Shown here in pieces: positions 1-52,895 of a stretch of DNA of 52,895 nt. Source of the DNA: an uncultured Clostridia bacterium (GTDB lineage: Bacteria > Bacillota > Clostridia > Oscillospirales > Ruminococcaceae); contig CANRAO010000009.1 in NCBI GenBank assembly GCA_947628615.1, positions 1 through 52,895 on the forward strand, written 5' to 3'. The notes beneath the pieces are model-generated. The model saw nothing but the letters and a program-made list of their open reading frames with translations. It was not told where the DNA came from and did not search any database. Numbering within the stretch: position 1 is the first letter of the stretch; every line of letters begins with the position of its first letter. Both the position numbers and the translations under genes were made by a program.

Positions 1-522
1 TTTTCGGCGGGTGAGCTTTATCTGCCGGTACGTTTGAAACCGCAGGGAGAAAACAGCCTTAAAAATCTGGTGAACAACGGAGTCGACCATATTGAGTTCA
101 GAATGTTTGATATTAATCCTCTCGCACCGAATGGAATCTTTGTCGAGGATCTAAAGTTTTCACATTACTTTCTTATCTATCTTCTAAATCTTCCTGATTT
201 TGAATTCACAGAAGATTTGCAGGCGATGGCGATTAAAAATCACAAGGTGGCGGCAGGTTTTTATTTAGACCAAATAGCAATTAACAGTTATCCTGCTGTA
301 GATGCGGCTTTTGGAATTCTTGATGATATACGCATTTATTTTTCTGATTTTGCGGAAATTACAGAAATTATTGATTATCAATGCAACAAACTTGTTGGTA
401 AGAACAGGTATTCAGATATGATCTATAGGGCTTACCATAAAGATTTTCATAATAATTTTCTGAAACAGATAAAAGAGAGGAGCGATGTAACTGTATGTGC
501 GAACTGCTTGGAGCGAGTCTGA
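1..522 (+). CDS. Glutamate-cysteine ligase, C-terminal part (cut by window edge)
   Basis: The frame is open from base 1, so the gene begins outside the window and only about 173 C-terminal residues are seen. The stretch reading ELYLPVRLKP, then VDHIEFRMFDINPLAPNGI about 25 residues later, matches the 'iElR..DiNP..p.Gi' signature of bacterial gamma-glutamylcysteine synthetases (GshA and the GshA half of GshF). That ATP-dependent enzyme joins glutamate and cysteine in the first step of glutathione or gamma-glutamylcysteine synthesis. No ATP-grasp domain follows, so this is not a GshF fusion at its C terminus. The stop lies 28 bases inside the next gene, so the two are translationally linked. 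The TTG at base 34 is an internal leucine, not a start. Confidence 0.75.
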   Translation, partial: FSAGELYLPVRLKPQGENSLKNLVNNGVDHIEFRMFDINPLAPNGIFVEDLKFSHYFLIYLLNLPDFEFTEDLQAMAIKNHKVAAGFYLDQIAINSYPAVDAAFGILDDIRIYFSDFAEITEIIDYQCNKLVGKNRYSDMIYRAYHKDFHNNFLKQIKERSDVTVCANCLERV

Positions 523-1259
523 AAAGACCTGCAGATTTCAGAGAATATCTCAAAGTGTTTTTCAGCCACAGTATTGAACATCCTCACGGCTGGGGAATTA
601 TGAGTATGCAAGACGGTAAGCTGATAATTCAAAAGGAGTCGTTGTGCGCCTCTGAAAGCCCTGCGGCAGCAGAAGCAGTAGAAAGACTTGTCCCTCAAAA
701 AGACATTCTTGTGCATATCAGATACGCAACGGTCGGCTCAAAATGCATAGAAAACTCTCATCCGTTTTCGGGAACAGATAATTCTGGCAGACACTGGACT
801 TTAATTCATAACGGTACTATATATTCGGGAATGGAGCTTGTTAAATACCTTGATTTGCAAAACGGCGATACCGATTCTGAGAGGATATTTCTTTACCTGC
901 TTGACGAGATAAACTGTGAAATTAAAAAAAATCCCGATCCTGATGATAAGGTCAGGTTCGGGATAGTCGACAGGCTCGTAAAAACGCTTTCACCGAGAAA
1001 TAAGCTCAATCTTATGATTTTTGACGGAGAGGTCCTGTATGTTCATAAGAATATGAATAACACGCTTTCTTATAAGTGTACGGAAGATGGGGTGATCCTT
1101 TCCACTCAGCCCCTTGATGATAACGGTTGGCGTGATTTGCCTATGTGCAAAACATTTGCATTTAAACACGGTGAGAAAATATTTGAGGGCGCTGACCACG
1201 GAAATGTCTTTATTCCAACGCTTGATTATATCACCGCTATGGACGCTATGAATATTTAA
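495..1259 (+). CDS. Class II glutamine amidotransferase (YafJ/GATase_4-like)
   Basis: 254 residues. The protein begins MCELLG, giving the N-terminal nucleophilic Cys2 of Ntn-type glutamine amidotransferases after removal of Met. The HIRYATVGS and HWTLIHNGTI segments match the glutaminase fold of the YafJ/EgtC-like group. It is a stand-alone glutaminase domain, so ammonia or a gamma-glutamyl group is presumably passed to, or hydrolysed from, an unknown substrate. EgtC-like members hydrolyse gamma-glutamyl amides of cysteine derivatives. Here the gene overlaps the 3' end of a glutamate-cysteine ligase gene by 28 bases, which makes a role on a gamma-glutamyl-thiol compound plausible (inference). 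A GAGGAG sequence lies about 12 bases upstream of the ATG. Confidence 0.8.
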   Translation: MCELLGASLKRPADFREYLKVFFSHSIEHPHGWGIMSMQDGKLIIQKESLCASESPAAAEAVERLVPQKDILVHIRYATVGSKCIENSHPFSGTDNSGRHWTLIHNGTIYSGMELVKYLDLQNGDTDSERIFLYLLDEINCEIKKNPDPDDKVRFGIVDRLVKTLSPRNKLNLMIFDGEVLYVHKNMNNTLSYKCTEDGVILSTQPLDDNGWRDLPMCKTFAFKHGEKIFEGADHGNVFIPTLDYITAMDAMNI

Positions 1260-1306
1260 ACCACTGACAATTTACTGTTAGATAGCAATGGTTTCTATTC
1301 TGAATG

Positions 1307-2281
1307 TTATTGCTTTCCCTCATCATTCAGCCATTTAGCCGCATCAAGAGCATGATAGGTAATGATAATATCTGCACCTGCTCTTTTTATACACAAGAGA
1401 TTTTCCATAACAATTCTCTTTTCATCAATGATGCCCGTTTTTGCAGCAGACTTGACCATTGAATACTCTCCGCTGACATTATATGCGGCAATGGGAAGAT
1501 TACATATCTCCCTTGCTGATTTCAAAATATCAAGGTAAGCAAGTGCAGGCTTTATTATTATCATGTCTGCACCCTCATCTATATCGTCGAGAATTTCACG
1601 CATAGCCTCTCTGCTATTTGCACAGTCCATTTGGTATGTTTTTCTGTCACCGAATTTCGGGGTGGATTCAGCTGCCTCTCTGAAAGGGGAATAGTATTCC
1701 GATGCAAATTTTGCACTGTAAGACATAATTGGAATATCAATATATCCATTCTCGTCAAGTATTTTTCTGATAGCTTTCACACGTCCGTCCATCATATCAG
1801 AGGGAGCAACAATATCTGCTCCTGCTTTAGCAAGACTTACCGCCATTTTTGCCAGCAAGGGAAGTGTTTCATCATTGAGTATTTTGTAGTTGCTGACTAC
1901 TCCGCAGTGACCGTGTGAAGTGTATTCACAAAGACAGACGTCCGCAATTACTATAAGCTCAGGATAGTTTTTCTTGATGTATTTTATTGCTTTCTGGGTT
2001 ACTCCGTTATCGTCATAAGCACAGGACGCCTTATCATCCTTGTGAGCAGGAATTCCGAAAATAAGCAGTCCTGAAATACCGCTTTCTGATATTTGCTGTA
2101 GAATATCGTCAAGCCTGTCAATTGAATATCTATAGATCCCCGGCAATGATTGTACGGGGGTTTTTATGTTTTGTCCTTCTTCAACAAATAAAGGGTAAAT
2201 TAAATCACTTTTGCTGAGTTTTGTTTCACGCACCATTCTGCGCATCTGAGGGCTGACTCTCAGCCTTCTGAATCGATTCAT
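1307..2281 (-). CDS. hemB: Porphobilinogen synthase (5-aminolevulinate dehydratase)
   Basis: 324 residues, normal for HemB. It condenses two 5-aminolevulinate molecules into porphobilinogen in the cytoplasm. Visible hallmarks are the start RFRRLRVSPQMRRMVRET, the zinc-type cysteine cluster C116, C118 and C126 in DVCLCEYTSHGHCG, and the two active-site lysines K191 (SYSAKFAS) and K244 (IIKPALAY). The ATG is preceded by GGAGG at 9 bases. The first 56 bases of the gene lie inside the 3' end of cobA-hemD, an unusually long overlap for a bacterial operon. It is the last gene of a four-gene minus-strand operon for siroheme. Confidence 0.96.
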   Translation of the reverse strand: MNRFRRLRVSPQMRRMVRETKLSKSDLIYPLFVEEGQNIKTPVQSLPGIYRYSIDRLDDILQQISESGISGLLIFGIPAHKDDKASCAYDDNGVTQKAIKYIKKNYPELIVIADVCLCEYTSHGHCGVVSNYKILNDETLPLLAKMAVSLAKAGADIVAPSDMMDGRVKAIRKILDENGYIDIPIMSYSAKFASEYYSPFREAAESTPKFGDRKTYQMDCANSREAMREILDDIDEGADMIIIKPALAYLDILKSAREICNLPIAAYNVSGEYSMVKSAAKTGIIDEKRIVMENLLCIKRAGADIIITYHALDAAKWLNDEGKQ

Positions 2282-3758
2282 TTGCTGTGTCCTCCAAAAT
2301 TAAATCTATTATTCCTTCAACAGAGCTTTCAGCGGGAATTTTGAAATCGGCGTTTTTATATTCTTTTAGTCTGTTTCCGGCAACCTTTCCTATGCAAATG
2401 ATTTTTGTGCGTTCTGAAATCTCATTTCCTGCATAGAAATAATTCTTTATTCCGCCGGCACTTGTAAATACGATATAATCTGTTTCGGCTGTTATCGGGT
2501 GTTCCGCTTTTTCTGCGTAAACAGGGCAGTAAGATGAAATATCGTCGTAGGATATTCCTTTTTCATCAAGCGGCATAAGAAGCTCTTTCGAGCCCTCTGA
2601 GGAGCGAAGAAAAAGAACCCTTTTTTCTTTTGAAACGTTTTTTGCAACAGTCTCTCCCAAGGCTTTTGATGTGAATTTTTCAGGTATCAAATCAGGATAG
2701 ATTCCTGAGCTTTCAAGTACCTTCGCCGTACCTGTTCCGATTACCGCAATTTTTATGCTGCCTATATTTCTTATATCAATTTTTAATTCCCTATACCGTT
2801 TTAAGAATATTTCTGCGCCGTTGGGACTAGTCAGTACAAGAAACCCGTATGATGATATATTTCTTAGCGCATTATCAAAAGCGGCGGCATCTTCACATTC
2901 TTTAATATTCAGCCGAACGCTCTTATAAACCCTTGCCCCAAGACATTCAAGTTTTGATGAAAGTTTGTTCTGTATTTTTTCTGTTCCTGTTACTGTGACG
3001 GTAATTCCCTCCAGAGGTGCATGATAAGTGGGCGAAAAATCATATCGTGCGGTTTCTCCGATTACAATTACAGCGGGAGTTTTAAGCCCTGCATTTTTTG
3101 CCGCATTCGCTATGCGGTCAAGGCTTTCACGAACGATTTGTTGAGTTTTGTATCCGCAGTTTGAAATTACAGCGGCAGGAGTGTCCTTGCACATTCCGCC
3201 TGCAAGGAGTCCATCTACGATTTTTTCAAGATTTCTAAGACCCATAAGAATTACAAGCGTTCCATTTAGCTTGGCGTATTTCTCTAAATTTTTCGGCATT
3301 AAATCATTTGATGTGTGACCTGTTATTACATGAAAACTGCGGCTTATATTCCTATGAGTTACCGGAATTCCAAAAAGCTCGGCAACTGCTATTGATGATG
3401 ATATTCCCGGAATAACTGTATACGGAATGTTGTTCTCCCTCAGAGCAATTATTTCCTCACCGCCCCGACCGAAAACAAACGGATCCCCTCCCTTCAGCCG
3501 TGCAACAGTTTTTCCCTCAAGAGCCTTATAAACAAGTATCTTGTTAATTTCCTCCTGAGGAATGGTATGACTTCCTGCACGTTTTCCTACGTGGATTTTT
3601 TCTGCACCTTTTGGGATAAAATCCAAAAGTCTCATATCTGTAAGAGAATCAAAAACAACTGTGTCACATTGCTTTAAGGCTCTCATTCCACGCAGAGTGA
3701 TAAGATCGTATTCTGCACAGCCTGCTCCGATAATAAATACCTTTCCTATTATTCTCAT
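2226..3758 (-). CDS. cobA-hemD: Uroporphyrinogen-III C-methyltransferase / uroporphyrinogen-III synthase fusion
   Basis: 510 residues, a two-domain fusion common in clostridia. Residues about 4-245 are a SAM-dependent uroporphyrinogen-III methyltransferase (SUMT), with the GAGCAEYDLITLRG start, RLKGGDPFVFGRGGEE and the PVTHRNISRSFHVITGH segment. Residues about 250-495 are a HemD-type uroporphyrinogen-III synthase (the FLVLTSPNGAEIF and DYIVFTSAGGIKNYF repeats). Together they close the linear tetrapyrrole to uroporphyrinogen III and methylate it to precorrin-2, directing flux to siroheme or cobalamin rather than heme. The start overlaps hemC by 4 bases (ATGA). The last ~18 residues (Glu/Ser/Gln-rich) overlap hemB and look like a dispensable tail. 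Confidence 0.95.
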   Translation of the reverse strand: MRIIGKVFIIGAGCAEYDLITLRGMRALKQCDTVVFDSLTDMRLLDFIPKGAEKIHVGKRAGSHTIPQEEINKILVYKALEGKTVARLKGGDPFVFGRGGEEIIALRENNIPYTVIPGISSSIAVAELFGIPVTHRNISRSFHVITGHTSNDLMPKNLEKYAKLNGTLVILMGLRNLEKIVDGLLAGGMCKDTPAAVISNCGYKTQQIVRESLDRIANAAKNAGLKTPAVIVIGETARYDFSPTYHAPLEGITVTVTGTEKIQNKLSSKLECLGARVYKSVRLNIKECEDAAAFDNALRNISSYGFLVLTSPNGAEIFLKRYRELKIDIRNIGSIKIAVIGTGTAKVLESSGIYPDLIPEKFTSKALGETVAKNVSKEKRVLFLRSSEGSKELLMPLDEKGISYDDISSYCPVYAEKAEHPITAETDYIVFTSAGGIKNYFYAGNEISERTKIICIGKVAGNRLKEYKNADFKIPAESSVEGIIDLILEDTANESIQKAESQPSDAQNGA

Positions 3759-4618
3759 AGCTGTGAAACCAGCTCCTTTGCAAGCTGTTTAATTTGTAAA
3801 ATATCCGACGCTTTGGATATTACTCTATTCGGATCTACAGACGCTTTTAATGTGACCTTTCCGTCTTTATGTATTGCCAATGCCCCAAGCGGTACAGAGC
3901 AGTCTCCGTTAAGAAGCGTTACTATCTCACGCTCTGCTTCAAAGCATATCTGAGTTTCCTTATGAGTAACTGACTGTACAATTTCTGATACATAAGATTT
4001 TGATTTACACTCTAGTGCTATAATTCCCTGACATGGAGCAGGCATAGATTCGTCACTGTCAAAAAAACGGAACTTCCAGCCGTCGGCTTCAGTTATTCCC
4101 AGACGTTCAAGTCCTGCGGTGGCAACAATAATTCCGTCATACTCTCCGCAGGCAAGCTTGTTAAGTCTTGTGTCAACATTTCCTCGAATGTCCGCAAAAG
4201 AAGCATTTTTATAAAGACGGGCAAAATTCATTCGTCTGCGAAGACTTCCTGTTCCGACGGTAAACGCAGTTTGAGAATTGTATTCGGTCTGAGGCATAGT
4301 TACAAGTACGTCTCTAAAATCGCCTCTGGGCAGAACTGCTGATATTTCCAGCCCATCGCTAAGCAGGTACGGCAAATCCTTTGCGCTGTGAACTGCTATA
4401 TCAATTTTTCCCGATTGTAAAGCATCTTCGATTTTCCCGATGAATACACCTTTTCCTCCGATATCAGACAGCGGAGTATTCAGCAGTATATCGCCTTTTG
4501 TGGTGATGGGTACAATTTCAGTTTCAATTTCGGGAAATTTATTTTTAATTGCATTTATTGCTAAGTCAGTCTGCGCTATGGACAGTCTGCTTTTTCGTGT
4601 ACCTATTCTAAGTTTCAT
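3755..4618 (-). CDS. hemC: Hydroxymethylbilane synthase (porphobilinogen deaminase)
   Basis: 287 residues, slightly short of the usual 300-310. It polymerises four porphobilinogen units into hydroxymethylbilane. Visible features are the N-terminal RIGTRKSRLSIAQTD, the catalytic Asp81 in VHSAKDLP, the arginine-rich GTGSLRRRMNFARL, and Cys240 in LLNGDCSVPLGA, the attachment site of the dipyrromethane cofactor. The start codon abuts the stop of the upstream precorrin-2 dehydrogenase gene with no spacer, and the stop overlaps cobA-hemD by 4 bases, so translation of the three is tightly coupled. Confidence 0.96.
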   Translation of the reverse strand: MKLRIGTRKSRLSIAQTDLAINAIKNKFPEIETEIVPITTKGDILLNTPLSDIGGKGVFIGKIEDALQSGKIDIAVHSAKDLPYLLSDGLEISAVLPRGDFRDVLVTMPQTEYNSQTAFTVGTGSLRRRMNFARLYKNASFADIRGNVDTRLNKLACGEYDGIIVATAGLERLGITEADGWKFRFFDSDESMPAPCQGIIALECKSKSYVSEIVQSVTHKETQICFEAEREIVTLLNGDCSVPLGALAIHKDGKVTLKASVDPNRVISKASDILQIKQLAKELVSQL

Positions 4619-5224
4619 CTATATAAATTCCTCTATAAGTGTTTTTATTTGCTTGTCATCGGTTTTTCCGCCGAGAAGCATTTCAAGCAGTTTTTCCTGT
4701 ACCGCCTGTCTTTTTTGCTGTGTTGGGATTTTTTCTTTAATAAGCGGGCGGTATTTACCCAAAATACTAACTGCGTCAAGATTTTTTTCATCTAAGAGCT
4801 GTTCGATCCGCTCTCTGAAATATTTGGCAAAAAGCGGACTTTTTCCCCCCGTAGAAATTCCTACGGTTATATCATCCGAGCAGACGAGAGAAGGGAAAAG
4901 AAAAGTGCATTTTTCCTTGTCGTCAACCGTATTTACTGGGATCTTTCTTTCTTTGCAAAGACGGAAAATTTCATTGTTTGCATTTTCATCTCCTGTGGCT
5001 GATATTACAAAATCTGCACCGTCAAGATCTGATGGTGCAAATTTTCTGCGTATGATTTCAATTTTTTGATTATCAGAAATCTCTTTGCAGACTTCAATGG
5101 AAACTACTTTGATCTTTACTCCAAATGGTGAAAGCTTTTCAATTTTTCTAAGTGCTACTTTTCCGCCGCCGATTATCAAACAACTAAGGTTTTCTATATC
5201 AACAAAAAAAGGAAAATATCCCAT
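4619..5224 (-). CDS. Precorrin-2 dehydrogenase / sirohydrochlorin ferrochelatase (CysG N-domain/Met8p-like)
   Basis: 201 residues, the size of stand-alone Met8p/YlnF-type proteins. It oxidises precorrin-2 to sirohydrochlorin with NAD+, and some members also insert iron to give siroheme. The N terminus YFPFFVDIENLSCLIIGGGKVALRK is the typical start with the Rossmann GGG at 19-21. The VNTVDDKEKCTFLFPS segment (about 97-112) holds the conserved Asp used for catalysis in Met8p, followed by the GISTGGKSPLFAKYFRERIE substrate-site motif. First gene of the minus-strand operon, with GGAGG upstream of the ATG. No separate ferrochelatase is visible, so this protein may do both steps (inference). Confidence 0.92.
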   Translation of the reverse strand: MGYFPFFVDIENLSCLIIGGGKVALRKIEKLSPFGVKIKVVSIEVCKEISDNQKIEIIRRKFAPSDLDGADFVISATGDENANNEIFRLCKERKIPVNTVDDKEKCTFLFPSLVCSDDITVGISTGGKSPLFAKYFRERIEQLLDEKNLDAVSILGKYRPLIKEKIPTQQKRQAVQEKLLEMLLGGKTDDKQIKTLIEEFI

Positions 5225-5278
5225 TGTCGGTTGCCTCCGAATTCCTTAATAAATATAAAACAAAACATCAGAAAAGTC

Positions 5279-5295
5279 ATTAACTAATAGTTAAT
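5279..5295. promoter_or_regulatory. Perfect 17-bp dyad upstream of the siroheme operon, candidate Rrf2 operator
   Basis: ATTAACTA-A-TAGTTAAT is a perfect 8+1+8 inverted repeat in the 105-base gap between the Rrf2-type regulator and the siroheme operon, about 55 bases upstream of the operon's start codon. Related half-sites (ACCTATTGAC / TACTAGG; AACTACTAAT) occur around the metY promoter and upstream of the regulator. Assignment to the adjacent Rrf2 protein is inference from position. Confidence 0.45.
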
Positions 5296-5329
5296 TTTGC
5301 AAACTGACCGCATAGCGTTTTTCTAAAAT

Positions 5330-5776
5330 TCATATATAATACATATATTCGTTTTCACTATTTGCAGTACGGCATTGCTCAGCAACCTCAGCAAGAGTGA
5401 TTTTTTTAACGAAATCCTGTAAATATAAATTCATTTTATCCCACAAACATTCGTTGACCGTTGTTTTGAAACTAGAATTATCCTGCGAATCATCAATATA
5501 AGAACCGCTTAGAATTGTTATATCAAGCGCATTTATTATATCAAAGAAAGTGATTTTGTCAGACGGTCTTGCCAGAACATATCCGCCTCTGGCTCCTTTT
5601 TGACCTCGTATAAGATTTGCCTGTTTAAGCGCAATAAGTATGTGCTCAAGATATTTTGCGGAAATATTGTGACGTTCTGATATACCTGCAATAGAAACCG
5701 CCTTGCCGTTATTGGAATTTATCGCGATGTCTGCAAGAGCAATTATTCCGAATTCTACTTTTGTTGAAACTTTCAT
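5330..5776 (-). CDS. Rrf2-family transcriptional regulator (CymR/IscR-like)
   Basis: 148 residues from the ATG at 5776; a TTG-initiated version 10 codons longer is possible but less likely because its GGGGTGA is only 2 bases from the codon. Residues 1-70 form the Rrf2 winged helix (KVSTKVEFGIIALADIA, then KYLEHILIALKQANLIRGQK and GARGGYVLARP). Only two cysteines occur in the effector region (C110, C135), not the three-Cys cluster of [2Fe-2S] IscR, so it more resembles CymR-type cysteine-metabolism regulators. It sits between the siroheme operon and the divergent sulfur operon and probably controls both (inference). Confidence 0.88.
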   Translation of the reverse strand: MKVSTKVEFGIIALADIAINSNNGKAVSIAGISERHNISAKYLEHILIALKQANLIRGQKGARGGYVLARPSDKITFFDIINALDITILSGSYIDDSQDNSSFKTTVNECLWDKMNLYLQDFVKKITLAEVAEQCRTANSENEYMYYI

Positions 5777-5936
5777 AATGTTTACGTGCCTTTTTTCAGG
5801 CAGCAATTCACCCCAAACTAATTTTAATTCATATAAAACATATTGTATTAGTAGTTATTATATCATACTATTTTAAAATTTGCAATAGCTATATTACGTC
5901 TAATTATTAATAAATATTTAATTTCTATTAAACCTA

Positions 5937-5965
5937 TTGACTTACTAGGACAAGTGGTTTATAAT
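5937..5965 (+). promoter_or_regulatory. Sigma-A promoter of the sulfur-assimilation operon
   Basis: TTGACT at 5937-5942 and TATAAT at 5960-5965 are separated by 17 bases. Transcription would start about 50 bases before metY. The imperfect dyad CCTATTGACTTACTAGG at 5933-5949 covers the -35 box, as expected for a repressor site. No riboswitch-sized leader is present. Confidence 0.75.
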
Positions 5966-6021
5966 ATTCAAAAACAGCCGTAGAATGTCTTGGATTGTGA
6001 GTTGAAACAGGTGATTATAAA

Positions 6022-7236
6022 ATGAATTTTAATACAGCTTTGTTGCATGGTGTATCTCAAGCAGATAAAAACGGTGCGACCATTGAACCGATATATCAGG
6101 TAAGTGCATTTGGGTTTGAGACTGCTGAGAAACTGGAAAAAGTATTTAATAATAGGGCATCAGGTTTTGCATACACAAGAATAAGCAATCCGACCGTCGA
6201 ATCGTTTGAAAGGAAAATATCTGCTCTTGAAAAGGGAATAGGGTCAGTTGCCTGTTCATCGGGAATGGCTGCTGTTACAATGTCATTACTGAATATTCTT
6301 GAGGCAGGCGATGAAATTATTGCAGGTTCTTCGCTGTTTGGCGGAACGATAGATTTGTTCGGTGATTTGTTGGCGTTCGGAATTAAAACCAAGTTTGTAA
6401 ATAATGTTACTGCGGAGGAAGTTGAACCACTAATCAATGATAATACGAAGGCGGTTTTTGCTGAGCTTATCGGAAATCCCCGACTTGACGTTGTGGATTT
6501 AAAGAGTGTGTCAGAGCTTGTTCATAGCAAGGGTGTTCCTTTTGTTGTGGACAGCACAACTGCCACCCCGTATCTTATAAATCCGTTTGATTATGGTGCG
6601 GATATTGTTGTACATTCCTCTTCAAAATACATAAACGGCAGCGGAAATTCAATTAGCGGAATAATTATTGACAGTGGAAATTTCAAATGGGATACCGCAA
6701 GGTATAAGGTGTTGGAAGAATATAAAAAATACGGAAAATTTGCTTATATAGCTAAGCTTAGAAACGGTATTTGGAGGAATGTGGGCTGTTGTCTTGCACC
6801 GATGAATGCTTTTTTAAATTCTATAGGACTTGAAACACTGGGTCTGAGAATGGAGCGTCTTTGCAATAACGCTTTACGTCTTTCAGAGTATTTTGAAATG
6901 GTGGACGGCATTGACGTTAATTACCCTGCTCTGAAATCAAGCAAGTATTATGATTTGGTTCAGAAACAGTTCGGAGGAAAGGGCGGAGCGATCCTTACAA
7001 TCCAAACAGGGAGCAAGGAGAGTGCATTTAAGCTGATAAATAATCTTAAATTTGCAATAAACGCTACAAATATAGGTGATATAAGAACTCTTGTGATTCA
7101 CCCTGCCAGCACTATTTATGCTCACTCTACCGAGCAGCAGAAAATCAATGCAGGAGTTTTCGAGGATACCATCAGAATAAGCGTCGGCATTGAGGATCTG
7201 ATCGATGATTTCAGTCAGGCATTATATTACATATAG
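6022..7236 (+). CDS. Cys/Met-metabolism PLP enzyme, MetY-like O-acetylhomoserine sulfhydrylase
   Basis: 404 residues of the Cys/Met metabolism PLP family (fold type I). Y51 and R53 in FAYTRISNPT bind the cofactor phosphate of the neighbouring subunit, SSGMAAV (about 79-85) and D177 fit the family, and K202 in SSSKYINGSGN is the Schiff-base lysine. It is followed by a ThiS-like carrier, an activating enzyme and a JAMM protease, the partner set of MetY in the Wolinella thiocarboxylate pathway. The likely reaction is therefore transfer of carrier-bound sulfur to O-acetylhomoserine (inference from context). An O-acetylserine substrate cannot be excluded. The site AGGTGAT with a 6-base gap to ATG is a strong ribosome binding site. 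Confidence 0.88.
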   Translation: MNFNTALLHGVSQADKNGATIEPIYQVSAFGFETAEKLEKVFNNRASGFAYTRISNPTVESFERKISALEKGIGSVACSSGMAAVTMSLLNILEAGDEIIAGSSLFGGTIDLFGDLLAFGIKTKFVNNVTAEEVEPLINDNTKAVFAELIGNPRLDVVDLKSVSELVHSKGVPFVVDSTTATPYLINPFDYGADIVVHSSSKYINGSGNSISGIIIDSGNFKWDTARYKVLEEYKKYGKFAYIAKLRNGIWRNVGCCLAPMNAFLNSIGLETLGLRMERLCNNALRLSEYFEMVDGIDVNYPALKSSKYYDLVQKQFGGKGGAILTIQTGSKESAFKLINNLKFAINATNIGDIRTLVIHPASTIYAHSTEQQKINAGVFEDTIRISVGIEDLIDDFSQALYYI

Positions 7237-7248
7237 GAGATTATGATT

Positions 7249-8112
7249 ATGGCAATAGATTATGCTACCCTTAAAAAGGGCGGATTTATGAGACAAAAGC
7301 AAAAGAATAATTTTTCGCTAAGACTGCGTGTGGTCGGCGGAAACCTTTCTGCGGTTCAGCTTGCAAAAATTGCTGAGGTTGCTGATAAGTTCGGGGACGG
7401 TCATGTTCATTTGACCTCTCGGCAAAGCGTAGAAATTCCGTTTATCAAGCTTGACGATATAGATGAAGTTAAAAAGGCTCTCGGTGAGGGCGGAGTAGAA
7501 CCCGGCGTTTGCGGGCCGAGAGTGCGTACCGTTACGGCGTGTCAAGGCGAGGCGATTTGCCCGAGCGGATGTATTGACACTTACGGACTTGCCAAAGAGC
7601 TTGATAACAGGTATTTTGCAAGGGAACTGCCGCACAAGTTCAAGTTTGGCATAACGGGCTGTCAGAACAACTGTCTTAAAGCAGAGGAAAACGACCTTGG
7701 AATTAAAGGCGGAATCAAGGTTAGTTGGCGTGAAAGCGATTGTATTCAATGCGGTGTGTGCGTTAAAGCCTGCCGAACTGAGGCACTCTCGCTTATTGAC
7801 GGAAAAATAGTTCTGGATAAGGAGAAGTGCAATTACTGCGGAAGATGTCTAAAGGCTTGTCCTACCGAGGCGTGGGACGCAGTACACGGATACATAGTTT
7901 CGTTCGGAGGACTGTTTGGAAACAGCATAAGCAAAGGCGAGACTATTATTCCGTTTATTGATAACCACGATAAGCTAATGGAGGTTTGCGACGCAGCTAT
8001 TCAGTTTTTCGACGACAATGCAAATGCAGGAGAGCGTTTCAAGTTTACTATAGAACGAATAGGCAAAGAAAAATTTAAAGAAGAAATTCTGGAGGCGTAT
8101 AATAATGGCTAA
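7249..8112 (+). CDS. Compact siroheme sulfite reductase with two 4Fe-4S ferredoxin clusters
   Basis: 287 residues from ATG 7249, which has AGGAG at 9 bases; the ATG two codons earlier is only 3 bases from it. Numbered from that earlier ATG, the nitrite/sulfite reductase core carries C100-x5-C106 (TACQGEAIC) and C140-x3-C144 (GCQNNC), the classic ligand set for siroheme coupled to a 4Fe-4S cluster. It is followed by two ferredoxin motifs, C167/C170/C173/C177 and C196/C199/C202/C206. It resembles AsrC and other short single-module reductases, not the about 570-residue CysI. It should reduce sulfite to sulfide for assimilation. It overlaps the TusA-like gene by 8 bases. The divergent operon makes its siroheme. 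Confidence 0.9.
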   Translation: MAIDYATLKKGGFMRQKQKNNFSLRLRVVGGNLSAVQLAKIAEVADKFGDGHVHLTSRQSVEIPFIKLDDIDEVKKALGEGGVEPGVCGPRVRTVTACQGEAICPSGCIDTYGLAKELDNRYFARELPHKFKFGITGCQNNCLKAEENDLGIKGGIKVSWRESDCIQCGVCVKACRTEALSLIDGKIVLDKEKCNYCGRCLKACPTEAWDAVHGYIVSFGGLFGNSISKGETIIPFIDNHDKLMEVCDAAIQFFDDNANAGERFKFTIERIGKEKFKEEILEAYNNG

Positions 8113-8350
8113 TTTTAATATTGATGATACTGTGGACATCACCGACGTGGTATGTCCGACAACATTTGTAAAGGCAAAGGTTGCACTTGAAGAGCTTGAC
8201 GACGGACAGATTTTATCTGTAAAAATGAATGACGGCGAGCCTGTGCAGAATGTTCCGAGAAGTATTAAGGAAGAAGGTCATCAGATTTTAAAGCTGATTG
8301 ACAACGAGGACGGTACATATAATCTGATAGTAAAAAAGGTTGGTGATTAG
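8105..8350 (+). CDS. TusA/SirA-like sulfur-carrier protein
   Basis: 81 residues. The fold signature is DVVCPTTFVKAKVALEEL, with Cys17 where TusA-family proteins carry a persulfide; the usual CPxP is CPTT here, a variant seen in TusA-like proteins of anaerobes. GGAGG precedes the ATG. Lying between sulfite reductase and thioredoxin genes, it may pass persulfide or sulfide sulfur from the reductase or a desulfurase toward the thiocarboxylate carrier (inference). It could instead serve selenium or molybdenum-cofactor metabolism, but no such genes are near. Confidence 0.85.
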   Translation: MANFNIDDTVDITDVVCPTTFVKAKVALEELDDGQILSVKMNDGEPVQNVPRSIKEEGHQILKLIDNEDGTYNLIVKKVGD

Positions 8351-8351
8351 A

Positions 8352-8678
8352 ATGTCGGTTAGAGTAAATGCAGACAATTTTGATACCGAGGTTTTGCAGT
8401 CAGAGACTACAGTTCTGGCAGATTTTTATTCAGACAGCTGTGTACCGTGCAAAAGGCTTTCGCCTGTGTTGGCGGAAATTGAAGATACGCTTTCAGATAA
8501 AATCAAGGTAGTTAAAATCAATATAAATTTTGACAGCGAGCTTGCTGAAAAGTATGAGATACAGTCTGCACCAACGATTTTGTTTTTCAAAAACGGAAGT
8601 GAAGTATCGAGACTTTCAGGGGCAGTTAAAAAAGAAGAATTAATAGAAACCATTAATAATTTACAGTTAGGAGAATGA
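8352..8678 (+). CDS. Thioredoxin-like protein
   Basis: 108 residues from the ATG at 8352, one base after the TusA-like gene's stop; a TTG start four codons upstream is less likely. The thioredoxin fold is clear: VLADFYSDSCVPCKRLSPVL holds C30-V-P-C33 (WCGPC in classical thioredoxin, with the Trp replaced by Ser here), then the cis-Pro segment QSAPTILFFKNGSEV. It probably supplies electrons for sulfite reduction or resolves persulfides or disulfides in the sulfur relay. A thioredoxin reductase gene closes the same operon, so the pair forms a dedicated redox couple (inference). Confidence 0.92.
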   Translation: MSVRVNADNFDTEVLQSETTVLADFYSDSCVPCKRLSPVLAEIEDTLSDKIKVVKININFDSELAEKYEIQSAPTILFFKNGSEVSRLSGAVKKEELIETINNLQLGE

Positions 8679-8681
8679 ACG

Positions 8682-8888
8682 ATGACAATTACAGTTGCAG
8701 GAGTACAAAAGGAATACGAGGACGGGATCAATGTTGCTAAGCTCATTGAGCTTGAGGACGTTGAAACACCGGAATACGTTACGGTAACAATAAACGACGA
8801 CTTTGTCGACAGAGGAGCATTTGAATCCACAATTATCATTGACGGCGACAACGTGGAATTTCTTTATTTTATGGGAGGCGGTCATTAA
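8682..8888 (+). CDS. ThiS/MoaD-like sulfur-carrier protein with protected C terminus (HcyS-like)
   Basis: 68 residues with the beta-grasp pattern of ThiS/MoaD (MTITVAGVQKEYEDGINV...VTVTINDD) and a glycine tail, but ending GGGH rather than free Gly-Gly. In Wolinella HcyS the last residue must be removed by the JAMM protease HcyD before the diglycine can be adenylated. The terminal His68 (or Gly67-His68) is predicted to be removed likewise. It overlaps the activating-enzyme gene by one base (TAATG), consistent with near-equal production of carrier and activator. It is unlikely to be the thiamine ThiS because no thiG, thiH or thiE is nearby. Confidence 0.88.
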   Translation: MTITVAGVQKEYEDGINVAKLIELEDVETPEYVTVTINDDFVDRGAFESTIIIDGDNVEFLYFMGGGH

Positions 8889-9697
8889 TGGCATTTACAA
8901 ACGAACAGCTTGAACGTTACTCACGCCATATCATTTTAAAAGAGGTAGGCTCAAAGGGACAGAAAAAACTGCTTGATTCAAGTGTTCTTATAATCGGTGC
9001 CGGAGGATTAGGTGCACCTGCCGCAATGTATCTGGCAGCTTCAGGCGTTGGAACCATTGGGATTGCCGATGCTGATGAGGTTGATCTCTCAAATTTACAG
9101 AGACAGATCATTCATTCTACAAATGATGTAGGCAAGGCGAAGGTTCTGTCTGCTAAGGAAACTATGGAGGCTATGAACCCTGATGTTACAGTAAATACAT
9201 ATCGTACCTTTGTTTCAAGCGATAATATAATGGATCTCATAAAGGATTATGATTTTATAATAGACGGTACGGATAATTTCCCTGCAAAGTTTCTTATAAA
9301 TGACGCCTGCGTAATGGCAAAAAAACCGTTTTCACACGCAGGAATTATTCGCTTTAAAGGACAGCTTATGACATATGTTCCCGGGCAGGGACCGTGCTAT
9401 CGCTGTGTGTTTAAAAATCCTCCGCCAAAAGACGCTGTTCCTACCTGCAAGCAGGCAGGCGTAATCGGTGCAATGGGCGGTGTGATCGGCAGTCTTCAGG
9501 CAATGGAGGCTATCAAGTATATTCTCGGAATAGGAGATTTGCTGACGGGATATTTGCTTACCTACGATGCAATCAATATGGAGTTTCATAAAATTAAGCT
9601 GCCAACCTATACTCACAATTGTGCAGTCTGCGGAGATAACCCTACTATTACAGAGCTTATTGATTACGAACAGGCAGAATGTGATGGTGTATTATGA
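8888..9697 (+). CDS. ThiF/MoeB/HesA-type adenylyltransferase for the sulfur carrier (HcyF-like)
   Basis: 269 residues, an E1-like activating enzyme. VLIIGAGGLGAPAAMYLAASGV (from about 33) is the ATP-binding loop and DADEVDLSNLQRQIIH the ATP/Mg segment. Zinc ligands are C170, C173, C245 and C248 (CYRC, CAVC), and C187 in AVPTCKQAGV lies at the conserved cysteine position. It should adenylate the carrier's C-terminal glycine so that sulfide forms a thiocarboxylate. There is no rhodanese domain, so sulfide must come from elsewhere, here the sulfite reductase encoded in the same operon. It overlaps the JAMM protease gene by 4 bases. Confidence 0.93.
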   Translation: MAFTNEQLERYSRHIILKEVGSKGQKKLLDSSVLIIGAGGLGAPAAMYLAASGVGTIGIADADEVDLSNLQRQIIHSTNDVGKAKVLSAKETMEAMNPDVTVNTYRTFVSSDNIMDLIKDYDFIIDGTDNFPAKFLINDACVMAKKPFSHAGIIRFKGQLMTYVPGQGPCYRCVFKNPPPKDAVPTCKQAGVIGAMGGVIGSLQAMEAIKYILGIGDLLTGYLLTYDAINMEFHKIKLPTYTHNCAVCGDNPTITELIDYEQAECDGVL

Positions 9698-10113
9698 TTA
9701 AGCTGAAAAAATCTGATTATCTAAAAATGCTTGCTCATGCTGAAAAAGAACTGCCAAACGAGGCTTGCGGGCTTATCGCGGGAGTGATTAGTGGTGATGG
9801 AGCAAATAAAGTTATTGAAAAGGTTTATCTTCTCACCAATATTGACCAGTCCAATGAGCATTTTTCACTTAATCCCAAAGAACAGCTTGCGGCGGTCAAG
9901 GATATGCGTATAAACGGATTTGTACCTTTAGGCAACTGGCATTCACATCCTGAATCACCGTCAAGACCGTCTGATGAAGATAAAAGACTTGCCTATGACA
10001 GCAAAGCAAGTTATATGATTCTGTCGCTTATGGATAGAGAAGATCCTATACTTAATTCTTTTAAAATACAAGGCGATAAAGCTGATAAAGAAGAGCTGAT
10101 AATAGAGGAATAG
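9694..10113 (+). CDS. JAMM/MPN+ metalloprotease acting on the sulfur carrier (HcyD/Mec+-like)
   Basis: 139 residues with a complete JAMM zinc site: E23 in NEACGLIAG, then H83-S-H85 and, after 7 residues, S93-x2-D96 in NWHSHPESPSRPSDED. In HcyD and mycobacterial Mec+ this protease trims the carrier's C terminus and cuts the carrier-amino-acid adduct to free homocysteine or cysteine. Both roles fit here because the carrier ends GGGH and a MetY-like enzyme is encoded. The start overlaps the activating-enzyme gene by 4 bases (ATGA), and the stop is 3 bases before the next start. Confidence 0.92.
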   Translation: MIKLKKSDYLKMLAHAEKELPNEACGLIAGVISGDGANKVIEKVYLLTNIDQSNEHFSLNPKEQLAAVKDMRINGFVPLGNWHSHPESPSRPSDEDKRLAYDSKASYMILSLMDREDPILNSFKIQGDKADKEELIIEE

Positions 10114-10116
10114 CAT

Positions 10117-11013
10117 ATGTATGATATTATAATAATCGGCAGTGGTCCGGCGGGTCTTTCGGCGGCGGTATATGCAAGCCGTGCACGGCTCAAATCGATT
10201 GTCGTTGAAAAGGATTATGCCGGCACAGGACAGATTGCAGTCAGCGAATGTGTTGACAACTATCTTGGTTTACCTGAAATTAGCGGCTATGATTTGGGTG
10301 AAAAATTCCGTGAACACGCAGAAAAATTCGGTGCAGAGTTTTATGATGGAGAAGCGGTTTCAATTTCACGCTCAGACGGTTTTTACACTGTCAGTTTCAA
10401 GAACGGCAAAACACTTGACGGAAAAACAATAATATACGCCGCAGGCACATCTTACCGAAGACTTGACATTCCCGGTGGAAAACTGCAGGGAGTATCATAC
10501 TGTGCGGTCTGCGATGGTATGTTTTACAAGAATAAAACCGTTGCGGTAATCGGCGGAGGAGATACTGCACTTGAAGACGCTTTATATATGTCAAGAATTG
10601 CAAATAAGGTTTATCTGATTCATCGCAGAGACGAGTTCAAAGCAAACAAGGCTTTGCAGGAAAAGGTAAAGGATACACCTCTAATAGAGCTTGTGCTGAA
10701 TTCTGAGGTTTCTGAAATTATAGGTGAGAAGAGAGTTGAGACAATTAAAATTTTGCAGTCTGGCAGAGAAAAAGAACTTACGATTAACGGCGTGTTCGTA
10801 GCAATAGGAAGCATACCAAACACCACACTGTTAAATGGTATATGCAGTCTTGACAAGAGCGGGTATATAATTGCCAACGAAGACGGAATTACTTCTGCTG
10901 AGGGCATTTTTGCGGCAGGAGATGTAAGAACAAAAAAGCTCAAACAGGTTGTAACCGCCGTATCAGACGGTACTAATTGTGTGAAATCTGTAGAAGAGTA
11001 TCTAGCGTATTAG
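10117..11013 (+). CDS. trxB: Thioredoxin reductase
   Basis: 298 residues. The FAD-binding GSGPAGLSAAVYASRA (8-23), redox-active C129-A-V-C132 (SYCAVCDG), NADPH-binding VIGGGDTALEDALYMSRIA and the C-terminal FAAGDVRTKKLKQVVTAVSDG are all present. The length is close to bacterial TrxB (about 310). The usual CATC is CAVC. As the last gene of the sulfur operon, paired with the thioredoxin gene above, it probably feeds electrons from NADPH into sulfite or persulfide reduction (inference). It may also be the cell's general TrxB. Confidence 0.93.
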   Translation: MYDIIIIGSGPAGLSAAVYASRARLKSIVVEKDYAGTGQIAVSECVDNYLGLPEISGYDLGEKFREHAEKFGAEFYDGEAVSISRSDGFYTVSFKNGKTLDGKTIIYAAGTSYRRLDIPGGKLQGVSYCAVCDGMFYKNKTVAVIGGGDTALEDALYMSRIANKVYLIHRRDEFKANKALQEKVKDTPLIELVLNSEVSEIIGEKRVETIKILQSGREKELTINGVFVAIGSIPNTTLLNGICSLDKSGYIIANEDGITSAEGIFAAGDVRTKKLKQVVTAVSDGTNCVKSVEEYLAY

Positions 11014-11049
11014 ATATTTTATATAGTTATTTTTGGAAATATTTTTAAT

Positions 11050-11084
11050 AAAATCCACACAAGTTTATGTGAGGATTTTCTTTT
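11050..11084 (+). terminator. Rho-independent terminator of the sulfur operon
   Basis: AAAATCCaCACA (11050-11061) pairs with TGTGaGGATTTT (11068-11079) with one mismatch, followed by CTTTT. It lies 37 bases after the thioredoxin reductase stop. Confidence 0.75.
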
Positions 11085-11175
11085 ACATCTCAAACCCATC
11101 CGTAATCCCACTCAACCTTGCTGTGTCCTTTTTAACATAATACAATAACACTAGTTATATGTAATGTTTAAAAAT

Positions 11176-11267
11176 AAATCGGTAGATGCTTTATGTGTCA
11201 ACCGATTTTCTTTTATAACAAAAACAAATTTTCAACACGCACAACTTAGTGTGTATTGAAAATTTGT
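11176..11267. terminator. Two adjacent hairpins between converging operons
   Basis: AAATCGGT (11176-11183) pairs with ACCGATTT (11201-11208) followed by TCTTTT, facing right. A second stem of 19 pairs with two imperfect positions spans 11224-11242 and 11249-11267; read leftward it ends in TTTTGTTAT and would stop the cotJ operon. The 11014-11317 gap holds no other convincing feature. Confidence 0.65.
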
Positions 11268-11317
11268 AATAAAAATCATATTTATCGGCAGCTCCGTTTT
11301 TTGTACTATTTTGTACG

Positions 11318-11848
11318 TCAAGGTTCGCCAAACCTCTGGAAGTGAACAATCTCACGTTCTCTAAGGAATTTGATAGGATCTCGAACGTCAGGGTCATCGG
11401 CAAGTCTTAGTATGTTATCATAAGTAAGTCGGGCTTTTTGCTCAGCTGCTAAGTCCTCTGTCAGATCGGTAATAGGATCTCCTGTTGACTGGAATGTTGC
11501 AGCCGAAAACGGCATTCCCGATGCTGCCTGTGGATACAGTCCTGTTGTGTGGTCAACAAAATATGTGTCAAAGCCGCCTTCTTTGATTTCTTTTATAGAA
11601 AGGTTTCTTGTGAGCTGATAAACTATGGCACTTACTATTTCCATGTGACCAAGTTCTTCGGTGCCGATATCTGACAGTATAGCTTTGACCTCGTTGCAGG
11701 GAGCAGTATATCTTTGCGATAAATAACGCATTGCAGCACCTAACTCTCCGTCAGGACCGCCAAATTGTGTAATGATAACTTTTGCCAGAGCAGGATTAGG
11801 ATTTTTTATGTTTACCGGATATTCTAATTTTTTCTTATATTGCCACAT
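11318..11848 (-). CDS. cotJC: Spore coat protein CotJC (manganese-catalase-like)
   Basis: 176 residues of the manganese-catalase-like CotJC family: MWQYKKKLEYPVNIKNPNP at the start, GTEELGHMEIVSA and EQKARLTYDNIL with the carboxylate and histidine metal ligands, and REREIVHFQRFGE near the end. CotJC associates with the spore coat of endospore formers and with related catalases. The reading stops right after FGEP, about 10-15 residues before the usual family end. A neighbouring frame continues past the stop with LDVQN and then KYDFYY, so a late frameshift is possible. Third gene of the cotJABC operon; its start overlaps the cotJB stop by one base. Confidence 0.93.
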   Translation of the reverse strand: MWQYKKKLEYPVNIKNPNPALAKVIITQFGGPDGELGAAMRYLSQRYTAPCNEVKAILSDIGTEELGHMEIVSAIVYQLTRNLSIKEIKEGGFDTYFVDHTTGLYPQAASGMPFSAATFQSTGDPITDLTEDLAAEQKARLTYDNILRLADDPDVRDPIKFLREREIVHFQRFGEP

Positions 11849-12105
11849 TAATTCTCACTCCTTTCCCAGGGCCATGGTTTTGTTGCCCATGTCCATTCAT
11901 CATCGCTGTTTACTCCGCTTACCGTTATCGGTGCATATTTGCTTTCATATTCGGCAACTGCTTCTTCATATTCTTTTTGATGCTTTCTAAAGTATTCAAG
12001 AGCCTCTTTGCAGGTTGGATGACTGTCAAGAAACAACTGTGCCTCAATTACTGCGAAACCGTGCATTCTTACCGACTTTAACAGCTTACTTTTTTCTGCA
12101 TCCAT
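11848..12105 (-). CDS. cotJB: Spore coat protein CotJB
   Basis: 85 residues, the normal CotJB size. The core GFAVIEAQLFLDSHPTCKEA, then ALEYFRKHQKEYEEAVAEYE, and a tryptophan-rich tail (WTWATKPWPWE) are the family pattern. It is needed with CotJA and CotJC for the CotJ layer of the spore coat. It overlaps cotJA by 20 bases and cotJC by one base, so all three are co-translated. Expression from a mother-cell sporulation sigma factor is expected from Bacillus, but the promoter was not identified with confidence. Confidence 0.94.
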   Translation of the reverse strand: MDAEKSKLLKSVRMHGFAVIEAQLFLDSHPTCKEALEYFRKHQKEYEEAVAEYESKYAPITVSGVNSDDEWTWATKPWPWERSEN

Positions 12106-12325
12106 TTGAAACAGCCTCCTCCCCTATGAATGGTTTGTCAAGTGATGGGAATATTGTACCTCTGCATAGTGCAATGTGAGCATCATATGTTTTTTCCCAT
12201 TCCTGAAAAGGAACATATGCCATTGCTATAGGCGTTTTTTCAGGAAACTTTCCTTCAGGCTGCGGACAGCCTTCACAAAAGCCCTTTGCACATATGTCAG
12301 ATGATTTAGTTGTATAAATCTCCAT
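12086..12325 (-). CDS. cotJA: Spore coat-associated protein CotJA
   Basis: 79 residues. The segment PIAMAYVPFQEWEKTYDAHIALCRGTIFPSLDKPF is the conserved CotJA core. The N terminus carries a small cysteine cluster (ICAKGFCEGCPQ) seen in clostridial members. First gene of the cotJABC operon, with an AAGGAG ribosome binding site. It shows that the organism, or a recent ancestor, forms endospores. Confidence 0.93.
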   Translation of the reverse strand: MEIYTTKSSDICAKGFCEGCPQPEGKFPEKTPIAMAYVPFQEWEKTYDAHIALCRGTIFPSLDKPFIGEEAVSNGCRKK

Positions 12326-12411
12326 GTGAAATTCTCCTTATTATTATTTGTGATCATATGCCCGCAGTGCTGTAATGCTGTTTATCTGTTAAAATGTTTT
12401 GGGCATAAAAT

Positions 12412-12536
12412 ATGTAATAACTCTTTTGAGTTGTTACATCACACTTTATTATATGTTGATGCGAAAATTTTGTTATTATAGGATAATTTGTAATTTAATA
12501 AATGTAAAAGCCGCAGACATAATTTTGTCTGCGGCT
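12412..12536. other. Two hairpins in the cotJA upstream region
   Basis: ATGTAAtAACTC (12412-12423) pairs with GAGTTgTTACAT (12428-12439), and a perfect 11-bp stem AGCCGCAGACA (12509-12519) / TGTCTGCGGCT (12526-12536) follows. The second has a T-run only on its minus-strand side. They separate the cotJ operon from the plus-strand genes. The 299-base gap (12326-12624) otherwise shows no gene. Confidence 0.5.
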
Positions 12537-12624
12537 AAATATTTACTTGAAAAATATCACATATTAGTATATAATTAACGTATGTTTATCAGAATAATGT
12601 TGAGTGATAAAAAGGAAAACTACT

Positions 12625-12996
12625 ATGAAAAGATTTAGTATGTTCAGCAATTATAATGCTGAAAAAACAGGCGGAATTGCAGTTGCCGCTTTTATTATAA
12701 GTTTGATTTTTAAGGGAAGAAAAAAGAATGGAAAGCATAAGAGTATATTTGTTAGGTTTTTAAGGAATTTTACCGGAGTTTCATCAGCGGTAGGCTTTGC
12801 CTCAATACTGGGAGCAAAAAATGCCGTTAAGAATAAAGACGACGGCATTAGCTTTGAGCAAGCCGCTGAGATGTATAACAAATCTGTCGGCGAAAAGGTT
12901 ATAGATATTGAATATGATAAAAATGGAAAAGCTAAGGGTACAGGCAAATGTACTAAAACTTATTCTGATTTAGATAAAATGACTTCGCAAAAGTAA
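12625..12996 (+). CDS. Hypothetical basic protein with glycine/alanine-rich hydrophobic segments
   Basis: 123 residues from ATG 12625, chosen because AAGGA lies about 9 bases upstream; a GTG 7 codons earlier lacks a site. Residues about 12-30 (TGGIAVAAFIISLIF) and 50-64 (VSSAVGFASILGAKN) could be short membrane helices, flanked by Lys/Arg clusters and a charged C-terminal half. No family recognised. It is followed after 31 bases by the zinc-phospholipase-like gene and may share its transcript. Confidence 0.6.
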   Translation: MKRFSMFSNYNAEKTGGIAVAAFIISLIFKGRKKNGKHKSIFVRFLRNFTGVSSAVGFASILGAKNAVKNKDDGISFEQAAEMYNKSVGEKVIDIEYDKNGKAKGTGKCTKTYSDLDKMTSQK

Positions 12997-13027
12997 TTTA
13001 CCGTTTATTGGAAAGGTGTGAAGTTTC

Positions 13028-14197
13028 ATGTATAAGAAATTGCTTGCTTCTTTGGGTTTATGTGCAGCAGGTGCAGTGATGATTGGAAAAAAGAAAGCAA
13101 ACGCTTGGTTTTCAGATACTCACTCGGCTATATTTGAATCCGCTCTGGAGATTTTGAAAAACGATGGTAAAAATGACGCTTATAAGTTTTTTGAAGAGCA
13201 CAAAGACCGTATATCATATGGGGTCATAGTACCCGATTTCAAGGGGGACAGAAATAAGGGCAGCGGTATGCACTATTATTCATCGTGTGATAAAAACGGA
13301 AATGCACTTCAGCCCTTATATACAGGCTATCTTGCAAACAGATTAGGCAAGTATGCCCCTTCGGCAAGAACAATGCTGGAGGAAAATTACACAATGAGCT
13401 TCATTCAGTTTGCAAATGATATGAACGATATGGCTCTGGACTCTTTGGGAAGATGTATTCATTTTATTTCTGATATAGGATGTACGGTCCATACGACTAA
13501 CCTTATATCCTTACCGTTTAACAACAATCCGCATCATTGCTATGAAAAATATGCTTTGGCGAATATGGATAGATTTCATACCGACAGCGGAGATGAAAGT
13601 CTTTATAGTGCCTATATGAATAAGAGCGTAGGAGAAATGCTAAATATATTGTCTCAGGAGTCTGCAAAATACTATGCCGACGTAAAGGCTGTTGAGGATA
13701 CAACATTTGAAAACGCACTTAGAAATATGCTTCCATTAACCGAACAGCACGTTGCGGCTTTTATGAATTCATATTATGAAAGGCTTTCTGAAAATATTGA
13801 TAAGGCTCTGAAGGTTAAAAAGAATATCAGAATAAAATCTGCTTGCGACGGTTCTTATCTTACTATTTATGATAATTGTAGAGCAGGACTTTCAAAATTG
13901 AACGATAAATTAAACCAGACGTTTAATTTAAGACTTAATCTTGACGGCAGCGTCAGAATAGTGAATAAAGAGGGGAATCTTCTTTGTGACGGTATGTTTG
14001 GGTTTAAGTGCGGAAAAGCAATAAAAAATAACGGTTTCAGGTTTACTGAAACAAACGGCTTTTATAAAATCTCAACTGAGTATTCACGTTTTTCAAAGCT
14101 GCTTACAAATTCAAAAAGACTTATAAAATACAGAGTATTTCAAAATAATTTCAATCCGCTTGATGAGGGTCAGCTTTGGGTTATTGAAAAGGCTTAA
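13028..14197 (+). CDS. Secreted zinc-dependent phospholipase C-like protein with C-terminal trefoil-like domain
   Basis: 389 residues. After a hydrophobic N terminus (LLASLGLCAAGAVMIGKKKANA) the protein carries the ligand set of the zinc phospholipase C/P1 nuclease fold: W27, H32 (AWFSDTHSAIF), D70 (VIVPDF), H82, then H145-x3-D149-x5-H155 (IHFISDIGCTVH), H169 or H170 and E173. W27 near the mature N terminus is typical, since the alpha-amino group of that Trp ligates zinc. Residues about 270-389 look like a beta-trefoil or ricin-like carbohydrate- or lipid-binding module (inference). The substrate is unknown. The apgM-type gene follows after about 100 bases. Confidence 0.75.
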   Translation: MYKKLLASLGLCAAGAVMIGKKKANAWFSDTHSAIFESALEILKNDGKNDAYKFFEEHKDRISYGVIVPDFKGDRNKGSGMHYYSSCDKNGNALQPLYTGYLANRLGKYAPSARTMLEENYTMSFIQFANDMNDMALDSLGRCIHFISDIGCTVHTTNLISLPFNNNPHHCYEKYALANMDRFHTDSGDESLYSAYMNKSVGEMLNILSQESAKYYADVKAVEDTTFENALRNMLPLTEQHVAAFMNSYYERLSENIDKALKVKKNIRIKSACDGSYLTIYDNCRAGLSKLNDKLNQTFNLRLNLDGSVRIVNKEGNLLCDGMFGFKCGKAIKNNGFRFTETNGFYKISTEYSRFSKLLTNSKRLIKYRVFQNNFNPLDEGQLWVIEKA

Positions 14198-14299
14198 CCT
14201 TATAAATTTTATTTTCATATAATATTGATAAGTTATATAATTCTGTGCGGATTTCTTAAAAATAATATGTGAACTAATTACTGAAGGGAATGTATATAA

Positions 14300-15508
14300 A
14301 TGAAAACACTTGTACTTTTATGCGACGGAATGGCAGACTATCCTGTTAAGGAGTTAGGCGGTAAAACTCCTATGGGTGCGTCAGTTACGCCTAATATGGA
14401 TAAGTTGGCTAAAAAAAGCTATATGGGGCTTGTCAAAACTGTTGCCGATAATATGAAGCCGGGAAGCGACGTTGCAAATCTCGCTGTTTTGGGGTATGAC
14501 CCGCAGATCTACTACTCAGGACGTTCTCCGCTGGAGGCAGGCTCTATAGGCATAGATATGAAGCCTACGGACGTTTCTTTCAGGTGTAATCTGGTAACTT
14601 TGTCTGATGAGGCTGATTATGCAGACAAAACAATTCTTGATTACTGTGCTGATGATATTTCAACGGCTGAGGCAAGAGAAATAGTAAAAACTCTGGCTGA
14701 ACATTTCAACAATGATGAATTTCAGCTTTATTCGGGGGTTTCCTACCGCCACTGCCTTATTTGGAATAACGGTACGACTGACGTCGGAACACTTACTCCG
14801 CCGCATGATATAACAGGGAAGCCGATAAAGGATTACATACCGTCGCATCCCAATGCTAAAAAGCTGTATGATATGATGGTTGAGAGCTATGATGTTTTGA
14901 AAGATCACCCTGTAAACAGGGCGAGAGAAGCCAGAGGTCTTAGACCGGCAAACTCTATGTGGTTCTGGGGCGAGGGAACAAGAAAGTCTCTTATGCCGTT
15001 TGAGGAAAAATACGGACTGAAAGGTTCGATAATTTCTGCTGTTGACCTTTTAAAGGGAATAGGTAAATTCAGCGGTATGAATGTTGTTGACGTTGAGGGT
15101 GCAACAGGATATATTGACACAAATTTTGAGGGTAAAGCCAATGCCGCAATTAAAGAATTTAAGAACGGTCAGGATTTTGTTTACATTCACGTTGAGGCTC
15201 CTGACGAGTGCGGTCATAGGCATGAGATAGAAAACAAGAAAAAATCGCTTGAATTGATCGATGAAAAGATTTTAGGTCCCGTTTTGAATGCTCTGGAGCA
15301 ATATGACGACTACAAGGTTTTGATTATGCCAGACCACGCAACTCCGCTTGAGCTCAGGACTCACACGAACGACCCTATTCCTTTCCTGATGTATCATAAA
15401 AAGGGAGAGGTTGAGGGCAAAGATGAGTTTACCGAGCAGACCTGCAAGGATACAGGCGTCTATATAGAAGACGGTCATAATATTTTGAGTATGTTTTTGA
15501 AAAGGTAA
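14300..15508 (+). CDS. apgM-type phosphoglycerate mutase family protein, possible homoserine kinase analogue
   Basis: 402 residues of the archaeal-type cofactor-independent phosphoglycerate mutase group (alkaline phosphatase superfamily). D9 (LLCDGMADYPV), S56 in PGSDVANLAVLGYDP, HVEAPDECGHRHEIENK and MPDHATPLELRTHTNDP supply the two-metal site and the phosphorylated Ser. Family members interconvert 2- and 3-phosphoglycerate, but in several bacteria the paralogue next to threonine-pathway genes is proposed to replace homoserine kinase. Here aspartokinase follows directly, which supports the second role (inference). Confidence 0.88.
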   Translation: MKTLVLLCDGMADYPVKELGGKTPMGASVTPNMDKLAKKSYMGLVKTVADNMKPGSDVANLAVLGYDPQIYYSGRSPLEAGSIGIDMKPTDVSFRCNLVTLSDEADYADKTILDYCADDISTAEAREIVKTLAEHFNNDEFQLYSGVSYRHCLIWNNGTTDVGTLTPPHDITGKPIKDYIPSHPNAKKLYDMMVESYDVLKDHPVNRAREARGLRPANSMWFWGEGTRKSLMPFEEKYGLKGSIISAVDLLKGIGKFSGMNVVDVEGATGYIDTNFEGKANAAIKEFKNGQDFVYIHVEAPDECGHRHEIENKKKSLELIDEKILGPVLNALEQYDDYKVLIMPDHATPLELRTHTNDPIPFLMYHKKGEVEGKDEFTEQTCKDTGVYIEDGHNILSMFLKR

Positions 15509-15585
15509 AATGTATGTGATATAAATACAGTTGTATTTCAACAAAAAACTATAAAATGTTATAAGTTATTTGTATTAATTGTCAA

Positions 15586-15614
15586 TTGACGCGGTTTTTG
15601 AATACTAATATAAT
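15586..15614 (+). promoter_or_regulatory. Sigma-A promoter of aspartokinase
   Basis: TTGACG (15586-15591) and TATAAT (15609-15614) are 17 bases apart, about 50 bases before the start codon. No lysine riboswitch fits in the short leader. Confidence 0.7.
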
Positions 15615-15664
15615 AATAGTTGTAATATTTAAGGGGAGGAGCTCATAAAGAGCGTGATATAAAA

Positions 15665-16984
15665 ATGGTTAAGGTAGTAAAGTTCGGCGGAAGCTCTCTT
15701 GCAGACGCCAAACAGTTTAAGAAAGTCGCTGATATTATTAAAAGCGACAGTTCAAGGAGATTTGTTATTCCGTCAGCTCCGGGAAAGAGATTTGACGATG
15801 ACACTAAAATAACCGATATGCTGTACTCGTGCTATTCAAAGGCTGCGAGGGGTCAGGACTTTGAAAAAGAGTTTGAGGAAATAAAATCAAGATATAACGG
15901 AATAATCAATGAGCTTTCGCTTGATATTTCTTTAGAAGATGAGTTCAATACCATAAAAGCCTGCTTCACTCAAAAAGCAGGCAGAGATTATGCTGCGTCA
16001 AGGGGCGAATACTTAAACGGAAAATTGCTAGCAAAATACTTGGGTTTTGAATTTATCGACGCTGCCGATGTTGTTTTCTTTGACGACAAGGGAGCTTATG
16101 ACAGCAGCAAGACAGCTTTTGTTATGGGCGAACGTCTTAAAGGGGTGGAGTATGCAGTCATTCCCGGTTTCTACGGCTCTATGCCCAACGATACGATAAA
16201 GACATTTTCACGAGGCGGTTCTGATATAACAGGTTCAATCGTTGCTTCGGTTGTAACTGCTGATATTTATGAAAACTGGACCGATGTTTCGGGATTTTTG
16301 ATTGCTGATCCGAGAATTATCGACAATCCGCTTCCGATTACTTCTATTACATACAAAGAGCTTCGTGAGCTTTCGTATATGGGTGCTACCGTTTTGCACG
16401 ATGAAGCTATTTTTCCTGTCAGAAAGGCGGGAATTCCTATAAACATCAAGAACACTAACAAGCCTGATGACACAGGTACAATGATCGTAGAATCGACATC
16501 ACAGAAGCCGGAATACACAATTACAGGTATTGCAGGAAAAAAAGGTTTTGCGGTTGTAAATATTGAAAAAGATATGATGAACTCAGAGCTTGGATTCGGC
16601 AGACGTGTTTTAGAGGTTTTTGAAAAAAACGGTGTTTCCTTTGAGCATATGCCGTCGGGCATAGATACTATGAGCGTTATAATTCATCTTGATGAATTTG
16701 CCGAGAAGGAGCAGGAGATACTTGCAGGACTTCACAGAAACGTTCAGCCTGACTCCATTGAAATTGAAACTGACCTGGCACTTGTTGCGGTTGTCGGACG
16801 GGGAATGAAGTCTAACAGAGGAACTGCCGGAAGAATATTTTCCTCACTTGCTCACAGTCATGTTAATGTAAAGATGATAGATCAGGGTTCCAGCGAGCTT
16901 AATATAATCGTCGGGGTTGAAGAAGCGGATTTCAAAACGGCTATTAAGGCAATTTACGATATTTTTGTTTTGCAGAAGCTGTAA
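15665..16984 (+). CDS. Aspartate kinase
   Basis: 439 residues. The N-terminal VVKFGGSSLAD is the kinase signature, FSRGGSDITGSIVA the aspartate/ATP site, and two ACT domains follow from about residue 295 (GFAVVNIEKDMMNSELG and LALVAVVGRGMKSNRG). It phosphorylates aspartate to start synthesis of lysine, threonine and methionine; homoserine from this branch also feeds the MetY-like enzyme at 6-7 kb. The ribosome binding site AAGGGGAGG lies about 25 bases from the ATG, with a small GCTC/GAGC hairpin between. Feedback class (Lys or Thr) cannot be told from sequence. Confidence 0.94.
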   Translation: MVKVVKFGGSSLADAKQFKKVADIIKSDSSRRFVIPSAPGKRFDDDTKITDMLYSCYSKAARGQDFEKEFEEIKSRYNGIINELSLDISLEDEFNTIKACFTQKAGRDYAASRGEYLNGKLLAKYLGFEFIDAADVVFFDDKGAYDSSKTAFVMGERLKGVEYAVIPGFYGSMPNDTIKTFSRGGSDITGSIVASVVTADIYENWTDVSGFLIADPRIIDNPLPITSITYKELRELSYMGATVLHDEAIFPVRKAGIPINIKNTNKPDDTGTMIVESTSQKPEYTITGIAGKKGFAVVNIEKDMMNSELGFGRRVLEVFEKNGVSFEHMPSGIDTMSVIIHLDEFAEKEQEILAGLHRNVQPDSIEIETDLALVAVVGRGMKSNRGTAGRIFSSLAHSHVNVKMIDQGSSELNIIVGVEEADFKTAIKAIYDIFVLQKL

Positions 16985-16990
16985 TTTGAA

Positions 16991-17030
16991 GACTGTCTTG
17001 CTTGTATTGGCAGGGCAGTTTTTGTTTTTT
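16991..17030 (+). terminator. Rho-independent terminator of aspartokinase
   Basis: ACTGTCTTGC pairs, with two G-U pairs, to GCAGGGCAGT, followed by TTTTTGTTTTTT. It sits just after the stop codon. Confidence 0.75.
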
Positions 17031-17136
17031 TGCTTGACAAAGGTGGTATAATATACTTAATAAAAAGAGTTAAAAATTACGCTTGATGCTTATTGTGATA
17101 GGCGGAAGATTTTATGGATATAGAACGGAGATTATA

Positions 17137-18333
17137 ATGACAGATTTCATTGAAACAGTAAAAAGTGTTTCATCACTTGCAGTGTTCAGAAGCGTTTTAA
17201 AGAACAAAACAGTTGAAAAGCTTTTAAAACTTCTTAGCGACCTTAGTGATAAGACAATTAATCAAAAAGATTTGATATTTGAATATTCGGAATTTGTAAG
17301 CGAGCTTTATCGGTACAGCGACAACCTCACTGAGTTTTTTTTGAATATAGTTTTGGAAGATGAAAACGTCTATATGATAAAAAAAGGTGCAGGTGAAAAA
17401 ATCAGTCCTCTTTTAGAAGAGCGTTTGGCAAGTGAGCTTATTATTCTTGAGAATCTTGCAAAAATAAACTGCGGTGATGTGGCAAGAGCCATTGGCTACG
17501 ATGGACTTCCTAAATGGAAAACAGAGGATATTGATTTTTCAAAAATTTATTCAGAAAGAATAAGTGAGATAAACAAGTTCGGATACGGAATTTATGCAAA
17601 GAATCATATTTTCGTTATCAAGAACGGAAAAATAAAACCTGTCAGCTTTCCCGATAATACGAGGCTTTCACAGCTATCAGGCTATGAGGCTCAAAGACAG
17701 ACGGTTATTGATAACACGCTAGCTTTGCTTAACGGCAAACCTGCTAATAATGTGCTTCTTTACGGCGACTGCGGAACAGGAAAATCGTCGACTGTCAAAG
17801 CTATCGCCAACGAATACAAAAACAGGGGTTTAAGGCTTATTGAGCTGAAGAAAAAACAGCTTCATGAGATACCTCTGATTGTTGAAACGGTAAGCAGAAA
17901 CCCTTTGAAATTCATTTTGTTTATTGATGATTTGTCATTTACCGAAAACGATGACGATTTTGCGGCGCTTAAAGCCATATTAGAGGGAAGCGTGTCATCT
18001 GCCGCTGACAACCTTGTGATTTACGCTACCTCAAACCGCCGTCATTTGATAAAGGAATCTTTCTCAACCAGAGAGGGAGATGACATTCATTTTAACGATA
18101 CGATGCAGGAGCTTTTGTCATTATCGGACAGGTTTGGAATAAGAGTAGTATTTGAAAAGCCTGATAAAAAGCTTTATCTCAGTGTTGTTGAGGATCTGGC
18201 AAAGCAATATGAACTGGATATGTCAGTTGACGAGATAAAGAAAAGGGCTGAGGTTTTTGCTCTTGAACGCGGAGGAAGGTCCCCGAGGGTTGCAAAGCAG
18301 TTTATTGAATTGTTGAAAGGAACTGAGAAGTAA
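17137..18333 (+). CDS. DUF815-family AAA+ ATPase
   Basis: 398 residues from ATG 17137, which has GGAG at a normal distance; an ATG 18 codons upstream lacks one. The N-terminal 190 residues are helical and unassigned. The ATPase core has Walker A LLYGDCGTGKSSTVKA (about 207-222) and Walker B KFILFIDDLSF (259-268), then an arginine-containing C-terminal lid. Stand-alone DUF815 ATPases are widespread, but their client is unknown. The next gene, a GNAT acetyltransferase, starts in the stop codon (TAATG), so the two are translated together. Confidence 0.82.
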   Translation: MTDFIETVKSVSSLAVFRSVLKNKTVEKLLKLLSDLSDKTINQKDLIFEYSEFVSELYRYSDNLTEFFLNIVLEDENVYMIKKGAGEKISPLLEERLASELIILENLAKINCGDVARAIGYDGLPKWKTEDIDFSKIYSERISEINKFGYGIYAKNHIFVIKNGKIKPVSFPDNTRLSQLSGYEAQRQTVIDNTLALLNGKPANNVLLYGDCGTGKSSTVKAIANEYKNRGLRLIELKKKQLHEIPLIVETVSRNPLKFILFIDDLSFTENDDDFAALKAILEGSVSSAADNLVIYATSNRRHLIKESFSTREGDDIHFNDTMQELLSLSDRFGIRVVFEKPDKKLYLSVVEDLAKQYELDMSVDEIKKRAEVFALERGGRSPRVAKQFIELLKGTEK

Positions 18334-18827
18334 TGGAGCTTAGAAAGGTTGAAACAAAAGAACAAATTGAAGAAACGGCAAGGCTTGCCAATGAAATCTG
18401 GAATGAGCATTACATCAGCATTATTTCACAGGAGCAGATTGATTATATGGTGCAGAAATTCCAGTCTGCTGAGGTTATCGCCGAGCAGATCAAAGAGCAG
18501 AATTATGAGTATTATAACTTTGTTGAAAATGGTAAAAGCGTAGGTTACTTTAGTTTTGTTGAGCAGGAGGGCGGCGTGATGTTCTTATCTAAGATTTACC
18601 TGCTCAAATCAGAACGCGGAAAGGGATTTTCAAGACAGGCTTTTGAATTTCTGAAGAAAGAGGCAAAAAGTCGAGGTCTTTCAAAAATCTGGCTTACGGT
18701 CAACAGGGGGAACAAGCACTCGATAGAAATATATAAAAAGTTCGGAATGTACATAGAGCGTACTCAGATAGCCGACATCGGCGAGGATTTTGTTATGGAC
18801 GATTTTGTATTTGTCTACGACATCTAG
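18333..18827 (+). CDS. GNAT-family N-acetyltransferase
   Basis: 164 residues. The acetyl-CoA-binding motif SERGKGFSRQAFEFLKKEA (about 89-107) is followed by SKIWLTVNRGNKHSIEIYKKFGM, the typical beta5-alpha4 region of GNATs. Substrate unknown. It overlaps the upstream ATPase gene by one base. Its stop codon runs directly into the GC-rich palindrome that opens the repeat region. Confidence 0.85.
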   Translation: MELRKVETKEQIEETARLANEIWNEHYISIISQEQIDYMVQKFQSAEVIAEQIKEQNYEYYNFVENGKSVGYFSFVEQEGGVMFLSKIYLLKSERGKGFSRQAFEFLKKEAKSRGLSKIWLTVNRGNKHSIEIYKKFGMYIERTQIADIGEDFVMDDFVFVYDI

Positions 18828-18961
18828 GCGGCGAGCCGCCGCAGGCAGTGCTGCCTTTGGAAAGTTAGTGCAATGTGTTTACTTTGTACAACGGCAGGAT
18901 AGTACTTCGTTTAAACGGCGGGATTTACTTTAGTTTAAAGACCGGCGAGCCGCCGCAGGCA
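18827..18961. repeat. GC-rich palindromic repeat units (GGCGAGCCGCCGCAGGCA)
   Basis: The 18-base unit occurs identically at 18830-18847 and 18944-18961; the first copy is within the perfect palindrome GGCGGCGAGCCGCC (18827-18840). A decayed copy, GGCGAGTTGCCGCAG, is at 19125-19139. A second short palindrome, GGCAGTGCTGCC, follows the first unit. The GC-rich blocks stand out in AT-rich surroundings. No open frame is convincing in 18828-19395. Confidence 0.85.
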
Positions 18962-18970
18962 TATAGGTAA

Positions 18971-19083
18971 GAGGCTAGAACTAAACTTTCTCACAAAGTA
19001 TAAGTCTGCCGTTTTGAAACGTAAAACATTAAATTAAACTTTTAAAAGGCAGCAGAGCATCCGGCGTCACGCCGGCGGCAGGC
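18971..19083. repeat. 113-bp direct repeat, copy 1
   Basis: Matches 19161-19273 at 110 of 113 positions; the period between copies is 190 bases. Each copy ends with the hairpin CCGGCGTCACGCCGG (19061-19075) followed by CGGCAGGC. Confidence 0.92.
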
Positions 19084-19160
19084 TAGTACCTAGATGCAAG
19101 AAACCAGATACCAGAAGCAAGAGAGGCGAGTTGCCGCAGTACCTAGAGGCAAGATATTTA

Positions 19161-19273
19161 GAGGCAAGAACTAAACTTTCTCACAAAGTATAAATCTGCC
19201 GTTTTGAAACGTAAAACATTAAACTAAACTTTTAAAAGGCAGCAGAGCATCCGGCGTCACGCCGGCGGCAGGC
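19161..19273. repeat. 113-bp direct repeat, copy 2
   Basis: Second copy of the unit at 18971-19083, with three substitutions. Its hairpin is at 19251-19265. A degenerate inverted relative of the AT-rich half appears to lie at about 18870-18940 (GTTTACTTTGTACAACGGCA and neighbours). Confidence 0.92.
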
Positions 19274-19324
19274 GGTGTTGCTTTTGGAAAGTTCTTGTAA
19301 TAATTTTAACTTTTTTAAAAAATG

Positions 19325-19353
19325 TTGACAAAAGAGATATAATGGTGTATGTT
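19325..19353 (+). promoter_or_regulatory. Candidate promoter of the YD-repeat protein gene
   Basis: TTGACA at 19325-19330. A perfect TATAAT sits only 7 bases away (19338-19343), too close for a normal sigma-A promoter; with a 17-base spacer the -10 would be TATGTT (19348-19353). Confidence 0.45.
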
Positions 19354-19395
19354 GAATTATATCAATAATATAAATGGAAAGAAAAGAGGGTAATT

Positions 19396-20565
19396 ATGAG
19401 AAAAAGAATTTTATCAGTTCTTACGGTGACTATTCTGACAATGAGTTTTGCACTAGGAACAATAGCAGAGGCTGTTAATATATCATTGCTGGGAAATTTA
19501 TCAGAAGCTGCAGACGGATATGTTTGTACATATTGCGAGGATAGTGATGGTTACTGGACGAAGTTTACTCATGATGATAAGGGACATATAATCTTAAGTG
19601 AAGATAAAGACGGATACACTGAAACTTATGCTTATGATGAAAAGGGCAATAATATATTATATGAGGACAGCGACGGTTATCGAGTTAATTATACCTATGA
19701 CGAAAGAGGAAACTTGATCCGTACGGAGGATAGTGTTGGGTACTGGACAAATTACGAATATGATGAAAGAGGCAATGAAACACTTATTGAAAATGAGTAT
19801 ATGTCGATAAGTATTAAATATACATATGATGAAAAGGGATTAATGCTAACCACGGTATTGGATTACGGTCCAGAAGTAGGCACTGTTACATATTCTTATG
19901 AATATGACGGTAATGGAAATATGACATATGCAACTAACAGCGATGGTGATTGGGCAAAGTACGTCTATGATGAAAACAATAGGCTTATTCAGACGGAAGA
20001 CAACTATGAAAACGTGATAAAATATCAATATGACAATAACGGTAATATTATACGCTGCGAGGATAATAACGGTTATTGGGTTGAATTAAAATATGAAAAA
20101 TATAAAAAAGAATCGGAAAAACCTAATAATAATAAACCTACAGTCTATCCATCTAATCAATCTGCACCGAAGAAATCTACAACTGCAGTGAAAAAAGATG
20201 ACAAGGCAACTCAAGCAGAAAAGGACAAGTCGAACGTTCAGAAATTAATGGATAAGGTGAAAATTAAGAATCTTACCGCAAAAGTAAAGGGTAAGAAAAA
20301 AATAGTAGTAAATTGGAAGAAAGTTCAGAATGCAAAGGGATACCAAGTACAGGTATCAACAAATAAGAAATTTAAGAAAAACAAGATAATCATTAAAAAG
20401 AATGTTAAGGGAAATAAAGTGGTTATCAAGAATAATAAGATAAAGAGTAAAAAGACCTATTATGTACGAGTAAGAACTTACACAACATATAAAGATGTAA
20501 ATGGCGTTACCCGAAAGGCATACAGCAGTTGGATTAAAAAGAAATTAAAAGTTAAGACTAAGTAG
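19396..20565 (+). CDS. Secreted YD-repeat protein with lysine-rich fibronectin-III-like C terminus
   Basis: 389 residues. A signal peptide (MRKRILSVLTVTILTMSFAL... to about residue 38) is followed by about eight tandem repeats of 20-22 residues built on EDSDGY..YTYDEKGN (about 40-235), the RHS/YD type. Then comes a low-complexity Lys/Ser/Thr/Pro linker (240-285) and one fibronectin-III-like domain (about 290-389) with VNWKKVQNAKGYQVQVS and KTYYVRVRTY. The C-terminal domain is strikingly lysine-rich and related to that of the BspA-like protein at 42.1 kb. It lacks the large RHS core and toxin tip, so it is more likely a surface or matrix-binding protein than a polymorphic toxin (inference). 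Confidence 0.8.
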   Translation: MRKRILSVLTVTILTMSFALGTIAEAVNISLLGNLSEAADGYVCTYCEDSDGYWTKFTHDDKGHIILSEDKDGYTETYAYDEKGNNILYEDSDGYRVNYTYDERGNLIRTEDSVGYWTNYEYDERGNETLIENEYMSISIKYTYDEKGLMLTTVLDYGPEVGTVTYSYEYDGNGNMTYATNSDGDWAKYVYDENNRLIQTEDNYENVIKYQYDNNGNIIRCEDNNGYWVELKYEKYKKESEKPNNNKPTVYPSNQSAPKKSTTAVKKDDKATQAEKDKSNVQKLMDKVKIKNLTAKVKGKKKIVVNWKKVQNAKGYQVQVSTNKKFKKNKIIIKKNVKGNKVVIKNNKIKSKKTYYVRVRTYTTYKDVNGVTRKAYSSWIKKKLKVKTK

Positions 20566-20580
20566 AAAGTTAATGTAATA

Positions 20581-20616
20581 AAACCGCTCAGGCAATTAAG
20601 CTTGGACGGTTTTTGA
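20581..20616 (+). terminator. Rho-independent terminator
   Basis: AAACCG ... CGGTTTTT stem-loop followed by TG, 15 bases after the YD-repeat gene. Confidence 0.65.
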
Positions 20617-20818
20617 CGTTTGTAGTATATATTAAATTGAATACTCACTATGTATCGTATTTTGAGATTATAAAATTAAGTACAAAAACATAAATTTGGA
20701 AAAAATTATCAAATAATATACACTTTTTTATTGATTTATTAACAACAAGTGTAGAAATGCTTGATTTTTATTATAAAATATGTATAATAATATTATAAAT
20801 ACAACACGGAGGTTAGTT

Positions 20819-21079
20819 ATGGAAATCTTAAAAGTATCTTCACAATCTATACCAAACGCAGTTGCAGGAGCTATTGCCGGTGTAATTCGTGATAAAGGTT
20901 CTGTAGAAGTACAAGCAGTTGGAGCTGGCGCTACGAACCAAGCAATTAAGGCAATTGCAATTTCAAGAGGATTTTTATCACCTATTGGCATTGAACTTAT
21001 TTGTATGCCTGCATTTGCGAACGTAGATATTGATGGCGAAAAAAGAACAGCTATAAAGCTAGTTTGTGAAGCCAGATAA
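20819..21079 (+). CDS. spoVS: Stage V sporulation protein S
   Basis: 86 residues from ATG 20819 with GGAGG at 6 bases. The sequence MEILKVSSQSIPNAVAGAIA, then AIKAIAISRGFL and the end RTAIKLVCEAR are nearly the consensus of SpoVS, a small Alba-like protein needed for spore coat assembly and progression of sporulation in Bacillus. It is monocistronic, flanked by an AT-rich leader and a terminator. With cotJABC it supports a spore-forming host. Confidence 0.96.
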   Translation: MEILKVSSQSIPNAVAGAIAGVIRDKGSVEVQAVGAGATNQAIKAIAISRGFLSPIGIELICMPAFANVDIDGEKRTAIKLVCEAR

Positions 21080-21109
21080 GTAAATTGTTTTAGAGGGATG
21101 ATTGTAAGT

Positions 21110-21148
21110 AAAAAGGACAGTAAATTATTTTACTGTCCCTTTTATTTT
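21110..21148. terminator. Bidirectional terminator between spoVS and glgP
   Basis: AAAAAGGACAGTAAA pairs with TTTACTGTCCCTTTT around the loop TTATT, with A- and T-runs on both sides, serving spoVS rightward and glgP leftward. Confidence 0.85.
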
Positions 21149-21199
21149 TGCAAAAAAGAAACTCCGGAATCTGTAATAAATCCGAAGTTTTTATTGAAG

Positions 21200-23695
21200 T
21201 TATTTTATAAGTCCCCAAATATCCCTTGCGTAATCTTCAACAGCTCTGTCAGCAGAGAATATTCCTGCGCAGGCTATATTTTTTAAAGACATCTTCTGCC
21301 ATTTAGTTTGATCCTTATAACATTCAGAAGCGTAAGCCTGAGCTCTTTGATAATCCTCAAAGTCTGCAAGAACCATATATGGGTCGCTGTTCTTCAGAGA
21401 ATTTGCAACCTCTTCAAATGTATTTCCGTTCACTCCGCCGTACAGCTTGTCAATTGAAGCACGGATAATACCGTTCTCGTTATAGTACTTCTCAGGGTGA
21501 TATGAAGATTTTCTTGCTGTCACTTCGTCTGAACTCATACCGAAGGTTATGATGTTTTCCTTTCCGACCTGTTCGCAAATTTCTACATTAGCGCCGTCCA
21601 TAGTACCCAAAGTAACAGCACCGTTCAGCATAAGCTTCATATTACCTGTTCCAGAAGCCTCTGTTCCGGCAAGTGAGATCTGCTCTGAAATTTCAGCGGC
21701 AGGCATAAGCATTTCTGAAAGTGTAACGCAATAGTCCTCAAGGAATATTACTGACAGCTTTTCGTTTATCTGAGGATTTTTCTTTAGTTCCTCGCCGATA
21801 GACCATATCAGCTTGATTATTTGTTTAGCCAGATAATATCCCGGTGCTGCCTTTGCAGCGAAGATATATGTTTTAGGTACAAAATCAGCATTTGGATTTT
21901 CAAGGAGATAGTTGTACTGTGCAATTATATTCAAAGCATTCAAGTGCTGTCTCTTGTATTCGTGCAGACGCTTTACCTGAACGTCAAATATCGAATCGGT
22001 ATTTAAGGTTATGCCGTATTTGCTCTTGACGTATTTTGCAAAGTTGTCTTTGTTTTGCTTTTTGATTTTTGCAAGACTGTCTAAAACAGCTTTGTCGTCT
22101 TTGAACACCTCAAGCTTTTTCAGCATTGCTCCGTCTTTAAGAAAATCGCTGCCGATTTTCTCGCGAAGCAGATTTGTAAGACCCGGATTAGACTGATAAA
22201 GCCATCTTCTGTATGCAATACCGTTTGTAACATTTTTGAACTTGTTAGGGCAATCTACATATTCATCGTGGAAAACGGTGTTCTTAACAATTTCTGAGTG
22301 AATTTTTGAAACTCCGTTTACGCTGTGGCAAGCGTGAACGCAGAGATTTGCCATCTTAACAAGATTATTATTAATGATAGACATACGGGTAACGAGTGCT
22401 TCATCGTCATATCTTTCCATAAGGTCTCTGCAGTATCTCTCATTTATCTCCACAATAATAGAGAAAATACGAGGCGTAACCTGTTTTAGAAGATTGCAGT
22501 CCCATTTTTCCAAAGCTTCTGCCATAACAGTATGATTTGTGTATGCGAATGTGTTGGTTACAATGTGCCAAGCCTTGTTCCACGAGAATCCGCAGTCGTC
22601 AAGCATAATTCTCATAAGCTCAGGAATCGCAAGCGTAGGGTGGGTATCGTTTATATGAATTGCAACCTTTTCGTGAAGATTATCAAGGGTGCCGTAGGTT
22701 CTCATATGTCTGTCAACTATATCTGCAATTGAAGCCGCACACATAAAATACTGCTGCCTCAGCCTTAGCGATTTGCCCTCTGCGTGATTGTCATTAGGAT
22801 AGAGTACCTTTGATATAGCCTGTGCCATTGCATTTTGTCCGAGAGCCTTTCCGTATTCTCCGCTGTTGAACATTCCCATATCAAACGACGGACTCTCTGC
22901 ACGCCACAATCTTAATCGTGATACTGCATCGCTGTCATATCCTGAAACGTATAAGTCATATGGAACAGCTATAACAGTAGTATAGTTTTCGTGTGTTACA
23001 CAGTGATACTGATTGTCCCAGTATTCTTTTAAATCACCATCAAAATGCACTTCAACCTGTCTGTTGTTTCTTCTTACAAGCCAGCAGTTTCCTCCCGGAA
23101 GCCAGTTGTCAGGAAGCTCTGTCTGCCAACCGTCCTCCAGCTTCTGTTTGAAAATACCGTACTCATAGCAAATAGAATATCCTGTTGCAGCGTAGCCCTG
23201 TGTTGCAAGACCGTCAAGATAACAAGCCGCAAGACGTCCTAGACCGCCGTTTCCAAGACCTGCGTCAGGTTCGCATTCAAACAGATTGTTTATATTGACG
23301 CCGAAGTCCTTCATTACTTCGGTTGCCTCATTGATAATATCAAGGTTGTAAAGAGAAGTCTTTAAAGATCTTCCCATTAAAAACTCCATAGACAAATAAT
23401 AAACCTGCTTCTTGCCTTCGGAGTTGATATTGTTCATAAACTTTTTGTGTTTTTCCTGCATTAGCTCTACAACAATTCTTGAGAGCGTTTCGTAGAAAAC
23501 CTTGTCAGACACTTCATCAGGGGAAGTGTCAAACTCTTTGTCGATAATGTTTAAGATTTTCTCTTTTAATTCACTTTTTGTAATAATTTGATTTTTACTT
23601 GTCTTTTTAGAAACTGCCCCCGATTTTGTCTGCTTTGCAGAAGATTTAGTCTTTGATGAAACCGTCTTCTTTTCAGCATTTTTAGCTGATGCCAT
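21200..23695 (-). CDS. glgP: Glycogen/starch/maltodextrin phosphorylase
   Basis: 831 residues, normal for GT35 phosphorylases (about 800) plus an N-terminal Ala/Lys/Ser-rich extension of about 35 residues. It releases glucose-1-phosphate from alpha-1,4-glucans with PLP as cofactor. Visible features are YYLSMEFLMGRSL, DAGLGNGGLGRLAACYLD, HINDTHPTLAIPELMR, KRLHEYKRQHLN and the PLP-lysine motif EASGTGNMKLMLNGAVTLGT. It stands alone on the minus strand, not in a glycogen operon. The positively charged, low-complexity N-terminal extension is unusual and could tether the enzyme to granules or nucleic acid (speculative). Confidence 0.96.
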   Translation of the reverse strand: MASAKNAEKKTVSSKTKSSAKQTKSGAVSKKTSKNQIITKSELKEKILNIIDKEFDTSPDEVSDKVFYETLSRIVVELMQEKHKKFMNNINSEGKKQVYYLSMEFLMGRSLKTSLYNLDIINEATEVMKDFGVNINNLFECEPDAGLGNGGLGRLAACYLDGLATQGYAATGYSICYEYGIFKQKLEDGWQTELPDNWLPGGNCWLVRRNNRQVEVHFDGDLKEYWDNQYHCVTHENYTTVIAVPYDLYVSGYDSDAVSRLRLWRAESPSFDMGMFNSGEYGKALGQNAMAQAISKVLYPNDNHAEGKSLRLRQQYFMCAASIADIVDRHMRTYGTLDNLHEKVAIHINDTHPTLAIPELMRIMLDDCGFSWNKAWHIVTNTFAYTNHTVMAEALEKWDCNLLKQVTPRIFSIIVEINERYCRDLMERYDDEALVTRMSIINNNLVKMANLCVHACHSVNGVSKIHSEIVKNTVFHDEYVDCPNKFKNVTNGIAYRRWLYQSNPGLTNLLREKIGSDFLKDGAMLKKLEVFKDDKAVLDSLAKIKKQNKDNFAKYVKSKYGITLNTDSIFDVQVKRLHEYKRQHLNALNIIAQYNYLLENPNADFVPKTYIFAAKAAPGYYLAKQIIKLIWSIGEELKKNPQINEKLSVIFLEDYCVTLSEMLMPAAEISEQISLAGTEASGTGNMKLMLNGAVTLGTMDGANVEICEQVGKENIITFGMSSDEVTARKSSYHPEKYYNENGIIRASIDKLYGGVNGNTFEEVANSLKNSDPYMVLADFEDYQRAQAYASECYKDQTKWQKMSLKNIACAGIFSADRAVEDYARDIWGLIK

Positions 23696-24103
23696 ACTGT
23701 AACCAGTCCTTTCAATAGAAAATAATTATCAGGCATTAATATTTTTCGTTTTTTATTTGTTACAAACTGATATTTTACTTATAAATTTTAAATACATAAC
23801 CTTGATTATACAGTAATAATTACTAATTGTCAAGGCAATTTTTTATACAATATGCCAAAAAAATATGATTTTTTGCTTATAATAAAGATATATATATATT
23901 ATAAACTGTTTTATTGTTTTTAGTATAATAAAAATGTTTTAAATGATTATCGCCATAGATTAATTACAAGTAAATAAAAAAATTTTTCAAAAGTTGCATT
24001 TAAACGTGCAACTTTTTTTATTTTTCTGGGATATGTGAAAGGGCAAATAAAGTTCTTTCATTTCTCAGGTCAGGAGAAAATCATATACGAAAGGAGAACA
24101 GAT
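23696..24103. other. AT-rich gap upstream of the phage-like cassette
   Basis: About 400 bases, extremely AT-rich, including runs such as ATATATATATTATAAAC. It must hold the glgP promoter (leftward) and that of the phage-like genes (rightward), but several overlapping TATAAT-like boxes prevent a firm choice. It also contains the terminator at 23989-24024. No gene seen. Confidence 0.6.
23989..24024 (+). terminator. Terminator-like hairpin ahead of the phage cassette
   Basis: AAAGTTGCA (about 23990-23998) pairs with TGCAACTTT (24007-24015), followed by TTTTATTTTT. No plus-strand gene ends within 2.9 kb upstream, so it may act as an attenuator or insulator. Confidence 0.6.
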
Positions 24104-24511
24104 GTGAAAAGATTTTCGGATAGAAAGATTCGATCAACATCAGCGGTTGAGCTAGCAAAGCTGGCTTTGGGCAGAATGCTTTTTTCTGATAAAAGCGACG
24201 CAATAAGACTTTCTTTGAGCGACAGCAGCGATATGAATACGAAGTCATTAAACAGCGACAGTCTGCTTGCAGTTTCTGATATTAAGAGGAACAAGGACGG
24301 CGGCGTTGATATAAAGCTGTTTGATATGATCAAGGCGGCTGAGCTTATGTTTGAAATAGGCAAGGAGGAAAACGGGAATGAGGAAACAGGAGCAAATTTC
24401 CTCGAGGGCTTTTTGAAATCTGCAAAACAGCTTAGCTTATCACAAGATACTGCGAAAGAAACCCCAGAACAAAGTGATGTTTCCTATTCTGATGAGGTGT
24501 GTGAAGTTTGA
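24104..24511 (+). CDS. Putative phage terminase small subunit
   Basis: 135 residues from a GTG at 24104, chosen for AAGGAG 8 bases upstream; a longer frame to 24035 lacks a binding site. The protein is charged, with a helical N-terminal half (KRFSDRKIRSTSAVELAKLALGR) and an acidic tail. Identification rests mainly on position: its stop overlaps the large-terminase start by 4 bases, the usual place of terS, and its size fits. DNA binding to start packaging is the family role. Confidence 0.55.
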   Translation: MKRFSDRKIRSTSAVELAKLALGRMLFSDKSDAIRLSLSDSSDMNTKSLNSDSLLAVSDIKRNKDGGVDIKLFDMIKAAELMFEIGKEENGNEETGANFLEGFLKSAKQLSLSQDTAKETPEQSDVSYSDEVCEV

Positions 24512-25776
24512 TCAAAAACACAGCTTACAGAAAGTATTCAAAAAAGCAGATGCAGGTTATGACATGGTGGGCGGACGACCGCTTTAAGGACAAGGATGTA
24601 ATAATCTGCGACGGTGCGGTAAGAAGCGGAAAGACTACCTGTATGGCATTTTCGTTTGTTATGTGGGCAATGACTGAGTTTTCCGGAAGGACATTCGGAT
24701 TATGCGGAAAAACAATCACCTCCCTCAAGCGTAATTTAGTAGAGCCTTTAAAGGAAATGCTCAGGCAGACGGGTCTTAAACTGAACGAAAATTCAACTAA
24801 AAACTTTCTTGAAGTTTCAAACGGAAGGTATAGAAACAGGTTTTATTATTTCGGCGGAAAGGACGAAAGCTCTGCATCTCTTATTCAGGGAATAACGCTT
24901 GCAGGTGTTCTGCTTGACGAGGTCGCTCTTATGCCGAGGTCGTTTGTTGAACAGGCAATAGCAAGATGTTCGGTAACAGGCTCTAAGCTGTGGTTTAACT
25001 GCAATCCCGATAATCCATATCACTGGTTTAAAAAAGAGTGGATAGATAAAATAGAGGAGAAAAACGGTCTGTATTTAAAGTTTACTTTAAATGATAATCC
25101 TTCATTGAGCAAGCAGGTAATAAAGCGTTATCACAATCTTTATTCCGGAGCTTTTTATGAGCGTTTCGTACTAGGTAACTGGTCAAGCGTTTACGGCTGC
25201 GTTTATCCTATGTTTGACCCCGAAATTCATACCTTTACACAGTCGCCCGAAAACATTGAAAGATATGCTGTATCCTGCGACTATGGAACTGTCAATCCTT
25301 CGTCATTCGGGCTTTGGGGACTTTCAGACGGTGTTTGGTACCGTTTAAAGGAATACTATTATAATTCCCGAACTGAAGGCTTTCAACGAACTGATGAGGA
25401 GCATTACAAAGGCTTGGCTGAGCTTTGTTCTGACTGTAAAATCAAACCGGAGGCGGTTGTGTGCGATCCGTCGGCTGCTTCGTTTATTGAGTGCATAAGA
25501 CGGCACGGAGTTTTCAATGTCATGCCTGCTAAAAATGATGTTATGAGCGGTATTCGCAAGGTGAGCGACGCTATATCAGACGGGAAAATTAAAATATCAA
25601 GATCCTGTACTGATACGTTAAGAGAATTTACTCTTTACCGCTGGGATGAAAAAAGCGGATCGGACTGTCCTGTTAAGGAAAACGACCACGCAATGGACGA
25701 TATAAGATACTTTGTTTCTGCTTTTGTATATACGTCGGGTGACGATTTCTTTGTAATGTCACTTGACAGAAAGTAA
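24508..25776 (+). CDS. Phage terminase large subunit (PBSX-type)
   Basis: 422 residues. Walker A is GAVRSGKT (36-43), Walker B GVLLDEV with D137 and E138, and the C-terminal RNase-H-like nuclease shows D258 (SCDYGT), D320 (VVCDPSAASF) and the DHAMDDIRYF segment (393-402). All catalytic motifs are intact, so the packaging motor may still be functional. TTG start overlapping the putative small subunit gene by 4 bases. First clear member of a compact head-gene cassette. Confidence 0.93.
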   Translation: MIKNTAYRKYSKKQMQVMTWWADDRFKDKDVIICDGAVRSGKTTCMAFSFVMWAMTEFSGRTFGLCGKTITSLKRNLVEPLKEMLRQTGLKLNENSTKNFLEVSNGRYRNRFYYFGGKDESSASLIQGITLAGVLLDEVALMPRSFVEQAIARCSVTGSKLWFNCNPDNPYHWFKKEWIDKIEEKNGLYLKFTLNDNPSLSKQVIKRYHNLYSGAFYERFVLGNWSSVYGCVYPMFDPEIHTFTQSPENIERYAVSCDYGTVNPSSFGLWGLSDGVWYRLKEYYYNSRTEGFQRTDEEHYKGLAELCSDCKIKPEAVVCDPSAASFIECIRRHGVFNVMPAKNDVMSGIRKVSDAISDGKIKISRSCTDTLREFTLYRWDEKSGSDCPVKENDHAMDDIRYFVSAFVYTSGDDFFVMSLDRK

Positions 25777-25910
25777 TGAGCTGAAGCTATATTCTAAGAA
25801 AGGATTATAGAGTGAATAATTTTCACGCGGGATTTGTGCCTTTAAGCCATAATGAATAGGCAAAATGCTTTCAGTATTTTAAGGCACAAACCTAAAAGGG
25901 AACAATTTTA

Positions 25911-27095
25911 ATGAAACTTAAATTTAAAGAAAAAGAACCGAAGGCAGTAAAGTTTGAACCTATTGCATCTTCAGCTGAAAGGGTAAACGGTAAAGAGGTA
26001 TTTCGGCTTGCGCCTACAGCTTATACCTTTGAGCAGGATTTTTATGAGACTTTGAGAAGTCAGGTTCCGATAATTGACGCTTGTATAGGGAAAATTGTCA
26101 GACTGACAGGAGGTTTTAAACTGGTTTGCGAGGATAAGAGATACCAAACCGAACTTGAAGAGTTTATGGAAACGATTCCTGTAGGAATTTCAGGCTCTTC
26201 GTTAAGTACTTTTATGGATATTCATCTGGATCAGCTTTTGACATACGGAAAGGCGATAGGGGAGATCCTCATTGACCCTAAGACAAAGCAGGTATGCGGG
26301 ATTTACAATGCAGACCCTACTCATTTTGAGGTCAAGGAGGGCGAAACCCCTTGCGACAGACGTATTTACGCAATAAGCGGAGCAAATGACAGGCTAATCG
26401 AATATCCTGAGCGGATAGTTTATACAGCGCTTAACCCAAACCCTAAAAACTCAAACGGTGTTTCGATATTCAGAGGGCTTCCCAGTCTTGCAGGTATACT
26501 AATGAAGGTTTACGACTGTATAGGTCAGAACTTCGACAGAATAGGCAATATAAGATATGCGGTAACTTATAAGCCGTCAAATGAGAACGATAAGGCATTT
26601 GCAAAAGAACGTGCAATGCAGATTGCGAAAGAATGGTCGGACGGAATGAACGCATCACGAAACGGAATTGTTAAGGATTTTGTTGCAGTGGGAGATGTTG
26701 AGATTAAGGTCATAGGCGCTGATAATCAGATCATTGATACAGATATTCCGGTAAGACAGCTCTTAGAACAGATGATTTCAAAGCTTGCAATTCCGCCGTT
26801 TTTGCTGGGGCTTAATTGGTCTACGACCGAGAGAATGAGTCAGCAGCAATGCGATATTCTAACAAGCGAGCTTGAGTATTACCGCAGACTTTTAACACCT
26901 GTTATTCGCAGAATATGCGAAACATATCTTCATCTTTTAGGAGCAGAAAGCAGAGTGTTTGTAGAGTGGGATAATATCAATCTTCAGGACGAATCTGAGC
27001 TTGCAAAGGCAAGGCTTTATAATGCTCAGGCAGAAGCGCTGGAAATAGAGAATGAAAGGAGAAAGACAAATGGCGAAGTCAGCGAAGCTGAGTAA
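25911..27095 (+). CDS. Phage portal protein
   Basis: 394 residues with the composition and motifs of portal proteins: QVPIIDACIGKIVRLTGGF near the N terminus, LDQLLTYGKAIGEIL, YNADPTHFEV, and KLAIPPFLLGLNWSTTERMS in the C-terminal part. Portals form the dodecameric ring through which DNA enters the head and on which tail connectors dock. A 134-base gap separates it from the terminase. The end overlaps the protease gene by 26 bases. Confidence 0.88.
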   Translation: MKLKFKEKEPKAVKFEPIASSAERVNGKEVFRLAPTAYTFEQDFYETLRSQVPIIDACIGKIVRLTGGFKLVCEDKRYQTELEEFMETIPVGISGSSLSTFMDIHLDQLLTYGKAIGEILIDPKTKQVCGIYNADPTHFEVKEGETPCDRRIYAISGANDRLIEYPERIVYTALNPNPKNSNGVSIFRGLPSLAGILMKVYDCIGQNFDRIGNIRYAVTYKPSNENDKAFAKERAMQIAKEWSDGMNASRNGIVKDFVAVGDVEIKVIGADNQIIDTDIPVRQLLEQMISKLAIPPFLLGLNWSTTERMSQQQCDILTSELEYYRRLLTPVIRRICETYLHLLGAESRVFVEWDNINLQDESELAKARLYNAQAEALEIENERRKTNGEVSEAE

Positions 27096-28038
27096 TTCAG
27101 ATGATTTTGAAGTAAACGAAGAGATTATGGAAAAAATCAATACCTACGCAAGAAAAGAACTTACCCCAGAGGAAGTTTATGCTTTTCCTGTTATTCTCTG
27201 CGATAATGACGTAGACAGAGACTATGAACGCTTTTCTGTGAAGTCTTTAGAGACGCTGGCAGAAATGTTTATCGGTAAAACAGGTATTTTTGACCATAAT
27301 CCAAAAGGCGAAAATCAGACGGCAAGAATCTTTGACGCCGAGGTTAAAACAGATAAAAGCAAAAAAACCGTAAACGGTGAGGATTACACTTATCTGCTTG
27401 CAAGAGCTTATATGCTGAAAAATCAGAAAACTCAGGACTTAATATCTGAGATCGAAGCCGGAATAAAAAAAGAGGTTTCAATAAGCTGTAAAATCGACAG
27501 CGAGATATGTTCTGTTTGCGGAGCGGATAAGCGAGTTAGACCGTGTGCGCATATAAAAGGAAGAGCCTACGGTAATAAAGTTTGTCATATGATTCTTGAG
27601 CATCCGTCAGATGCCTATGAATGGTCATTTGTTGCTATTCCGGCACAGCCTAATGCCGGCGTTTCAAAAAGCTTTTCGGATTTTTCAAGCAAAGAAAGCT
27701 CAAACTTAACAAGGAAAAAAATCTGCAAGTCAAATAAAACTCTTATAAAGGAACTTGAGCATAAGGATAATATGATTTCACTGCTTTATGACGAAATAAG
27801 GCGAGACGTTATATCTATGAAGTATTTATGCGACCCCTTAGTTTCAAGAGAAGATTTTGAAAAAACTATTTCTGAACTTGATTGCGAAAAGCTGCTTGAG
27901 CTTAAGAAAACGCTTTTTGAAAGGGCTCAGAACAGAAGTCTTTTTACGCCTCAGCTTTGGACGAAAAAAGACGATAAATATTCACAAAGCAAACATAAAA
28001 ATTTAGAAAATAACAATCAATTTAAGCTAGCTGAATAG
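27070..28038 (+). CDS. Putative prohead (capsid maturation) protease with zinc-knuckle-like insert
   Basis: 322 residues from ATG 27070, with AAAGGAG 8 bases upstream. H76 in GIFDHNPKG and S137 in KKEVSISCKI resemble the His and Ser of HK97-type prohead serine proteases, and the gene sits between portal and capsid genes, their standard place. An insert after the Ser, C147-x2-C150-x8-C159-x-H161, looks like a small zinc-binding knuckle, unusual for this family. The C-terminal 120 residues are helical and charged, perhaps a scaffold region (inference), which is common when protease and scaffold are fused. Confidence 0.72.
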   Translation: MAKSAKLSNSDDFEVNEEIMEKINTYARKELTPEEVYAFPVILCDNDVDRDYERFSVKSLETLAEMFIGKTGIFDHNPKGENQTARIFDAEVKTDKSKKTVNGEDYTYLLARAYMLKNQKTQDLISEIEAGIKKEVSISCKIDSEICSVCGADKRVRPCAHIKGRAYGNKVCHMILEHPSDAYEWSFVAIPAQPNAGVSKSFSDFSSKESSNLTRKKICKSNKTLIKELEHKDNMISLLYDEIRRDVISMKYLCDPLVSREDFEKTISELDCEKLLELKKTLFERAQNRSLFTPQLWTKKDDKYSQSKHKNLENNNQFKLAE

Positions 28039-28059
28039 CTTTAAGAAAAGGAGAAAATT

Positions 28060-29028
28060 ATGTATAAAGATATTAAACTGGAAAAAGGACTTTACAACAT
28101 CACAGGAAAAAGCTTTACACAGGCTTTAACCGAGTTAGACCCAGATGAAAATTACAAGGATACGGATTTAGCGGGTCTTGACGCATATGAGCGTCAGCTT
28201 AAAAGATTTGACATTAAGGTTCACGGCGAAAACTGCGACCGTGTTGAGAAATTCTTTTTGTCAACCGATTCAGCAGTTCTATTCCCCGAGTTTGTAAGAA
28301 GATGTATCAAAGAGGGTATGGACAAGGCTTCAATTTTATCTGAGGTCGTAGCTGCAACAACTTTAACAGATGAGATCACATACCGCGGACTGACTGTTAC
28401 AAAGTCAGGATCCGATACTGCGGTTTCAGAAGGCGGTACGCTGCCAAATACAAACGTTAGACTTTCGTCATCTGCGACAAATCTGTCTAAGTTTGCAAGA
28501 AAGCTGTCCTGTTCTTATGAATCAATAAGAAAGCACAGAATAGAAACCTTTGCAGTCATTCTTAAAGATCTCGGTGCTCAGATCTCAAGAGCTGTAAATG
28601 TTAAGGCAACCGATGTTCTTCAAGCAGGCGCTTCATCAATGTCAATAAGCGGAGAGGCTTTGACATACGCTGATTTAGCAGATTTTTGGGCTTCAATGGA
28701 TTCATATGATATGACTACAATGATCTGTTCACCTGCTGATATGGCTAAAATTCTTGCATTTGAGGAAATGAAGTACTGCGTATCTGATTATATGACAAGC
28801 GGTATGGTTAAAACTCCATACGGTGTAACAATTGTAAAATGCAGCGACCTTGACGGTGTTGCTATCGGAGTTGACAAGAACTGTGCGCTTGAAATGATTT
28901 ACGGAACAGATATTATAGTAGATTTCGACAAGCTAATATCAACTCAGTGCGATGAAATTGCCTGCTCGATTACAGTTGGTTTTTCTATGATCGCCGACGA
29001 TGCAGTTAAGACCTTGCAAACTGTTTAG
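28060..29028 (+). CDS. Major capsid protein (HK97-fold)
   Basis: 322 residues. A polar N-terminal part of about 90 residues is followed by a body with the usual capsid pattern (ATTLTDEITYRGLTVTKSG, SAGE-type loops, MICSPADMAKILAFEEMKY, VSDYMTSGMVKTPYGVTIVKC, DFDKLISTQCDEIACSITVGF). The strong ribosome binding site AAAAGGAGAAAATT suggests high expression. Identification is from position after the protease and from pattern, not a search. Confidence 0.8.
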   Translation: MYKDIKLEKGLYNITGKSFTQALTELDPDENYKDTDLAGLDAYERQLKRFDIKVHGENCDRVEKFFLSTDSAVLFPEFVRRCIKEGMDKASILSEVVAATTLTDEITYRGLTVTKSGSDTAVSEGGTLPNTNVRLSSSATNLSKFARKLSCSYESIRKHRIETFAVILKDLGAQISRAVNVKATDVLQAGASSMSISGEALTYADLADFWASMDSYDMTTMICSPADMAKILAFEEMKYCVSDYMTSGMVKTPYGVTIVKCSDLDGVAIGVDKNCALEMIYGTDIIVDFDKLISTQCDEIACSITVGFSMIADDAVKTLQTV

Positions 29029-29072
29029 TTAATTAACTTGACGGTTAAAATTTTATAACAGGAGTGTTTTAA

Positions 29073-29441
29073 ATGAACCTCGATTCTATTACTGATGTAT
29101 TTCAGGCTATTTCTGAACTTTCAGACAGCGATGTACAAAATTACGGCGATACTATAGACGACGCAAAGGATTTTATAGAAAAAAAGCTTATCTCTATTCC
29201 TACATCACCTGAAGATATAAAAAGGTGCGAATATGCAGCGGCTTGCGTGGCTTATTATGATTATACAATTCTTTCTTTGATGAAAGAAAAAAGAGGTATA
29301 ACATTAACAGGCTCTGCTACCGAAACCCTTAATCATAATGAAAGGCTAGAAGGGGCAAGAGAACTCAGAAATAATGCGTTGGAACGTATTTCTGATCTGA
29401 CACAGGATATGGACTTTATTTTTGCCTCTGTAAGGGGATAA
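29073..29441 (+). CDS. Putative head-tail connector protein
   Basis: 122 residues, acidic and helical, with a helix-loop pattern (CEYAAACVAYYDYTILSLM ... ARELRNNALERISDLTQDM) of gp6/gp15-like connector adaptors. Position directly after the capsid gene supports the role. Strong AGGAG site. No motif proves it. Confidence 0.5.
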   Translation: MNLDSITDVFQAISELSDSDVQNYGDTIDDAKDFIEKKLISIPTSPEDIKRCEYAAACVAYYDYTILSLMKEKRGITLTGSATETLNHNERLEGARELRNNALERISDLTQDMDFIFASVRG

Positions 29442-29443
29442 AT

Positions 29444-29863
29444 ATGTTTGACGATTTAAAAACAAGTATTAAATCTGTTTTATCCGGTAATGGGATTTCT
29501 GTTTATGATGAGTACTACGATATAGATCTGGTCAGAAACTATAACAGAAATATCGGCTTTTTGAGTATAAAGGAAATTGAAAAAATCAATGATTATCAAA
29601 ATTTCAGAAGTGAACGCAAAGAAATAGCGTCTGAGGTTTTTGTTACTTTTGAATGTAAGGTTATTGCTAAAAAAGGAATGACAGCAATTTCATTCTCGCA
29701 GACTATGAATAGTGTGTATGCGGATTTTCTGTTTAGTCAAGACGTTAATTCTGTTTCTATAAATATTGAGAATTTGAAAATCAACAGCCTTTATTCACGG
29801 CTTGAATCAAATATTACTTTAAAATTCAAATATTATCTGTCAGAAACAGTGCTGCAAAAGTGA
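29444..29863 (+). CDS. Phage protein, possible head-tail joining or tail-terminator protein
   Basis: 139 residues. Predicted alternating helix and strands (FDDLKTSIKSVLSGNGI, then EVFVTFECKVIAKKGM and LKINSLYSRLESNITLKFKY) resemble tail-completion proteins. It starts 2 bases after the previous gene and is followed by a hairpin. Function is a guess from position. Confidence 0.45.
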   Translation: MFDDLKTSIKSVLSGNGISVYDEYYDIDLVRNYNRNIGFLSIKEIEKINDYQNFRSERKEIASEVFVTFECKVIAKKGMTAISFSQTMNSVYADFLFSQDVNSVSINIENLKINSLYSRLESNITLKFKYYLSETVLQK

Positions 29864-29869
29864 TTTGAT

Positions 29870-29917
29870 AAAGAGAAGGCTTAAAAAGTACCGAACTTAA
29901 GAGCTTTCTCTTTTCAA
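29870..29917 (+). terminator. Terminator-like hairpin inside the phage cassette
   Basis: AAAGAGAAgGCTTAA (29870-29884) pairs imperfectly with TTAAGAGCTTTCTCTTTT (29897-29914). It would separate the packaging/head genes from the two tail-type genes. Confidence 0.55.
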
Positions 29918-30011
29918 ACAATATTAAAGTTTTAAGCGTTTTAACCGCTTTATGCGATAAATGCAGAATATCGGAAAGGAGGATTGCTCATTAAGGAGCA
30001 TAACTATAAGT

Positions 30012-30371
30012 ATGACGGAAAATAATTCTAAAAATACAATTATAATGTATTATGATTACTATAACCTCTATATAAAGGATTTTAAAGTGAGCAGGTCGGC
30101 AAAAGTTACTGAAATATCGACATTTACTGATGAAAAGCAATTTTGCTATCAGGGATATGAACATCAGCGGCTTAAAGCAACAGCTTTGATCGATAAAAGC
30201 AGAATATCTGATATATTGATTGTGTTAAACAGCTTTATTGGTAATATTTCAAAAAATATTATTATAAATGATATTGATTATGGGTCTTATTTGCTTACCG
30301 ATTACGAGATTTGCGTCTCTGAGGATGATTATTTATATGAAGTTTCATTGTCTTTTATAAAAGCGCAATAG
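30012..30371 (+). CDS. Phage protein, possible tail or baseplate component
   Basis: 119 residues from ATG 30012. The frame is open back to 29961, but that ATG has no binding site. A strong AGGAGG at 29977-29982 instead points at a TTG/ATT in another frame that stops after about 12 codons, so the true start is unclear. The protein is beta-rich (TIIMYYDYYNLYIKDFKV, then ISKNIIINDIDYGSYLLTDYEI), like small tail proteins that precede a gpD-like hub. No family assigned. Confidence 0.5.
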   Translation: MTENNSKNTIIMYYDYYNLYIKDFKVSRSAKVTEISTFTDEKQFCYQGYEHQRLKATALIDKSRISDILIVLNSFIGNISKNIIINDIDYGSYLLTDYEICVSEDDYLYEVSLSFIKAQ

Positions 30372-30410
30372 TATATTATTAACAATATTAAAGAAATGAT
30401 GGTGATTTAA

Positions 30411-31352
30411 ATTAATGTAGTAAGTGCACAGATAAGAGTAATGAATTCAAGCGGTACAGTCTCGACGGTAAGCTTGAATAAATGTATTTATTTTAGTGTT
30501 GATAAGGAAAGGTATACTCCTTATACAACGTTTAAAGGTTCTTTTATTACATCTCAGTATTTTGAAGAAGTAATTTCTATTAATTTTTTAATAGATGGTA
30601 CTGCTGTTCATTACGGTTCTATTGATATGGCAAGAATAACCTATAGCTCCGGAAATTATAGACTTGATATATCTTCACGTTCATATACTCTTGCATTGGG
30701 ACTGAATCAGCCTAAGCCGCAGATTAATTCATCTGTTACGCTAAGCAATTTGTTATCAAGAAATGTTTCGCTGAAAAATGTCACATATGAAACAGGAACA
30801 AAAAGTATTAATTATATATATGTTTTAGAAAACTCAACACTATGGGATGCGATTGTGGCATATTCATTAAAAGCGTATAATAAATACCCATATATCTATA
30901 AAACAAATGAGATAAGAATAAATGAGCCTTCAAGTATCAGAACCAAAAACTATAGCAAAACTAATGTTGTTGAAATATATAGCGGTTCTACATTATCTAA
31001 TCTTCTTTCACATATTCATATGAAGGATACTGAGGATAATTATGAAACGTACAATCTGATTGACAGTTATGCAACATCAAGAGATATTGTAAGGCATAAG
31101 CAAATTCCTCTTGACTATCAATGGTTGGCTGATACTAATATGGCTTTGCAAAGCAGAATTGATTTTGCAAAGAGAGGTACCAAATATAAGGGCATAAAGG
31201 CATTAGGATATATGGGCGAAGAGCTGTTTGATAAGTTTAATTATACTGATTTCAATCAGTCAAATAAAACCGCCACTATTCATAAACTCAATATAACCGG
31301 CAGGAATAACATTATTTATACTACAATGTATGAATACACCGATGCATATTAA
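30411..31352 (+). CDS. Phage late-control D-like tail hub/baseplate protein
   Basis: About 313 residues if initiated at ATT 30411, or 303 from ATG 30441. The ATT lies at ideal distance from GGTGAT and right after an in-frame stop; the 10 extra residues (INVVSAQIRV) complete the first beta strand, so the longer form is preferred. VDKERYTPYTTFKGSFI, a central YVLENSTLWDAIVAYSLKAY and PLDYQWLADTNMALQSRIDFA match the gpD/VgrG-fold hub family (XkdQ-like). No tape measure, sheath, tube or spike gene accompanies it. Confidence 0.7.
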   Translation: MNVVSAQIRVMNSSGTVSTVSLNKCIYFSVDKERYTPYTTFKGSFITSQYFEEVISINFLIDGTAVHYGSIDMARITYSSGNYRLDISSRSYTLALGLNQPKPQINSSVTLSNLLSRNVSLKNVTYETGTKSINYIYVLENSTLWDAIVAYSLKAYNKYPYIYKTNEIRINEPSSIRTKNYSKTNVVEIYSGSTLSNLLSHIHMKDTEDNYETYNLIDSYATSRDIVRHKQIPLDYQWLADTNMALQSRIDFAKRGTKYKGIKALGYMGEELFDKFNYTDFNQSNKTATIHKLNITGRNNIIYTTMYEYTDAY

Positions 31353-31402
31353 TTTTTAAAAGAATAAGTAAGCAATTTTCAATAATAAAATTTGCATAAA
31401 AA

Positions 31403-31438
31403 AAGGAACAGATTTTCCATATCGGAAATCTGTTCCTT
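31403..31438. terminator. Bidirectional terminator at the right end of the phage cassette
   Basis: AAGGAACAGATTTTCC (31403-31418) pairs with GGAAATCTGTTCCTT (31424-31438), flanked by A-rich and T-rich sides. It serves the phage genes and the leftward gene at 31455. Confidence 0.85.
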
Positions 31439-31454
31439 ATGTTTTAATGTTATT

Positions 31455-31925
31455 TTATTTAGAAGTGCTTTTAGGCGTATTTACAGCCTTTACTGCATTC
31501 CTTGTAGTCTTGATATTATTCAGTGCAGATGTCAGGGATTCCTCTGTTGACGCCAAAACGTTGTCTATCTTTTCTGACATAGCATTTCTAATATCTCTGT
31601 CCATAGCGTATGCCTGATTTGTTATTTCAGCAGCCTGTTCCTTTGCCTGTTTCATAATCTCATCATTTGATACCAGAACCTTGGCTCTGTCTTCAGCCTT
31701 TTTGATGATAACTTCTGCTTTTTTATTAGCTTCGGTAATGATGATAGCTTTATCATTCAAAAGTTCTTTGGCATTTTTAATATCAGCAGGAAGGTTATAT
31801 CTAATGCTGTCGATATATTCTCTCAGTTTTTCAGTGTCTACAAGCGTTTTCTTGTTTGTGAAAGGAACTGTAACCGCTTTGTCAAGCAATTCATCCATTA
31901 AATCCAAAATCTCATCAATCTTCAT
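31455..31925 (-). CDS. Coiled-coil protein (ATP synthase b-subunit/DivIVA-like), function unknown
   Basis: 156 residues, almost entirely helical with heptad character from about residue 45 to 145 (AIIITEANKKAEVIIKKAEDRAKVL ... QAAEITNQAYAMDRDIRNAM). The N terminus IDEILDLMDELLDKA is typical of a small conserved clostridial protein encoded near coaD, often labelled ATPase or cell-division-initiation-like. No membrane segment and no nucleotide motif. AAGGAG precedes the ATG. Possibly a scaffold at septum or membrane (inference). Confidence 0.7.
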   Translation of the reverse strand: MKIDEILDLMDELLDKAVTVPFTNKKTLVDTEKLREYIDSIRYNLPADIKNAKELLNDKAIIITEANKKAEVIIKKAEDRAKVLVSNDEIMKQAKEQAAEITNQAYAMDRDIRNAMSEKIDNVLASTEESLTSALNNIKTTRNAVKAVNTPKSTSK

Positions 31926-32039
31926 TTTTCTTTCTCCTTGCTTTTTGGGACTTTAGCCCTTTTATTTTTGTTTTTTATAATTAAGTATTTTACATAACAC
32001 ATAACACACAAACTATTAAGTAAAATACTTCGTATACAT

Positions 32040-32525
32040 TTACTTTGCTATTCTCCTTTTAATTATGTCAAGAACAGCAGGCGGTACAAATTCACTGATA
32101 TCTCCGCCGTAGCTTGCAATTTCCTTTACTACGCTTGAACTGAGATACATATTTTCTGCTCTTGTGGTAAGGAATATTGTATCCGCTTTTTCATAGAGCT
32201 TTTTGTTTGCCAGCGCCTGCTGAAATTCATATTCAAAGTCGGTAACAGCACGAAGACCCTTTACAATAGCTATTGCACCTTTTTGTCTGCAATAATCAGC
32301 CAGAAGTCCTTCGCATTTGTCAACCTTAACATTCGATAAATGCTTGGAAACTGATTTAATCATATCAATGCGTTCTTCCGCTGTAAAACTGCTGACCTTT
32401 TGTGAGTTTATCGAAACGGCAACGATAACTTCGTCAAACAAGTCAGACGCACGTTCGATAATATCAAGATGCCCTAGGGTTACAGGGTCAAAGCTGCCCG
32501 GACATACCGCAATTTTTTTGTTCAT
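32040..32525 (-). CDS. coaD: Phosphopantetheine adenylyltransferase
   Basis: 161 residues from the ATG at 32525, the usual CoaD length; an ATG four codons earlier is possible. KIAVCPGSFDPVTLGHLDIIERA is the nucleotidyltransferase (T/HxGH) site, with KGLRAVTDFEYEFQQA and the YLSSSVVKEIA motif. It converts 4'-phosphopantetheine and ATP to dephospho-CoA. The rsmD gene lies 43 bases upstream, the common rsmD-coaD pair. Confidence 0.96.
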   Translation of the reverse strand: MNKKIAVCPGSFDPVTLGHLDIIERASDLFDEVIVAVSINSQKVSSFTAEERIDMIKSVSKHLSNVKVDKCEGLLADYCRQKGAIAIVKGLRAVTDFEYEFQQALANKKLYEKADTIFLTTRAENMYLSSSVVKEIASYGGDISEFVPPAVLDIIKRRIAK

Positions 32526-32568
32526 TTCAAGTCCCATCCCTGAATTGATGATATTAAGATATATTATG

Positions 32569-33117
32569 CTAATCTAAATCAGATGGTATAGAATAATAGG
32601 TAAGAGAAATTTTCCCGTATTTCTTAGTTTTAACTTTTTTTAGCCTTCCATAACCGCTTTCAAGAACAAGCTCGTTTTCATGCTCGCAGACAACTATAGA
32701 ATTATCTGACAAAATTCTGTCTAAAAGGGGAAGTGCCTTTTCAATAAGTCCCTGTCTGTAGGGAGGGTCTAGCAAAGCAATGTCTATACCTGTTTTTGCA
32801 ACTGATAAATATTCTATACTGTCCATATTTAAAACTCTCGTCTGCGAATTGAATCCACAGACCTCGATATTCTTTTTTACTATATCAACGGAGTTTTTGT
32901 TTTTGTCAACAAAAACACAATGCTTAGCTCCTCTGCTTATAGCTTCTATACCAAGCTGCCCCGAGCCTGCAAAAAGATCAAGTACATTTGCTCCCGGTAA
33001 ATCGAAATGTATGCTGGAGAATATGGCTTCTTTAACCATTTCTGTAGTCGGTCTTACATCAAGACCTTCAAGAGTAATCAGCTTTTTCCCTCTTGCAATG
33101 CCTGTAATAACTCTCAT
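32569..33117 (-). CDS. rsmD: 16S rRNA (guanine966-N2)-methyltransferase
   Basis: 182 residues from ATG 33117, with GAGG 7 bases upstream; an ATG 8 codons earlier has no good site. MRVITGIARGKKL is the family start, NVLDLFAGSGQLGIEA the SAM-binding loop and ALLDPPYRQG the catalytic (D/N)PPY motif. It methylates G966 of 16S rRNA in the small subunit. Confidence 0.95.
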   Translation of the reverse strand: MRVITGIARGKKLITLEGLDVRPTTEMVKEAIFSSIHFDLPGANVLDLFAGSGQLGIEAISRGAKHCVFVDKNKNSVDIVKKNIEVCGFNSQTRVLNMDSIEYLSVAKTGIDIALLDPPYRQGLIEKALPLLDRILSDNSIVVCEHENELVLESGYGRLKKVKTKKYGKISLTYYSIPSDLD

Positions 33118-33511
33118 CGTTAGACCTCTTGTTTCCTTCATAAGCGACTGAATAAAAGATTTACCCGATATTTTGTCAGCTTTTGAACATTTTTATTATA
33201 ATATATATTTTTTGTTTTGTCTATATGAATAATGCCCAAATTTGTTAATGATTTGTTATTAATATATAAAACATAATTAATAAATATGTTCTATATATTA
33301 AGTATAACACAATATATAGTGTCTTGAAAATGTTGCGAAAAGATAAAGAGGACGGTAAAATGTTTTTCCGCCCCCAAAAATCGCATTTTTATTTGTGTTT
33401 TGTCAATATGCACAAAAGTTTTATTAAAAATTTTCTTTGCCAAGTACATACTCTATCAACAGCCTATTGCAAATAGAGAAGTAATTAGCACTGAAATGTA
33501 CAGTCAGAATC
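33118..33511. other. AT-rich non-coding gap between iscU and rsmD
   Basis: About 390 bases with no convincing gene on either strand. It contains a C-run (CCGCCCCC near 33370) in otherwise very AT-rich DNA. No clear terminator follows iscU. Confidence 0.55.
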
Positions 33512-33943
33512 TTAGTGACAGCCTTGACAGTCTTCGCAATCTCCGATATCACCTATAATAGGAGTAGGGTCAACACCTTGCTTTTTATAGTAGTCGGCAA
33601 TTGCAGATTTCATAGCTTGTTCTGCCAAGACAGAGCAGTGCAGTTTTGCAGGAGGAAGTCCCTCGAGTGCCTCGACAACAGCTCTGTTTGTCAGCTTTAA
33701 AGCCTCGTCAATAGTTTTGCCTTTAATAAGCTCGGTAGCCATTGAAGATGTAGCAATAGCAGCTCCGCAGCCGAATGTTTTGAATTTAACGTCGCTGATA
33801 ACACCGCCGTCAACCTTGATGTACATTTTCATTATATCTCCGCATTTTGCGTTGCCGACTTCTCCTACACCGTCGGCATCGGCGATCTCACCTACATTTC
33901 TCGGATTGGTGAAGTGATCCATAACCTTTTCTGAATATATCAT
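33512..33943 (-). CDS. iscU: Fe-S cluster scaffold IscU/NifU N-domain
   Basis: 143 residues. Cluster-binding C34 (NAKCGD), C59 (TFGCGAAIATSS) and C103 (KLHCSVLAEQA), with D36, are all present. It starts YSEKVMDHFTNPRNVG like NifU/IscU. The C terminus adds GDIGDCEDCQGCH, with C136, C139 and C142 in a CxxCxxC arrangement that standard IscU lacks. It lies 18 bases after iscS with an AAGGAG site. It builds [2Fe-2S]/[4Fe-4S] clusters with IscS and would serve the cluster-rich sulfite reductase among others. Confidence 0.94.
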   Translation of the reverse strand: MIYSEKVMDHFTNPRNVGEIADADGVGEVGNAKCGDIMKMYIKVDGGVISDVKFKTFGCGAAIATSSMATELIKGKTIDEALKLTNRAVVEALEGLPPAKLHCSVLAEQAMKSAIADYYKKQGVDPTPIIGDIGDCEDCQGCH

Positions 33944-33961
33944 TTATACCTTCTCCTTTCG

Positions 33962-35161
33962 CTAAATAGTACCTGTTATTCCTTCGTTTTTGCATATGCG
34001 CTCCCATAAAGGAGACATTGAACGCAGTCTGTCAACGACCTTTGGGATCGTATCTAAAATATAGTCTACGTCCTCGTCGGTAGTTTCTTCTGAAATAGAA
34101 AGTCTAAGCGAGCCGTGAGCTGTTTCGTGAGGAAGCCCAATTGCCAACAAAACATGGGAAGGATCAAGACTTCCCGATGTGCAGGCAGAACCGCTTGAAG
34201 CTAAAATACCATACATATCAAGCATTAAAAGCAGACTCTCTCCCTCAACGCCTCTTATTGAAATGTTCACGTTTCCGCAAAGACGTTTTTCTCGGTCTCC
34301 GTTGAGCCTTGTTTCCTGAATTTTTAAAATTCCGTCAATAAGTCTGTCACGCAGCTTTGAGACTTTTTCCTGCTTTTCCTTTATATTCTTTGTAGCATCA
34401 CGCATAGCCTGTGCAAGCCCTACGATTGACGGAAGATTTTCAGTTCCTGCTCTCTTGCTTTTTTCCTGAGCTCCGCCGTGAATAAGATTAGGAAGTGAGA
34501 TCCCTCCTCTCACATACAAAGCCCCGACTCCTTTAGGAGCGTGGATTTTATGTCCAGATAAAGAAAGCATATCAATGTTCATAGCCTTTACGTCTATCTC
34601 AACATTTCCCACAGCCTGAACAGCGTCAGTGTGAAATGGAACTTTCTTTTCCTTGCAGATCTCTCCTATTTCTTTGATAGGCTGAATGGTTCCTATTTCG
34701 TTATTTGCGAACATTATAGTTACTAAGCAGGTATCCTCACGAATTGCATTTTTTATATCTTCGGGATCAATAAGCCCCTTTTCATCAACAGGGATGTATG
34801 TTACCTCATACCCTTGCTTTTCCAAAAACTCGCAGGTGTGAAGTACAGCGTGATGTTCAAATACCGATGTTATTATATGCTTCTTTCCCGATTTTGCACC
34901 GTTTAAAGCCATACCTTTTATTGCCCAGTTGTCCGCCTCAGAACCGCCCGATGTAAAGAATATTTCATGCGGTTTTGCGCCTATTGCTTTTGCGACGGTT
35001 TCTCTAGCTTTTAAAAGAGCTTTTGCAGCACTTTGCCCCAGCATATAAATGCTTGACGCATTTCCGTATTCTTCAGTGAAGTAGGGGAGCATTGCGTCTA
35101 AAACGCTCTTTGAAACCTTTGTAGTTGCGGCGTTGTCGCAGTAAATAAATTTTTTATCCAA
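33962..35161 (-). CDS. iscS: Cysteine desulfurase (NifS/IscS)
   Basis: 399 residues. The PLP lysine is K205 in [30 protein letters not shown] and the catalytic Cys327 in [10 protein letters not shown] are typical of group I NifS/IscS. It takes sulfur from cysteine as a persulfide for Fe-S assembly on the IscU encoded just downstream, and may also feed the TusA-like protein (inference). GAAAGGA precedes the ATG. Confidence 0.96.
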
Positions 35162-35236
35162 TTTATATCAAGTCCTTTCGGTTTTAAAGAAATAGTATAG
35201 AAAATAATTCATATAGAAATACTATATTTTATCTAT

Positions 35237-35265
35237 ATTATATAACACTATTAATGAACTTACAA
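35237..35265 (-). promoter_or_regulatory. Sigma-A promoter of iscS-iscU
   Basis: On the minus strand TTGTAA (35265-35260) and TATAAT (35242-35237) are 17 bases apart, about 75 bases before iscS. No Rrf2 gene precedes iscS here, unlike many isc loci. Confidence 0.6.
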
Positions 35266-35328
35266 GTGTTGATGTATTAACAAATTTTTAAGGTTAGCAC
35301 AGAGTAACTTAAAAGCTGCATAAACCCA

Positions 35329-35763
35329 TCAAAATTTTTTGGATTCCATAACAGCCAACTCGTCGCAGCGTTCGTTTTCAGGATGACCTGCATGACCCTT
35401 TACCCACACAAATTTAACTTTGTGTTTACTCAAAAGAGATAAAAGAGTTTCCCAAAGGTCAGGATTTAAAGCCTTTTTCTTATCTGACTTAATCCAGTTG
35501 TTAGCTTTCCAGTTTTTTGCCCAGCCTTTTTCAATAGCGTCTATAATATATTTGCTGTCGCTGGTTATTGTTACCTCGCACGGCTCTTTTAATGCAGAAA
35601 GTCCTGCAATTACTGCAGAAAGCTCCATTCTGTTGTTAGTTGTTTGAGGATGCCCGCCAGAAAGTTCTTTTTTTATATCTTTGTAACGCAGAATCACACC
35701 ATATCCTCCCGGACCGGGATTGCCTGAGCAGGCACCGTCTGTGAACATCTCAACTTTTTTCAT
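35329..35763 (-). CDS. rnhA: Ribonuclease HI
   Basis: 144 residues from ATG 35763 with CGGAG 5 bases upstream; a start 12 codons earlier lacks one. The acidic active site is complete: D9 ([15 protein letters not shown]), E47 ([10 protein letters not shown]), D69 ([12 protein letters not shown]) and D134 (NERCDELA), with the basic handle [10 protein letters not shown]. It degrades RNA in RNA-DNA hybrids. Confidence 0.96.
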
Positions 35764-35969
35764 AAGATCTCCGTTCTTTAATAAAAAATAAATTGGCAAA
35801 TGTAATGGTATTATACAACAGTTTTATAAAATGTTCAAGTACTAATTCGCCTAAATGTGGTATAAAACAAGTGACATTTATAATTGTATATATTTATATC
35901 CACACTTTTTAATTTAATTTTTTGGCAAATTGCACAAAAAGCATTTGGAAAATTAGAGAATTTAAACTG

Positions 35970-35998
35970 TTGATTTAAACATACAACTAGTTTATAAT
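35970..35998 (+). promoter_or_regulatory. Sigma-A promoter of the sugar-binding lipoprotein
   Basis: TTGATT (35970-35975) and TATAAT (35993-35998) separated by 17 bases, 62 bases before the start codon. Confidence 0.65.
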
Positions 35999-36060
35999 AT
36001 TATTAGGTATTAGGTTAAGTTTTTGTACGGCTTAAAACCAATTATAAATAAGGAGGAATT

Positions 36061-37470
36061 ATGTTGAAAAACACAAAAAGAATCGGTTCTGCAGTTCTGG
36101 CTTTATTAATGTGTCTTGCTGTCTCGGGCTGCACTAAGGGCGGCGATGAAGACAGTTCGCACGTTGATAAAGTAAAAGTAGCTTCGACAGCGTCTGCTGA
36201 TGCAATTGAAGCTATACCTGACGGTGCTCAGAAAGAGATTATCTGGATGGGAACTTATAATCTTAATCCGCAGAGAGAGGAAGATGAAAAAACTGTTGAA
36301 ATGACATTGTTCAATAAGAAGGGCGGCTCAGTGAAATGGACAATGGTCAATGACGCAGAGAAATATGATAAGCTGGCTACAGCTATTACATCGGGAAAGG
36401 ATGTTCCCGATATATTCAAATATGAGTGGATAGCATTCCCTTCTCACGTGGTTACCGGAATGTATCAGCCGGTTGATGAGATCGTAGATTTTAACTCTGA
36501 TTTGTGGAAAGATGTTAAGCCCACGGCAGATCAGTTCTCGCTGAAGGGCAAGCATTATGTTGCTCCTATAAGCTTTAGCGTTGGAACCCTTATGATGTAT
36601 GATAAGGATATTATTGATAACGAAGGCTTAGATGATCCTTATGAGCTTTATACCAAGGGCGAGTGGAACTATGATACATGGTATGAAATAATGTCTAATT
36701 TTAAGCAGAATAATAAAGGCGAAGAGGAAAGGTATGGTATTGCCGGTTGGTTTGCACCTCAGCTTGTTCAGCAAACAGGTCAGACTATGGTTACTTATGA
36801 AGACGGTGTGTTTAAGAATAATGTAAACAGTCCTGCAATTGAGAGGGCAGAGGAGCTTCTTTACACAATCGGTAAAGAGGGTCTTGTTGATCTTAACTGG
36901 TACGGATCAGCAAAGAGCTGTTTCGAATCAGGAAATACATTATTCTACAATATGGGACCTTGGGCAATGACAGGAAATAACGGACCTACAGCAGAAGATA
37001 ACTGGAAGGTCGTTCCGATCCCACCTGATCCTCAAAGCGACGGAAAGTATATGAGTTCTGATATGCTTGCATATATGTGGGTAAAGGGCTCTACTGCTAA
37101 AGAAGCAGTTAAGTGCTGGTATGAGTGTGCAAGAGTTGCTACTTTGGATGAAGCATATAAAGAAACAGGAAAAGAGAAATTCTTTGTTGCAAATCCTGGT
37201 TGGGACGAAGAAATGTATCAGGTGCTTCAGGATGCAAGTTCAAGCGAGTATAAACAAATTTTCGATTTCGGTTACGGAATTTCGTCTACTCTTGCAGAAG
37301 ATGATTCGGCAAATGGAAAACGTGCACCGATTGGAGCATTGTATGAAGATATTTATAAGCCAGATGACAGCGGAGTTCAAAAAACATGGACGGCTTTGAA
37401 AAATTCATATACAGGTACTATAGATTCTGAGCTAAAAGCAATGAATAAGAAAATTAAAGAATTCAAATAA
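36061..37470 (+). CDS. Extracellular solute-binding lipoprotein (family 1, sugar ABC type)
   Basis: 469 residues. The lipobox LAVSGC places the lipidated Cys at 24, followed by an Asp/Ser-rich linker. KLATAITSGKDVPDIFKYEW, LKGKHYVAPISFSVGTLMMYDKDI and GKEGLVDLNW with NMGPWAM are typical of family 1 oligosaccharide-binding proteins. No permease or ATPase gene is adjacent: a terminator follows directly and the next gene runs the other way. It is therefore an orphan binding protein that shares a transporter or has a sensing role (inference). The ligand is unknown. Confidence 0.88.
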   Translation: MLKNTKRIGSAVLALLMCLAVSGCTKGGDEDSSHVDKVKVASTASADAIEAIPDGAQKEIIWMGTYNLNPQREEDEKTVEMTLFNKKGGSVKWTMVNDAEKYDKLATAITSGKDVPDIFKYEWIAFPSHVVTGMYQPVDEIVDFNSDLWKDVKPTADQFSLKGKHYVAPISFSVGTLMMYDKDIIDNEGLDDPYELYTKGEWNYDTWYEIMSNFKQNNKGEEERYGIAGWFAPQLVQQTGQTMVTYEDGVFKNNVNSPAIERAEELLYTIGKEGLVDLNWYGSAKSCFESGNTLFYNMGPWAMTGNNGPTAEDNWKVVPIPPDPQSDGKYMSSDMLAYMWVKGSTAKEAVKCWYECARVATLDEAYKETGKEKFFVANPGWDEEMYQVLQDASSSEYKQIFDFGYGISSTLAEDDSANGKRAPIGALYEDIYKPDDSGVQKTWTALKNSYTGTIDSELKAMNKKIKEFK

Positions 37471-37490
37471 TATTTTATTTTAAATAATTT

Positions 37491-37527
37491 AAGAGCAGTT
37501 CTCTGTTTAAGAGAATTGCTCTTTTTT
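37491..37527 (+). terminator. Rho-independent terminator
   Basis: AAGAGCAGTTCTC (37491-37503) pairs with GAGAATTGCTCTT (37511-37523) with one G-U, then TTTT. The A-rich left side could also serve the converging asparaginase gene. Confidence 0.85.
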
Positions 37528-37531
37528 AACA

Positions 37532-38413
37532 TTATATTAGACTGCAAAGCTCCTCAGCGTAGGCAGTTTCAACGGTCTTTTTGTAAATTATTTTAACTCC
37601 GTGATTTTGTAACCTCACAGTAGACGCATATTTGTTTTCATTTTCATTATAGTTTACCGAAGCAAGCAATACTTTTATTGAACTGCGTGCAACCAGATCT
37701 ATAATCTCTTTTTCATTTGTTGTACCGCCGTGATATGCCGTGATTATTACTGTGCTTATATTTGAAAAATCAATAAAAGATAAGTCCATTCCCACATAGC
37801 TGTTTAAAAGTAAAACGCCTTTTTTAAATCCGTTGAATTTTATAAGGTTTTTATGCTCGGGCGGAAGGGAATCTAAAGAATAAAAATCATTTGACAAAAT
37901 GCCCGACTGGGTAATTTGATAACCCTTATGAACAGTCATTTTGCCGTCGCCGTTTCGGTAGGGAACAAACACCCCGTGTTCGGTTCTTTCGTTCACGATT
38001 TTTTTAACGGCACAGGCGAAGTTTTCAGCTCCGTTTGCCGAATTATCGCTTAATACCTTGTCGCTTGATACTAAATAAACAGGTGGCAAGTCATTCTCAA
38101 AAACTGAAAGCATATTTGCGAAAAATCCGAGAGTATCTGTTCCGTAAGCTATTATAATTCCATCGAATTTATCAAAGCTGTTTGACTTTAGATATTGCAA
38201 AATTTGTTCCCAGTCTGAAAGTTCCATATTTTCTGACAGCTTGTTCATCAAAAAAGCACATTCAAATTGAACATTTTCTTTTAAATCGCTGTTGCTTTTT
38301 TCAAAATTTCCGATAAGCATAGGCTTTTCCTCAGAAAGGCTTGGGAGAATACCGTTTTTCGTCGCAACTGAGGCTATTGTTCCGCCTGTGAATATAAGTT
38401 TTATGTTGGTCAT
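37532..38413 (-). CDS. L-asparaginase (type I-like)
   Basis: 293 residues, shorter than the usual 320-340. T12 in LIFTGGTIAS and T92-D93 in IIAYGTDTLGFFANML are the two catalytic threonine motifs; the second is normally HGTDT, with Tyr for His here. There is no signal peptide, so cytoplasmic. It hydrolyses asparagine to aspartate and ammonia. The C-terminal half is more divergent (VIITAYHGGTTNE, where one expects a GxGxGN loop). It could be a related amidase, but the double motif makes asparaginase likely. Confidence 0.83.
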   Translation of the reverse strand: MTNIKLIFTGGTIASVATKNGILPSLSEEKPMLIGNFEKSNSDLKENVQFECAFLMNKLSENMELSDWEQILQYLKSNSFDKFDGIIIAYGTDTLGFFANMLSVFENDLPPVYLVSSDKVLSDNSANGAENFACAVKKIVNERTEHGVFVPYRNGDGKMTVHKGYQITQSGILSNDFYSLDSLPPEHKNLIKFNGFKKGVLLLNSYVGMDLSFIDFSNISTVIITAYHGGTTNEKEIIDLVARSSIKVLLASVNYNENENKYASTVRLQNHGVKIIYKKTVETAYAEELCSLI

Positions 38414-38564
38414 TTTTTTACTCCTTTATCTAGCTTTATTTTATATTTTTTAAAGTGTAATGTCAAATGGATGCTTTTTAAATATAGTTTTTTATCTGTT
38501 ATAGTCCACAAATAAAGCCTTGCGCTTTTGTATAATTTTATAAAAATAATTTCTTTACATAAAT

Positions 38565-38593
38565 TTTACTTTACTTTCTATGATGTGTATAAT
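38565..38593 (+). promoter_or_regulatory. Promoter-like sequence before a decayed gene
   Basis: TTTACT (38565-38570) and TATAAT (38588-38593) with a 17-base spacer. The -10 box lies only 4 bases before the open frame of the gene fragment. Confidence 0.5.
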
Positions 38594-38597
38594 ATAA

Positions 38598-39080
38598 TAT
38601 ACAGCGGAATATGTAATAAATAATTATGGTAAAACTAAGACAGGAAATGAGCGAAAATATTTAATATACGGCGTGATTTTACATCTTTTAGGTGATATAA
38701 CTGCACATAGAACGATTGTACCTCAATTTATGGTTGACAGAGCTACTGATTCTAATTATAAAAATAGTAAAAATAGATTTGAAACAAAACATTTTGGAAG
38801 TAATTGGGGCAATGTAAAGAGTTTGGTTAAAAATGGCAAGCTAGATTTTACTACTTTACAAAAGTATTCAGCAAAAAAAGATGAAGTAAGTATCAAAGAA
38901 TTCAGAAGAAGGTATGAAGATAATACAAAGGTTGTACCAAACAGAGTATTAGCAGCTGAAACTATGGCTGACTATTTTATGCATTATTTCAGTTATGGAT
39001 TTGATATTAGCATATTAGATAATATACCATATGCTAATGTTAAATTAATAAATTATACCAATTATCGCAATCAGGGATAA
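38598..39080 (+). pseudogene. N-terminally truncated zinc-phospholipase/P1-nuclease-like fragment
   Basis: The frame is open from 38598 but has no ATG in phase; a GTG at 38673 lacks a ribosome binding site and would cut into the conserved core. The segment KYLIYGVILHLLGDITAHRT keeps the H-x3-D-x3-H zinc motif of the Zn-PLC fold, as in the intact protein at 13.0 kb, but the upstream ligands (Trp, His, Asp, His) are missing. The rest, about 100 residues, is unassigned and charged. Most likely a remnant, though an unusual start in a short functional protein cannot be excluded. AAGGAG and the BspA-like gene follow directly. Confidence 0.55.
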
Positions 39081-39100
39081 TATTAAGGAGTGTATATTTT

Positions 39101-40141
39101 TTGAAAAAGTTATTTTGCTCATTGATGGCGTTAATAATGCTAACAACGATCTGTGTATCAAATATAGGTGCGTCTATAGGTGCGTCTGCTTATGTGCCGC
39201 CAATTTTTGAATATGATAATAATACGGTATATTTTAGTGAAAATGACTTTTCAGGGTTTATTGACAGTGAAATATCAGGTGCAGTAATTCTTGATATAAA
39301 TGCAGGAACTAAAGTATTTAATATTCCGGAAACAATAACTTATAATGGTATAACATATCCTATAAAGCATTTATATATTACTGCTACTTATGGATTTTCA
39401 ACCTTTACCAAAAGTATAGAGGAAATAAATATCAGTAAAAATATTGAGACTATATTATTTGATTTTGTAAGTAGCAGTGGATATTATGCTTATCTCAACA
39501 CCTTAAAAACTATAAATATTCCCGCAGGTTCAAAGCTTAAAGAACTATTTTTACCTCCATGTCCAAAGCTGGAAAAAATAAATATACCTTCCGATTCGAG
39601 ATTAAAAAATATAAGTATTGGCGGTTGTCCTAAATTGAAAAAACTCTCCCTGCCGAAAACGGTTAAATATTGCTATGTTGGAGAAGATGCACCTAAGCTG
39701 AAGGTTAAAATAGCAAAAAGTAATAAGTATCTAAAGGTTAAGGGAAATCAGATACTTTCAAAGGACGGAAAAAAATTAATTGATATAGTAGGGAACAAAA
39801 GCAAGGTTACAGTTTATAAAACAGTAAAGGTAGTTGATAGTTGTCTTGATAATAAATATTTGAAACAATTAACTATAGGGCAAAATGTCACTAAATTTTC
39901 AGATGATTTTTTAAATGTTTTAAATGTAAGTAAAAAAATGAAAATAGTATTAAAGCATAAAAATAAAGCACCTAAAATTAAAAAGTATTCAATTTGGGCA
40001 TATGACATAAAAGGCATAAATTTTTATGTGCAAAATAAGAAAGTAGCAAAAGATCTTAAGAAAAAATTAAAGGGCGGTGGAATTGAAAAAGCAAAAATCC
40101 TGATAGGCAAGAAAGTTATCTATAAGATTGAAAACTATTAG
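39101..40141 (+). CDS. Secreted BspA-like leucine-rich-repeat protein
   Basis: 346 residues from a TTG start with AAGGAG 11 bases upstream. A signal peptide (about 1-32, LFCSLMALIMLTTICVSNIGASIGASA) precedes a region with degenerate LRR_5/BspA-type repeats (PAGSKLKELFLPPCPKLEKINIPS and similar). The C-terminal 130 residues are very lysine-rich and end in KKVIYKIENY. Such proteins are surface adhesins or matrix-binding proteins in gut bacteria. No sortase motif or anchor is visible. Confidence 0.75.
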   Translation: MKKLFCSLMALIMLTTICVSNIGASIGASAYVPPIFEYDNNTVYFSENDFSGFIDSEISGAVILDINAGTKVFNIPETITYNGITYPIKHLYITATYGFSTFTKSIEEINISKNIETILFDFVSSSGYYAYLNTLKTINIPAGSKLKELFLPPCPKLEKINIPSDSRLKNISIGGCPKLKKLSLPKTVKYCYVGEDAPKLKVKIAKSNKYLKVKGNQILSKDGKKLIDIVGNKSKVTVYKTVKVVDSCLDNKYLKQLTIGQNVTKFSDDFLNVLNVSKKMKIVLKHKNKAPKIKKYSIWAYDIKGINFYVQNKKVAKDLKKKLKGGGIEKAKILIGKKVIYKIENY

Positions 40142-40148
40142 AACTTAA

Positions 40149-40177
40149 GTAGACACAGAAGTATGTCTGCTTTTTGC
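40149..40177 (+). terminator. Rho-independent terminator
   Basis: AGTAGACA pairs with TGTCTGCT (one G-U), followed by TTTTG, directly after the BspA-like gene. Confidence 0.7.
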
Positions 40178-40234
40178 GTTTAATTCAAGAAATTGTGTTT
40201 ATTATTAAAATATTATGAACTTGTATATTTACCC

Positions 40235-40263
40235 TTTTCAAAAGACTGTTTTTATGGTATACT
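40235..40263 (+). promoter_or_regulatory. Candidate purA promoter
   Basis: TTTTCA (40235-40240) and TATACT (40258-40263) with a 17-base spacer, 62 bases before purA. No purine riboswitch is visible in the leader. Confidence 0.55.
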
Positions 40264-40325
40264 TATAAAGTATTTTCTAAAAACGGAATATACAAATTCA
40301 ATGTTTACATTCTGGAGGAAAATTT

Positions 40326-41600
40326 ATGGTAAATGCAATCGTTGGTGCTAACTGGGGAGACGAAGGTAAGGGAAAGATCACCGATATGTTGGCAAGAGAA
40401 TCTGATATTGTAATCAGATTTCAGGGCGGTGCAAATGCAGGACATACTATTGTAAATGATTACGGAAAGTTTGCGTTACATACTCTGCCGTCGGGCGTTT
40501 TTTATGACCATACCACAAACATTATTGGCAATGGAGTTGCACTCAATATACCTGTGCTTTTTAATGAGATCGAGCAGGTGGTAAGTCAAGGTGTTCCAAG
40601 ACCTAAAATTCTTGTGTCTGACAGGGCGCAAATGGTTATGCCTTACCATATTTTATTCGACGAATACGAGGAGGAAAGGCTGGGCAAGTCAAGTTTCGGG
40701 TCTACGAAATCGGGAATAGCACCTTTCTATTCAGATAAATACGCAAAGCTGGGCTTTCAGGTCCAGGAGCTTTTTGACGAGGAAGCATTAAGGGCTCATT
40801 TAGAGAGAATCGCTCCGCAGAAGAATGTTATTCTTGAACACCTATACCACAAGCCTTTGCTCGACATTGACGAGCTTTTCAATACCTTAATGGAATACAA
40901 AAAAATGGTTGAGCCTTATGTCTGCGACGTTTCGCTTTACCTTGCAAACGCTATTAAAGAGGGTAAAGATATTCTGCTTGAGGGTCAGCTCGGAACACTG
41001 AAAGACCCCGATCATGGCATTTATCCTATGGTTACTTCGAGCTCAACATTGGCGGCTTACGGCGCTATCGGGGCAGGAATACCTCCTTATGAAATAACGG
41101 GAATCGTAACCGTCTGCAAGGCGTATTCTTCAGCAGTCGGAGCAGGAGCGTTTGTCTCTGAGATTTTCGGCGAGGAGGCTGACGAACTAAGGCGCAGAGG
41201 CGGTGACGGCGGAGAGTACGGAGCAACAACAGGTCGCCCGAGACGTATGGGCTGGTTTGACTGTGTAGCATCAAAGTACGGCTGTCGGCTTCAGGGAACA
41301 ACTGAGGTAGCGTTCACTGTTCTTGACGTTTTGGGGTATCTTGATAAAATCCCTGTCTGCGTTGGATATGAGATAGACGGCGAGGTTACGACCGACTTCC
41401 CTGTAACAACTAAGCTTGAAAAGGCTAAGCCCGTTTATGAGGTTCTTGACGGCTGGGAATGCGACATAAGAGGCATTAAGAATTACTCAGATTTGCCTGA
41501 GAATTGCAGGAAGTATATAGAGTTCTGCGAGGAGCATATAGGCTACCCGATAAAGATGATCTCAAACGGGCCTAAGAGAGATGATATTATTATAAGATAG
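40326..41600 (+). CDS. purA: Adenylosuccinate synthetase
   Basis: 424 residues, normal length. NWGDEGKGKITDMLA is the GTP/IMP-binding P-loop, FQGGANAGHTIV the second signature, and YGATTGRPRRMGWFD the late conserved motif. It makes adenylosuccinate from IMP, aspartate and GTP on the way to AMP. CTGGAGG lies 8 bases upstream of the ATG. It is monocistronic between two terminators. Confidence 0.97.
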   Translation: MVNAIVGANWGDEGKGKITDMLARESDIVIRFQGGANAGHTIVNDYGKFALHTLPSGVFYDHTTNIIGNGVALNIPVLFNEIEQVVSQGVPRPKILVSDRAQMVMPYHILFDEYEEERLGKSSFGSTKSGIAPFYSDKYAKLGFQVQELFDEEALRAHLERIAPQKNVILEHLYHKPLLDIDELFNTLMEYKKMVEPYVCDVSLYLANAIKEGKDILLEGQLGTLKDPDHGIYPMVTSSSTLAAYGAIGAGIPPYEITGIVTVCKAYSSAVGAGAFVSEIFGEEADELRRRGGDGGEYGATTGRPRRMGWFDCVASKYGCRLQGTTEVAFTVLDVLGYLDKIPVCVGYEIDGEVTTDFPVTTKLEKAKPVYEVLDGWECDIRGIKNYSDLPENCRKYIEFCEEHIGYPIKMISNGPKRDDIIIR

Positions 41601-41612
41601 GTATAATAAAAT

Positions 41613-41642
41613 GGCTGACACATTAGTGTGTCAGCCGTTTTT
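41613..41642 (+). terminator. purA terminator, overlapping the stop of the converging regulator gene
   Basis: GGCTGACACA (41613-41622) pairs perfectly with TGTGTCAGCC (41627-41636), then GTTTTTTG. The XRE gene's stop codon is inside the stem. A near-copy of this hairpin is at 43825-43862. Confidence 0.92.
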
Positions 41643-41870
41643 TGTAGGTTTTCTTGATTTTGGATAAGGCTTTAAAACATTGGTTCTATTTAAAAGATAA
41701 TCAATACTTGTATTATAATAGTCAGCGAGCTTAATTAAAATAAGTGTCGGCAAATCATTTTCGCCTGTTTCATACTTTGAGTATCCCGTCTGTGACATAT
41801 TTAGAATTTTTGCTATTTGCTTCTGTGTGAGGTCGTGATCCTCACGCAAATCACGTATTCTTTTGTACAT
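41631..41870 (-). CDS. XRE-family helix-turn-helix repressor
   Basis: 79 residues from ATG 41870, with GAGG upstream. Residues 6-60 form a Cro/CI HTH domain (IRDLREDHDLTQKQIAKILNMSQ, then GYSKYETGENDLPTLILIKLADYY). There is no effector domain; the last 15 residues are basic. The promoter region between this gene and the plus-strand genes has two copies of AACCTGAAACAGG(T/G)T, which probably are its operators, so it should repress itself and the rightward promoter (inference). Its stop falls in the purA terminator. Confidence 0.9.
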   Translation of the reverse strand: MYKRIRDLREDHDLTQKQIAKILNMSQTGYSKYETGENDLPTLILIKLADYYNTSIDYLLNRTNVLKPYPKSRKPTKNG

Positions 41871-41898
41871 ATTCCTCACCTCGGAATAATTATATTAT

Positions 41899-41913
41899 AA
41901 CCTGAAACAGGGT
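41899..41913. promoter_or_regulatory. Operator O1, AACCTGAAACAGGGT
   Basis: Near-perfect palindrome AACCTG-AAA-CAGGgT just upstream of the rightward -35 box and over the leftward TATAAT of the XRE gene. 25 bases centre to centre from O2. Confidence 0.75.
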
Positions 41914-41914
41914 A

Positions 41915-41943
41915 TTGACATTTAACCTGAAACAGGTTATAAT
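41915..41943 (+). promoter_or_regulatory. Consensus sigma-A promoter with operator O2 filling its spacer
   Basis: TTGACA (41915-41920), a 17-base spacer, and TATAAT (41938-41943). The perfect palindrome AACCTG-AAA-CAGGTT at 41924-41938 occupies the spacer and touches the -10 box, so bound repressor would block RNA polymerase directly. Confidence 0.88.
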
Positions 41944-41996
41944 AATATTGTAATCAGACAGCTATAACATATGTATTTTAAAATAATTATTATACG

Positions 41997-42012
41997 GGGG
42001 TGATAAAATGTA
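41997..42012 (+). other. Start-stop mini ORF in the leader (GGGGGTGATAAAATGTAA)
   Basis: A strong ribosome binding site GGGGGTGAT is placed correctly before an ATG that is followed at once by TAA. It lies on the transcript from the repressed promoter, upstream of the BspA-like gene. Confidence 0.5.
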
Positions 42013-42038
42013 AATATGATTTGGCTTTTTTATAATGG

Positions 42039-42067
42039 TTGACTTTAAAACCCAAATTGAGTAAAAT
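42039..42067 (+). promoter_or_regulatory. Second candidate promoter of the BspA-like gene
   Basis: TTGACT (42039-42044) and TAAAAT (42062-42067), 17-base spacer, about 40 bases before the start codon. It lacks the AACCTG operator and may give repressor-independent expression. Confidence 0.55.
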
Positions 42068-42107
42068 GTAATTAGGATAATATTTTATTTTTTAGGAGGA
42101 AGGCAAG

Positions 42108-43799
42108 ATGAAAAAGTTTTTTAGTTTAGTGACAGCTTTGATTATGGCAATCAGCTTGGTGGGCATATTTCCTTCGGTGGCAGCATCAGCAGAGACCTCT
42201 GGTGATTACGAGTATACTGTTTTAGAAGACGGTACGGTTGAGATAACAGGATATACTGGCAGTGAAACTGAAATTGAAATTCCTGATGAAATTGAAGGAA
42301 AAGCCGTGACGAGCATCGGAAATAAGGTGTTTTATTGTTGTGAAAGCTTAGAAAGTATAATCATACCAGATAGTGTAACTAACATCGGGAGCTATGCGTT
42401 TTGGGCTTGCCACAGCTTAACAAGTATAGAAATACCGAATAACGTTACAGACATCGGAGAAAGTGCATTTCAATATTGTATTAGTTTAAAAAGTGTAATA
42501 TTGCACGATAGTATAATAAATATTGGAAATTCAGTATTTTCAGATTGTGACAGTTTAGAAAGCATAACAATACCTGGTAAAGTAACAAGTATTGGTGGTT
42601 ATGTATTTATGAATTGTAATAGATTAACCAGTATAACATTACCTGATAGCGTAACAAGTATTGGTGATTATGCATTTTATGGTTGTAGCGGTCTAAAAAG
42701 TTTAACAATACCAATTGGTGTGAAAAGTATTGGAGAAAATGTATTTTTGCAGTGTTCCAATCTAACAGATATAAATGTTAATTCAGATAATACACAATAT
42801 TCATCTGATAATGGAATTCTATTTAATTACGATAAAACCGAACTGATACAATATCCGCAAGGTAAAAAAGAAACGGCTTATACAATACCGGAAAATGTGA
42901 CAAGCATTGGAGATTGTGCGTTTACATTTTGTGAAAGTTTGACAAGTATAACAATACCTAATGGTATGATAAGTATTGGTAGGAATGCATTTACTAGGTG
43001 TAATGGTTTAATAAGTGTAACGATACCTAATAGTGTGATAAGTATTGGGATCTCAGCATTTTTATATTGTGATAGTTTAACAGAAATAAATATTGATTTA
43101 GGCAATAAGCAATATATATCTCAAGACGGAGTTCTATTTAATTATGATAAAACCGAATTAATACAATATCCAAAAGGTAAAAAACAGACAACTTATACGG
43201 TACCAAGCAGTGTAAAAAGTATAGGAGATGGTGCATTTTATCATTGTGACAATTTAGAAAGTATAGTAATTCCAAATAGTGTGATTAATATGGGAGAAGA
43301 TGTGTTTGAGTCATATTACTGGGAAATAACAATTAAATGTTACAAGGGCAGTTGTGCAGAACAATACGCAATTGAGAACGGAATGAAATACGAGTTAATA
43401 GGTGATAATAAGACAAGTTCCACAATTTCACCACAAAAGCCGAATGATGCATCTAAGAACAAAATAACTGTTTCACCCATCAACCCTAAAAAGATAACAC
43501 CAAACAAAAATCCAGCTAAACCAGCTAAGGTAGTAAATGTAAAGGTGAAATCAAAGAAAACGAGAAAACTAAATGTTTCTTGGAAAAAGGTCAGCGGAGC
43601 GACAGGCTATGAGGTTATGTATGCTAAAAATAATAAATTCAAAGGCAAGAAAACGGTTAAAGTCAAGAAAAACAAGGTAACTCTGAAAAGGTTGAAATCA
43701 AAGAAAAAGTATTTTGTTAAGGTAAGGGCATACAAAAAGGCAAACGGCAATACATATTACGGTAAGTGGAGCAAGGTTGTTAAGAAAAAGGCTAAGTGA
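42108..43799 (+). CDS. Secreted BspA-like leucine-rich-repeat protein with fibronectin-III-like C terminus
   Basis: 563 residues. The signal peptide (1-29, ending AASAE) is followed by about ten LRR_5 repeats of 23 residues (pattern LTSITIPNSVTSIGDYAFYGC) over residues about 45-415, interrupted by two similar insertions (DNGILFNYDKTELIQYPQGKK and its counterpart about 100 residues on). A Pro/Lys linker (430-475) leads to a lysine-rich fibronectin-III-like domain (about 475-563, VSWKKVSGATGYEVMYAKN). It is probably a surface adhesin or glycan/matrix binder. AGGAGG precedes the ATG. Likely regulated by the adjacent XRE repressor. Confidence 0.88.
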   Translation: MKKFFSLVTALIMAISLVGIFPSVAASAETSGDYEYTVLEDGTVEITGYTGSETEIEIPDEIEGKAVTSIGNKVFYCCESLESIIIPDSVTNIGSYAFWACHSLTSIEIPNNVTDIGESAFQYCISLKSVILHDSIINIGNSVFSDCDSLESITIPGKVTSIGGYVFMNCNRLTSITLPDSVTSIGDYAFYGCSGLKSLTIPIGVKSIGENVFLQCSNLTDINVNSDNTQYSSDNGILFNYDKTELIQYPQGKKETAYTIPENVTSIGDCAFTFCESLTSITIPNGMISIGRNAFTRCNGLISVTIPNSVISIGISAFLYCDSLTEINIDLGNKQYISQDGVLFNYDKTELIQYPKGKKQTTYTVPSSVKSIGDGAFYHCDNLESIVIPNSVINMGEDVFESYYWEITIKCYKGSCAEQYAIENGMKYELIGDNKTSSTISPQKPNDASKNKITVSPINPKKITPNKNPAKPAKVVNVKVKSKKTRKLNVSWKKVSGATGYEVMYAKNNKFKGKKTVKVKKNKVTLKRLKSKKKYFVKVRAYKKANGNTYYGKWSKVVKKKAK

Positions 43800-43824
43800 T
43801 AGAATTACTTAGGATAAAAATATA

Positions 43825-43862
43825 AAAACGGCTGATACATTAATTATGTGTCAGCCGTTTTT
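43825..43862 (+). terminator. Rho-independent terminator, near-copy of the purA terminator
   Basis: AAAACGGCTGATACAT pairs with ATGTGTCAGCCGTTTTT. It shares the GGCTGAYACA..TGTGTCAGCCG core with 41613-41642. Confidence 0.9.
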
Positions 43863-44031
43863 GCCAATATACTAAATTTGTATGTTTAAAATACAAAATG
43901 AACATTATTATTACAGTATAATACTTAAAACTACTAATTCTAGCAATTTATTTGACTTAATAAAAATAGTTTTGTATACTTATTATAAAGAATAGAAGCG
44001 AACAACTGTTATTGTGAAAAATTGAAAATAG

Positions 44032-44865
44032 GTGATTAAAATTAATTTCAAATACGCACTGATAGCTTTTTTGATTTTGGTTATATCGTCTTGCGCAATC
44101 GTTCTTTTGACCATTAACAGTAATGATGAATCTTCATCGACAAAGTTGATAACCAGCGTTTATGAAGATTCAAACACAAGCGACAGTACAGAGACATCAA
44201 AGGTAAGTAAAAAAAAGACAACAAGTACAAAAGCATCTAATAAGACTAGCAAGAATAATAGGACCAGAGGACAATCTACGTCTGCTAAATCATCAAAGAA
44301 AACTACATCAACTACAACCTCAGTAAAATTTCCGCTTGATATTAACAAAGCGACCAAGGACGAGTTAATGCAGATTGACGGGGTAGGAGAGGTCACATCA
44401 AAGAAGATTTTGTCTTATAGGAAGAAGCTCAAGTATTACTGTAATTTATTACAATTAAAAGATGTTGACGGAATAGGCGACGCCACATACGAGAAGCTGA
44501 AGAAATATCTTTATGTATCAAGTGATAAGTACAAAGAGATGGAGGTAACTTCGGCGTCTGACAAGAGTAAAACTACATCAAAAACAACAAAGGCAAAGAC
44601 AACAAAAGTCAAAACCACGAAAAGAAAAACATCAAAGACTACTATTAAAGCACAGTCTACAGAAATAAATGAAATGACAATGGTCAATATAAACACTGCG
44701 GGAAAAGAAGAACTAATGGATAGTTTATTGATTGACGAGGAAGAGGCGTTATTGATAATAGATTTTCGGACGGATATAGGTGGGAAATTCACTGACACAC
44801 TTGAACTATTATATAAAATAGGAAAAAGCGAATACAACCGCATAAAAGATTATATTACGGTATAA
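44032..44865 (+). CDS. Membrane-anchored protein with two ComEA-like helix-hairpin-helix domains
   Basis: 277 residues from GTG 44032, but that GTG is itself part of the AGGTGAT ribosome binding site; an in-frame ATT at 44041 is at the ideal distance and may be the true start. A single N-terminal membrane helix (YALIAFLILVISSCAIVLLT) leads to a Ser/Thr/Lys linker, a helix-hairpin-helix pair (DINKATKDELMQIDGVGEV...KKILSYRKK), a second Thr/Lys linker and a second domain (VNINTAGKEELMDSL...). ComEA binds incoming DNA in competence with one such domain; here there are two and no SLBB domain. DNA binding outside the cell is inferred. Confidence 0.75.
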   Translation: MIKINFKYALIAFLILVISSCAIVLLTINSNDESSSTKLITSVYEDSNTSDSTETSKVSKKKTTSTKASNKTSKNNRTRGQSTSAKSSKKTTSTTTSVKFPLDINKATKDELMQIDGVGEVTSKKILSYRKKLKYYCNLLQLKDVDGIGDATYEKLKKYLYVSSDKYKEMEVTSASDKSKTTSKTTKAKTTKVKTTKRKTSKTTIKAQSTEINEMTMVNINTAGKEELMDSLLIDEEEALLIIDFRTDIGGKFTDTLELLYKIGKSEYNRIKDYITV

Positions 44866-45016
44866 ATGATTTCGCTGAAAACTCCTCTGTTGTGTGATAT
44901 ACTGCAGAGGATATTTTTTGAATAATAATTTCGTATTTAAGTATAATAAAAAGAGTTTAGTAAAAAAATATTAGCAACTTATTACAGTAATAAAGTTAAA
45001 CAATTTGTAAATTGTA

Positions 45017-45045
45017 TTGACAAAGATTTTCTTATGTGGTATAAT
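45017..45045 (+). promoter_or_regulatory. Perfect consensus promoter of the tRNA-Gln genes
   Basis: TTGACA (45017-45022) and TATAAT (45040-45045) with a 17-base spacer, 39 bases before the first tRNA. Confidence 0.88.
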
Positions 45046-45084
45046 TTAATGGTTGAATTGTTATGAGGTCTTATTTTTAAATTT

Positions 45085-45160
45085 TGGGATATAGCCAAGC
45101 GGTAAGGCAACGGACTTTGACTCCGTCATTCCGGTGGTTCGAATCCACCTATCCCAACCA
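45085..45160 (+). tRNA. tRNA-Gln (anticodon UUG)
   Basis: Cloverleaf with acceptor TGGGATA/TATCCCA, discriminator A and encoded CCA. The anticodon arm ACGGA-CTTTGAC-TCCGT puts TTG at 45117-45119. The T arm CCGGTGGTTCGAATCCACC is standard. Confidence 0.96.
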
Positions 45161-45200
45161 ATTACGAAATGAATTAAGTAAACTTTTTATAGATATATTT

Positions 45201-45276
45201 TGGGGTATCGCCAAGTGGTAAGGCAACGGACTCTGACTCCGTCATTCCGAAGGTTCGAATCCTTCTACCCCAGCCA
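45201..45276 (+). tRNA. tRNA-Gln (anticodon CUG)
   Basis: Acceptor TGGGGTA/TACCCCA, discriminator G, encoded CCA. The anticodon arm ACGGA-CTCTGAC-TCCGT gives CTG at 45233-45235. Closely similar to the UUG tRNA 40 bases upstream and likely cotranscribed. Confidence 0.95.
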
Positions 45277-45307
45277 TAAAAGGCGAACAAAAAAGATGCA
45301 AAGCCGG

Positions 45308-45331
45308 AAGCCCCGATTTTTCGGGGCTTTC
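45308..45331 (+). terminator. Rho-independent terminator of the tRNA operon
   Basis: AAGCCCCGA-TTTTT-CGGGGCTTTC. An identical 24-base copy is at 52791-52814. The 298-base gap 45277-45574 holds this, the next hairpin and a promoter. Confidence 0.88.
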
Positions 45332-45440
45332 AAACGTTTTCGAGCAACTTTTTATAAAGAGTGTTTTATAGATGCATTTTTATAGTTTTATGATTGTAGA
45401 AGGATTTGAACTAATACAAAACCAAATATTAAAAAAATCA

Positions 45441-45468
45441 GGCACATAGAAAAAATCTATGTGTCTTT
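45441..45468 (+). terminator. Terminator hairpin (GCACATAGA / TCTATGTGT)
   Basis: CACATAGA-AAAAA-TCTATGTG followed by TCTTTTC. The same stem recurs at 49304-49337. Confidence 0.75.
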
Positions 45469-45520
45469 TCATTTTACAAAGAATTTAAACTTGTGGATAT
45501 TAATGTTTATATAAAAGTTA

Positions 45521-45549
45521 TTGACATACTTTGATATGAATGATATAAT
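45521..45549 (+). promoter_or_regulatory. Consensus promoter of the zinc-uptake operon
   Basis: TTGACA (45521-45526) and TATAAT (45544-45549), 17-base spacer. AT-rich dyad material (TTTGATATGAATGATATAATAAA) overlaps the -10 and could hold a Zur/Fur-type site, but no consensus box was recognised. Confidence 0.8.
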
Positions 45550-45574
45550 AAAGCATATTAGTGAAGGAGGAAAA

Positions 45575-45877
45575 ATGATGACTAGTAAAAAAATCAGAAT
45601 ACTGTCATTTTTGACTTGTTTTGTAATCATATTAGTTTCGTTTGTTTCTTCTGCTTATGTAATTAGTCATATCGAGCATGATTGTACAGGCGATAATTGT
45701 TCTGTATGTACTTCTATTTCTGCAGCAGAACATATCCTTGATAATCTGGGAACAGGAAAGATAACTCCATTAGCTTTAACAGCTGTAATTGGCTTTCTTG
45801 TTTTATCTCTGTCTAGTATATTTTCTGAGATTTATATAAAAACACTGATAGGTAATAAAGTAAGGCTAAATAATTAA
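45575..45877 (+). CDS. Small membrane protein with external His/Cys motif, first gene of the zinc operon
   Basis: 100 residues from ATG 45575 with GGAGG upstream (the adjacent ATG at 45578 is also possible). Two membrane helices (about 8-30 and 64-88) flank an extracytoplasmic loop HIEHDCTGDNCSVCTSISAAEH with H32, H35, C37, C42, C45 and H53, a plausible metal-binding set. Position as leader of a znuA-znuC-znuB cluster suggests a role in zinc capture or sensing (inference). A short terminator-free gap of about 100 bases separates it from znuA. Family not recognised. Confidence 0.75.
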   Translation: MMTSKKIRILSFLTCFVIILVSFVSSAYVISHIEHDCTGDNCSVCTSISAAEHILDNLGTGKITPLALTAVIGFLVLSLSSIFSEIYIKTLIGNKVRLNN

Positions 45878-45983
45878 GACAGTTATAGTACAAGGGATTG
45901 CTATACCCATTTTTTGAGTGAATATAGCAGTACCCTTGTCTTTTTATGCCTAAATTTAAAAATATCGGAGGTTTTTATAAATT

Positions 45984-46988
45984 ATGAAACGTATTTTTTG
46001 TACTATTTTAGCTGTAGTATTAACATTAGCTTGTTTTACAGCGTGCGGCTTTGATTCATCCAAGAAGAAAGATAATTCTGAACTTTCTATTGTTACAACT
46101 ATTTTTCCTGAGTATGATTGGGTACGTCAAATACTTGGGGATAACATTAAAAAAAATGCTGAACTAACAATGCTGTTGGACAGCGGTGTTGATCTCCATA
46201 ATTTTCAGCCCTCTGCTGATGATATTATCAAGATTTCTTCCTGTGATATGTTTATCTATGTTGGCGGCGAATCTGATAAATGGGTAGAAAACACTCTTAA
46301 AGAAAAAAATAATGAGAATATGGTTGTCATTAATCTGCTTGATGTTCTTGGAGATACAGTCAAGGATGAAGAATTGGTTGAAGGTATGGAAGACGAGGAA
46401 CACGACCATGATGATGCCGGTGGTGAAGATAACGAGTACAAGGAAGAAGTTGAATATGACGAACACGTTTGGCTCTCGCTTAGAAACGCTGAAACTCTTT
46501 GCAGATACATTGCGGATAAGCTATCTGAAATAGACGCTGATAATGCAGAGGCTTATAAAACAAATTCAGAAAATTATATCGGAAAGTTAAAAGCTCTGGA
46601 CGCTGAGTATCAGTCAGCGGTTGAAAGTGTAAAGCAAAAGACAATATTATTCGGAGATCGTTTTCCTTTCAGATATTTGGCTGATGATTACGGCTTGAAG
46701 TATTATGCTGCATTTTCAGGATGCTCTGCCGAAACAGAGGCAAGCTTTGAAACAATATCCTTTCTAGCAGGAAAGGTTGACGAACTCGGTTTGAACAGCG
46801 TTTTAACCATTGAGGGAACAGATAACAGTATTGCTGAGACCATAATACAAAATACAAAAACCAAAAATCAGAGTATATTGACACTTAATTCAATGCAGTC
46901 TATTACCTCTGATGATGTTAAAAATGGTGCTGATTATCTTGCTATTATGGGTGATAACCTAACTGTTTTGAAAAAGGCTTTAGTATAG
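45984..46988 (+). CDS. znuA: Zinc/manganese ABC transporter substrate-binding lipoprotein (ZnuA-like)
   Basis: 334 residues with lipobox FTAC (Cys21). Metal ligands H72 (VDLHNFQP) and H161 (DEHVWLS) are in place, and the acidic His loop EEHDHDDAGGED (about 138-149) is typical of zinc binders. At the third His position (usually SHxAFgY) the protein reads FGDRFPFRYL, with D225-R226, a variant known from clostridial homologues. E277/D280 (TIEGTDN) supply the last ligand. Together with the ATPase and permease genes it forms a complete importer. Zinc is more likely than manganese because of the His loop. Confidence 0.93.
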   Translation: MKRIFCTILAVVLTLACFTACGFDSSKKKDNSELSIVTTIFPEYDWVRQILGDNIKKNAELTMLLDSGVDLHNFQPSADDIIKISSCDMFIYVGGESDKWVENTLKEKNNENMVVINLLDVLGDTVKDEELVEGMEDEEHDHDDAGGEDNEYKEEVEYDEHVWLSLRNAETLCRYIADKLSEIDADNAEAYKTNSENYIGKLKALDAEYQSAVESVKQKTILFGDRFPFRYLADDYGLKYYAAFSGCSAETEASFETISFLAGKVDELGLNSVLTIEGTDNSIAETIIQNTKTKNQSILTLNSMQSITSDDVKNGADYLAIMGDNLTVLKKALV

Positions 46989-47006
46989 AAAAACGGAGGT
47001 GCAAAA

Positions 47007-47714
47007 ATGTCTTTATTATTGTGTGAAAACGTATCTCTCGGATACGATTCTAAAGTAGTTTTGTCAGATTTAAGTTTTTCTGTAAACAGCGGCGACTACC
47101 TTTGTATAGTCGGTGAAAATGGTTCGGGTAAAAGTACGCTGATGAAAACTATTTTGGGTTTAAAAATGCCTTTGAGCGGAAAAATTTCAATGGGAGAAGG
47201 CTTAAAACAAAATGAAATAGGTTACCTTCCGCAGCAGACGGTAATTCAAAGAGATTTTCCTGCATCAGTTTGGGAAATAGTGCTTTCCGGCTGTTTGAAC
47301 AAAAGCGGACTATCACCATTTTACTCAAAGGAAAACAAAAAACGAGCAAAAGAAAATATGGAGAAAATGAATATAACATCTCTTTCTAAACGGTGCTATC
47401 GTGAATTATCAGGAGGACAGCAACAGAGGGTGCTTCTTGCAAGGGCTCTTTGTGCAACTGAGAAAATGCTGTTGCTTGACGAGCCTGTTTCGGGACTTGA
47501 TCCAAAGGTAACAGCGGAAATGTATTCGCTGATATATGACCTAAACAAGCAGGGGATTACTATTGTAATGATCTCCCACGATATTCAGGCAACTGTAAAA
47601 TATGCAAGTCATATTCTGCATATAGACGATGACATTTTCTTCGGAACAAAGGAAGAGTATATAAACAGCGTAAAGGGCAGACTCTTTTTAAATACAAAGG
47701 AAGGTGAAGAATAA
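47007..47714 (+). CDS. znuC: Zinc ABC transporter ATP-binding protein
   Basis: 235 residues. Walker A GENGSGKSTLMKT (36-48), Q-loop LPQQTV, signature ELSGGQQQRVLLARAL, Walker B MLLLDEP and the H-loop ISHD are all present. It powers metal import with the adjacent permease. Good GGAGG site; its stop shares a base with the permease start (TAATG). Confidence 0.95.
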   Translation: MSLLLCENVSLGYDSKVVLSDLSFSVNSGDYLCIVGENGSGKSTLMKTILGLKMPLSGKISMGEGLKQNEIGYLPQQTVIQRDFPASVWEIVLSGCLNKSGLSPFYSKENKKRAKENMEKMNITSLSKRCYRELSGGQQQRVLLARALCATEKMLLLDEPVSGLDPKVTAEMYSLIYDLNKQGITIVMISHDIQATVKYASHILHIDDDIFFGTKEEYINSVKGRLFLNTKEGEE

Positions 47715-48565
47715 TGTCGGCAATGTTTGAAAAACTTTCTATGTATTTTGAATTCCCATTTGTGAGATATGCGTTGATCGCCGGAGTGTTAATTGCTCTT
47801 TGTTCTTCACTTCTGGGAGTGACCTTAGTTCTTAAAAGGTTTTCCTTTATCGGAGACGGGTTGTCTCATGTTGCGTTCGGAGCAATGGCAATAGCTGCAG
47901 TTCTTAACTTTACTAACAATATGCTCTTTATGCTTCCGATAACGGTAGTATGTGCAATATTGCTTCTTATGGGAGGTCAGAACAGAAAAATCAAAGGTGA
48001 TGCGTCAGTAGCAATGATTTCTGTTGGCTCGCTTGCTATCGGATATCTGTTAATGAATCTTTTTTCTACATCGTCGAACCTTTCAGGAGATGTTTGTAGT
48101 ACACTTTTCGGTTCTACTTCTATTCTTACATTAGACGTTACTGAGGTTATATTTTGTGCAGTTTTATCAATTATTGTTGTTATTGTATTTGTTTTGTTTT
48201 ATAACAAGATTTTTGCGGTTACATTTGATGAGAATTTTGCAAGAGCAACAGGAATAAAAGCGTCTGCCTATAACTTTTTAATTGCCGTAATTATTGCTGT
48301 TATAATTGTTCTTGCTATGAATTTAGTTGGCTCTTTGCTTATTTCTGCTCTCATTATATTTCCTGCATTGTCGTCAATGCGATTGTTTAAAAGCTTTAAA
48401 GCGGTAACTATTTGTTCTGCTGTGTTTTCTGTTGTATGCGCGGTATTAGGTATTCTAATTTCTGTTTTATACGGAACACCTGTCGGCTCTACTATAGTTG
48501 CAGTTGATATAATAGGATTTATTATATTCTATATTTTAGGCATTTTTGGAGGTAAACGAAGATGA
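47714..48565 (+). CDS. znuB: Zinc ABC transporter permease
   Basis: 283 residues, an ABC-3 family membrane protein with about 8 helices. LVLKRFSFIGDGLSHVAFGAMAIA is the family hallmark, followed by GDASVAMISVGSLAIGYLL and LLISALIIFPALSSM. One-base overlap with the ATPase gene and 4-base overlap with the lipoprotein gene show tight operon structure. Confidence 0.95.
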   Translation: MSAMFEKLSMYFEFPFVRYALIAGVLIALCSSLLGVTLVLKRFSFIGDGLSHVAFGAMAIAAVLNFTNNMLFMLPITVVCAILLLMGGQNRKIKGDASVAMISVGSLAIGYLLMNLFSTSSNLSGDVCSTLFGSTSILTLDVTEVIFCAVLSIIVVIVFVLFYNKIFAVTFDENFARATGIKASAYNFLIAVIIAVIIVLAMNLVGSLLISALIIFPALSSMRLFKSFKAVTICSAVFSVVCAVLGILISVLYGTPVGSTIVAVDIIGFIIFYILGIFGGKRR

Positions 48566-49281
48566 AAAAAACTTTAGCTATTTTTATTTTAATTGTTCTT
48601 GCTTTTGGTATGTGTGCCTGCGGACAACAGAAGAAAAGTACCGCTTCCGCAAAGACGCTTCCTACAATTATAGATACGACTGAATATGTTTTGTATCAAA
48701 ATATATTTATGAACGAAATGGGTTCGGACTATGAAGGTAAGGCTGTTACCAAAAAAGGTACATTTACCACAATACATGATGAATTTAATAATACTACACG
48801 TTATTATGTATGGGGATATAACGATCAGACAAAGTGCTGCGACTGGCAATGGGAACTTCATTTTAAGGAAACACCAAAGCTTCCTGCTAACGGTTCATTA
48901 GTTGAGGCTGTCGGAACATTTACTGCTGATGAAAAGTCTTTGGATGGTTATTGGATAGATGACGCTAAACTTACCGTTAAAACAGAATATAACGGACCTG
49001 AATGTGATGTAGACCTTACCTCAATGGGAGGAACGCTTGAGCGAGTACAGCTTATAAATATACAGCAGCACCCTGAAAAATTCGAGGGAGATAATATATA
49101 CGTTTACGGTAGAGTTTACTCACCTACAAGCATACAGCATCCTTATTATGATAGCGTCTGGACACAGGAGTTTTCAACAACAGATACAACACCGGCGACA
49201 GGAACTGTGGTAATCGTATCAGGTATTCTAAAGAACGGTATCATAACAGAAAGCAAGGTATCGGAGACAAATCAGTATTAA
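48562..49281 (+). CDS. Lipoprotein of the zinc operon, function unknown
   Basis: 239 residues. The lipobox places Cys20 at the mature N terminus (AFGMCACG). The body seems to hold two related beta-rich halves: one with TRYYVWGYNDQTKCCDWQWELHF, the other with DNIYVYGRVYSPTSIQHPYYDSVW. The KCCDW motif recalls the CC-containing DUF1980/YcgQ group linked to zinc homeostasis in Bacillus, but this is only a resemblance. Translational coupling to znuB (ATGA) argues for a job in zinc capture or delivery (inference). Confidence 0.75.
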   Translation: MKKTLAIFILIVLAFGMCACGQQKKSTASAKTLPTIIDTTEYVLYQNIFMNEMGSDYEGKAVTKKGTFTTIHDEFNNTTRYYVWGYNDQTKCCDWQWELHFKETPKLPANGSLVEAVGTFTADEKSLDGYWIDDAKLTVKTEYNGPECDVDLTSMGGTLERVQLINIQQHPEKFEGDNIYVYGRVYSPTSIQHPYYDSVWTQEFSTTDTTPATGTVVIVSGILKNGIITESKVSETNQY

Positions 49282-49303
49282 TTAAAGCTATAGCTAAAAT
49301 TTG

Positions 49304-49337
49304 GGCACATAGAAATAAAAATCTATGTGTCTTTTTG
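49304..49337 (+). terminator. Terminator of the zinc operon
   Basis: GGCACATAGA (49304-49313) pairs with TCTATGTGTC (49322-49331), then TTTTTG. Same stem family as 45441-45468, which lies just upstream of the operon, so the operon is bracketed by copies. Confidence 0.85.
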
Positions 49338-49402
49338 TATTGTTGGGTGATTTTTGATAAGTGTACTAAAAAAAGTATATACGCTTATTTTTATTATTCC
49401 GC

Positions 49403-49431
49403 TTGATTTAATATGTTAAAATAAGTATAAT
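49403..49431 (+). promoter_or_regulatory. Promoter of the LysR regulator
   Basis: TTGATT (49403-49408) and TATAAT (49426-49431) with a 17-base spacer, 50 bases before the start. Confidence 0.65.
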
Positions 49432-49480
49432 TAAAAATGGTATAGAAACAATCTTATTAGAAAAGAGATGACATTATAGC

Positions 49481-50383
49481 ATGAATAATATCCACCTTGA
49501 AACATTTATACGCATTGTAGAGGCGGGAAGTTTTAATAAAGCAGCAGAGGAGCTGTATATTACCTCAACTGCTGTTATAAAGCAAATTAACCTTCTGGAA
49601 AATGACGTAGGTGTGCAGCTCTTTGAACGAACACATCGGGGACTTAAATTAACAAAAGCAGGGGAGTCACTCTATAAAGATGCGAAATATATCATTACAT
49701 ACTGTAATGAAGCTGTGCGTCGTGCAAGAAGTGCTATGATGGAGAAAAATTCAGTTATTCGCATTGGTACGTCTCCTATTACTCCTGCTCAGATATTGAC
49801 TGATTTGTGGCCAAAAATTCACGAGCATTGTTCTGATATCAGTTTTCAGCTTGTTCCTTTTGAAAACACTCCGGAAAACGCAAAAGAAATACTCAAAAAT
49901 CTTGGTCGGAATATTGACGTCGTTACAGGCATTTTCGATGATACTATGCTTGAAGTAAGACAATGTGCAGGTCTTGAGATCACAAGAGAGCCGCTGTGCT
50001 GTGCAGTATCAATATACCACCCGTTGGCTGGTAAAGATAAGCTGACTGTGAAAGATTTATACGGTGAGAATTTATTGCTGATGCATCGTGGATGGAGTTA
50101 TTATGTTGATAAACTTAGAGATGAATTAACAGAAAAACATCGAGAGATAAATATTGTTGATTTTGATTTTTACGATATTAGTATTTTCAATCGCTGTGAA
50201 CAGGAAAAAGACGTTTTGTTAGTTATAAAAAGCTGGGATTGCGTACATCCGATGATGAAAGTTATACCTGTTGATTGGGAGCATAATATACCGTTTGGGG
50301 TGCTGTATTCAAAAATGCCTTCGCCGACAGTAGAGCGATTTCTTATGGCAGTAAAAACTGTAATTGAACAGAAGCAGTTATAA
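49481..50383 (+). CDS. LysR-family transcriptional regulator
   Basis: 300 residues. Residues 1-60 are the LysR winged HTH (LETFIRIVEAGSFNKAAEELYITSTAVIKQINLLENDVGVQLFERT), followed by a periplasmic-binding-protein-like effector domain (from about 88, IRIGTSPITPAQIL). The aldo/keto reductase and two flavodoxin genes downstream run in the same direction and are probably its targets (inference). The effector is unknown. Confidence 0.93.
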   Translation: MNNIHLETFIRIVEAGSFNKAAEELYITSTAVIKQINLLENDVGVQLFERTHRGLKLTKAGESLYKDAKYIITYCNEAVRRARSAMMEKNSVIRIGTSPITPAQILTDLWPKIHEHCSDISFQLVPFENTPENAKEILKNLGRNIDVVTGIFDDTMLEVRQCAGLEITREPLCCAVSIYHPLAGKDKLTVKDLYGENLLLMHRGWSYYVDKLRDELTEKHREINIVDFDFYDISIFNRCEQEKDVLLVIKSWDCVHPMMKVIPVDWEHNIPFGVLYSKMPSPTVERFLMAVKTVIEQKQL

Positions 50384-50402
50384 CCTATGGTTTAAACTGA
50401 TG

Positions 50403-50438
50403 AACTAATAGAGACTTCTTATGAAGTCTCTATTAGTT
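50403..50438. other. Perfect 16-bp inverted repeat after the LysR gene
   Basis: AACTAATAGAGACTTC, loop TTAT, GAAGTCTCTATTAGTT. No T-run follows (next bases TATGATATAAAG), so it is a weak terminator at best. It may be an RNA processing or operator element between regulator and reductase. Confidence 0.7.
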
Positions 50439-50495
50439 TATGATATAAAGTATAAACGAAATATAATAAATTTAAGACTTAGGAGGAAAATTTTT

Positions 50496-51347
50496 ATGGA
50501 GTATACTTTATTAAACAATGGTGTTAAAATGCCGATGGAGGGTTTCGGAGTTTTTCAGGTGCCTGATCCAAAGCAGTGTGAGCAGGCGGTTTTGAACGCT
50601 TTGTCTGTGGGATACCGTCTTATTGATACTGCTGCTGCATATATGAATGAAGAAGCTGTGGGTTCGGCTATTAAAAAGAGTGGCGTTATGCGTGAAGATC
50701 TGTTCATTACGACAAAGCTATGGGTTCAGGATACAAATTATGATGGAGCGAAAAAAGCCTTTGAGGCTTCGCTTAGTAAGCTGGGTCTTGAATACTTAGA
50801 CCTTTATTTGATTCATCAGCCTATGGGCGATTATATTGGCGCATACCGTGCTATGGAGGAGCTTTATAAGGAAGGACGTATTCGTGCTATCGGTATTTGT
50901 AACTGTTATCCACATGTACTTGCAGATATTTGTGAGACGGTCGAGGTAATACCTGCGGTAAATCAGGTGGAACTACATCCATTCTTTCAACAGGAAGACG
51001 CACTGGCTCTTATGAAGGAATACGAGGTACAGCCTGAGGCATGGGGACCTTTTGCTGAGGGAAAGCATGGTATTTTTACAAATCCTATACTTACTCAAAT
51101 TGGTGAGAAATACTCAAAAAGTGCCGCACAGGTAGTTTTACGCTGGAATGTGCAGCGTGGCGTAGTAGTTATTCCGAAATCTGTTCACAGAAGCCGTATG
51201 GAGCAGAATTTTGATATATGGGATTTTAAGCTGACTGATGAGGAGATGAAGTCAATTTCTTCGCTTGATCTCGGTCACAGCGAAATTGTCAACCACTATG
51301 ATCCTGCCTTTGTAAAAATGCTTCATAATATGAAGATTCATGAATAA
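50496..51347 (+). CDS. Aldo/keto reductase
   Basis: 283 residues from ATG 50496 with AGGAGG at 9 bases; an in-frame ATG 25 codons upstream lies in the preceding hairpin and has no site. The catalytic tetrad is D44, Y49 (LIDTAAAYMNEEAVG), K74 (TTKLWV) and H107 (LIHQPMGDY). VIPKSVHRSRMEQNFDIWDF is the NADPH-binding signature. It resembles the bacterial 2,5-diketo-D-gluconate reductase group; real substrates are small aldehydes or ketones. Confidence 0.94.
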   Translation: MEYTLLNNGVKMPMEGFGVFQVPDPKQCEQAVLNALSVGYRLIDTAAAYMNEEAVGSAIKKSGVMREDLFITTKLWVQDTNYDGAKKAFEASLSKLGLEYLDLYLIHQPMGDYIGAYRAMEELYKEGRIRAIGICNCYPHVLADICETVEVIPAVNQVELHPFFQQEDALALMKEYEVQPEAWGPFAEGKHGIFTNPILTQIGEKYSKSAAQVVLRWNVQRGVVVIPKSVHRSRMEQNFDIWDFKLTDEEMKSISSLDLGHSEIVNHYDPAFVKMLHNMKIHE

Positions 51348-51372
51348 TACAATATTTTAGGAGGAATTTATT

Positions 51373-51888
51373 ATGGCAAAAAATCTGATTATCTACTACT
51401 CACGCAATGGTGAGAACTATTGGAACGGAAGTATCAAAAACATTGAAAAGGGCAATACCGAGATAGTTGCAGAATTTATCCAAAAAGCAGTCGGAGGAGA
51501 TCTGTTTAAGGTTGATACAGTTAAACCCTATTCGAGTGATTATATGACCTGCACTCGTGAAGCGCAAGATGAGTTACACTCAAATGCACGTCCTGAATTA
51601 AAACAGTATCTTGATGATATTTCAGATTACGACAATATTTTTGTTGCAGGTCCTTGCTGGTGGGGAACTTACCCAATGGCAGTTTTCTCACAGCTTGAAC
51701 GGCTTGATTTCACAGGCAAAAAAGTTATGGCAGTTATGACCCACGAAGGCAGCGGACTTGGTTCTTGTGAGCGTGATTTGAAAAAGCTGTGTTCAGGTGC
51801 AGTTTTCGGTAAAGGTCTTGCTGTTCACGGTGCTGACGCTGCGAAGTCGGAAATCACAGTTGCTGAATGGGCTAAGAAAGCAGTATAA
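51373..51888 (+). CDS. Flavodoxin-family protein
   Basis: 171 residues. IIYYSRNGENYWNG (5-18) is the FMN phosphate loop, with VAGPCWWGTYPMAVFSQL and the MTHEGSGLGS loop of long-chain-like flavodoxins. AGGAGG upstream, 25 bases after the reductase gene. It probably handles electron transfer or FMN-dependent quinone reduction in the same stress operon (inference). Followed by a 15-codon open frame (ATG 51896, MSKDVVILTNARQIS) that looks like a remnant. Confidence 0.88.
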   Translation: MAKNLIIYYSRNGENYWNGSIKNIEKGNTEIVAEFIQKAVGGDLFKVDTVKPYSSDYMTCTREAQDELHSNARPELKQYLDDISDYDNIFVAGPCWWGTYPMAVFSQLERLDFTGKKVMAVMTHEGSGLGSCERDLKKLCSGAVFGKGLAVHGADAAKSEITVAEWAKKAV

Positions 51889-51964
51889 GGGGAAAATGAG
51901 TAAAGATGTAGTTATATTAACCAATGCAAGACAGATAAGTTAAAGTAGAGGAGGACTGACTATA

Positions 51965-52585
51965 ATGCAATTTAGTTTAAGTGAAAAAAAGTTTTATCGT
52001 ATATTATCAATAGCTTTGGCATTTGTTATGCTGTTTGCACTTATAAATGTGAATAGTATACCTGCACAGGCAAAGGACAATAAAAAAATTGTAATTTTGT
52101 ATTTTAGTGCAACGGGAACGACAAAGGCAGTAGCTAAGAAGATAAAAAAGAATACAAATGGAAAGCTGATTGAGGTCAAAGCTGCTGACGCATATACTTC
52201 TGCTGATATTGATTGGACAGACGACAACAGCCGTGTGACCAAAGAGCATAATAGTGCTTCATCTCCTGCAAAAAGCAGTGTAAGACCAAAGATAAAAAAT
52301 CTCAGTGCAATTAAAAAGGCAGTCGAAAAAGCAGATGTTGTTTATATTGGGTATCCTATCTGGTGGGGGACTGCCGCATGGCCAGTAAATGGATTTATTA
52401 CTGCAAACAATTTTACCGGAAAAACTGTGATACCGTTTTGTACTTCGTCCAGTTCCGGAATTGGTGAAAGCGGAGAGCTTTTAGCAAAGGAAGCCGGAAC
52501 AGGAAACTGGCTGGAGGGTGAAAGATTCCAGTCGGGAGCATCAGAAGACGATGTTAAGGACTGGGTAGAAGGTCTTGATTTATAA
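51965..52585 (+). CDS. Exported flavodoxin-like protein
   Basis: 206 residues. Residues 1-36 are a signal peptide: a lysine-containing start, the hydrophobic run ILSIALAFVMLFALINV, and the cleavage-like site PAQA. The mature part is a flavodoxin: ILYFSATGTTKAVAKKI (FMN loop), VVYIGYPIWWGTAAWPV and PFCTSSSSGIGESGEL. There is no lipobox. Flavodoxins normally work in the cytoplasm, so export is unusual and FMN would need to be loaded outside. GGAGG upstream. Related to the preceding flavodoxin only at the fold level. Confidence 0.87.
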   Translation: MQFSLSEKKFYRILSIALAFVMLFALINVNSIPAQAKDNKKIVILYFSATGTTKAVAKKIKKNTNGKLIEVKAADAYTSADIDWTDDNSRVTKEHNSASSPAKSSVRPKIKNLSAIKKAVEKADVVYIGYPIWWGTAAWPVNGFITANNFTGKTVIPFCTSSSSGIGESGELLAKEAGTGNWLEGERFQSGASEDDVKDWVEGLDL

Positions 52586-52790
52586 AAAAATTATCTGATT
52601 ACTTGAAATAACTTGAAAAAACTAACTCTCTTAATCACATGGAAAGTTTACGGTCAGCTTTGCGACTGCATTAACTGTTGTTGCCTCAGATTATGTAGGT
52701 ATGTTTCGGCAAATAATGGGCTAAATAAATTGAAAATAAGCGTACAAAAATATTTATTAAAAACTATTGACAGGATAAGTTAGTAAATGA
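52586..52790. other. Non-coding stretch after the exported flavodoxin gene
   Basis: About 200 bases without a full gene. A short frame reading HGKFTVSFATALTVVASDYV then GMFRQIMG ends at 52724 and could be a decayed gene end, but it is too short to name. Confidence 0.4.
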
Positions 52791-52814
52791 AAGCCCCGAT
52801 TTTTCGGGGCTTTC
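52791..52814 (+). terminator. Rho-independent terminator
   Basis: AAGCCCCGA-TTTTT-CGGGGCTTTC, identical to the tRNA-operon terminator at 45308-45331. Confidence 0.85.
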
Positions 52815-52824
52815 TTGTTTTGTA

Positions 52825-52860
52825 GCTTTAGCGTAAAGCAACCACCAGTTCTACTGGTGG
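52825..52860. mobile_element. Possible left end of an IS200/IS605-type element (at window edge)
   Basis: Two consecutive hairpins, GCTTT-AGCGT-AAAGC (52825-52839) and CCACCAGT-TCT-ACTGGTGG (52842-52860), precede AT-rich DNA running off the window. Subterminal hairpins of this size mark ends of IS200/IS605-type elements. No transposase is in view. Confidence 0.35.
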
Positions 52861-52895
52861 GAATAAAAAGCTTAAGCAAAAGGATAAAAAAATAA

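Follow-up and report, generated by a model that had tools for sequence, protein, structure and literature searches.

Eight open reading frames occupy positions 6022-11013 on the forward strand of the window (the whole 52,895-nucleotide stretch analysed), in the order MetY, sulfite reductase (SIR), TusA, thioredoxin (Trx), ThiS-like carrier, E1, JAMM and thioredoxin reductase (TrxR), with intergenic gaps of 1-6 bases and overlaps of 1-8 (Table 1). The eight-gene operon of overlapping or abutting genes described in the initial annotation was confirmed in its coordinates, strand and domains, with the Pfam assignments of all eight proteins above the Pfam cut-offs; the TrxR model TIGR01292 was matched slightly below its cut-off (335 versus 343). 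The open reading frame list places the Trx start at a TTG, position 8340. The claim that all catalytic residues are intact held for the JAMM metal motif and was relaxed for TusA (CPTT) and Trx (SDSCVPC), which carry unusual forms, the customary ones being CPxP and WCGPC, respectively. These forms are shared by relatives, as the TusA Cys-Pro was found in 90 of 90 homologues and the Trx CxxC in 72 of 73. Directly downstream of the operon lie a gene for CotJB and one of the Mn-catalase family, the latter CotJC-type as judged by inspection; both agree with, and do not prove, the earlier description of the organism as a spore-former.

The divergent regulator upstream scored 98 with the Rrf2 superfamily model (cut-off 73). 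Membership in the CymR regulon was rejected, with 90.6 against an equivalog cut-off of 195 bits. An operator-like element in front of metY was detected at up to 3 mismatches in 29 of 70 upstream regions of relatives versus 0.65 in shuffles, and the Rrf2 protein is probably the repressor of the operon, its predicted site of action being this element across the -35 box. Scanned with Rfam, the window, both loci of the metY paralogues and loci L039, L146 and L152 yielded two tRNAs and no known riboswitch at gathering level.

Table 1. Features of the operon and its upstream region (window coordinates).
Feature	Position	Strand	Evidence
HemB, delta-aminolevulinic acid dehydratase	1307..2281	-	PF00490 500 bits
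CobA-HemD fusion (tetrapyrrole methylase / uroporphyrinogen-III synthase)	2226..3758	-	PF00590 160 bits, PF02602 142 bits
HemC, porphobilinogen deaminase	3755..4618	-	PF01379 227 bits
Siroheme synthase N-terminal type (SirC/Met8-like)	4619..5224	-	PF13241, TIGR01470, above cut-off
Rrf2-family regulator, CymR-like, divergent from operon	5330..5776	-	PF02082 97 bits
Conserved operator-like element AAACCTATTGANNTACTA	5930..5947	+	exact match; overlaps -35 box of metY promoter-like site
metY promoter-like site TTGACT-17-TATAAT	5937-5965	+	promoter scan, consensus match only
MetY-like PLP enzyme, thiocarboxylate type, proposed homocysteine synthase	6022..7236	+	PF01053 Cys_Met_Meta_PP 360 bits
Small AsrC/Fsr-like siroheme sulfite reductase, inserted ferredoxin-like domain	7243..8112	+	NIR_SIR (113 bits), NIR_SIR_ferr, Fer4
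TusA-like sulfur-transfer protein, DVVCPTT motif	8105..8350	+	PF01206 68 bits
Thioredoxin, DSCVPCK active site	8352..8678	+	PF00085 97 bits; TIGR01068 103 versus cut-off 97
ThiS-like sulfur carrier (HcyS-like), C-terminus MGGGH	8682..8888	+	PF02597 (40 bits), TIGR01683, both above cut-off
E1/MoeB/ThiF-type activating enzyme (HcyF-like)	8888..9697	+	PF00899 292 bits
JAMM/JAB metalloprotease (HcyD-like), HSHPESPSRPSDED	9694..10113	+	PF14464 Prok-JAB 79 bits
Thioredoxin reductase-like flavoprotein, CAVCDG motif	10117..11013	+	PF07992 162 bits

MetY and the carrier proteins

The operon MetY was found to form a clade with 3ri6, which we take to be the Wolinella MetY enzyme, apart from the canonical MetYs (support 97/92), and this grouping persisted (94/83) after removal of the diagnostic loop and motif columns; the placement of 3ri6 is less sure because its branch is long (1.6-1.67). 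Every full-length MetY from such operons (82 of 82) has a loop of 21-23 residues (23 in the window), and 3ri6 has one of 22, compared with 32-34 residues in 11 canonical rows that include both paralogues of the same genome, such that the operon and Wolinella enzymes lack the same stretch of about 10 residues. The canonical T-H pair was likewise substituted in all 82, mostly by I-Y or I-F, and the window MetY combines the short loop with a TIY motif. In an AlphaFold model based on a 13-sequence alignment (mean pLDDT 73.6), four segments fell below 50, namely residues 1-39, 44-57, 251-263 and 201-210, the last surrounding the putative PLP lysine, which leaves the active-site entrance at low confidence.

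In 93 of 93 loci the carrier extends beyond its Gly-Gly, by one residue in the window, as JAMM trimming requires. The window's carrier was the only ThiS found in its own genome. The JAMM metal motif is intact in the window (NWHSHPESPSRPSDED) and present in 91 of 92 homologues, with 2kks the closest solved protein (159 bits); the sole JAMM without the motif sits at a contig end. Among E1 proteins, 94 of 94 carry two CxxC pairs as well as the cysteine of PTC[KR]QAGV, and no rhodanese domain was matched by Pfam in the operon E1.

Krishnamoorthy and Begley reportedly described, in 2011, protein-thiocarboxylate homocysteine synthesis in Wolinella succinogenes. The likeness to the Wolinella HcyS/HcyF/HcyD/MetY/Sir scheme, already proposed in the initial annotation, was borne out by the MetY tree and loop deletion, the carrier tail, the JAMM motif and the genome's MetA, which is of the acetyl type. 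Shared features are a carrier with a residue after Gly-Gly, an E1, a JAMM, a sulfite reductase and a MetY tested to be of the same clade with the loop deletion. The window differs in that (i) Trx and TrxR are in the operon; (ii) sulfate-activation genes are not adjacent; and (iii) the reductase is AsrC/Fsr-like, while the window's relatives differ from Wolinella by an added AprAB/CysDN or encapsulin module.

In the sections of Iyer et al. (2006; PMC1779556) available to us, a class 4e neighbourhood was reported from Wolinella and six low-GC Gram-positives, always with SirA (TusA); it shares with the operon a ThiS/MoaD-like protein, JAB, rhodanese-less E1, SirA, sulfite reductase and O-acetylhomoserine sulfhydrylase. 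The operon agrees with this class in its E1 lacking rhodanese and its SirA/TusA gene. Sulfate/sulfite transporters, PAPS reductase, ATP sulfurylase and APS kinase are also listed in those sections (PMC1779556), which mention neither Trx/TrxR nor encapsulin. Thus, the earlier view of TusA and of clostridial occurrence as extensions of the Wolinella scheme was given up on the strength of these sections (PMC1779556). The addition of Trx and TrxR stands relative to the same listing and falls relative to a Ruminococcus bromii table of 2018 (PMC6378601, seen in part), where both are next to carrier, E1 and JAMM.

Conjugation has been proposed for JAB-linked systems in the same sections of Iyer et al. 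(PMC1779556), and the carrier, E1 and JAMM might serve ubiquitin-like tagging, thiamine synthesis or tRNA thiolation, with MetY taking free sulfide from SIR. The SAMP-activating and desampylase models matched, both below cut-off (331.8 versus 450 and 70.5 versus 130 bits), for which assignment to SAMP/ubiquitin-like conjugation was rejected. An E2-like gene was absent among the operon's eight and MetY has the same shortened loop as its Wolinella counterpart, making such a role very unlikely.

Sulfite reductase and sulfur source

The AsrC/Fsr-like SIR has 289 aa, and among solved structures it matches Fsr (7npa) best, at 132 bits. Its cysteine motif was found in 74 of 75 rows, and no other NIR_SIR protein was found in its genome. 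Two identities were examined and rejected: AsrABC, as the AsrC model scored 171.5 versus 324.1 bits and no AsrA/AsrB-like gene is among the operon's eight; and DsrAB, as the DsrA (76.6 versus 392.9 bits) and DsrB (100.2 versus 341.5 bits) scores were far below the cut-offs.

Neither an AprA-type APS reductase nor another sulfate-to-sulfite enzyme was found in the genome, in which CysD is the sole PAPS-reductase-domain match; these absences are uncertain because the genome is 93.5% complete. Since AprA was not found, the inlet in this genome is likely sulfite or an organosulfur compound, and the earlier suggestion of such an entry remains plausible here. Unlike this genome, 14 of 18 SIR-operon genomes encode an AprA of at least 62% identity, and the AprA gene lies within the same locus in 29 of 47 SIR-bearing loci; therefore, operons of this type are not as a rule fed by sulfite alone. 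An NMT1-type ABC transporter of the same genome adjoins CysD and a CysN-APS-kinase fusion, a neighbourhood that suggests PAPS making; a protein beside it appears sulfotransferase-like by eye, with no Pfam match. Arylsulfotransferase with NMT1-type ABC genes, considered as a common inlet in AprA-less loci, is a lead only: of 80 named loci, 2 matched (L120 and L134), and L049 resembles these by eye. In L055 and L058, and in L056, whose contig ends shortly afterwards, a SIR of the operon's subfamily (55-60% identity) adjoins AprA/AprB/CysD/CysN and lacks neighbouring carrier genes, which counts against a fixed tie between the two. No SIR match was found in the three listed same-genus genomes (99% complete), so the operon is dispensable.

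A dissimilatory use, with sulfite or sulfate as electron sink and the amino-acid genes incidental, has a precedent in the 2018 transcriptome of R. bromii L2-63 (portions of PMC6378601), where the co-regulated cluster 01134-01158 was down-regulated in acetogen co-culture and read as dissimilatory sulfate reduction. As tabulated there (PMC6378601), this cluster shares with the window an Rrf2/IscR-like regulator, siroheme genes, Trx, carrier, MoeZ, Mec and TrxR, and adds a sulfate transporter, CysDN and AprA/AprB-like proteins (labelled there as fumarate reductase and ferredoxin). The AprA genes of many relatives fit such a use. Counter to this, the reductase is well under the DsrA/DsrB cut-offs, genes for MetY, carrier, E1 and JAMM share the operon with it, and its own genome yielded no AprA, which together leave electron-sink use highly improbable.

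Proposed route to homocysteine

Overall, the operon is best read from its sequence as a dedicated assimilatory unit predicted to convert sulfite to homocysteine with sulfur carried on protein (probability roughly 0.7). The siroheme/Fe-S reductase, judged by its family, would reduce sulfite to sulfide, the sulfite coming in this genome from outside or from organosulfur breakdown and not from APS reduction. JAMM would remove the residue after Gly-Gly of the carrier, whose C-terminus the E1 would adenylate, and a TusA persulfide or sulfide would then yield the carrier thiocarboxylate, with TusA replacing the absent rhodanese domain. MetY may then move the sulfur to O-acetylhomoserine, supplied by the acetyl-type MetA, to form homocysteine, a step supported by the MetY tree, the MetY loop and the MetA type (NF047918, 500.5 versus 460.5 bits; succinyl-type model below cut-off, 452.7 versus 495). 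Trx and TrxR would hold cysteines of TusA, E1 and the carrier side reduced. Among SIR-less loci, TusA was kept in 12 of 12 and Trx in 8 of 12. Co-expression of the homologous R. bromii cluster (PMC6378601) also speaks for the route, and weak support comes from the MetQ-like genes of 2 named loci out of 80.

The initial annotation had held that a complete free-sulfide route, with the operon tied to another product, would count against the pathway. This applies in part, as the genome also encodes CysE, CysK, MetA and two canonical MetYs, so that the operon may not be required for homocysteine. The unusual active sites of TusA and Trx likewise count against the proposed route.

The same machinery could instead make mainly cysteine from O-acetylserine, as in Mycobacterium, where the CysO carrier and the JAMM Mec work with a CysM-type PLP synthase. 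The logic of carrier, JAMM and PLP synthase is common to both, and the presence of CysE, the CysE-/CysK-type genes adjoining the core in several relatives and a best MetY family model that covers both OAH and OAS are consistent with a cysteine product. The synthase, however, is of the MetY family (PF01053), not the CysM type (PALP family) required for CysO/Mec/CysM membership, which was rejected; it clusters with the Wolinella MetY, the title of the Wolinella study refers to methionine biosynthesis, and the genome has a separate CysK. Cysteine as the main product is thus improbable, and homocysteine is retained as the proposed product.

Relatives and the encapsulin link

Of 59 loci from named relatives that had sufficient flanking sequence, 29 hold the full eight-gene set. 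A search for the same gene order, advised by the initial annotation, found it contiguous on one strand in 25 of these 59; this recurrence argues that the grouping is not chance. Gut and rumen bacteria commonly have the set. Its kind is known, though seldom studied, and Iyer et al. (2006) and the 2018 R. bromii cluster precede the present case.

A family 2A encapsulin adjoins the core in 17 of 80 named relatives' loci. In locus L068, the PF19307 shell scored 316 bits and the desulfurase domain begins at residue 196, leaving an N-terminal extension; this desulfurase was slightly below the cargo model NF041166 (790.5 versus a cut-off of 800) and above the SufS cut-off. An SrpI-like shell with an N-terminally extended desulfurase, the pair that defines a family 2A system, is thus present in relatives, and these loci share it with the systems described in the accessible portions of PMC8346489, together with a serine-acetyltransferase-type gene and a rhodanese-bearing protein. 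No encapsulin was seen in the window; relatives join it to the MetY/TusA/carrier/E1/JAMM core, an association unmentioned in those portions (PMC8346489).

Encapsulin was present in 10 of 12 loci without the reductase and in 4 of 47 with it (43 with SIR only, 2 with neither; Fisher 9e-7, kinship ignored). In a tree-aware comparison, 3 independent pairs were available on starred branches (7 on all), with a median sign-test p of 0.5; the exchange of SIR for encapsulin should be read as a pattern rather than an established correlation. The SIR-less encapsulin form occurs in Ruminococcus flavefaciens ATCC 19208 and Ruminococcus sp. YE71, and the named strains R. bromii ATCC 27255 and R. flavefaciens ATCC 19208 cover both forms. 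This link in relatives is the main new observation, although its novelty is not established: encapsulin and core terms did not occur together among the literature matches listed, which include known encapsulin/cysteine desulfurase papers and leave most subscription journals outside coverage.

The core resembles a hub whose sulfur inlets are interchangeable. We tentatively propose, at somewhat less than even odds for the whole, that MetY, TusA, carrier, E1 and JAMM form a source-neutral hub that has crossed phyla and to which gut and rumen bacteria attach varied inlets: (i) sulfate, through AprAB/CysDN and the reductase; (ii) sulfite or organosulfur, as in the window; and (iii) family 2A encapsulin-held sulfur with a cysteine desulfurase. 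As part of the same proposal, the SIR-less encapsulin form might pass cysteine sulfur to homocysteine on proteins only, without cystathionine or free sulfide, in a protein-borne transsulfuration from a sulfur store.

We know of no established outlet for the sulfur that family 2A encapsulins handle, and the proposed core, if correct, would offer it a destination. Furthermore, the published dissimilatory reading of the R. bromii cluster would be corrected, and protein-carried sulfur would be a common methionine route in gut and rumen bacteria, as represented by the R. bromii, R. callidus, R. flavefaciens and Fibrobacter loci.

The operon, its setting and its relatives

Eight co-directional ORFs, separated by 1-6 bases or overlapping by 1-8, fill the operon interval. 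Pfam and NCBIfam assign their products to a MetY-family PLP enzyme, a small sulfite reductase of the siroheme type with an inserted ferredoxin-like domain (SIR), TusA, a thioredoxin (Trx), a ThiS-like carrier, an E1/ThiF enzyme without rhodanese (E1), a JAMM protease and a thioredoxin reductase-like protein (TrxR); the tightly packed set of eight claimed in the initial annotation is present in full. We read the operon as one that would make homocysteine from sulfite, with the sulfur carried as a protein thiocarboxylate.

Features of the window, the rest of its genome and related loci
Feature	Location	Strand	Remarks
MetY, SIR, TusA, Trx, carrier, E1, JAMM, TrxR	window 6022-11013	+	the operon
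Promoter match TTGACT-17-TATAAT	window 5937-5965		sigma-70-like, precedes metY; promoter scan
Operator-like element AAACCTATTGANNTACTA	window 5930		exact; covers -35 box of metY promoter match
Rrf2 regulator	upstream of operon	opposite	nearest CymR, below CymR cut-off
SirC-like gene, HemC, CobA-HemD fusion, HemB	upstream of operon	opposite	profile matches
CotJB and Mn-catalase-family (CotJC-type) gene	window 11318-12105		directly downstream of operon
Phage terminase, portal, capsid genes	window 24508-29028		prophage or remnant, 13 kb from operon
BspA-type leucine-rich-repeat protein with fibronectin type III domain	window 42108-43799		
NMT1-type ABC transporter, CysD, CysN-APS-kinase fusion, sulfotransferase-like protein	L145:5495-12487 (own genome, contig C3)	co-directional	last judged by eye, without Pfam match
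Copy of operon promoter element	L145:12724		2 mismatches; may be chance
Serine-acetyltransferase-type gene, ThiS-E1-rhodanese fusion, family 2A encapsulin shell, cysteine desulfurase, MetY, TusA, Trx, carrier, E1, JAMM, TrxR, CysK	L068:1533-12237 (R. flavefaciens ATCC 19208)		in this order
Operon metY in fragments only	L049:6946-7900 (genome G143)		this assembly; SIR, TusA, Trx, carrier, E1, JAMM open
Arylsulfotransferase-like gene and NMT1-type ABC transporter adjoining operon	L120:1-4044; L134:2-3775; L049:3-4614		loci without AprA; L120 Pfam in part, L134 tblastn, L049 mostly by eye

A genome-contig scan with the operon E1 confirmed 521 relatives, of which the best 80 supplied the loci compared here. 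Among the 59 of these with enough flank, all eight genes were found in 29; in 25 they follow one another without interruption on a single strand, arranged as in the window, so the grouping goes beyond chance. At family level, SIR was matched at E <= 1e-10 in 93/247 genomes, at full length with at least 55% identity in only 18 (the window's own counted), and not in three listed same-genus genomes. Carrier, E1 and JAMM were shown by 13 of the 17 neighbourhoods fetched for the full-length SIR matches; L055, L056 and L058 had SIR without carrier genes, the L056 contig ending soon after, and the L057 contig ended after TusA.

The operon is a member of a neighbourhood kind that Iyer 2006, in the part describing it, lists for Wolinella and for six Gram-positives of low GC, in every case together with SirA (PMC1779556). 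TusA and the clostridial occurrence, which the initial annotation took for extensions, are already in that listing; the window differs from it in its Trx/TrxR pair and in lacking an APS branch. The window's E1 shares 79-89% identity with its counterparts in the genus to which L073 (titled Fibrobacter) belongs; at 1e-60, 52/80 genomes of that genus match, one of them solely through another E1 at 43%. A tree of E1s places 13 Fibrobacter rows in one group (99) among Bacillota rows, surrounded by weak forks. The core (MetY, TusA, carrier, E1 and JAMM) was likely transferred between phyla. Treponema and Succinivibrionaceae were represented by one MAG each (L133 and L138), which could be mis-binned.

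The MetY enzyme, the sulfur carrier and the acceptor

In 11 canonical MetYs, both own-genome paralogues among them, 32-34 residues lie between an [ED][SG]G...[WF] motif and the next A[YF]; this interval is 21-23 residues in all 82 full-length operon MetYs (23 in 80) and 22 in the solved structure 3ri6. Near the C-terminal HPAS motif, 82/82 operon MetYs have other residues in place of the canonical T-H pair, mostly T-I-Y or T-I-F, and 3ri6 has V-I-Y there. Operon MetYs and 3ri6 grouped together (97/92) and canonical MetYs separately (98/89) in a 33-row tree; once the loop and motif columns were removed, the former group was found at 94/83, not starred, in 32 rows. Interval and trees together support a MetY of the type that takes sulfur from a carrier. 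The structure is a long branch in both trees, and three Fibrobacter paralogues of another kind (9-residue interval) were set apart as outgroup. We take 3ri6 to be the MetY of the Wolinella pathway described in 2011, its database record showing code and molecule name only. Two MetYs of about 630 aa (L096 and L100) are synthases fused to a regulator, ending in a DNA-binding domain of the AraC type (PF12833, 68 bits, in L096; by likeness in L100).

In each of the 93 carriers, Gly-Gly is followed by at least one further residue at the C terminus (Q 45, C 14, R 8, others 26), which fits processing by the JAMM protease. The motif HSHP...S..D was found in 91/92 JAMM homologues, the exception (L083) being cut by the contig end, and PTC[KR]QAGV with two CxxC pairs in 94/94 E1s. 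O-acetylhomoserine should be available in this genome, because its MetA scores as the acetyl type, above that model's cut-off and below the succinyl-type one.

Promoter element and proposed exchangeable inlets

The scanned region gave 25 sigma-70-like matches against 16.9 expected, so chance matches occur. At up to 3 mismatches, AAACCTATTGANNTACTA had 3 matches in the window against 1.27 expected, a number reached by 9/100 shuffles. With the same tolerance it was found within 300 bases before metY in 29/70 relatives against 0.65 in shuffles, and in 28/51 with SIR against 1/19 without, counts that are descriptive only because the element was derived from these same regions. A divergent Rrf2 gene lay less than 800 bases from metY in only 13/65 loci, and 13/52 had at least three siroheme genes.

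A homologous cluster is known from R. bromii L2-63, where twenty of its genes went down together in co-culture (log2 -1.39 to -3.29; PMC6378601). The cluster described there holds a regulator, siroheme genes, thioredoxin, carrier, MoeZ, Mec and thioredoxin reductase, as well as a fumarate-reductase-like protein, ferredoxin, CysDN and a sulfate transporter; tags 01147-01149, the expected place of MetY, SIR and TusA, are absent from the main text. Its order is presumably that of R. bromii 5AMG and ATCC 27255 (L112 and L128). The authors took the cluster as dissimilatory; the gene content of the present operon speaks rather for assimilation.

Inlet classes were counted in 41 loci with 6.5 kb on each side, from the best 80 of 521 relatives: SIR with AprA (an APS reductase subunit) and CysDN in 18, SIR with AprA in 1, SIR alone in 10, SIR with encapsulin/desulfurase in 4, encapsulin/desulfurase without SIR in 7 and none in 1. 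As raw counts with few independent pairs in the tree, the 12 of 59 loci without SIR (same 80) held encapsulin in 10, TusA in 12, Trx in 8 and TrxR in 5, and the 47 with SIR in 4, 47, 39 and 29, respectively. Because TusA, and often Trx, is kept where SIR is gone, a role for both in loading the carrier is likelier than one in reducing sulfite.

Encapsulin occurred in 17 of the best 80 loci, on the E1 strand in 16. A family 2A shell and cysteine desulfurase were joined to the core at L064, L065, L067, L068, L072, L077, L078, L082, L085, L090, L091, L099, L102, L121, L137 and L138, and on the other strand at L069; most of these loci also have a gene of the serine-acetyltransferase type and a ThiS-E1-rhodanese fusion. 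At L068 the desulfurase has a 195-residue N-terminal extension, and the serine-acetyltransferase-type gene passes the EpsC model (153.7 vs 150) and falls below the CysE cut-off. A link between encapsulin and the core was found neither in literature searches nor in the accessible part of PMC8346489, and a term search of PMC8049743 gave no mention of ThiF, JAMM, ubiquitin or thiocarboxylate.

Sulfur sources in this genome

AprA had no match in the window's genome (1.86 Mb, 93.5% complete). The control search found it at 62-100% identity in 14 of the 18 genomes carrying operon-type SIR (two matches with in-frame TGA); it was missing from G000, G143, G065 and G180, the last two with weak matches only (E above 1e-4). 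At L046 the protein is named by NF005331 (947 bits vs cut-off 557), and its partner is AprB-like but below cut-off (61 vs 136). Since AprA is unmatched and a CysD, with an NMT1-type ABC transporter and a CysN-APS-kinase fusion as neighbours, is the sole protein with a PAPS-reductase domain, the genome seems to lack APS reduction. Sulfur would then likely enter as sulfite or from an organosulfur source, as the initial annotation had supposed. An unrecognised APS reductase or an assembly gap may lie behind the AprA absence. Searches of this genome, at the same completeness, found neither another sulfite reductase nor another ThiS.

The classical free-sulfide genes, for which a search had been advised, remain alongside the operon: two more full-length MetYs (contigs C16 and C1), CysK, MetA and CysE. 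Because these are retained, the operon is, judged by gene content, an additional rather than the sole genetic route.
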